Origin: a virus
Strand: one strand, 5' to 3'
Virus record (IMG/VR): IMGVR_UViG_3300020428_000082
Span: 1-24,129 of that record
Length of the DNA stretch: 24,129 bases
Below, piece by piece: positions 1 to 24,129 of this stretch. Numbering within the stretch: position 1 is the first letter of the stretch; each line of letters opens with the position of its first letter. The position numbers and the translations under genes were made by a program. The notes beneath the pieces are model-generated. The model was not told where the DNA came from and did not search any database. It saw nothing but the letters and a program-made list of their open reading frames with translations.

Positions 1-334
1 TCTCTAAATGAGTTCCGACTGGAGCTGAAGCACTATCGCCTCTCTCCTGCCATTCAGGATATCTCGTTTGCGAGTGAGCAACTATAATTTCTAGTCCCTC
101 TTTACCCTCAATGAGTTTACCAAAACCGGATGCATAAATCATTCCTGGCTTGGCTCCTTCAACATGCTTTGCGTCTCTCTCATTACATTCAGGAGAAAGC
201 TGGTGAAGAATTTTTAATATCGGAGTTGATACATCATCCGATTTAATTTCCTCAGCACCCTTACCTGAGTCTGCTCTGAGATTTATGTTGGCTAATGCAC
301 CTGCATTAGCTTTCTTTGCTACTTGACTTTCCAT
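1..334 (-). CDS. Conserved phage protein of unknown function (3' end cut by window edge)
   Basis: This frame is open from an ATG at 334 to the left edge, so only the first 111 residues are visible. The start is supported by a perfect AGGAGG at 339-344, 4 bases upstream of the ATG. Visible segments include TPILKILHQLSPE (about residues 38-50), EGAKPGMIYASGFG and, near the edge, TRYPEWQERGD. From memory, many phages carry a protein of this type (a 'lkllqalSPE...GAkpGdi' pattern) near replication or recombination genes, but I cannot give it a function. It lies 32 bases downstream of the 182-aa gene and probably shares its transcript. Residues 17-22 read INLRAD, the same hexapeptide that opens the neighbouring gene. 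The function call stays hypothetical, but the reading frame itself is secure. Confidence 0.8.
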   Translation of the reverse strand, partial: MESQVAKKANAGALANINLRADSGKGAEEIKSDDVSTPILKILHQLSPECNERDAKHVEGAKPGMIYASGFGKLIEGKEGLEIIVAHSQTRYPEWQERGDSASAPVGTHLE

Positions 335-354
335 ATATCCTCCTATTGGTCTGT

Positions 355-369
355 TAGTTTAGTAGTTTA
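355..369 (-). repeat. Tandem heptamer leader element, copy 1
   Basis: On the minus strand this reads TAAACTACTAAACTA, two head-to-tail copies of TAAACTA. It lies between the 182-aa gene, whose stop codon it overlaps, and the ribosome binding site of the next gene. It matches 14 of 15 bases with the element at 927-941, which occupies a similar place upstream of the neighbouring gene. A role in mRNA structure or protein binding is conjecture, and in AT-rich DNA part of the likeness may be chance. Confidence 0.4.
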
Positions 370-915
370 TTTTTTGGTTTTAATTTTCGTTTGATATCCT
401 TCAAACGTTCGGAATAACTCCGAAGGAATTTTTCCACCACGTGTATGTAAATCCTCCAGAGTTAGCCGTAAAGTAGAGGCATGAACCGAAACTTTTTGTT
501 CCGGATCATAACCTTGTCCTTTAGCAAGAGCAGCATATTGCTGCGCCTTGTTATCTTCGTTCCGGCCAAACCTCACTGTAATTTCATTTTTTACAATGTT
601 GCCTAAGCCGTTATCTCGAAGCCAGTTATAAGCCTGCTCTTTTTGGTCAGCAGGTATTGAAGCGAAAAAAACATTCTTAACTTCAATCTCAGATCCATCT
701 CTTAACTTCATCGTTTTAAGATTCATCTGATTCATAAGATCAGGTATAACAATACCTGAAAAATATTTTTCTCGTTCCTTTAATTCTTTTATCTTGTTTT
801 CGTGGTTGTCTATTTCTTGCTGAATATCTTGAAGTGTTTTAATTTCTTCTGCAAGTTTTGTTGGGTCAGCTTGTGTCACCTGACTAGGTGCATCTGCTCT
901 TAGATTGATCGTCAT
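367..915 (-). CDS. Conserved phage protein, N-terminal coiled coil, unknown function
   Basis: The protein has 182 residues. Residues about 20-50 are charged and heptad-like (EEIKTLQDIQQEIDNHENKI...), suggesting a coiled coil. They are followed by a compact domain with MKLRDGSEIEVKNVFFASIP (about 69-88) and VRFGRNED (about 114-121). The C-terminal part has VHASTLRLTLEDL and a lysine-rich tail. This layout (coiled coil, a 'lrDGs.ieV...yasIp' strand pair, a late 'vhpsTL' segment) recalls a small family common in podo- and siphophage genomes near replication genes; I know of no established role. The ATG at 915 is preceded by AGGAG (about 920-924) and by a sigma70-like promoter at 961-988. It probably binds a partner through the coiled coil (inference). 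Confidence 0.85.
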   Translation of the reverse strand: MTINLRADAPSQVTQADPTKLAEEIKTLQDIQQEIDNHENKIKELKEREKYFSGIVIPDLMNQMNLKTMKLRDGSEIEVKNVFFASIPADQKEQAYNWLRDNGLGNIVKNEITVRFGRNEDNKAQQYAALAKGQGYDPEQKVSVHASTLRLTLEDLHTRGGKIPSELFRTFEGYQTKIKTKK

Positions 916-926
916 ATTTCTCCTAA

Positions 927-941
927 TAGTTTAATAGTTTA
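927..941 (-). repeat. Tandem heptamer leader element, copy 2
   Basis: The minus strand reads TAAACTATTAAACTA, two TAAACTA units in tandem. It lies in the 5' leader of the 182-aa gene, between the predicted promoter (961-988) and the ribosome binding site. It differs at one base from the copy at 355-369. It may mark a duplicated 5' leader shared by the two adjacent genes. Confidence 0.4.
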
Positions 942-960
942 AATTTATATTCGCACTATC

Positions 961-988
961 TATATATAGGAGAATTATATTATGTCAA
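961..988 (-). promoter_or_regulatory. Predicted sigma70-type promoter for the left-end gene pair
   Basis: On the minus strand a consensus TTGACA (988-983) is followed after 16 bases by TATATA (966-961). A 17-base spacing would use ATATAG and an 18-base spacing TATAGA. The -35 box begins 2 bases past the stop codon of the upstream 122-aa gene. The start of transcription would fall near 955, giving a leader of about 40 bases to the ATG at 915. It would drive the 182-aa gene and the left-edge gene by host RNA polymerase. The perfect -35 hexamer makes this the best promoter candidate in the window. Confidence 0.6.
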
Positions 989-990
989 CC

Positions 991-1359
991 CTATTTTTGA
1001 TAAATATTTATTTCGATTGGATAATAAGTTTTTTCTTGGCGGTCCCACTTTAATAACTTATATTTTCCATTAGTCATGTCGCATACTATGGAACATACTA
1101 CACCTATGATTGCAGGGTCCCCTGATAACAATAGGTAGTCTTTTTCTGTGTAGTTTTTTAGAAGCGTTCTAAGTTTTATAATTAAAGGACCTGGGGATAG
1201 AATCATTTGTGAAAATTCTGGAAGCATAGTCACGATATCGCCATATTTTTGTGCGCCTACAATATTGTATTTAGGTTCACCTCTAGAGGTGCCTGGTATG
1301 TCTTGAATTAAATACACCTTAGACTTGTGGTCTGTTTTAGGATGATCTTTGATAAACAT
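991..1359 (-). CDS. Conserved small phage protein, unknown function
   Basis: The protein has 122 residues and no signal peptide or membrane segment. It contains KVYLIQDIPG (about 15-24), YNIVGAQKYGDIVTMLPE (about 31-48), SPGPLIIKLRTLL, LLLSGDPAIIG and, near the end, KWDRQEKTYYPI. It looks like a compact alpha/beta protein. I associate this pattern (a '...GDPaaig...' stretch and a C-terminal 'LKWDRQekrYypi') with small hypothetical proteins of marine phages, without a function. The start is an ATG at 1359 in the divergent region shared with the helicase. No clear Shine-Dalgarno sequence precedes it, so a short-leader mRNA is possible. Confidence 0.85.
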   Translation of the reverse strand: MFIKDHPKTDHKSKVYLIQDIPGTSRGEPKYNIVGAQKYGDIVTMLPEFSQMILSPGPLIIKLRTLLKNYTEKDYLLLSGDPAIIGVVCSIVCDMTNGKYKLLKWDRQEKTYYPIEINIYQK

Positions 1360-1362
1360 GTG

Positions 1363-1392
1363 TTGACTTTATACTTTTTAGGATTATATATC
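1363..1392 (+). promoter_or_regulatory. Predicted promoter for the plus-strand helicase in a divergent intergenic region
   Basis: The 53-base gap between the divergent genes contains TTGACT (1363-1368), then an 18-base spacer and TATATC (1387-1392); a 17-base spacing gives ATATAT. This fits a host sigma70 promoter with transcription starting near 1399, only about 14 bases before the helicase ATG at 1413. The leader is therefore short and has no strong ribosome binding site. The opposite strand of the same gap carries TATAAT (1389-1384), which may serve the divergent 122-aa gene, but no matching -35 box is convincing. Confidence 0.45.
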
Positions 1393-1412
1393 AAATATAG
1401 AAAGATAAGTAA

Positions 1413-2852
1413 ATGATAAATTATAAGTTTAAGACAAAGCCATATAAGCATCAGCTTGAGGCGTTAGAACGCTCTTGGGATAAATCTTACTTTGCATATT
1501 TTATGGAAATGGGAACAGGTAAATCTAAGGTTCTTATTGATAATTGTGCGATGCTATATGATAAAGGAGAAATTAATGGCCTATTATTAATAGCGCCTAA
1601 AGGAGTATATAAAAACTGGTATGAACAAGAAATTCCTCAACACCTGCCTAAACACATTGAAAAGAAAATGGTTCTGTGGAAAACCTCAGATAAATCAGGG
1701 GAACAAACAAAAAAATTAAATACCTTGTTTGCTACTGGCACAGACTTTCATATTTTAATTATGAATGTAGAAGCTTTTTCTTATCCTTTTGGTTGTGAGT
1801 TTGCTCGTAGATTTTTGTCATCACATAAAGCTATGATGGCTATTGATGAATCGACCAGTATTAAAACACCTAAAGCTAAAAGAACTCAAAACATTATTAA
1901 ATTAAAAGAGTTATCCCCTTACAGAAGAATATTAACTGGATCTCCAGTAACTAATTCACCGCTAGATTTATTTAGTCAATGTCAGTTTCTTGGTCCCTGG
2001 CTCCTGAAGACTGATTCTTATTTTGATTTTAGGTCTAGGTATTCGGTAATGAAATCAATTAACTTAGGTTCTAGAACTGTTCAAGTAGTAATAGGTCATA
2101 GAAATCTTGGGGAACTTTCTAAACTAATTGAACCATTTTCTATGCGAGTTTTAAAAGATGATTGTTTGGATTTACCACCTAAAACTTATATGAAACGAAC
2201 AGTAGAAATGACTGACCAACAAGAAAAAGTTTATAAAGCTATGAAGAAATATGCAATGGCTGAACTGGAAGGAAAAGTATTAACAACTTCTAATGTTATG
2301 GTTCAACTAATGAGACTACATCAAATTACGTGTGGACATTTTACTGCTGATGATGGAACTATTTCAGAAATTCCATGCAGAAGAGTAGATGAGTTGTTAG
2401 ATATTTTATCAGAAGTAGAGGGTAAAGTAGTTATCTGGTCTCATTTTCAAAAAGATGTTCAAAGAATTATTAAAGAAATAAAAAAGAAATATGAAAGCGA
2501 AGATATTGTAGTAGACTATTATGGATTAACACCGCCAGAAGAAAGGCAAAATAATATAAAGAAGTTTCAAGAGAATGACAAGTGTAGATTTTTTGTAGGA
2601 ACTACACAAACCGGCGGATATGGTATCACATTGACTGCCGCTAGTACAATGATTTATTTTTCTAATGGTTATGATTTAGAAAAACGTTTACAGTCGGAAG
2701 CTAGAATAGATCGTATCGGACAAGAATATCCCATGACTTACATTGACATCGTAACTGAAAATACGATGGATGATAAAGTTGTTAAAGCTCTTCGTAAAAA
2801 AGTAAACATCGCCACAGAAATTATGGGCGAAGAACTTAAGGAATGGATTTAA
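1413..2852 (+). CDS. SNF2-type DEAD/DEAH-box superfamily 2 helicase
   Basis: This 479-aa protein is an SF2 ATPase of the SNF2/RapA type that would move on or remodel duplex DNA in phage replication, recombination or transcription. Visible motifs: a Q-like YKHQLEAL (11-18), Walker A MGTGKSK (33-39), motif Ia LLIAPKGVYKNW, a DEAH-box variant DEST (145-148), motif III LTGSP (174-178), motif V TGGYGITLTAA (400-410) and motif VI QSEARIDRIGQ (427-437). The DRIGQ signature is typical of SNF2 proteins. The length covers both RecA-like lobes with little extra, as in compact phage SNF2 helicases. It is the only plus-strand gene here. It starts in a divergent promoter region, and its stop codon overlaps the stop of the last late gene. 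The exact target, DNA repair or replication, cannot be told from the sequence. Confidence 0.95.
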   Translation: MINYKFKTKPYKHQLEALERSWDKSYFAYFMEMGTGKSKVLIDNCAMLYDKGEINGLLLIAPKGVYKNWYEQEIPQHLPKHIEKKMVLWKTSDKSGEQTKKLNTLFATGTDFHILIMNVEAFSYPFGCEFARRFLSSHKAMMAIDESTSIKTPKAKRTQNIIKLKELSPYRRILTGSPVTNSPLDLFSQCQFLGPWLLKTDSYFDFRSRYSVMKSINLGSRTVQVVIGHRNLGELSKLIEPFSMRVLKDDCLDLPPKTYMKRTVEMTDQQEKVYKAMKKYAMAELEGKVLTTSNVMVQLMRLHQITCGHFTADDGTISEIPCRRVDELLDILSEVEGKVVIWSHFQKDVQRIIKEIKKKYESEDIVVDYYGLTPPEERQNNIKKFQENDKCRFFVGTTQTGGYGITLTAASTMIYFSNGYDLEKRLQSEARIDRIGQEYPMTYIDIVTENTMDDKVVKALRKKVNIATEIMGEELKEWI

Positions 2853-3061
2853 AATATTATTCCTTTAATATCCAGAAGTCTCTCCAGAAGAACTAATGAC
2901 ACAGCCCCCACCGTGCCTAATAATACCCAATAGATTTTGTCTATCTTGCCGCCCAATTCGTGAATGCCTTTATGCATATGATATTGTGATCGTTTTAGAC
3001 CTGTGATGTGTCCATACAGGGATATAAGATGTTCTCTAGTGCTTTTAGGTTTCATTTCCAT
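2849..3061 (-). CDS. Small single-TM phage protein (possible holin or lysis accessory)
   Basis: The protein has 70 residues: a polar amphipathic N-terminal half (about 1-43, with HLISLYGHITGLKRSQYHMHKGI) followed by one hydrophobic helix (about 44-61, YWVLLGTVGAVSLVLLE) and a short tail. This arrangement recalls XhlA-like membrane-associated lysis proteins and other one-TM phage proteins, but no family motif is decisive. It is the last gene of the long minus-strand operon. Its ATG overlaps the stop of the 1349-aa gene as TAATG, which suggests translational coupling. Its stop codon overlaps the helicase stop through the palindrome TTAA at 2849-2852, so no terminator hairpin lies between the convergent genes. 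A holin role is inference; no endolysin is visible nearby. Confidence 0.75.
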   Translation of the reverse strand: MEMKPKSTREHLISLYGHITGLKRSQYHMHKGIHELGGKIDKIYWVLLGTVGAVSLVLLERLLDIKGIIF

Positions 3062-6000
3062 TATACTATTGTTCCTCGGCTTCTTCTTCTAATTAATTTT
3101 TCTTCGTCACTTAAGTATGCTTCTTCCGTTGCTGTTAATCCAGATGCATTTGTTTGCAAGTTGTTATTAAGAATATTTTGTCCTTGAGTAATAACAGATT
3201 GATTAGGCATTGCCGAAGTTACATTTTCAGGCAATGGTGGTATAGGTAATTCTTTTTCTAAGTATTCTTCTAAGTTTATATTAAATTGACCGTCTAAAGA
3301 TAAATTAGCCATTTCGTCAGCCATTCTATAAATTTCGTTTTCTGCTTCATAGAATGGATTATTCTCTCCTAAGTTTTGAGCTATGTCTGCAAACTTATCT
3401 TGAATATCTTGTGAAGGAGTATAGGGTTGAAATACTCCATCAAACAAATCATTAAAAGCAGTTTGACTTATTTGTCTTTCTTTAAACTGATCTTCTAAAT
3501 CAAATGAGTTTACATCTAAAGCTAATGCTGCGTTTATATCCTTAAACATTTCTTGTTGGACAAAAAATCTAGCTCTGTTTGATTTGTAGAATCTTTCAAT
3601 AATATCATTAGGATCAACTATTCCTCCCTTTAATAACCCAAAGAATCCACCAGTAAATTCTCTACGTGCATCCCTAATACCTTTTTGATAATTAACAATT
3701 TTGAATCCCATTGATTTTAAAGGATCTACTTTGATAGCTCTTAAACCCATAAAGCCAGCTAACTCTGGACCAATGTCTAATATTTCTCCTCGTTTATCTG
3801 GAGTACCAAAAGCTGCTTGACCTATTCTTTGAAACTGTTTGTAAGAAGGAGCTAAAGCTTGTCCTAGGTGCATAAATCTAATTGCAGCTTTATCACCAGC
3901 AGATGTTTGATCTGTATATAATCTTCTACCGTCTTGAGTAATTCCACCCCTAACAGTTAAGTCAGCCATAGCTTCTGTCCAGATAGATTCAGAAACAAAT
4001 GGGTTCATAATTTCTGAACCAGCTTCACCTAATCCATTTACAAAACTGGCTAACAATTGTTGATCACTTGCTTGACCATCTTGAATATTATTTAATAAAG
4101 TTCGGAATGGTCTACTGATAACATCGTACGCATTACTGTGACTGAAGTCAGTATATCTTAATGTACCATCTTCAGCTCTTGTAGGAATTAGTGTAGAATT
4201 TTTAGACCACTCAGGGACAAATCTTCTAAGTGCTTGTAGCTCTTCTTCACTTACATCATACATAGCTTTAGCACCTTCTACTAATGCAATTGGACCTGCA
4301 GTTGTAAAAGTTGCCATACCCGTTAATCTTTTAAAACCAGTTCCCCAAGCTACGTTGTTATTCTTAACTATTTTTCCACTTTTCTCCATTACCACTGGTA
4401 ATACATTACTACCAATGGTTGGCTTTGAGTGTCTCATTTCATTTAAACCAAGCTCAACAATATTACCAGTTGTTCTAATCATTTCAGAAGGGAATGACAT
4501 AAAATTACCAATTGGTAATAGTCGCGCTGTTCTTACAGCTGATCCAACAAATGCATAATTAGGAACAGTGTTTTTAACTATGTTAGCTGCTTCTTGTTTC
4601 AATGCGTACTGATCTAAAAACTCATCATATGTACCTTTAAAACCATCTGTTCTTGCGTTTTTATATTTTATATTTAATTGTTCCTCAGGTATGTAACGCA
4701 ATAATTCTCTATTTACTTTTCTACCTTTACCAACTTGTGTTTTTAATCTATCTAATTCAACAACATAGTTAGTAATTTTAAATGTATCATCTTCTGCTAC
4801 ATACTTACCTTGAAAGAATGCACCCAGTTTTTTCATTCTAGCCATAAAAGGTCTAAGAATAGAATCTACATTATAAACTTGTTCACCAAACTTAATGTCT
4901 CGGAACATATTTTTAATATCTCCAATTTGAACTTGTTGGTTTACTAATCCTAGTTCTAACATTTCTCTATAAGCACGCTGAGCTCTAGGGTGATTTGGTC
5001 CTAGTTTTAAAAGACCTGATACATCAATACCTTCTTTAAAAGCTCGGGCTAAAATTTTTGGATTTTCAAATAATATTCCATTGGCTCCAGAGAAACCAAT
5101 TGCACTAAACATGTTACGTAAGTGAGTAGGAATTGAAAAAATAGTTTTAGCCATTTGAGAAACCCCTTTAGGAAATAATAAAAGATTTCTGTACATCCAA
5201 CTGACTGCTGCTTCAGCACCTTCTTTACCTTCTCCTCTAACAAAACCTTGAAGTCCAGATGCTACATTGTTTGCATTTAAAATTGCTTCAGCTATTTCTT
5301 TAGTGGTGACTGTTTCTGCTCCAAAAGGAGAAACAATACTTTTCATTCCTTTAATTTTGGCTAATTGATCATTAATTTTTACTAATTCAATACCTGTTTC
5401 AAATTGATTAACAGCTTTGGCTCCGTCATCAGCATTCTTCCAAAAGAATCCTCTTCCACCTTCATCTAAAACTTGAGCATTCTTAGCTGCTATTTCATTT
5501 AAATAACTAGAAGTTCTAGCTACTGTAGACAAATTAGTCATAGCATTAAAGATTGAATATCGTGGGTCTGATACTTCACCTAACAACTCTCTAATAAACT
5601 TAGGAGGAAGGTTAGTGTCTTTCATTGCATTTCTAATAAACTCTTCTCCAGCTCTACCTTCCATAGATCTATTAATGTAGTCTTTTAATTCTAATGATGT
5701 TGGACGTTTCTTTTTAGAAACCATTTGTATTAATCTATCTACTTCATTCTGAGCTTGAACTTTATATTTAGTTTTATTAATAGCAGGATCAAAACCTACA
5801 TCCCCAGCTTTTTTAGCTAGTTCGACTCTAAAAAAATTTACAGCATTTCTATTAGCTTCTGCTGTTGGGGTATATCGTTTAAAAAATTTAAACATTCCTC
5901 CTTGGTCTTCAAAAATTTTATAAGTAGAACCAATCCAATTATTTACTCTATCTTTTAATAATGCTTTTAATTCAGCTGCACCTTTATTTAATTTTACTCC

Positions 6001-7110
6001 TGTGGTATTGGCATCTAATATATCCATTAAGTCAGTCATTTCCTTACGTGCATTGTTTAAACTATTTACAAGATTTATCCGAGAATCTTTAGGAACATTA
6101 GTAATTTTCATTTGTTTAATTAAGTTTGATATTTCTTTAACATTAATTTTTCCTCGAAGATCACCTTCAAATAAAATCTCATTTAACCTTTTCATAAAGT
6201 CTGCTTTTTCGCCTCGCGTAGATTGATCAAACATTGTCTTTAGTTCAGGAAACATTTTATCTGTTTCCTTAGTTATATTATCTACAATCTCTTTAGCTCT
6301 GTTTATATCTTTTCCTTTAAGAGCTTCTTTTAATCTTTCCGAATCAAACAGTTCATCAGTTAAAGCACCTTTAGGACTAAAGGGAGCTCTTACATATTTA
6401 TCTAGCCATCTTGCAAATTTAGAATTACTATACGCTAACTCTTTACCTTGATTAGCTAACATCTTTGCGCTTTTGCCCACACCATAAACAAATGGTGTAA
6501 GTAAAATAGATTCTGATCCAAACTTAAATCTATTCATTAAACTTCGAGCAGCTTCTTCTCTTCCCACTAAATCCGGGTCATCGTTTAATTGAGTAGGACC
6601 GGATTCAAACATATCTCCAAAGGTTCCAATTTGATCTATGTCGGCAACAAATGCTTCACCGGCAGCTCCTCCCATAACTGCTGCAGCAAATCTTTTATAA
6701 CCATTTTTATCATTAAGATCGGCAGCTTTGTTAAGAGCAGCCATAGTAGCTTTACTCTTTTTTAATGATCTACCAGCTTTTTTCCCTGCTAATGCTCTGG
6801 TCGCCATACCTCTAGCTATTTTAAAACCCATAGTCCCTGGAACACCTATTTGAACTAGAGCTTCAGTTAATTTACCTATAGCTCTTTCTTCTGCAACTTC
6901 TTCAAAGGGATTTAATTTATCAAAAAATTCTTCAACACTTGCGGCTGTATCTGTATCTGCTCCTAAATCTATAAGATCAGCAGCGACGGATACAATTCCT
7001 TCAGGGATTTTTAATATACCGGATGCAATACCTGCAGCTGTAGCTTTATACCAAGAGGTGTCACTATCTTGCTCCGCGGTATTCAGAGGTAAAAATTCTT
7101 CTTCGGCCAT
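3061..7110 (-). CDS. Very large virion protein, probable ejection or internal virion protein
   Basis: At 1349 residues this is the largest gene in the window. It starts with an acidic segment (MAEEEFLPLN) and a moderately hydrophobic region rich in Ala and Gly (about 20-210, including AAAVMGGAAGEAFVADI). A long mixed alpha-helical body follows, with many charged helices and no obvious catalytic motif. The C-terminus has a proline-rich stretch (PIPPLPEN) and ends LTATEEAYLSDEEKLIRRR..., a tail style I associate with marine phage virion proteins. The size, helix content and position next to other structural genes fit an internal virion or DNA-ejection protein, or a tape-measure-like protein; I cannot separate these. 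The ATG at 7110 has a perfect AGGAGG (7116-7121) 5 bases upstream that overlaps the stop of the preceding gene. Confidence 0.8.
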   Translation of the reverse strand: MAEEEFLPLNTAEQDSDTSWYKATAAGIASGILKIPEGIVSVAADLIDLGADTDTAASVEEFFDKLNPFEEVAEERAIGKLTEALVQIGVPGTMGFKIARGMATRALAGKKAGRSLKKSKATMAALNKAADLNDKNGYKRFAAAVMGGAAGEAFVADIDQIGTFGDMFESGPTQLNDDPDLVGREEAARSLMNRFKFGSESILLTPFVYGVGKSAKMLANQGKELAYSNSKFARWLDKYVRAPFSPKGALTDELFDSERLKEALKGKDINRAKEIVDNITKETDKMFPELKTMFDQSTRGEKADFMKRLNEILFEGDLRGKINVKEISNLIKQMKITNVPKDSRINLVNSLNNARKEMTDLMDILDANTTGVKLNKGAAELKALLKDRVNNWIGSTYKIFEDQGGMFKFFKRYTPTAEANRNAVNFFRVELAKKAGDVGFDPAINKTKYKVQAQNEVDRLIQMVSKKKRPTSLELKDYINRSMEGRAGEEFIRNAMKDTNLPPKFIRELLGEVSDPRYSIFNAMTNLSTVARTSSYLNEIAAKNAQVLDEGGRGFFWKNADDGAKAVNQFETGIELVKINDQLAKIKGMKSIVSPFGAETVTTKEIAEAILNANNVASGLQGFVRGEGKEGAEAAVSWMYRNLLLFPKGVSQMAKTIFSIPTHLRNMFSAIGFSGANGILFENPKILARAFKEGIDVSGLLKLGPNHPRAQRAYREMLELGLVNQQVQIGDIKNMFRDIKFGEQVYNVDSILRPFMARMKKLGAFFQGKYVAEDDTFKITNYVVELDRLKTQVGKGRKVNRELLRYIPEEQLNIKYKNARTDGFKGTYDEFLDQYALKQEAANIVKNTVPNYAFVGSAVRTARLLPIGNFMSFPSEMIRTTGNIVELGLNEMRHSKPTIGSNVLPVVMEKSGKIVKNNNVAWGTGFKRLTGMATFTTAGPIALVEGAKAMYDVSEEELQALRRFVPEWSKNSTLIPTRAEDGTLRYTDFSHSNAYDVISRPFRTLLNNIQDGQASDQQLLASFVNGLGEAGSEIMNPFVSESIWTEAMADLTVRGGITQDGRRLYTDQTSAGDKAAIRFMHLGQALAPSYKQFQRIGQAAFGTPDKRGEILDIGPELAGFMGLRAIKVDPLKSMGFKIVNYQKGIRDARREFTGGFFGLLKGGIVDPNDIIERFYKSNRARFFVQQEMFKDINAALALDVNSFDLEDQFKERQISQTAFNDLFDGVFQPYTPSQDIQDKFADIAQNLGENNPFYEAENEIYRMADEMANLSLDGQFNINLEEYLEKELPIPPLPENVTSAMPNQSVITQGQNILNNNLQTNASGLTATEEAYLSDEEKLIRRRSRGTIV

Positions 7111-7119
7111 TTAAACCTC

Positions 7120-8061
7120 CTATCTGTATTTGTTCCAATCGACGATACTTTGCTCGCCTTCGGATATTTTTTCTTTATTACCTTTTATTATTTCAATAAT
7201 TTTTTTATCTGTTTCAGTAAGACCATCAGGGGATTTAAATGAGTCTTCAAAAGATGTTGTTTTTTCTTCTACTTTTCCAGGTTTATTTACATCTTGAATT
7301 TTTACTTTTTCTTCTTCTTTAAATTTAAAATAGTCTTTCCATCTATAAACACCAGTTGCTTCATCTAAAACTAAAATTTTTGCTATTCCATCTGTTACAT
7401 CAAAATAAACATTGCCTTCTTCTTTTTTACCTTTTTTTCTTTTCTTTTCTAAGGCCTTAGAATCTTTAATAACTCCTTTGTCTATGCTAGGAGGAATATC
7501 GTTTTGATATTCTTCTATATATCTTGCATGGTTAGTAGCATAACGTTTATTATTTCTGTACTCTTCCATTAAACCTTCTGTTCTTAGTTCTATTTTTTGC
7601 TCCAAAGTTAAATTAGGACTTGAGGCATCTGCTCTAACATTCGCGACAGCTAATCTATTTTTTCTATCCAGGTCTGATTCACTTGCTGTAAATTCTTTTT
7701 CTAAACCAAACTGAGCCGCGCCTGTTCTTAAGTTTCTTAAGAACTCAGCTTTTTTATTTTCTTCTTCTATTAAAGTTTTATTAGGGTCTTCAAGATTAGC
7801 AATCATATCTGCAAATGAAGTAGACTTAGCAATCTTTGGACCAGCTTCTAGTAAATAAGTAGTTAAAGGATCCATACCTTGAGGTAAACCACCTGATTGA
7901 ATTATTCGATCCATAAACATTTTTTCATAATCTACAGGAGCATCATTACCTGTTACAATAGGATTGTCTGCGTGCATAGTTCTGTCTGTAATACCAGTCA
8001 TAATACCAGTACCGACGTTGCCGCCTTTTCTAAACATAGGTCTTTTAAATACATTACTCAT
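7120..8061 (-). CDS. Phage structural protein, probable internal virion protein
   Basis: The protein has 313 residues. The N-terminus reads MSNVFKRPMFRKGG, then NVGTGIMTG (15-23), a 'GGxVG' module that recurs in other proteins of this operon. The middle is charged and helical. A lysine-rich patch lies near 202-214 (KALEKKRKKGKKE), and a short beta-rich part (about 217-240) has VYFDVTDGIAKILVLDE. No enzyme motif is visible. It is coupled at both ends: its ATG overlaps the stop of the upstream gene (TAATG at 8059-8063), and its TAG overlaps the ribosome binding site of the 1349-aa gene. Its place among the ejection-type genes suggests a virion or assembly role; the exact function is unknown. 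Confidence 0.75.
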   Translation of the reverse strand: MSNVFKRPMFRKGGNVGTGIMTGITDRTMHADNPIVTGNDAPVDYEKMFMDRIIQSGGLPQGMDPLTTYLLEAGPKIAKSTSFADMIANLEDPNKTLIEEENKKAEFLRNLRTGAAQFGLEKEFTASESDLDRKNRLAVANVRADASSPNLTLEQKIELRTEGLMEEYRNNKRYATNHARYIEEYQNDIPPSIDKGVIKDSKALEKKRKKGKKEEGNVYFDVTDGIAKILVLDEATGVYRWKDYFKFKEEEKVKIQDVNKPGKVEEKTTSFEDSFKSPDGLTETDKKIIEIIKGNKEKISEGEQSIVDWNKYR

Positions 8062-8906
8062 TATGCGGGGCTCGGTATCATTTGTATTTTTTGTGTAGCT
8101 GGATTAAATGCTCTGTATATTCCAGCTAACGTTGTACCTGTTCCAAGTAGTGTTGATAACGGACTTGGTGAAGGCATTTGTGTTTGTTGTGTTTGACCTG
8201 GATAACCTGCTATTAATTGTGTTACTCCAGCTCCGTAATTTTGTGCAGCCGTCATTGGTTGCTGTAATTGTTGCATTGCTAATTGTTGTTGAGCAGTTAA
8301 TGCTGCTTGTCTTTGAGCTTGGTTAGTTGCACCTAATGTGCTTAAAGCTCCTACATCTTGACCTAAGAAAGACTGTTGTTGCTGTCCTAAGTTTAGTTGA
8401 TTAGCTATTGCGTTCTGTGCTAAATTTTGTGCTTGTGAAAAACCACCAGCTAATAGTTGTGCTTGTAATGCTGCCCGGTTCCTGTCGCTTGCTGACTGAT
8501 ACTCTGATCTCATAACACCTTCTCTACCACCACCAAGAACACCTTGACCCACAGCTTGCGCTGCAATACTAGGAATTCCTTTTTGTGCTTGAACATCAAA
8601 TTCATCCATAGTCGCTTGTATAACATCTTGTTGATAAGGAGACATAAACGTCTTGTAGGCATTAGGATCTGCATACGCACCGGCTTGAGTTAAATAAGGT
8701 TGGTAAGCACCTATCCCAGAAATTGCTCTTTTCTGTGCTTCTTGTTGTAAAGGATCTTGACCCGCTACAAATTGAGGTCCATATACTTTACTTAAATCTG
8801 CTGTTTTAAATTGACCGGTTGCTGTTGCTAGATCACTTAAATATGTTTTACCCGCTGCTTCAATAAATGGTGCGGGTAACGTTGTTTGTGTTATTTGTTC
8901 AGCCAT
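8061..8906 (-). CDS. Glutamine/alanine-rich phage structural protein, ejection-protein-like
   Basis: The protein has 281 residues. Residues about 80-200 hold the pattern SPYQQDVIQATMDEF, then AAQAVGQGVLGGGREGVMRSE, then a Gln/Ala-rich amphipathic stretch (QAQNLAQNAIANQLNLGQQQQ). From memory, this pattern (a 'nPY.q.Vi...' box, then 'aA..g.fGgsR.gv') is common in internal virion or DNA-transfer proteins of podovirus-like phages. The C-terminus is Pro/Ser-rich and then hydrophobic (PLSTLLGTGTTLAGIYRAF). GGAGAG precedes the ATG at 8906, which overlaps the previous stop as TAATG. It probably works with its three neighbours in the ejection or tail complex (inference). Confidence 0.75.
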   Translation of the reverse strand: MAEQITQTTLPAPFIEAAGKTYLSDLATATGQFKTADLSKVYGPQFVAGQDPLQQEAQKRAISGIGAYQPYLTQAGAYADPNAYKTFMSPYQQDVIQATMDEFDVQAQKGIPSIAAQAVGQGVLGGGREGVMRSEYQSASDRNRAALQAQLLAGGFSQAQNLAQNAIANQLNLGQQQQSFLGQDVGALSTLGATNQAQRQAALTAQQQLAMQQLQQPMTAAQNYGAGVTQLIAGYPGQTQQTQMPSPSPLSTLLGTGTTLAGIYRAFNPATQKIQMIPSPA

Positions 8907-9997
8907 TATACGACTCTCCGTTCTGCTTGTTTCATTGTGTTATATAGTTTTTGAGCTCCTTTTTCAACATCTCCTCCACCTATTCCTCTAACAGCATCTG
9001 CTGTCATTACAAATTCATTTTTACTTAACATAGCTGGTACATCATCGGCTTTTTCTTTAATCCCTACGGGAACAAAACCACCTTGATCTCTATAATCTCT
9101 CTCTACTGTACCTGCATCATTAGTTCTTAAAATACCTGTTGGCATACTACCATCAGCCCGTGGTCTTCTTGGTACCTTTTCAAACTTTTTTTCAAACCAT
9201 TTAGCATTATGAGCTTTCATTCGGTCATCCACAGGGAAACTAATCTTACCTGGTTTGGTATATAACCAGTCTTTATCATCTCTTTTAAAAGCTTCAATGT
9301 ATTTCTTCTTATCTTCTGATAACGTATCATATGGCATATAACCTGCTTTCTCTAAAGCAGTAACCATAGATGGATCGTTGTAAACAAATTCACTTATCTT
9401 ATACAATGCATTTTCTCCTAATTTTTCTATTAAAGATTTAATACCTTTTTTCTTTTCAGGGGTTCCATCTTTAAGCCCAACTCTTCCACCATCAGCTTTG
9501 TACTCACTTAGGTTTACTTGAACCATTTCTTCTATCTGTCCATCAGGTAAATTAGGATTTAATTTTTTAAATAAGTCTCTTAGGTAAGGTTCTACCTTAC
9601 TTCCATCTTGTTGAATTTCTGCGATCTGTTCTTCTTCCATTCCTTGACTAGCTAGGTATGCAGCGAGTGCTCCACCAATTCCATATTTACCAGCTTTGCT
9701 GCTTAGCAGATTAGCAAATTTACTTGGGCCTAGTCCTTCCCAACCTTCACTACTAATCATGGCTTTTAAAGGATTCATACTTCCTTTACCAAAAAAACTT
9801 GCGCCGGGTAAATTACCAAATGCAAAACCACCTGGCTTTAATCCAAAGCCTCCCCCTAAACCATATATACCTGCGCCTAGAATTGCTGCTTTACCCAGGG
9901 GTGATTTAACTACTTTTTTGGCAGCTTTACCTATTGATTTTACTAAGCTTCCTAATCCGTATAATTGTCTGGGTTCCTGCATTCTTGATATTGTCAT
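8906..9997 (-). CDS. Phage virion-associated protein with GG-x-VG motif and conserved C-terminal domain
   Basis: The 363-aa protein begins with a basic and Gly/Ala-rich segment (about 13-60, KSIGKAAKKVV and GAGIYGLGGGFGLKPGG). An acidic helical region around 120-165 (EEEQIAEIQ, DGQIEEMVQ) precedes ADGGRVGLKDG (168-178). The C-terminal part (about 303-358) has DQGGFVPVGIKEKADDVPAMLSK, then NEFVMTADAVRGIGGGD. I recall this C-terminal block as widespread in structural proteins of marine phages; its function is not established. The ATG at 9997 lies 56 bases downstream of the glycosyltransferase gene and lacks an obvious ribosome binding site. Its stop overlaps the next ATG. Structural or assembly role inferred from position. 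Confidence 0.75.
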   Translation of the reverse strand: MTISRMQEPRQLYGLGSLVKSIGKAAKKVVKSPLGKAAILGAGIYGLGGGFGLKPGGFAFGNLPGASFFGKGSMNPLKAMISSEGWEGLGPSKFANLLSSKAGKYGIGGALAAYLASQGMEEEQIAEIQQDGSKVEPYLRDLFKKLNPNLPDGQIEEMVQVNLSEYKADGGRVGLKDGTPEKKKGIKSLIEKLGENALYKISEFVYNDPSMVTALEKAGYMPYDTLSEDKKKYIEAFKRDDKDWLYTKPGKISFPVDDRMKAHNAKWFEKKFEKVPRRPRADGSMPTGILRTNDAGTVERDYRDQGGFVPVGIKEKADDVPAMLSKNEFVMTADAVRGIGGGDVEKGAQKLYNTMKQAERRVV

Positions 9998-10053
9998 AAT
10001 TTTGTCTAAATTTAAAGTTAAAGGCAGGCGTACTAATCCTGAAATATCACACT

Positions 10054-10962
10054 TTATTTGATTTTTTTGCTATCGTCAATAGATTTAAGAGGGCGACTAC
10101 CTTGATATAAGTCATCGAAGAACCGACCACAATACTGAAATTCGCCAACATGAGTGATGTAATCTTTTACATATATATGAACTTTTCCCCCTATATCAGC
10201 CCATCTTTGACAGAAGCCAAAGTCTTCACCAAAATAACGCTTAGTTTTAGGGTCATGTAAAGTATCAAAGAGGTTCCACATATTGTCTTTTCTTTCTTCT
10301 TTACCATTAATATAAGTAGGTTGAAACACTTCTAACTCAGGGTAAGCTTTAATCATCTTTTCCAATACTTCTCTTTTAATTAACATACACCCCGTAGGAG
10401 CATGAGTTATTTCTACTACTCCATCTTTTGTCTCAATACGATTTGGATCTTCTACTTTTAAAGGAAAAGTATAACCAGCTTTAGTTAAGCTATCTACATC
10501 TGTAATAGCATCTTTTTTAGTCTCTAATCTTCGCCATACTTTATCCCAATCAAAACTTTTCATTGGATAAGGACAAGCTATAACATCTTTATCTTTCTCG
10601 AGCATAGTAAAGATAGTCTTAGATTGAAAGTCTATGTCTGAGTCTATGAATAATAAGTGAGTATATTTATCTGCATGGTTCAACATTTCAGCTACACATA
10701 GGTTTCTACCCTGAGTAACTAAGGATGATTTCATTAAAGTAAAACTACATAAGATATTTCTTCTCATACAGTCTTGTTGAAATTTTAAAACAGCTTGGCA
10801 GTAATGCATAGATACATCACTATGAACCGGAGTACATACCATAATCTTATGGGGAGATCTCATCCCTATATTAATAGTAGTTACTTCTGTATCCTTTTCA
10901 GGTGACTCATTAAACCATATGGGCTCATTGTTTGCGCTTTGCGCTTTACTACTTTTTTCCAT
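10054..10962 (-). CDS. GT-A fold glycosyltransferase
   Basis: The 302-aa protein would move a sugar from a nucleotide-sugar donor to an acceptor using a metal-bound DxD motif. The start of the Rossmann-like domain is IMVCTPVHSDVSMHY (40-54). The DxD motif is LFIDSDIDF (104-112), followed by ACPYPMKSFDW (129-139). An acceptor-side APTGCMLIKR (188-197) is followed by YFGEDFGFCQRW (243-254), whose Glu-Asp resembles the catalytic-base region of GT2- or Anp1-like enzymes. HVGEF (271-275) may supply the last metal ligand. No signal peptide or membrane helix is seen, so it should be cytoplasmic. Its start overlaps the end of the upstream GT4-like gene by 14 bases, with GGAG 8 bases before the ATG, so the two are likely co-translated. 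Acceptor and sugar are unknown. Confidence 0.85.
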   Translation of the reverse strand: MEKSSKAQSANNEPIWFNESPEKDTEVTTINIGMRSPHKIMVCTPVHSDVSMHYCQAVLKFQQDCMRRNILCSFTLMKSSLVTQGRNLCVAEMLNHADKYTHLLFIDSDIDFQSKTIFTMLEKDKDVIACPYPMKSFDWDKVWRRLETKKDAITDVDSLTKAGYTFPLKVEDPNRIETKDGVVEITHAPTGCMLIKREVLEKMIKAYPELEVFQPTYINGKEERKDNMWNLFDTLHDPKTKRYFGEDFGFCQRWADIGGKVHIYVKDYITHVGEFQYCGRFFDDLYQGSRPLKSIDDSKKIK

Positions 10963-11890
10963 ATTGCACCGCTCCTTCCAAAAATCTTTTCCATGAAGAA
11001 CCTATTTTGCCCCATCCATAATATACTTGAGCGTAGCTTGATTGACATTCTAAATGATTGTGTATCTGTTCATCATGTAAGGTTTTAGCTGCAGCTTCAA
11101 TAGCATAGCCGAACTTTGAAGCTAGCCTTCGATAGTTAGAATCATATTGAACATACATAGGAAACTCAGCACCAGTTTCATAGATAGCTCCATAGTCAGT
11201 TGTAATACAATACAAACCTGCGGCCATAGATTCTAGTAAAGATATACAAAACGTTTCTTCAAAAATACTTGGGTAAACATACATGTTATAATCTTTTAAA
11301 TGATCTTTGATATATTCATTAGATTTATACCCAATGTAATTTACATTAGGAAGTTTTCTAGCTTGCTCATATAAAGCTTTATAATTGTGATCGTTTTGAT
11401 CGTAAAAATCTTTTCCATATACTTCAGTTGAAGAATAAACATCACAAGTAATCAAAGGATTAGTAACCTTTTGCATAGCACCTAAAAGAACAGAAAGTCC
11501 TCTCCACGGTGTGTTGTGATGTATAATTTTAATTGGTTTACCTTTTTGATAAGGTGCAACTGGTGTTATTTTATCTATACCATTCTTTATAACAATGCAT
11601 CTTTCTTCAGGTATACCAAAGACCATTCTAAATTTTTCATAATTCCAATGACTATTAAAGACATACCAATCATACTTTTTGTGATTAGATTTATCTTTAA
11701 ACCATGGGTAAAGATTACCTTGATCATAAGAATTTTTTTGCCACAGAATATTTATTTTATTGGGGTGTAAAGGAATTTTTTCTGGAACGGATGTACATAT
11801 TTGAACTTCTGATAGTAGTTTTGCATCTACATATCTGTTTAAATATTCTAACTGTAATTCTGTTCCGCCTCTAGGATTTTGATTTACCAT
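10949..11890 (-). CDS. GT-B fold glycosyltransferase, GT4-like
   Basis: The 313-aa protein fits a retaining GT4-type transferase. The N-terminus has the glycine loop RGGTELQLEYL (7-17), and the C-terminal domain begins near 113. That domain shows IKIIHHNTPWRGLSVLL (120-136), LPNVNYIGYKSNEYI (180-194) and the nucleotide-binding E-x7-E region YPSIFEETFCISLLESMAAG (206-225; E212 and E220). The N-terminal domain is shorter than usual, and the gene starts almost directly at the glycine loop. That start is fixed by a 20-base overlap with the preceding small gene, so the enzyme may be a compact viral form. It pairs with the GT-A enzyme directly downstream. Candidate acceptors are virion proteins, host lipopolysaccharide or modified DNA (inference). 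Confidence 0.85.
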   Translation of the reverse strand: MVNQNPRGGTELQLEYLNRYVDAKLLSEVQICTSVPEKIPLHPNKINILWQKNSYDQGNLYPWFKDKSNHKKYDWYVFNSHWNYEKFRMVFGIPEERCIVIKNGIDKITPVAPYQKGKPIKIIHHNTPWRGLSVLLGAMQKVTNPLITCDVYSSTEVYGKDFYDQNDHNYKALYEQARKLPNVNYIGYKSNEYIKDHLKDYNMYVYPSIFEETFCISLLESMAAGLYCITTDYGAIYETGAEFPMYVQYDSNYRRLASKFGYAIEAAAKTLHDEQIHNHLECQSSYAQVYYGWGKIGSSWKRFLEGAVQYGKK

Positions 11891-12065
11891 TATTCTTATT
11901 CATCACTTTCTGTATTATGTCTAAACCTTTCGGAGAGACGTGTACTGTAACGTCTTCTACAATATCTGGTCCTTCTTTCTTTTCTTTAAATGTTTCACCT
12001 GTCTTTGTATTTCTATAAGTAGTTATAGTAGTACAATCAATTTTATGTATGTTATCCGTTTTCAT
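11871..12065 (-). CDS. Small phage protein, unknown function
   Basis: The protein has 64 residues, is hydrophilic and has a lysine-rich C-terminus (MNKNNGKSKS). The middle part is YRNTKTGETFKEKKEGPDIVEDVTVHVSPKGLDIIQKVM, with a short strand pair, an acidic turn and a final helix. There is no Cys, no membrane segment and no known motif. Reality is supported by its place: it overlaps the upstream 114-aa gene by 14 bases and the downstream GT4-like gene by 20 bases, in the dense style of the operon, and a purine-rich AGAGAGA precedes the ATG. Function unknown. It could be an adaptor for the neighbouring transferase or a minor structural protein. Confidence 0.7.
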   Translation of the reverse strand: MKTDNIHKIDCTTITTYRNTKTGETFKEKKEGPDIVEDVTVHVSPKGLDIIQKVMNKNNGKSKS

Positions 12066-12396
12066 TCTCTCTGTTTATAAGAGCATAGTTAACTAAAACT
12101 TTAATATAGTTACCTGTTGCTGCTTGAACTTTTATAGCATCTCCAGCTTCTAAATTCAAGCCTTCAGGGGCAAAATTAATTGCTGTGTTTCCAGCAATTT
12201 CATCTCTCCAAAACTCTGCGTCATAATTACTAGCCGAGCTATCAGACATGGCTGCATTACATAAAATAGAACCACCGCTAGTGTTAGAAAAATATACACT
12301 TTTAACAATAGCTACAGCTGATGTAGTTATAGTTAAAACCGTTGTTAAATTAGTGGTAGTTAAATTACCTGTGGCGTTCTTATAAAAAATACTCAT
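12052..12396 (-). CDS. Small beta-rich phage structural protein (decoration- or tail-like)
   Basis: The 114-aa protein is dominated by short beta-strand patterns and Thr/Ser/Ala: TTVLTITTSAVAIVKSVYFSN (18-38), SNYDAEFWRDEIAGN (56-70), EGLNLEAGDAIKVQAATGNYIKVLVNYALI (78-107). This reads like a single beta-sandwich of the kind that phages use for head decoration or tail-side proteins ('iYfsNtsg...l.aGD.Ikvqa...vhvlvsY'). It follows the 54-aa gene with an ATGA overlap (12393-12396). There is no signal peptide. The call as structural rests on fold appearance and position between neck/tail and ejection genes. Confidence 0.75.
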   Translation of the reverse strand: MSIFYKNATGNLTTTNLTTVLTITTSAVAIVKSVYFSNTSGGSILCNAAMSDSSASNYDAEFWRDEIAGNTAINFAPEGLNLEAGDAIKVQAATGNYIKVLVNYALINRENENG

Positions 12397-12557
12397 GATA
12401 AAAAATAATTAAAAGCATCTTGTTCGTTCTTTAAATCTTCTTGAAAAGAAAAGTTAAGTTGTTGTTTCATTGTAGTTAAAGACTCAATGATCTGTCTTAA
12501 GTTTTCTACATCATATTCAGGTTTAGGTTCAGGGATATAATTACTTAGTTTCGCCAT
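12393..12557 (-). CDS. 54-aa conserved-looking small phage protein
   Basis: This short gene fills what would otherwise be a 148-base gap. Translation from the ATG at 12557 gives 54 residues, MAKLSNYIPEPKPEYD... to ...NEQDAFNYFLS, ending in a TGA at 12393-12395. The middle is an amphipathic helix (VENLRQIIESLTTMKQQLNFSFQEDL). It overlaps the end of the upstream gene by 13 bases and the start of the downstream gene by the classic ATGA, both typical of this operon. AAGGAGGAG lies 10-12 bases upstream of its ATG. I recall similar tiny proteins ('YiPtPkpdyd.enLrqi...L') in the tail-gene regions of marine phages. Function unknown; a head-tail or tail accessory protein is plausible. Confidence 0.75.
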   Translation of the reverse strand: MAKLSNYIPEPKPEYDVENLRQIIESLTTMKQQLNFSFQEDLKNEQDAFNYFLS

Positions 12558-13303
12558 AAGCCAACTACTCCTCCTTGAGCCATGTGAGGTCCATAACTTC
12601 CTCTACCTGGATTTGTAAATCCACCTTTATCAGTTCCAGTTGCTCCAGACTTATCTCCTCTATCTGGTGTACTATAATTTTTTACGCTAGAATCTCCATG
12701 TCTTGATAACGCTATTTGACGTTGAATGTCGGCGTGTTTTTGCTGTTTAGCTTTTTGAATTGCTTTTTCCATTACACTACCATCACCTAATCCATGTTTT
12801 TGACTTGAATAATAATCTTCAATAATAGGTTTTAGTTGTTTAAATTTATTGATACTTGCAATGCTTCCTTCACCTGGTTTACCTAAAAATTGTCCGGAAA
12901 GAATTCCTGCAAGTGTTGGAGGATAAAGACCCATGTGATTAACATTCTTACCTTGTAAAGTTTGATACAGACCTGAAGTAGCATGTTGGTATGTAGGAAC
13001 AGTTTGAAGTTCCCATTCACCATCTTCATTCATAACGGCAATTTCTTGCATCTTCATGCTGTCTTCTATTAGATTTCCAAAGTCTCCAAAACCAGTGTAG
13101 CCATCGTTTCCTCCGCCACCGCCTTGGTTTTGTTGTTGCATTAATAACAATAATTGTTCTGGAGTTAAACCTTGAGCTGGTGAAGTTTGACTAATTGCTG
13201 GTGTTGTAGTTGTAGCACTGGTTCCTGTGTTTCCAAAAATAGGATCAATCGAAGGTAAACCTTGATTTAAATATTTTGTTATATCATCAAAAACTACAGC
13301 CAT
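12545..13303 (-). CDS. Phage structural protein with terminal GG-x-VG motif
   Basis: I place the start at the ATG at 13303 (MAVVFDDITKYLNQG), giving 252 residues, because GGGAGAAG (13307-13314) precedes it and the ATG overlaps the stop of the upstream gene as TAATG. A longer frame from 13354 would overlap that gene by 52 bases. Low-complexity Thr/Ser/Pro and Gln/Gly stretches (about 25-85, with LTPEQLLLLMQQQNQGGGGG) are followed by an ordered part with GLYPPTLAGILSGQFLGKPGEGSI (about 143-166) and a basic helix rich in Lys, Gln and Ala. The C-terminus is MAQGGVVGLWRN, related to GG-x-VG segments in two other proteins of this operon. Probably a virion or assembly protein; no enzymatic motif is seen. 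Confidence 0.75.
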   Translation of the reverse strand: MAVVFDDITKYLNQGLPSIDPIFGNTGTSATTTTPAISQTSPAQGLTPEQLLLLMQQQNQGGGGGNDGYTGFGDFGNLIEDSMKMQEIAVMNEDGEWELQTVPTYQHATSGLYQTLQGKNVNHMGLYPPTLAGILSGQFLGKPGEGSIASINKFKQLKPIIEDYYSSQKHGLGDGSVMEKAIQKAKQQKHADIQRQIALSRHGDSSVKNYSTPDRGDKSGATGTDKGGFTNPGRGSYGPHMAQGGVVGLWRN

Positions 13304-15267
13304 TATCTTCTCCCGTCTGGTTGAGCGTCTAATCTCAATGTGCCATAACGCCATGTTTCACCAGTAGCGTCGTTAGCTATTTTTATAGCAAGTAGTCTTC
13401 CTCTTGCCCGAGTATCTATCTTATCAGTAGTAGATGTAACTGTAAAGGGTCCTAAAGGAGAACTTGCAGCAGTGTTGTTAGGATAGTTATTTATAAATAA
13501 AGTTATTTTAGAATTACCTGTTAGATATTTAAAATCAGGTATAAATTCACTCACCGACATAAAGAATTCTCCATCCCCTCTGTAATCAGCAATTCCTGTT
13601 GCCTGACCCAAAGGACTTTTTCTCATTGTAATGTCATAATCTCCAGACTTAATATAGGCAGATATAGCAGTTGTACCAGAACTGTTGACTTGATCAGTCC
13701 CTGTCTCATGAGCATAGTATATAGAAGCTCCATACTTATTTGTAATACCGCTAATCTTTGAAAACACCGGGGTAGCGGTGTCATCGTAATCTGTTGCATA
13801 AGGCAATTGAAATACTCCTTGATCTACATAAGTAGTTCTATCTACAGAAGAGACAGTCCATGCTTGATCAGAAAAATTAAATGTTACACATCTATCTATT
13901 TGGTCCGAGCCTGACTTAGGATAGAACCAATTAATTTCTGTGTATAAACTGTTTGGTGAAGAAAAAACAACATCAGATGAATCATAGTTTAAACCTAGGT
14001 TATCTCCATTAGTTGTAAATACAAAATCTTCTACAGAAGAACTTAAAGATTTAACCGTACCATCATACGCAAAAAATCCACCTTCTGATGCCATCCACCA
14101 GACTGTACCATTTGCATAAGAAACAGCATGCTGACCTATGCATCCGCAATTGGTTCCTACCTGTCTTACGGAAAAAGTAAATGGTGGACCAACAAACTGA
14201 ATTACATAAGCTGCTAAATCAGTTAAAACAAATACATAATCTTTACCTTGAATAGCTGCTCTAATTTCATTTCCAGTATCTAGTCTAAATGTACCGGCAG
14301 TATTAGTAGCTGTTGGGTTATAAGTATTTAAATCTTCTTGGTTAGAAAATCTAACAAACATCGGATCTTGAGTAGCAGGGGTTCCAATAGTTGTTTCAGT
14401 TCCAAAATGAAATAAGTGTCTATCTCGGTCGGATACTAAAGTCATTCGAGTAGCCGTTGGGTTATTAGTTGTGTTAAAATTAGTTGTTGATTGAGAAGCT
14501 CTTATAGATCGTGGATTAACCGCCCCGGCATCCCACGTAAAAGTTTTTCCATTAAAGATAGTTGCAACTAAAACTTCTCCAAAGTTATCCAGACTCCAGT
14601 TTCCTGGTGCCAGAGTCACGTTACTTGTTGGTCGTTCTGTGCCCCATGTAGAGTTGCCCCAAAGATATGTACCCCATCCATAACCTACCGTTTGAATAGT
14701 TGGTCCTACTATTACGTATGGATTAATAGTTGCGCTTCCCGTTCCAGAAGAAGCTCCGGCTCCGGCAGCAATTGGAGTTTGTATAGTAAATTCGTTATCG
14801 TTTGGAACACTTAAAACTTCAAAAGCAGTGTCTGTAAACGTAGAAGAACTGCTAAATCCATTAGGTGTTACAACACTTGTAAAGGTTAAATATCTTCCAA
14901 CATCTAATCCATGAGCTGTAGAGTTAACTGTAACAGTGGCTGAACCATCAACAGTGTCAAACGTAGCCCCTGCAATCGCTGTATCTAAGGGAGTAATGTC
15001 ATAAAAAGCTTCGCCATAATATAAAAATAAACCTTGGGATGTTCCAATAGCTGTGTACTTTTCACCTTTGAAACTAGCGAAAGCATGTTGATCTCTTGCT
15101 GCTCCTGGTAAAGTATCATTAGCCTGTGTGAGTTGTCTCCATCCTCCCATTTTTTCAGGGAAGCCATATCTAAATCTTACGAAATCTCCATCTGTCCACT
15201 GGCTTTCTGCCCCAGATTCTGTGGCTTGTTTATTAAATCCGGGTTTAAAATTAAGTTTTTGTAGCAT
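13303..15267 (-). CDS. Neck/tail hub protein, P22 gp10 (DNA stabilisation)-like
   Basis: The 654-aa protein opens with LNFKPGFNKQATESG and WTDGDFVRFRYGFPEKMGGW (about 24-43). A run of beta strands and Trp/Gly-rich turns follows (YGWGTYLWGNSTWGTERP, about 199-216), consistent with a beta-propeller. An inserted beta module near 102-160 contains GSATVTVNSTAHGLDVGRYLTF and FEVLSVPNDNEFTIQTP. Later blades include RDRHLFHFGTE, AAYVIQFVGPPFTFSVRQVG and VWWMASEGGFFAYDG. This organisation matches the type of protein I know as P22 gp10-like or phage stabilisation protein, which closes the portal and links head to tail in short-tailed phages. It follows the oxygenase cassette after a 33-base gap and is coupled to the next gene by TAATG. 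The family call is from pattern recall. Confidence 0.7.
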   Translation of the reverse strand: MLQKLNFKPGFNKQATESGAESQWTDGDFVRFRYGFPEKMGGWRQLTQANDTLPGAARDQHAFASFKGEKYTAIGTSQGLFLYYGEAFYDITPLDTAIAGATFDTVDGSATVTVNSTAHGLDVGRYLTFTSVVTPNGFSSSSTFTDTAFEVLSVPNDNEFTIQTPIAAGAGASSGTGSATINPYVIVGPTIQTVGYGWGTYLWGNSTWGTERPTSNVTLAPGNWSLDNFGEVLVATIFNGKTFTWDAGAVNPRSIRASQSTTNFNTTNNPTATRMTLVSDRDRHLFHFGTETTIGTPATQDPMFVRFSNQEDLNTYNPTATNTAGTFRLDTGNEIRAAIQGKDYVFVLTDLAAYVIQFVGPPFTFSVRQVGTNCGCIGQHAVSYANGTVWWMASEGGFFAYDGTVKSLSSSVEDFVFTTNGDNLGLNYDSSDVVFSSPNSLYTEINWFYPKSGSDQIDRCVTFNFSDQAWTVSSVDRTTYVDQGVFQLPYATDYDDTATPVFSKISGITNKYGASIYYAHETGTDQVNSSGTTAISAYIKSGDYDITMRKSPLGQATGIADYRGDGEFFMSVSEFIPDFKYLTGNSKITLFINNYPNNTAASSPLGPFTVTSTTDKIDTRARGRLLAIKIANDATGETWRYGTLRLDAQPDGRR

Positions 15268-15300
15268 ATGTCCGCCATTATATATGGTTTTTTGCAGTAT

Positions 15301-15897
15301 TTATATCTTAAATTGACCAACAGTTCCATTGTTTTTTGTAATCTCTCCGTACTCACCCCTCAGAATTATATCAAAAGCTATAGACATTCGGGGTTTATCT
15401 TCAGTATTTAGATCAACATAATGGTATACGTAGGATGGAAAAAAAATAACATCATCTTTTGAAGGAACATGTTTTATAACAGTCGTATTATATTTGTTAT
15501 ACTCTTTAATAATAGGTAAAAAAGGAATTGCATAAGGTCTTAAGAATCCAATAGAAGCAATCTTAGGGCTTTCACTTAAATAAAATACCCCACTTAAAAA
15601 TGTATTTTGATGATTATGTGGAGGATGTACATTGTTTTTTGTATGAGTATTTAACCACATCGATACTACTTCTGGCTGATAGCCATCAATAATTTGATAA
15701 TATTTACGAGCAATGTCTAATGCGCTCATTTCTATTTTTTCAATAAGAGGATCAAAGTAATTATCCTTTTGTAGATAAATAGTCTGTCCTCCTTCTTTCT
15801 TAATATAAGCACTGTTTTCTATATCCAAATAATTGGATACCCCTGGGTATTTATCAGTGAACAGTCCTACAGAAAATTCGGCAGCTTCTTTTATCAT
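15301..15897 (-). CDS. 2OG-Fe(II) oxygenase, HxH type (PF13759-like) - cassette member 1
   Basis: The 198-aa protein fits the 'putative 2OG-Fe(II) oxygenase' group of cupin-fold dioxygenases, which use O2 and 2-oxoglutarate at a single iron to hydroxylate a substrate. The core reads PPHNHQNTFLSGVFYL (92-107). H94 and H96 stand where most families have HxD, as I recall for this group. The distal His is in VIFFPSYVYHYVD (H159), and the 2-oxoglutarate-binding Arg is R170 in PRMSIAFDI. The N-terminal half (1-80) is helical and may hold substrate specificity. It is the last gene of the cassette, one base after the previous stop, with no ribosome binding site, so coupling is likely. Closest relative in the window: the 209-aa member at 17211. 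Substrate unknown. Confidence 0.85.
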   Translation of the reverse strand: MIKEAAEFSVGLFTDKYPGVSNYLDIENSAYIKKEGGQTIYLQKDNYFDPLIEKIEMSALDIARKYYQIIDGYQPEVVSMWLNTHTKNNVHPPHNHQNTFLSGVFYLSESPKIASIGFLRPYAIPFLPIIKEYNKYNTTVIKHVPSKDDVIFFPSYVYHYVDLNTEDKPRMSIAFDIILRGEYGEITKNNGTVGQFKI

Positions 15898-15898
15898 A

Positions 15899-16384
15899 TT
15901 AAAAATAATTAATGTTTATAGTTATCCTTACTTTTGAATCCGTGCAAGTGGTACTGCAATGAGGATCGTGTGAATTAAAGTGTACAATTCTGTTAGCTAT
16001 GGACCCAATATTCTTCTTATATTTTTTCATTTTAGTAAAGCCGTTATTAGTATTGACGTAATATAACGCGGTCTTACAATCAAAATTATGGTCTGAATGA
16101 TACTTATGTTTTACTAGCTTTTCTGTTCTTCCATATAGATTAGCTTTAATCCTAATAATAGACTTAGGATTTAATTTTTTAATTATAGGTTTAACTAGAT
16201 CCCATCCTACTGGACTTCTTATTTCATGATCTACAAATATCATATGAGCTAAATAAAAATTATCATCATCTTTTTGAGTTCCCACATATGGTATGTAATA
16301 CCAAGGAAACCAATTTCCCATTACAGAACTTTGTAATTTATAAAAGTCCTCTTTAGGTAAAAAGTTATCTTCTATCTTTATCAT
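15899..16384 (-). CDS. 2OG-Fe(II) oxygenase, HxD type - cassette member 2
   Basis: The 161-aa protein is a minimal double-stranded beta-helix oxygenase. It starts with IEDNFLPKEDFYKL (4-17) and the aromatic FPWYYIPYVG (26-35). The iron triad is H96-S-D98 (KYHSDHNF) and, by alignment to FNSHDPHCSTTCTD, H142. R153 in KVRITININY would bind 2-oxoglutarate. The strand CKTALYYVNTNNGFT follows the HxD as expected. It resembles small oxygenases I know from cyanophages (FPWYY near the start, NINY at the end) and the cassette member at 19338. Its ATG overlaps the stop of the preceding gene (ATGA). Protein, nucleic acid or small-molecule substrates are all possible. Confidence 0.85.
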   Translation of the reverse strand: MIKIEDNFLPKEDFYKLQSSVMGNWFPWYYIPYVGTQKDDDNFYLAHMIFVDHEIRSPVGWDLVKPIIKKLNPKSIIRIKANLYGRTEKLVKHKYHSDHNFDCKTALYYVNTNNGFTKMKKYKKNIGSIANRIVHFNSHDPHCSTTCTDSKVRITININYF

Positions 16385-16701
16385 TTAACTAATATCATGT
16401 TCCAATCTAATTTAAATATTAAGTCTTCTAAGACTACCTTTTTCATCTTATTGTCTTTCAAATACTGATGTAATTCTTCTATATCTACTATAATATATTG
16501 ATCTTTAATATCAAATACCATTTTATCTGCTTTAGTTTTAAAAGAGCCAGCTTTAGCATTCTCTTTGTTTAAAGGTCTTGTATCAAACTTTAACATCTGA
16601 TTAGATCTATCTTTTATAATCCCCTGTATGTCCCACCATTCTTTTTTCTTTTGTGCAGGGGTAGCATAAGTTACAGATTCTAGTTTATTTATAAAGCTCA
16701 T
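16381..16701 (-). CDS. Unrecognised 106-aa protein embedded in the oxygenase cassette
   Basis: I place the start at the ATG at 16701 (MSFINKLESVTYATP), giving a 17-base overlap with the upstream gene. A longer start at 16737 adds MKKLLFPLTLVL and would look like a signal peptide, but it overlaps the conserved C-terminus of the upstream gene by 53 bases and has no ribosome binding site. The protein has KKKEWWDIQGIIKDRSNQML (about 17-36), a Lys-rich middle and alternating charged and hydrophobic strands and helices (DQYIIVDIEELHQYL, VVLEDLIFKLDW). No HxD...H triad is present, so it is not an oxygenase. The C-terminal half looks alpha/beta. It ends with an ATGA overlap into cassette member 2. 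Function unknown; an adaptor or partner of the neighbouring enzymes is conceivable. Confidence 0.65.
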   Translation of the reverse strand: MSFINKLESVTYATPAQKKKEWWDIQGIIKDRSNQMLKFDTRPLNKENAKAGSFKTKADKMVFDIKDQYIIVDIEELHQYLKDNKMKKVVLEDLIFKLDWNMILVK

Positions 16702-17224
16702 CAAAACAAGTGTTAAAGGAAATAATAATTTTTTCATCGTCCATAGTATTAGGAGGTGAGCGATGCATCATACTAGCAGGGAATGTTAACATCTGACCTT
16801 CAGTAATATCTATAGTCTTAATTATTTTTTTATCTTTTAAATCATATATCTCAGTCTTTAAAGATGGTGTAGGTAACTTAACAAAATATACATTAGTGTA
16901 GTCTGCTTCAGGGTGGGTATGCCAGTCATGAAAATCTCCTTTAATATATTTTTGACACCAAAAATTAACAACTCTCCATTTCTTCATGTTTAATTGTTCC
17001 GCCATTTTAATAAGATAAGGTTTAAGAGCTTCGTAGAATATAGGTAAATATTCTCTACGTTGATCTCTTGGTAAATTCCAATCAGTTAAAGAAATTTTTT
17101 CTCTATCAGTATCTATATTAGAGTTAGGTAATTTATGAATAGCATTAATAATTTTATTTTTAATTTGTCTATGTTCTTTAATATCTGTAACAATATAAAA
17201 GCTGGGTATACTATATAATTTCAT
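16685..17224 (-). CDS. 2OG-Fe(II) oxygenase-like protein, HxH type - cassette member 3
   Basis: The protein has 179 residues. The core is NFWCQKYIKGDFHDWHTHPEADYTNVYFV (87-115), with H99, H102 and H104 available as proximal ligands in a WHxHP arrangement. The distal histidine is H154 in LTFPASMMHRSPPN, and the position of the 2-oxoglutarate-binding Arg appears to be K165 (EKIIISFN). The 'wHtHp...yvyfv...fPs...HrSppN' pattern matches small HxH-type oxygenases of marine phages, so the Lys may be a family trait rather than damage. The N-terminal 80 residues are mainly helical (EALKPYLIKMAEQLNMKKW). It overlaps the upstream gene by 14 bases, and its end overlaps the unrecognised gene. No ribosome binding site is visible. 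Substrate unknown. Confidence 0.8.
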   Translation of the reverse strand: MKLYSIPSFYIVTDIKEHRQIKNKIINAIHKLPNSNIDTDREKISLTDWNLPRDQRREYLPIFYEALKPYLIKMAEQLNMKKWRVVNFWCQKYIKGDFHDWHTHPEADYTNVYFVKLPTPSLKTEIYDLKDKKIIKTIDITEGQMLTFPASMMHRSPPNTMDDEKIIISFNTCFDELYK

Positions 17225-17840
17225 GTTGTGTGTAAGCTTCGTTTCCTAACATTCCTGTTACAAAATAGTTAGCTCCCACTGCAATCCTTTCTCCCCCTCC
17301 AATATTAGGAGTTGTACCATGCATTATAAAACCTGGAAAGACAGCTATGTTACCAGCCTGTTGGGGAACAGTCCAAGATGTAGAATTGTATTCATTATAT
17401 TTTGTAATGGAGTAATCAAAATAAAATTGTTCTTCTAATATAGATTTGTCCACACTAAATCTTAAATTACCTGCTTTTACTTTGGCATAGTAAACTACAC
17501 TAAATAAAACATTCTGATGCCTATGGCCATGATGTTCTTGACCTTCTTGTTGGTAAGCTCCCCAACTATGTGTCATTTTTATTTTATTAGATATACCTAA
17601 AGTATCATCTCTATAAATCATAGCAACTGTATCAATGGTGTCAGCTAACTCAGATAAATAGTCATACTTTAATATATTTTGGTTTTTTGTTAAGTGAGCT
17701 CCTCGTTCTTTAAATCTTGTGTCTTGCTTAGCTTCTTTTTTAATTTTATTTATCTTAGCTTCAGATAACAGAAAATCTGTTTCATAAACTCTAATAGGTA
17801 ATCCACACAAACCAATCTTATGTATTTGTTTTATTTCCAT
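17211..17840 (-). CDS. 2OG-Fe(II) oxygenase, HxH type (PF13759-like) - cassette member 4
   Basis: The protein has 209 residues. The metal-binding part is QEHHGHRHQNVLFSVVYYA (101-119), unusually rich in His (103, 104, 106, 108). By alignment with member 1, H106 and H108 are the proximal pair. The distal end is AVFPGFIMHGTTPNIGGGERIAVGANYF (166-193), with H174 and R185. Ahead of the core lies IKMTHSWGAYQQEG, a strand leading into the beta-helix. Residues 1-80 form a helical N-terminal part. It looks like a paralogue of member 1 at the level of motif layout but is clearly different in sequence, so it is not a recent duplicate. It overlaps member 5 by 10 bases and member 3 by 14 bases. Confidence 0.85.
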   Translation of the reverse strand: MEIKQIHKIGLCGLPIRVYETDFLLSEAKINKIKKEAKQDTRFKERGAHLTKNQNILKYDYLSELADTIDTVAMIYRDDTLGISNKIKMTHSWGAYQQEGQEHHGHRHQNVLFSVVYYAKVKAGNLRFSVDKSILEEQFYFDYSITKYNEYNSTSWTVPQQAGNIAVFPGFIMHGTTPNIGGGERIAVGANYFVTGMLGNEAYTQHEII

Positions 17841-18367
17841 TTGGGTCCTGTCATAAATATAGTTCCAGTTATTCTTTCCCCTTGAGTTACCGGAGAAACT
17901 TTATGTAAGTAAAAACTAGGAAAAGTAAATAACGTACCAGGTTCATTTAATTCTTTTATCAATACTTCTTTTCCATCAAATATAAAAAAGTCTCCGCCTT
18001 GGTATGGTTTTTCTGATAGATTAATTAAAGTTGTAAGCTTACTTGTATAATTACTTTGATGAGGTTCGGAATCAAAATGCCACTTATATTGTCCCTGATG
18101 CTTGGAGCTATATACGTTTTGCACAACCGGATCATTTATATTCTCATATAAATCTACCCCAAAAGCTTCACGATTAATCCAAAGAATAGCGCTTTTAAAA
18201 TCTTTAATTTTATTAAGTTCAGCGTAAGGAAAGGTAGTGCATGTAGAAGTTTTAATCGTTGGAGCTGATTTATGAAAAGGTTTTCCGGTCCTCTTAGCAA
18301 CCGAATTAATCTTTTTAATTTCTTTCGTATTTAAAAAATTTTTCATAAAAAAATATGTAAACTTCAT
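17831..18367 (-). CDS. 2OG-Fe(II) oxygenase, prolyl-hydroxylase (PKHD/P4H-like) type - cassette member 5
   Basis: I use the ATG at 18367 (MKFTYFFMKNFL), giving 178 residues, since it forms an ATGA overlap with the previous stop. The longer frame begins with a TTG inside the preceding gene. The protein shows the classic prolyl-4-hydroxylase layout: YKWHFDSEPHQSN with H97 and D99, then LTTLINLSEKPYQGGDFFIF (112-131), then GTLFTFPSFYLHKVSPVTQGERI with H155 and R165. These residues bind Fe(II) and 2-oxoglutarate. PKHD-type enzymes hydroxylate Pro or other side chains in proteins, or small molecules such as siderophores. This member and the 208-aa member at 21742 form the most canonical pair in the cassette. 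Substrate unknown. Confidence 0.9.
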   Translation of the reverse strand: MKFTYFFMKNFLNTKEIKKINSVAKRTGKPFHKSAPTIKTSTCTTFPYAELNKIKDFKSAILWINREAFGVDLYENINDPVVQNVYSSKHQGQYKWHFDSEPHQSNYTSKLTTLINLSEKPYQGGDFFIFDGKEVLIKELNEPGTLFTFPSFYLHKVSPVTQGERITGTIFMTGPKWK

Positions 18368-18885
18368 TTTTTCATCCAATCTACTATTAAGTGTATTCTA
18401 TCTTTATTACTTTTATTTATAACAGAATGATATTTATTTGCATTATTTATTTCCCACATCTCGCCTTCTTTTAAATGCTTTTCTTCATTATCTATATTAA
18501 ATATAACGTCTTTATGAGTTACTAAAGGAATGTGAGTTCTAGCACATAACACTAAACTTGCTCCCTTATCAATGTGAGGTGTTATCTCTGACTTAGCTGG
18601 AAGCATAACTAGAATAGCTCTTATTATATACCCCGGACCTATTTTGTCTTTATAAACATCTTTTAAATCTTCCATTTGAGTTTCAAATACACTGTAATTA
18701 ATATGATACGTAGGGTTATCTATTCTAAAATCTTTATCAAATATAAGTGGAATAGTTTTGGTTTGTTGATGAACTTCAAATGTTTTTTGTCTCCAATTAA
18801 ATTCATCCCAATCTTTTTCTATTTCCTGTAATTTATGTTTAAACATAGATACATCAACAGAAGTTATAAATTTATAATTAAACAT
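18364..18885 (-). CDS. Aspartyl/asparaginyl beta-hydroxylase (AspH-like) - cassette member 6
   Basis: The 173-aa protein matches the AspH family rather than the prolyl-hydroxylase group. The motif set is ITPHIDKGASLVLCARTHIPL (101-121), with H104-I-D106 as proximal ligands and R116/H118 of the characteristic R-x-H-x-P-L strand. Then follow KHLKEGEMWEINNANKYHSVINKS (136-159), with distal H153, and DRIHLIVDW (162-170), with R163 for 2-oxoglutarate. Bacterial AspH-like enzymes add a beta-hydroxyl to Asp or Asn in proteins, or to free or carrier-bound amino acids in biosynthesis. The 'pGe.we.nn...Hsv.N.s...RiHLi.D' ending is diagnostic. It overlaps the upstream member by 8 bases and the downstream member by 4 bases. 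A side-chain acceptor is likely, but its identity is unknown. Confidence 0.9.
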   Translation of the reverse strand: MFNYKFITSVDVSMFKHKLQEIEKDWDEFNWRQKTFEVHQQTKTIPLIFDKDFRIDNPTYHINYSVFETQMEDLKDVYKDKIGPGYIIRAILVMLPAKSEITPHIDKGASLVLCARTHIPLVTHKDVIFNIDNEEKHLKEGEMWEINNANKYHSVINKSNKDRIHLIVDWMKK

Positions 18886-19345
18886 ATTTTGTCTTGAATA
18901 CTAAAGATATTCTTACATCTCCTTTATTAATAGGTGCATGACCTTTATGTAATTTTTTTGCATCAAAGCAAATTAATCTTCCTTGAACAAAAGGTATTTT
19001 CTTTTCACCTTTTATTTCAAAATACCCTCCTTTCTTTAAAGTTTTAGTTACCATATATAAACAAGTTACATCTCCATCGTCCCAATGAAAAACCCCCTCC
19101 ATACCTGGATGTTGAATATTAATATAAGCTCTTAATATCTCTACTTTATTATCTAATGTCTTTAGAAGTTTTGTATATAAGTATTTGTTTAATCCATCAT
19201 GAGGATTTAAATTAGAATTGTAAAATTCTGATGTTGTTTTGGCTGCCGATTTATGTCCATAGAAATGAGGAAACTCATATAAAAAATACTCATCTAAATA
19301 CTCTATTAAATCTTTAGGTAACCAATTATCTATTTGCTTAAGCAT
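18878..19345 (-). CDS. 2OG-Fe(II) oxygenase, compact HxD type - cassette member 7
   Basis: The 155-aa protein starts MLKQIDNWLPKDLIEYLDEYF, the usual helical entry of small P4H-like enzymes. The core is GVFHWDDGDVTCLYMVTKTLKKGGYFEI (84-111), with H87-W-D89 as proximal ligands. The distal part is GRLICFDAKKLHKGHAPINKGDVRISLVFK (122-151), where H133 or H136 is the third ligand and R145 binds 2-oxoglutarate. The spacing from H133 to R145 (12) is slightly longer than the 10 seen in members 5, 8 and 11, so the exact ligand is uncertain. There is no signal peptide. It overlaps its upstream neighbour by 8 bases and has no ribosome binding site. Substrate unknown. Confidence 0.85.
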   Translation of the reverse strand: MLKQIDNWLPKDLIEYLDEYFLYEFPHFYGHKSAAKTTSEFYNSNLNPHDGLNKYLYTKLLKTLDNKVEILRAYINIQHPGMEGVFHWDDGDVTCLYMVTKTLKKGGYFEIKGEKKIPFVQGRLICFDAKKLHKGHAPINKGDVRISLVFKTKYV

Positions 19346-19823
19346 AGTTAATATTAAACACCACCCTTCTATCTACATCTGTTTGACTAACTCCCCTATG
19401 CAAAGTCTCTCCAGGGAAAATAATTATTTTATTTTCTTCTGTTTCAATAAATTTTTCTTTGCCATCTATCATTAAAACGGTTCCTCCATTGCAGGTATTT
19501 AAATAAAATATAGCTGTTTTAAGATTAGGTACTTTATAATCTGTATGCAGGTCTGAAGTGTAGGGTTTATCTTCTCTAGTTGTCATATTACATCGAGCAC
19601 AAATTAAAATATTACAGTGTATTTGTTCTAAAATAGGCACTATCCATTCTTCATAATGTGGAGATTGAACTCTAGCTTCTCTATAAAAAGTATGGTTAAA
19701 CCAATAATGATCTTTGTTAACCATATTGTCTCTCCAATACCAGGGAAAATGTTGAGAAAAAACTCTACCTTTTATCTTTTTTATTAATTCAGGTGGTAAT
19801 AAATTTTTAATTGTTGTTACCAT
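19338..19823 (-). CDS. 2OG-Fe(II) oxygenase, HxD type - cassette member 8
   Basis: I use the ATG at 19823 (MVTTIKNLLPPEL), giving 161 residues; the longer frame starts with a TTG further inside the upstream gene. N-terminal features are VFSQHFPWYWRDN (about 21-33). The iron site is SDLHTDYKVPNLKTAIFYLNTCNGGTVLMIDGKE, with H93-T-D95. Distal H142 lies in IIIFPGETLHRGVSQTD, and R152 or R153 lies in DRRVVFNINYA. The FPWYW entry, the 'kTAifYlNtcnGgT' strand and the NINY end make it the nearest relative of member 2 in the window. It overlaps the preceding gene by 17 bases and the next by 8. A complete active site suggests a working enzyme. Confidence 0.87.
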   Translation of the reverse strand: MVTTIKNLLPPELIKKIKGRVFSQHFPWYWRDNMVNKDHYWFNHTFYREARVQSPHYEEWIVPILEQIHCNILICARCNMTTREDKPYTSDLHTDYKVPNLKTAIFYLNTCNGGTVLMIDGKEKFIETEENKIIIFPGETLHRGVSQTDVDRRVVFNINYA

Positions 19824-20421
19824 ATATATAAAAATCAAAGTTAATAACGGTTCGTATATTACAATTTACCGGATTGTTGCCAGCATGATATTGATTGCCC
19901 TCAAACCAAACGCCATCACCTTGTTTAGGAGTTTGTCTTTCAGCCGGTTTTAAATTTAAAAGATTAGGTTCTGGTTGACCTAACTTAAATTTTTCATTAA
20001 ACCAAATGGTGTCTCCATCTGAATCTTCAAAATAATATATTAATGATTTATAATCTTGTTGATCATCTAAGTCTGTGTGAGGAAAATTATATTTATCTAA
20101 CGTATGCCCTGCAACAGGGAATGTTCTTCGTAATCTACATCTTAACATTTCTTTTATGTTAAACCCTGTTCTTTTTTCAAAACTAGCTAAGATAGGATGA
20201 AAGAATTCATAATAATGTGAGTTAATTCCTTTAGGATATAAATATAAAACATGTTCTAGTGCAAAAGTTTCTGTTATGTTTTTAAACTTTTTAAAGTTAG
20301 TATTTCTTCCTCTAATTATATTATCTGCATGGTACCAAGGAAAAGTATTATTATTAATTAACTCTAAGAAAAAAATTTGATACTTGGGTTCTATTAAATC
20401 TTTTAAAACTGTTTTTAACAT
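19807..20421 (-). CDS. 2OG-Fe(II) oxygenase, HxD type - cassette member 9
   Basis: I use the ATG at 20421 (MLKTVLKDLIEPKY), giving 204 residues. The longer frame begins with a GTG deep in the upstream gene, and AGGAA lies upstream of this ATG. The protein has TFPWYHADNIIRG (about 26-38), like the FPWY entries of members 2 and 8, but carries a longer middle part. The iron site is NFPHTDLDDQQDYKSLIYYFEDSDGDTIWF, with H115-T-D117. The distal part is QGDGVWFEGNQYHAGNNPVNCNIRTVINFDF, with H179 and R190. A loop of about 25 residues (PEPNLLNLKPAERQTPKQ) before the last strands is not in its relatives and may shape the substrate pocket. Substrate unknown. Confidence 0.87.
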   Translation of the reverse strand: MLKTVLKDLIEPKYQIFFLELINNNTFPWYHADNIIRGRNTNFKKFKNITETFALEHVLYLYPKGINSHYYEFFHPILASFEKRTGFNIKEMLRCRLRRTFPVAGHTLDKYNFPHTDLDDQQDYKSLIYYFEDSDGDTIWFNEKFKLGQPEPNLLNLKPAERQTPKQGDGVWFEGNQYHAGNNPVNCNIRTVINFDFYIYGNNN

Positions 20422-21008
20422 TTGTATGGTATTCCTAAGTGCGGTCTGCCGTCCCACAATGGAGACTTGTCATCCTCTGCTTTATTGTAATGTAAAAATA
20501 CTTGCACGCATTCTTTACCTTTAAATGGAGTGCGTCCATGCTCTAGTTCACAGCCCCTATAGATTACTCCATCTCCAGGTTTCATTGTTACAGTTGTTTT
20601 ATTTTCATCTTTATCTATTATGTCAAAAGGCCAATTATCTCCGCCAAGATTCAAGGTCACAGAAAACTCGCACGCTCCTCTGTCTTTATGATAATGTAAA
20701 ATATTTCCTTTTTTATATATTCTACAATAAGAATACATTTCTCTTAATTTTAAATCTGTATATTTTTCCATAATAGGTTTGACATACTGTAGTAAAGTAT
20801 CAAAAGCAGCGTCACCGTAAATAGAAAAGGCATCAGGAACTTGTAAGTCCGATCCTCCCCATTTAGTATCCCATTTATAAATTTTTTTATGTTTAATTAA
20901 ACTTTTATAAGTTCGTTCTTTTATCCTCATATACTGGTATAGAAAAGCCGCCATATTTACAGGGATAATATTTTTTATTATTACATATCCATTGTCTTTG
21001 AAACTCAT
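20415..21008 (-). CDS. 2OG-Fe(II) oxygenase-like protein, HKD type - cassette member 10
   Basis: The protein has 197 residues. It starts MSFKDNGYVIIKNIIP, the 'GYvvikn.i' opening seen in PhyH- and P4H-like phage oxygenases. The core is CRIYKKGNILHYHKDRGACEFSVTLNLGGDNWPFDI (95-130), with H107-K-D109 as proximal ligands. GDGVIYRGCELEHGRTPFKGKECVQVFLHY (145-174) gives distal H157. The expected Arg about ten residues later is missing, and Q169 sits on the last strand. The 'HYHKDR...vsl.lgg....qvFLHY' pattern recurs in my memory of phage proteins, so the change may be a subfamily trait. Its ATG overlaps the sulfotransferase stop (ATGA), so these two should be made in step. Confidence 0.85.
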   Translation of the reverse strand: MSFKDNGYVIIKNIIPVNMAAFLYQYMRIKERTYKSLIKHKKIYKWDTKWGGSDLQVPDAFSIYGDAAFDTLLQYVKPIMEKYTDLKLREMYSYCRIYKKGNILHYHKDRGACEFSVTLNLGGDNWPFDIIDKDENKTTVTMKPGDGVIYRGCELEHGRTPFKGKECVQVFLHYNKAEDDKSPLWDGRPHLGIPYKC

Positions 21009-21745
21009 AATACATCTTCTTCTTTACAGTATTCTATAAGCTCCTTTGGTAATAATTTTTTAATATTATACTTAGTTGCTTTAGGTTTTCCTAAGTTAAG
21101 TTTATGGAAATCATGACCAATAATTCTATCATCATACGTAGTATTATTGCTTTTAAAAGGTTCCTTAATATTAATATCAATTTTATTGTAAGGGATATTT
21201 ATAAATTTATGAATTTTCTTTAGTTCTTTTTCTGTATTGTTTACTAAGTCTTTATAATAAATTACAATATGTTCGTGATTATTCTTAATTATATTTTTAG
21301 TTGACATTAAATTATGACCAAAGAATCCTAAAGGTTCTAAAGCATTTGCTACAAATAGTTCAACCTCTTTAGGTTTAATTAAGTTAACTACAGAGGCCAC
21401 ACATTCTTCTAAAGGCCTATGGAGAATAATAAATTTAGGTTTAGGTATAATAGGTTGTAAAAGTTCTAGATTACCTGGTGTACCCCATGGACCTCTAATT
21501 ATTATATTATCTGCTTTCCAATTAGAAAAATAACTTTTAATTAAGTTGTTAGTCATATCTTTATAAGATTTTTCATCAGGGAAATTTCTATAAACCTCTC
21601 CTTTTTTAAGATTAGATAAATTAAATAATACATCTGGTAATATACTATTAGCCGTCATAGCTACTTTAGTAGTTTTATTAAGAAGAGCTCCTAATAAAGT
21701 ATTACCTGCACGTGGCAGACTGGACAAAAAATAATAATTTTTCAT
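21005..21745 (-). CDS. PAPS-dependent sulfotransferase
   Basis: The 246-aa protein transfers a sulfuryl group from 3'-phosphoadenylyl sulfate (PAPS) to a hydroxyl or amine. The 5'-phosphosulfate-binding loop is FLSSLPRAGNTLLGALL (6-22). The 3'-phosphate-binding region is FIILHRPLEECVASVVNL (105-122), with R110 and S118. A later VIYYKDLVNN (161-170) matches the 'YEDL' segment of the family. There is no transmembrane helix, so it acts in the cytoplasm. It lies between two oxygenase genes, with 4-base ATGA overlaps on both sides, and AGGAG about 10 bases before its ATG. This suggests that it modifies something made or hydroxylated by its neighbours (inference). Sulfotransferases are rare in phages but are known in some marine viral genomes. 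Confidence 0.9.
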   Translation of the reverse strand: MKNYYFLSSLPRAGNTLLGALLNKTTKVAMTANSILPDVLFNLSNLKKGEVYRNFPDEKSYKDMTNNLIKSYFSNWKADNIIIRGPWGTPGNLELLQPIIPKPKFIILHRPLEECVASVVNLIKPKEVELFVANALEPLGFFGHNLMSTKNIIKNNHEHIVIYYKDLVNNTEKELKKIHKFINIPYNKIDINIKEPFKSNNTTYDDRIIGHDFHKLNLGKPKATKYNIKKLLPKELIEYCKEEDVL

Positions 21746-22368
21746 TTATATGGATCTCCTAAAAACCAAACAACTAAAGAATACCTGGTTCCTTTGGTAA
21801 CTGGTTGTACTCGATGAACAGTAAAAGAAGGAAAGAAAACAACAGAACCCTGTTTATTGGTTTCATTAAAGGTAATAATGCTATTCTTTTCTGCATCCTT
21901 AGAGTTCTTAGTTGTAAATTGTAGATCGCCTCCCTCGTAATCCTTAGGATCAGATAGTAATACAGAACAAGAAATCTTTCTTATTTTGCCATGAGCCTCG
22001 TCATTAGGGGCCTCAATAGGTATACCAGTAGAATCAGCGTGCCAATTATAGTATTGTCCTTTTTTATAAATAGTGAATTGAATAGATTGTGCACTGTTTA
22101 TATTAAAATTCCAACCTGCATTTTTATTTGCAGTTAGCATAAACTTCTCTATTTTTTTAAAGATCCATAATTCATCCATCCAGACAATGTTAGAATCTCT
22201 AAAATGAGCTAAGTCTTTCCGGTCTTTTTTGCTTAATCTTTTCTTCTCTTTAAGATCAACAATAGAAGCCCTATTTACTTTTTTCTTTTTAGCTAATTTA
22301 ATAACCTTATCACAAAATTCTTTATCAAACGCTTTTTCAAAATACCAATAGGTATACTTTAAAATCAT
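21742..22368 (-). CDS. 2OG-Fe(II) oxygenase, PKHD/prolyl-hydroxylase type - cassette member 11
   Basis: The 208-aa protein is the first gene of the cassette and the most canonical. Residues 1-60 are helical and basic (KLAKKKKVNRASIVDLKEKKRLSKKDRKD). The core is FTIYKKGQYYNWHADSTG (98-115), with H110-A-D112, then KISCSVLLSDPKDYEGGDLQF (131-151). The distal part is GSVVFFPSFTVHRVQPVTKGTRYSLVVWFLGDPYK (174-208), with H185 and R195. This is close in layout to PKHD/PiuC-like hydroxylases and to the 2OG oxygenases often found in T4-like cyanophages. A predicted promoter lies just upstream (22388-22415), and a weak AAGGTAAG precedes the ATG at 22368. It could hydroxylate Pro or Lys in a virion or host protein, but no substrate is shown by the sequence. 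Confidence 0.92.
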   Translation of the reverse strand: MILKYTYWYFEKAFDKEFCDKVIKLAKKKKVNRASIVDLKEKKRLSKKDRKDLAHFRDSNIVWMDELWIFKKIEKFMLTANKNAGWNFNINSAQSIQFTIYKKGQYYNWHADSTGIPIEAPNDEAHGKIRKISCSVLLSDPKDYEGGDLQFTTKNSKDAEKNSIITFNETNKQGSVVFFPSFTVHRVQPVTKGTRYSLVVWFLGDPYK

Positions 22369-22387
22369 CTTTCTTACCTTTCATATA

Positions 22388-22415
22388 TGTATAACTTAAT
22401 TTAAAAATTAAGCAA
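22388..22415 (-). promoter_or_regulatory. Predicted promoter at the head of the oxygenase cassette
   Basis: In the 49-base gap before the first oxygenase gene, the minus strand has TTGCTT (22415-22410), a 16-base spacer and TATACA (22393-22388); a 17-base spacing gives ATACAT. Transcription would start near 22381, only about 13 bases before the ATG at 22368. The -35 box begins 2 bases past the stop of the upstream tail gene. In AT-rich DNA such matches arise by chance, but this is one of the few true gaps in the operon. Confidence 0.35.
22395..22412. repeat. Perfect 8-bp AT-rich inverted repeat inside the promoter spacer
   Basis: CTTAATTTAAAAATTAAG is an inverted repeat: two 8-base arms (CTTAATTT and AAATTAAG in minus-strand reading) around a 2-base centre. 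It fills the spacer between the predicted -35 and -10 boxes. It could be an operator-like site or a weak RNA hairpin that trims the upstream transcript. It has no GC stem and no U tract, so I do not call it a terminator. Confidence 0.4.
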
Positions 22416-22417
22416 TA

Positions 22418-22840
22418 TTAAGCAGACCAAGCAGAACCATTCCAAACTAGGAATTCTTGGCCTTCTCTTGAAGTACCTGTCCATCTTTGGTTAACTTCAT
22501 CCCAATTAATAGGATAAACGTCATCACTTTCGCCCCAAGCTGTTATATTTGGATAAGCTATAGGAGCTTGCCAGTCATGATTAGCATCTAACATCCAACT
22601 AGCATGTGGTCTTTCCTGAACAAAAACATCATCAGCAACAGCATAGTGTCCGCCTATTTGTGCAGCTTGTTTTCTGAAACTTCCAGTAGGTGAATATTGT
22701 TTATAGTTTCCAGGTCCTTTAAGATTTATACAATATTGTTCTCCGATTGCATCTCCATCAGTTGGACATGCCTCGTCATCAGTTACAAATATTGATGTTA
22801 CAACATTGTTGTCATCTAAAGTAGCAAAGTGTTTCGCCAT
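22418..22840 (-). CDS. Conserved tail-fibre-associated phage protein
   Basis: The 140-aa protein starts MAKHFATLDDNNVVTSIFVTDDEACPTDGDAIGEQYC and continues with SFRKQAAQIGGHYAVADDVFVQERPHASWMLDANHDWQAP. From memory, this pattern (an 'ak.a.id.nnvV...v.vvdn' opening, then 'tRkn.aGiGytYd...daFi...p..sW.Ld....W.pP') is common beside tail-fibre genes of cyanophages and pelagiphages. It is thought of as a tail-fibre-related protein without an assigned role. The last residues, EFLVWNGSAWSA, resemble the cell-facing end of fibre-type proteins. Its ATG overlaps the adhesin stop as TAATG. It shares a near-identical 17-base segment (encoding GSAWSA) with the partial gene at the right edge. Confidence 0.8.
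   Translation of the reverse strand: MAKHFATLDDNNVVTSIFVTDDEACPTDGDAIGEQYCINLKGPGNYKQYSPTGSFRKQAAQIGGHYAVADDVFVQERPHASWMLDANHDWQAPIAYPNITAWGESDDVYPINWDEVNQRWTGTSREGQEFLVWNGSAWSA
22422..22438 (-). repeat. 17-base direct repeat encoding GSAWSA, copy 1
   Basis: The minus strand reads GGTTCTGCTTGGTCTGC at the very end of the 140-aa tail gene. It matches 16 of 17 bases with the copy at 23810-23826 in another tail gene, and both copies are read in the frame giving GSAWSA. Confidence 0.6.
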
Positions 22841-23691
22841 TACGCTAACTCCGCCGTTCCTGTAGTTATGAATTTAGCAACCTTATCACCATTTGGTGCT
22901 GTTGATGTTGTATTACTCCCTGGAGCTACTGTCCACGTAGCTGAACTAGGAGCTCTTAAAACAATTATTCCTGTTCCGCCTGGAGCACCTGAACCATTGT
23001 CTCCCGCGCCGCCGCCTCCGCCGCCGCCGGTATTTGCCTGTCCTGCACTTCCAGATCCACCTTGTGTATTTCCGCCGGATCCTCCGCCACCAGCTCCGCC
23101 CGGACCTCCTGGTCCGCCGTAAAGATAACCACCGCCACCGCCGCCTCCAGCGTATGTAGTCGATGATCCATCAATATCTACTGTGTAGCCTGCGCCACCT
23201 GCTCTTGGTGGAGATCCTAAACCAACTGCAGAAGCTCCGCCTCCGCCAGGTCTTGGGCCTGGGCCTCCATCTTGTCCTTCTTCTGGTGTGTAACCACCTA
23301 AATTTCCTTGTCCGTCGCCGCCGCCGCCAGATCCACCTTGACCTGCACTTACACCTTGACCAACTCCTCGTCCGCCACCTGAAGATGCAAATGTTGTAAA
23401 TCCTGTGCCAGCTACTGAAGAGTCTCCGCCGTCTCCGCCGTGAGCACTTCCGCCGCCGCCAATTGTAATAGTATAACTAACTCCGGTTTCCATGATTAAT
23501 GGTTCACCGCTATCTAAAGAACCGTCACCCCAAGAAGTTCTAAAACCTCCTGCTCCGCCAGCACCGGCATAATTAAATCCGCCGCCACCGCCTCCGGCAA
23601 CAACCATATAATCTATTTCAATTCCGCCGCCTCCTGCGCCGAAACCAAATCCTTTTGAAGCTCCTGCTCCTATTGTGGCTAATAATGGCAT
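22840..23691 (-). CDS. Glycine-rich tail adhesin / receptor-binding protein
   Basis: By count, 104 of 283 residues are Gly (about 37%). A short ordered N-terminus (MPLLATIGAGASKGFGF) is followed by EIDYMVVAGGGGGGF (25-39), then ETGVSYTITIGGGGSAHGG (68-86), then long Gly runs, and a beta-like C-terminal cap (GIIVLRAPSSATWTVAPG, 241-258). This 'yliVaGGGgGg...G..y.i.vGaGG...' layout is typical of phage glycine-rich tail proteins thought to fold into packed polyglycine helices, like T4-type gp38 adhesins, and to bind the host receptor. Pro residues occur in collagen-like settings (GPGPRPGG, 143-150; GGPGGPGGA, 192-200), which are possible targets for hydroxylases. AGGAGG at 23702-23707 precedes the ATG at 23691. 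The local GC content is much higher than in the neighbours because of Gly codons. Confidence 0.85.
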   Translation of the reverse strand: MPLLATIGAGASKGFGFGAGGGGIEIDYMVVAGGGGGGFNYAGAGGAGGFRTSWGDGSLDSGEPLIMETGVSYTITIGGGGSAHGGDGGDSSVAGTGFTTFASSGGGRGVGQGVSAGQGGSGGGGDGQGNLGGYTPEEGQDGGPGPRPGGGGASAVGLGSPPRAGGAGYTVDIDGSSTTYAGGGGGGGYLYGGPGGPGGAGGGGSGGNTQGGSGSAGQANTGGGGGGGAGDNGSGAPGGTGIIVLRAPSSATWTVAPGSNTTSTAPNGDKVAKFITTGTAELA

Positions 23692-23712
23692 GTTCTTTCT
23701 CCTCCTATTTTA

Positions 23713-24129
23713 TTACGCGAACTGTGTTTGAGAAGCTACAACTGTAAACGTAGCTGATCCAGTTTTAATAATAGTATAACTATAAATGTCCGTTGAACTT
23801 GCATTACCTGCAGACCATGCAGAACCACCTTGATATTTAGGTGTGACTGAAGATCCGTCGATAGTAAGTGCATTGTTATAATAAGGTGTTGCACCGTTTG
23901 GTACTAACATAGCAACAGTTATAGATTCCCCTGTATCCATAATTGAATCAAGAGAGTTTGAACCGTCACCTCTAATATTTAGAGTCCAGTTTGCTGCTGC
24001 GTTTGTTGTTAAATTCCACACTGCTTGCGTAAGCACATCATAGTTTAATGTACCTGTAGCACCAGTTGCTTCAGTTGTAACTTTTTCTGCAACACTTTGA
24101 ATTTTACCTTGACCATTGAAAGTTGCTCT
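23713..24129 (-). CDS. Tail-fibre-like structural protein, C-terminal part (5' end outside window)
   Basis: The frame is open to the right edge, so the true start lies outside. An internal GTG at 24036 is not a likely start, because the frame continues upstream with ATFNGQGKIQSVAEKVTTEATG. The 138 visible residues have alternating strands and Asn/Thr/Ser/Gly-rich turns (LNYDVLTQAVWNLTT, WTLNIRGDGSNSL, ESITVAMLVPNG). The ending is TGSATFTVVASQTQFA. I associate the 'l.vltqavw..TtnAaanWTlNirgdg...L...l.tGesvTva.lv.nGatpyy...' pattern with C-terminal domains of marine phage fibre proteins. It lies directly upstream of the adhesin gene, whose ribosome binding site follows its stop by a few bases. 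A role in the distal tail is inferred. Confidence 0.75.
   Translation of the reverse strand, partial: RATFNGQGKIQSVAEKVTTEATGATGTLNYDVLTQAVWNLTTNAAANWTLNIRGDGSNSLDSIMDTGESITVAMLVPNGATPYYNNALTIDGSSVTPKYQGGSAWSAGNASSTDIYSYTIIKTGSATFTVVASQTQFA
23810..23826 (-). repeat. 17-base direct repeat encoding GSAWSA, copy 2
   Basis: The minus strand reads GGTTCTGCATGGTCTGC inside the partial tail-fibre gene, differing at one base from the copy at 22422-22438. Both encode Gly-Ser-Ala-Trp-Ser-Ala, here within KYQGGSAWSAGNA. Confidence 0.6.

Follow-up and report, generated by a model that had tools for sequence, protein, structure and literature searches.

Eleven predicted Fe(II)/2-oxoglutarate oxygenases in a marine phage are inherited together with a tail adhesin

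Introduction

Why would an ocean phage of SAR11-like bacteria carry eleven different oxygenase genes in one run? Among the genes that ocean phages commonly carry without a known reason are those for Fe(II)/2-oxoglutarate (2OG) oxygenases. The window studied here, the whole 24,129-nucleotide stretch of IMG/VR record IMGVR_UViG_3300020428_000082, was read from its sequence as carrying eleven of them among thirteen consecutive minus-strand genes at 15301-22368. These genes and their neighbours, with the handles S, T and R used below, are as follows.

13303..15267, minus: backbone virion structural protein S (phrog_3287, E 8e-74); the cassette boundary lies at its 5' end
15301..15897, minus: predicted 2OG-Fe(II) oxygenase, PF13759 type, HNH...H...R (PF13759 E 7e-18; phrog_81 E 6e-34)
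15899..16384, minus: predicted 2OG-Fe(II) oxygenase, phrog_274, HSD...H...R (E 2.5e-44; triad invariant in family alignment)
16381..16737, minus: uncharacterised small protein, non-oxygenase (no Pfam or PHROG family)
16685..17224, minus: predicted 2OG-Fe(II) oxygenase, PF13759 type, HTH...H...K (PF13759 E 4e-10; phrog_81 E 4e-29)
17211..17840, minus: predicted 2OG-Fe(II) oxygenase, PF13759 type, HRH...H...R (PF13759 E 6e-13; phrog_81 E 5e-33)
17831..18379, minus: predicted 2OG-Fe(II) oxygenase, PF13640, HFD...H...R (PF13640 E 9e-11; phrog_61 E 1e-17)
18364..18885, minus: predicted aspartyl/asparaginyl beta-hydroxylase-like oxygenase, PF05118, HID...H...R (PF05118 E 2e-12; 54 viral relatives)
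18878..19345, minus: predicted 2OG-Fe(II) oxygenase, phrog_274, HWD...H...R (E 1e-27)
19338..19838, minus: predicted 2OG-Fe(II) oxygenase, phrog_274, HTD...H...R (E 2e-40)
19807..20457, minus: predicted 2OG-Fe(II) oxygenase, phrog_274, HTD...H...R (AlphaFold pLDDT 89; start may be 12 codons downstream)
20415..21008, minus: predicted P4H/PHD2-like 2OG-Fe(II) oxygenase, phrog_2954, HKD...H (AlphaFold pLDDT 93)
21005..21745, minus: sulfotransferase (PF13469 E 1e-10)
21742..22368, minus: predicted 2OG-Fe(II) oxygenase, PKHD-like, PF13640, HAD...H...R (PF13640 E 1e-16; phrog_61 E 9e-40)
22418..22840, minus: tail-associated gene T, putative adhesin partner or chaperone (phrog_7759, E 2e-23)
22840..23691, minus: predicted glycine-rich tail adhesin R (PF21722 E 6e-8)

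Eleven predicted oxygenases in one run

All thirteen open reading frames were found on the minus strand where the sequence-only reading had placed them, and its claim that eleven are oxygenases with intact triads was upheld by profiles, motifs and two AlphaFold models. The metal triad is present in every one of the eleven (HxD in eight, HxH in three, then a distal H), and at the position expected to bind 2OG, 10-14 residues past the distal H, nine have R, 16685 has K and the 20415 family has an invariant Q. Six match Pfam above the cut-off: 15301, 16685 and 17211 (PF13759), 17831 and 21742 (PF13640), and 18364 (PF05118). The other five match PHROGs only, namely phrog_274 (15899, 18878, 19338, 19807) and phrog_2954 (20415). 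AlphaFold models cover 20415 and 19807, and 15899, 18878 and 19338 are placed by family membership; together with the profiles, this supports placement of all eleven in the double-stranded beta-helix (DSBH) oxygenase fold. By these profiles and models the eleven genes belong to the Fe(II)/2OG oxygenase superfamily, with catalysis predicted. Among unrelated reading frames of 150-250 amino acids, 14% contain a loose form of the triad pattern, against 95% of profile hits; a chance run is excluded because eleven consecutive profile-supported matches are not random. The two non-oxygenases among the thirteen are a sulfotransferase (21005, PF13469) and an uncharacterised small protein (16381).

The genes were also said to overlap mostly by 4-17 bases. 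Eight of the twelve junctions do, with the range corrected to 4-16 bases; of the remaining four, one is a 1-base gap and three are overlaps (32, 43 and 53 bases) that depend on the choice of start codon. The homologue of 19807 in the nearest relative starts 12 codons later. The description of the eleven as distinct and intact, with no decayed copy, was borne out, and purifying selection was measured. Ten of the oxygenases have an orthologue in the closest relative, the locus L228, and for these dN/dS is 0.06-0.19; in neighbouring tail genes it is higher, 0.28-0.39. Paralogues within the window are mutually about 12-37% identical in pairwise alignments, which rules out recent tandem duplication as the main source of the array. 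A few paralogue values of 50% are short end overlaps produced by the aligner, and those pairs share little in the multiple alignment.

One explanation for so many enzymes is that they alter host 2-oxoglutarate, succinate or iron pools. This has been proposed for cyanophages (PMC3037559), and host iron genes respond to infection by the related phage HTVC027P, rising in its transcriptome in mid/late infection (PMC12753301). However, changing a pool calls for a single abundant enzyme, not eleven diverged and individually conserved ones, and the pool reading gives no reason for the adhesin linkage described below; we consider it highly improbable.

The run did not prove exceptional. A synteny check showed that arrays of 3-12 oxygenases are widespread in marine phages and that the window is among the longest. 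Its eleven genes are not unique: L212 and L215 also have 11, L116 has 11-12, and L117, L223 and L228 have 10. The count for L116 is given as a range; one gene there matches phrog_1644, 'minor coat protein'. Array content turns over quickly, gene by gene, between close relatives.

Two mislabelled families

Five of the window's genes belong to families labelled 'ferrochelatase' (phrog_2954) and 'DNA endonuclease V' (phrog_274). Both labels are wrong, and in each case sequence and model evidence identifies the family as 2OG oxygenases. Triads are invariant within both sequence sets, including H107, D109 and H157 in 21 sequences of the 20415 family. At E values up to 1, there was no match to the ferrochelatase family PF00762 in 20415, nor to T4 endonuclease V (PF03013, pyrimidine dimer glycosylase) in 15899, 18878, 19338 or 19807. 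The best structural matches of the 20415 model are SnoN (Z 18.3), P. putida P4H (Z 17.4) and PHD2 (Z 17), and those of the 19807 model are 3dkq (Z 15.4) and PiuC (Z 14.8), then PHD2 and AlkB. A PDB sequence search with the two families returned nothing meaningful, which leaves predicted models as the basis of the fold claim.

The AlkB match bears on whether phage or host nucleic acid is the substrate, through base hydroxylation or AlkB-like repair, and repair has been proposed for cyanophage 2OG genes (PMC3037559). Yet P4H/PHD2 and small-molecule oxygenases rank equal to or above AlkB structurally, no Pfam match to the AlkB or TET/JBP families rises above the cut-off, and linkage to an adhesin is not expected of such a role, which seems very unlikely.

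Corrected labels turn scattered genes into long arrays, which, including the nine genes of Synechococcus phage S-SM1, were overlooked because of the wrong gene names. Re-annotation as 2OG oxygenases is proposed for phrog_2297 and phrog_3531 as well. No earlier report of the mislabelling was found in the open-access literature. The label phrog2954 has been used for ferrochelatases as a separate enriched auxiliary gene (PMC11561400); both this enrichment and the oxygenase-ferrochelatase pairing described in pelagiphages (PMC9599517) rest on the contradicted label. The cyanophage 'denV' count (PMC3037559) is likely affected by the phrog_274 label too.

Co-inheritance with the tail adhesin

The array is flanked by the glycine-rich adhesin R and the small gene T on one side and by the backbone gene S on the other. 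T and S enclose it in all of 57 loci, and T is within 700 nt of it in 39 of 59, where 9 would be expected. The content of the array correlates with T (Spearman 0.51, p 0.002) and with R (0.31, p 0.002) and not with S (0.009, p 0.40), which is 83 bp away, where the metagenomic loci are fragments and locus pairs are not independent. With close relatives removed (40 loci), the values are 0.47 for T and -0.05 for S. Even for the oxygenase adjoining S the correlation is with T (0.36) rather than with S (0.007), while genes beyond S on the far side track S (0.43-0.84). The same break is visible against L228: the backbone proteins share only 46% identity, whereas 16377-23653 aligns with the array and tail genes of L228 at a nucleotide identity of 81%, and nucleotide identity runs to about 15093, in the 5' end of S, before it falls. 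The adhesin and the oxygenases are exchanged between phages as one module. No earlier report of this co-inheritance was found in the open-access literature. It offers a concrete place to seek the oxygenases' substrate, in isolates that already exist.

The window's glycosyltransferases, 10054 and 10949, were considered as cassette members and rejected; they follow the backbone, not the array. The small protein 16381, usually found between array and S, correlates with S (0.31, p 0.026) and not with the array.

That independence of 16381, with the rapid turnover of gene content at the site, would suit an insertion hotspot next to a recombining tail module, in which the oxygenases are unrelated cargo with no shared function. 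Against this, what has accumulated at the site is almost exclusively a single superfamily, with a sulfotransferase besides; purifying selection acts on each gene; and the R-T-array order is identical in unrelated phage groups, recurring in T4-like S-SM1, HTVC008M and two Pelagibacteraceae single-cell contigs. We judge such a hotspot improbable.

Proposed function

The sequence-only reading had suggested a multi-enzyme modification pathway for virion or surface. The array's location among virion genes, beside the adhesin, fits modification of a virion or surface, and selection is purifying; a single multi-step pathway looks weak. Because close relatives differ in single genes of the array, a mix-and-match tailoring set is likelier than a fixed pathway. 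The most likely target, still putative as a substrate, is the tip of the adhesin or else the host surface that matches it, with the effect of setting host recognition.

Tentatively, and with confidence just short of evenly balanced, we favour a tailoring set within the host-recognition module that putatively hydroxylates the adhesin tip. Small cytoplasmic oxygenases would be made late. Before assembly each would hydroxylate particular side chains of the new tip, meaning R and perhaps also T or the neighbouring fibre, and the sulfotransferase would contribute one more mark. The recognition surface could then be altered by gain or loss of enzymes as well as by adhesin mutation, and phages that recombine within the conserved 5' part of S would swap adhesin and enzymes together. 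A more specific form, possible but more doubtful, is a combinatorial pattern of hydroxylation (plus sulfation) on the glycine-rich tip, with tip and enzymes swapped as a cassette between phage groups. If true, host recognition would be set partly by which oxygenases a phage carries.

Adhesin composition did not help to name the residues. Array size is accompanied by no convincing rise in the usual target residues of R or T, and R proline goes the opposite way. R proteins tend to be shorter where arrays are larger (rho -0.51). Among about 44 uncorrected composition tests only the R aspartate fraction rises (rho 0.35, p 0.015), and this is lost on correction. Reading enzyme preference from composition was rejected, there being no usable signal.

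Inheritance together with the adhesin would be just as expected of enzymes that alter the host receptor or its precursors. Here the oxygenases and sulfotransferase would act on the host surface or on cytoplasmic precursors (O-chain sugars, lipids), so as to block superinfection or to keep progeny from adsorbing to debris; the enzyme set must match the adhesin's receptor, and is therefore inherited with it. The sulfotransferase inside the array and the weak similarity of some members to sugar or natural-product oxygenases are consistent with this, and glycosyltransferases in the pelagimyophage host-recognition island have been read in this way (PMC7029224). In the window, however, the glycosyltransferases track the backbone, the cassette sits among virion genes, and the array is without pathway partners such as epimerases and aminotransferases. 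Host-surface remodelling appears rather unlikely.

Comparison with known systems

P. putida P4H and human PHD2 have a fold like that of the 20415 family (Z about 17), but identity is 10-16% and the basic 2OG-binding residue is apparently replaced by the invariant Q.

For the proposed modification of the adhesin tip, the likeness is to phage tails. PF21722, a glycine-rich domain, occurs in the window's R and in its S-SM1 and HTVC008M homologues, and tail domains of this glycine-rich kind form the receptor-binding tips of Pam3 gp24 and S16 gp38 (PMC9608196). Pam3 gp24/gp25 pairs such a domain with a small partner gene, like R and T. The position of T fits a fibre chaperone of the gp25 type, with no sequence match to a solved chaperone or structure. 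The Pam3 account, in the passages covered, mentions no oxygenases, whereas in the window the array lies beside R and T. The pelagimyophage host recognition cluster is, like the window, a tail-fibre island with modification enzymes; it is hypervariable and has been read as serving host recognition or coinfection avoidance (PMC7029224). Its conspicuous enzymes are glycosyltransferases, with oxygenases not singled out and adhesin co-inheritance untested there, whereas those of the window are oxygenases.

HTVC023P-type pelagiphages, the same phage group as the window, share its oxygenase expansion: eight non-orthologous oxygenases were reported as a gene family expansion with co-located 'ferrochelatases' (Wittmers et al. 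2022, PMC9599517). The expansion is thus already published, but as nearby, non-adjacent genes with partly wrong names and a ferrochelatase partner; here the arrays are contiguous and longer, the partners are themselves predicted oxygenases, and the whole travels with a tail adhesin. An isolated counterpart outside that group is the T4-like cyanophage S-SM1 (NC_015282, SSM1_051-061). As in the window, R and T are followed directly downstream by an oxygenase array, in which nine of eleven genes are predicted oxygenases; its record names only three as 2OG oxygenases and labels the rest endonuclease, ferrochelatase or hypothetical.

Composition of the oxygenase array

The window is a virus record of 24,129 bases. 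Its late genes are akin to those of pelagiphages HTVC027P, HTVC023P and 023Pt_psg01, and its backbone virion structural protein S (13303-15267, phrog_3287) is 75% identical to the HTVC027P counterpart. The virus's host was assigned from relatives and single-cell contigs. The sequence-only reading had claimed eleven Fe(II)/2-oxoglutarate (2OG) oxygenase genes in the minus-strand array at 15301-22368, and this count held: 11 of the 13 genes bear a metal-binding triad (HxD or HxH, then a distal H), followed by a basic residue in 10 of the 11. Six pass Pfam cut-offs, in three 2OG-oxygenase families, and the remaining five match PHROG families only, all with misleading names. The fold was modelled for two of the eleven (20415 and 19807), and the other nine were placed by profiles. 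Genes are named by start position.

15899, 18878, 19338 and 19807, minus strand: phrog_274, "DNA endonuclease V"
20415, minus strand: phrog_2954, "ferrochelatase"
21005, minus strand: sulfotransferase, not an oxygenase
16381, minus strand: small uncharacterised protein, not an oxygenase

Misnamed oxygenase families

Residues H107, D109 and H157 are invariant across 21 relatives of 20415, as are H127, D129 and H191 in 29 phrog_274 proteins, where R202 is nearly invariant. AlphaFold models of 20415 and 19807 reached pLDDT 93 and 89, and 2OG oxygenases head every structural match list for both: SnoN (Z 18.3), P. putida P4H (Z 17.4) and PHD2 (Z ~17) for 20415, and 3dkq (Z 15.4), PiuC (Z 14.8), PHD2 and AlkB (both Z ~14) for 19807. 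Ferrochelatase and T4 endonuclease V profiles gave no match to 20415 or the phrog_274 genes at E up to 1. Judged from these predicted structures, both labels are wrong and both families are 2OG oxygenases. From cross-matches among PHROGs, phrog_2297 ("DNA endonuclease") and phrog_3531 ("ferrochelatase") appear to be members of this superfamily too; 20415 matches the first half of phrog_3531 and 21742 the second, and phrog_3531 therefore resembles two fused oxygenases.

Both labels are widespread in cyanophage and pelagiphage records. Relatives of 20415 occur in 156 phage records, ferrochelatase being the name of most named ones among the matches listed, and relatives of 19338 in 261, several named DNA endonuclease V or denV. 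In S-SM1, an isolated cyanophage, nine oxygenases lie within SSM1_051-061, three of them named so in its record. Inside that array, SSM1_058 (L233, 15317-16018) matches no oxygenase and gave weak, sub-threshold 4Fe-4S-like hits.

Length of arrays in other phages

Loci were gathered from viral contigs with five queries (S, 18364, the 20415 family, the sulfotransferase and 19338) and then with the small tail-associated gene T (22418-22840, phrog_7759). Gaps up to 1 kb were tolerated within a run, which can thus span the sulfotransferase and 16381. The longest runs among 256 non-redundant loci were 12, 11, 11, 11, 10, 10 and 10; the window ties with the other elevens, and the idea of an exceptional run is not supported. 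The 12, in locus L116, counts one gene matching phrog_1644, so 11 is the safer figure. Median size was 5 in the 57 arrays with both ends bounded; with many contigs being fragments, the sizes of unbounded arrays are minimum values. The oxygenase profiles were iterated on the collected loci and may have admitted a small number of false members; of their 902 hits, 853 show the triad pattern. An earlier paper already reported expansion of the gene family in this group of phages, terming the genes nearby but not adjacent (PMC9599517).

In L116, the gene matching phrog_1644 ("minor coat protein") is the one that opens the array (320-841), and it bears the triad pattern. In a PHROG scan of 23 proteins of L116 and L212, phrog_274, 81 and 61 predominate. 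In the terminase region of HTVC008M (L234, 17199-19158), a further 2OG oxygenase lies right next to a gene for a tryptophan halogenase.

Exchange of the array between backbones

L228 is the closest relative. Its S is just 46% identical to that of the window, yet 10 of the 11 oxygenases, along with 16381, the sulfotransferase and the two tail genes, are colinear, with amino-acid identities of 69-97%. The two share one 7.3-kb block (16377 to 23653, 81% nucleotide identity), the left part of the match stopping within the 5' end of S, and oxygenase dN/dS is 0.06-0.19. The converse case is seen in L040 and L024: their S proteins are 76-79% identical to that of the window, but their arrays are smaller, with most genes 27-67% identical; the 18364 counterpart in L024 is an exception (90%).

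S, an array and T occur together in 57 loci, and in every one the array separates T from S (median distance 48 bp to T, 83 bp to S). Across locus pairs, whose overlap was handled by permutations rather than trees, array similarity tracks T (Spearman 0.51, Mantel p 0.002) and the glycine-rich tail adhesin R (22840-23691; 0.31, p 0.002), with no correlation with S (0.009, p 0.40). Even the S-adjoining oxygenase tracks T (0.36), not S (0.007). Genes beyond S served as a positive control and do track S (12052, 0.78; 8906, 0.43; 8061, 0.47), as do glycosyltransferases 10949 (0.84) and 10054 (0.77) on its far side. The result was stable under subsampling and removal of close relatives. Because the array tracks T and R and not S, R, T and the oxygenases move between backbones as a block whose boundary lies close to S. 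Cellular-genome contigs retrieved via the 20415 family, two Pelagibacteraceae single-cell assemblies among them, again show the order R-T-array(-S), and R-T-array is also seen in T4-like S-SM1 and HTVC008M.

The two glycosyltransferase-like genes of the window (10054-11890) are close to S in inheritance and lie outside the swapped cassette. The small protein encoded at 16381-16737 is not an oxygenase and is conserved: 43 more ORFs across the gathered loci encode it, at about 103-118 aa. It sits at the array/backbone border, with two oxygenases on its S side in the window, and tracks S (0.31, p 0.026), not the array.

Probable role

Because the oxygenases are co-inherited with the adhesin tip rather than with the remainder of the phage, their expected target is either this tip or the receptor it binds. 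Co-travel would fit either target; we tentatively favour the tip, and regard action on the receptor as less likely. A residue signature sought in R and T was not found. The fold would imply hydroxylation, which may in turn affect host range.

Among 48 bounded arrays with R, larger arrays went with shorter R (rho -0.51, p 0.0002, uncorrected). HTVC023P has its adhesin in four long copies, and a small array.

R bears the glycine-rich domain PF21722. Glycine-rich domains form the receptor-binding tip in Pam3 gp24 and S16 gp38, and in Pam3 the chaperone gp25 folds the fibre (PMC9608196). No sequence evidence was found for a chaperone identity of T; its position in the window is comparable to that of Pam3 gp25.
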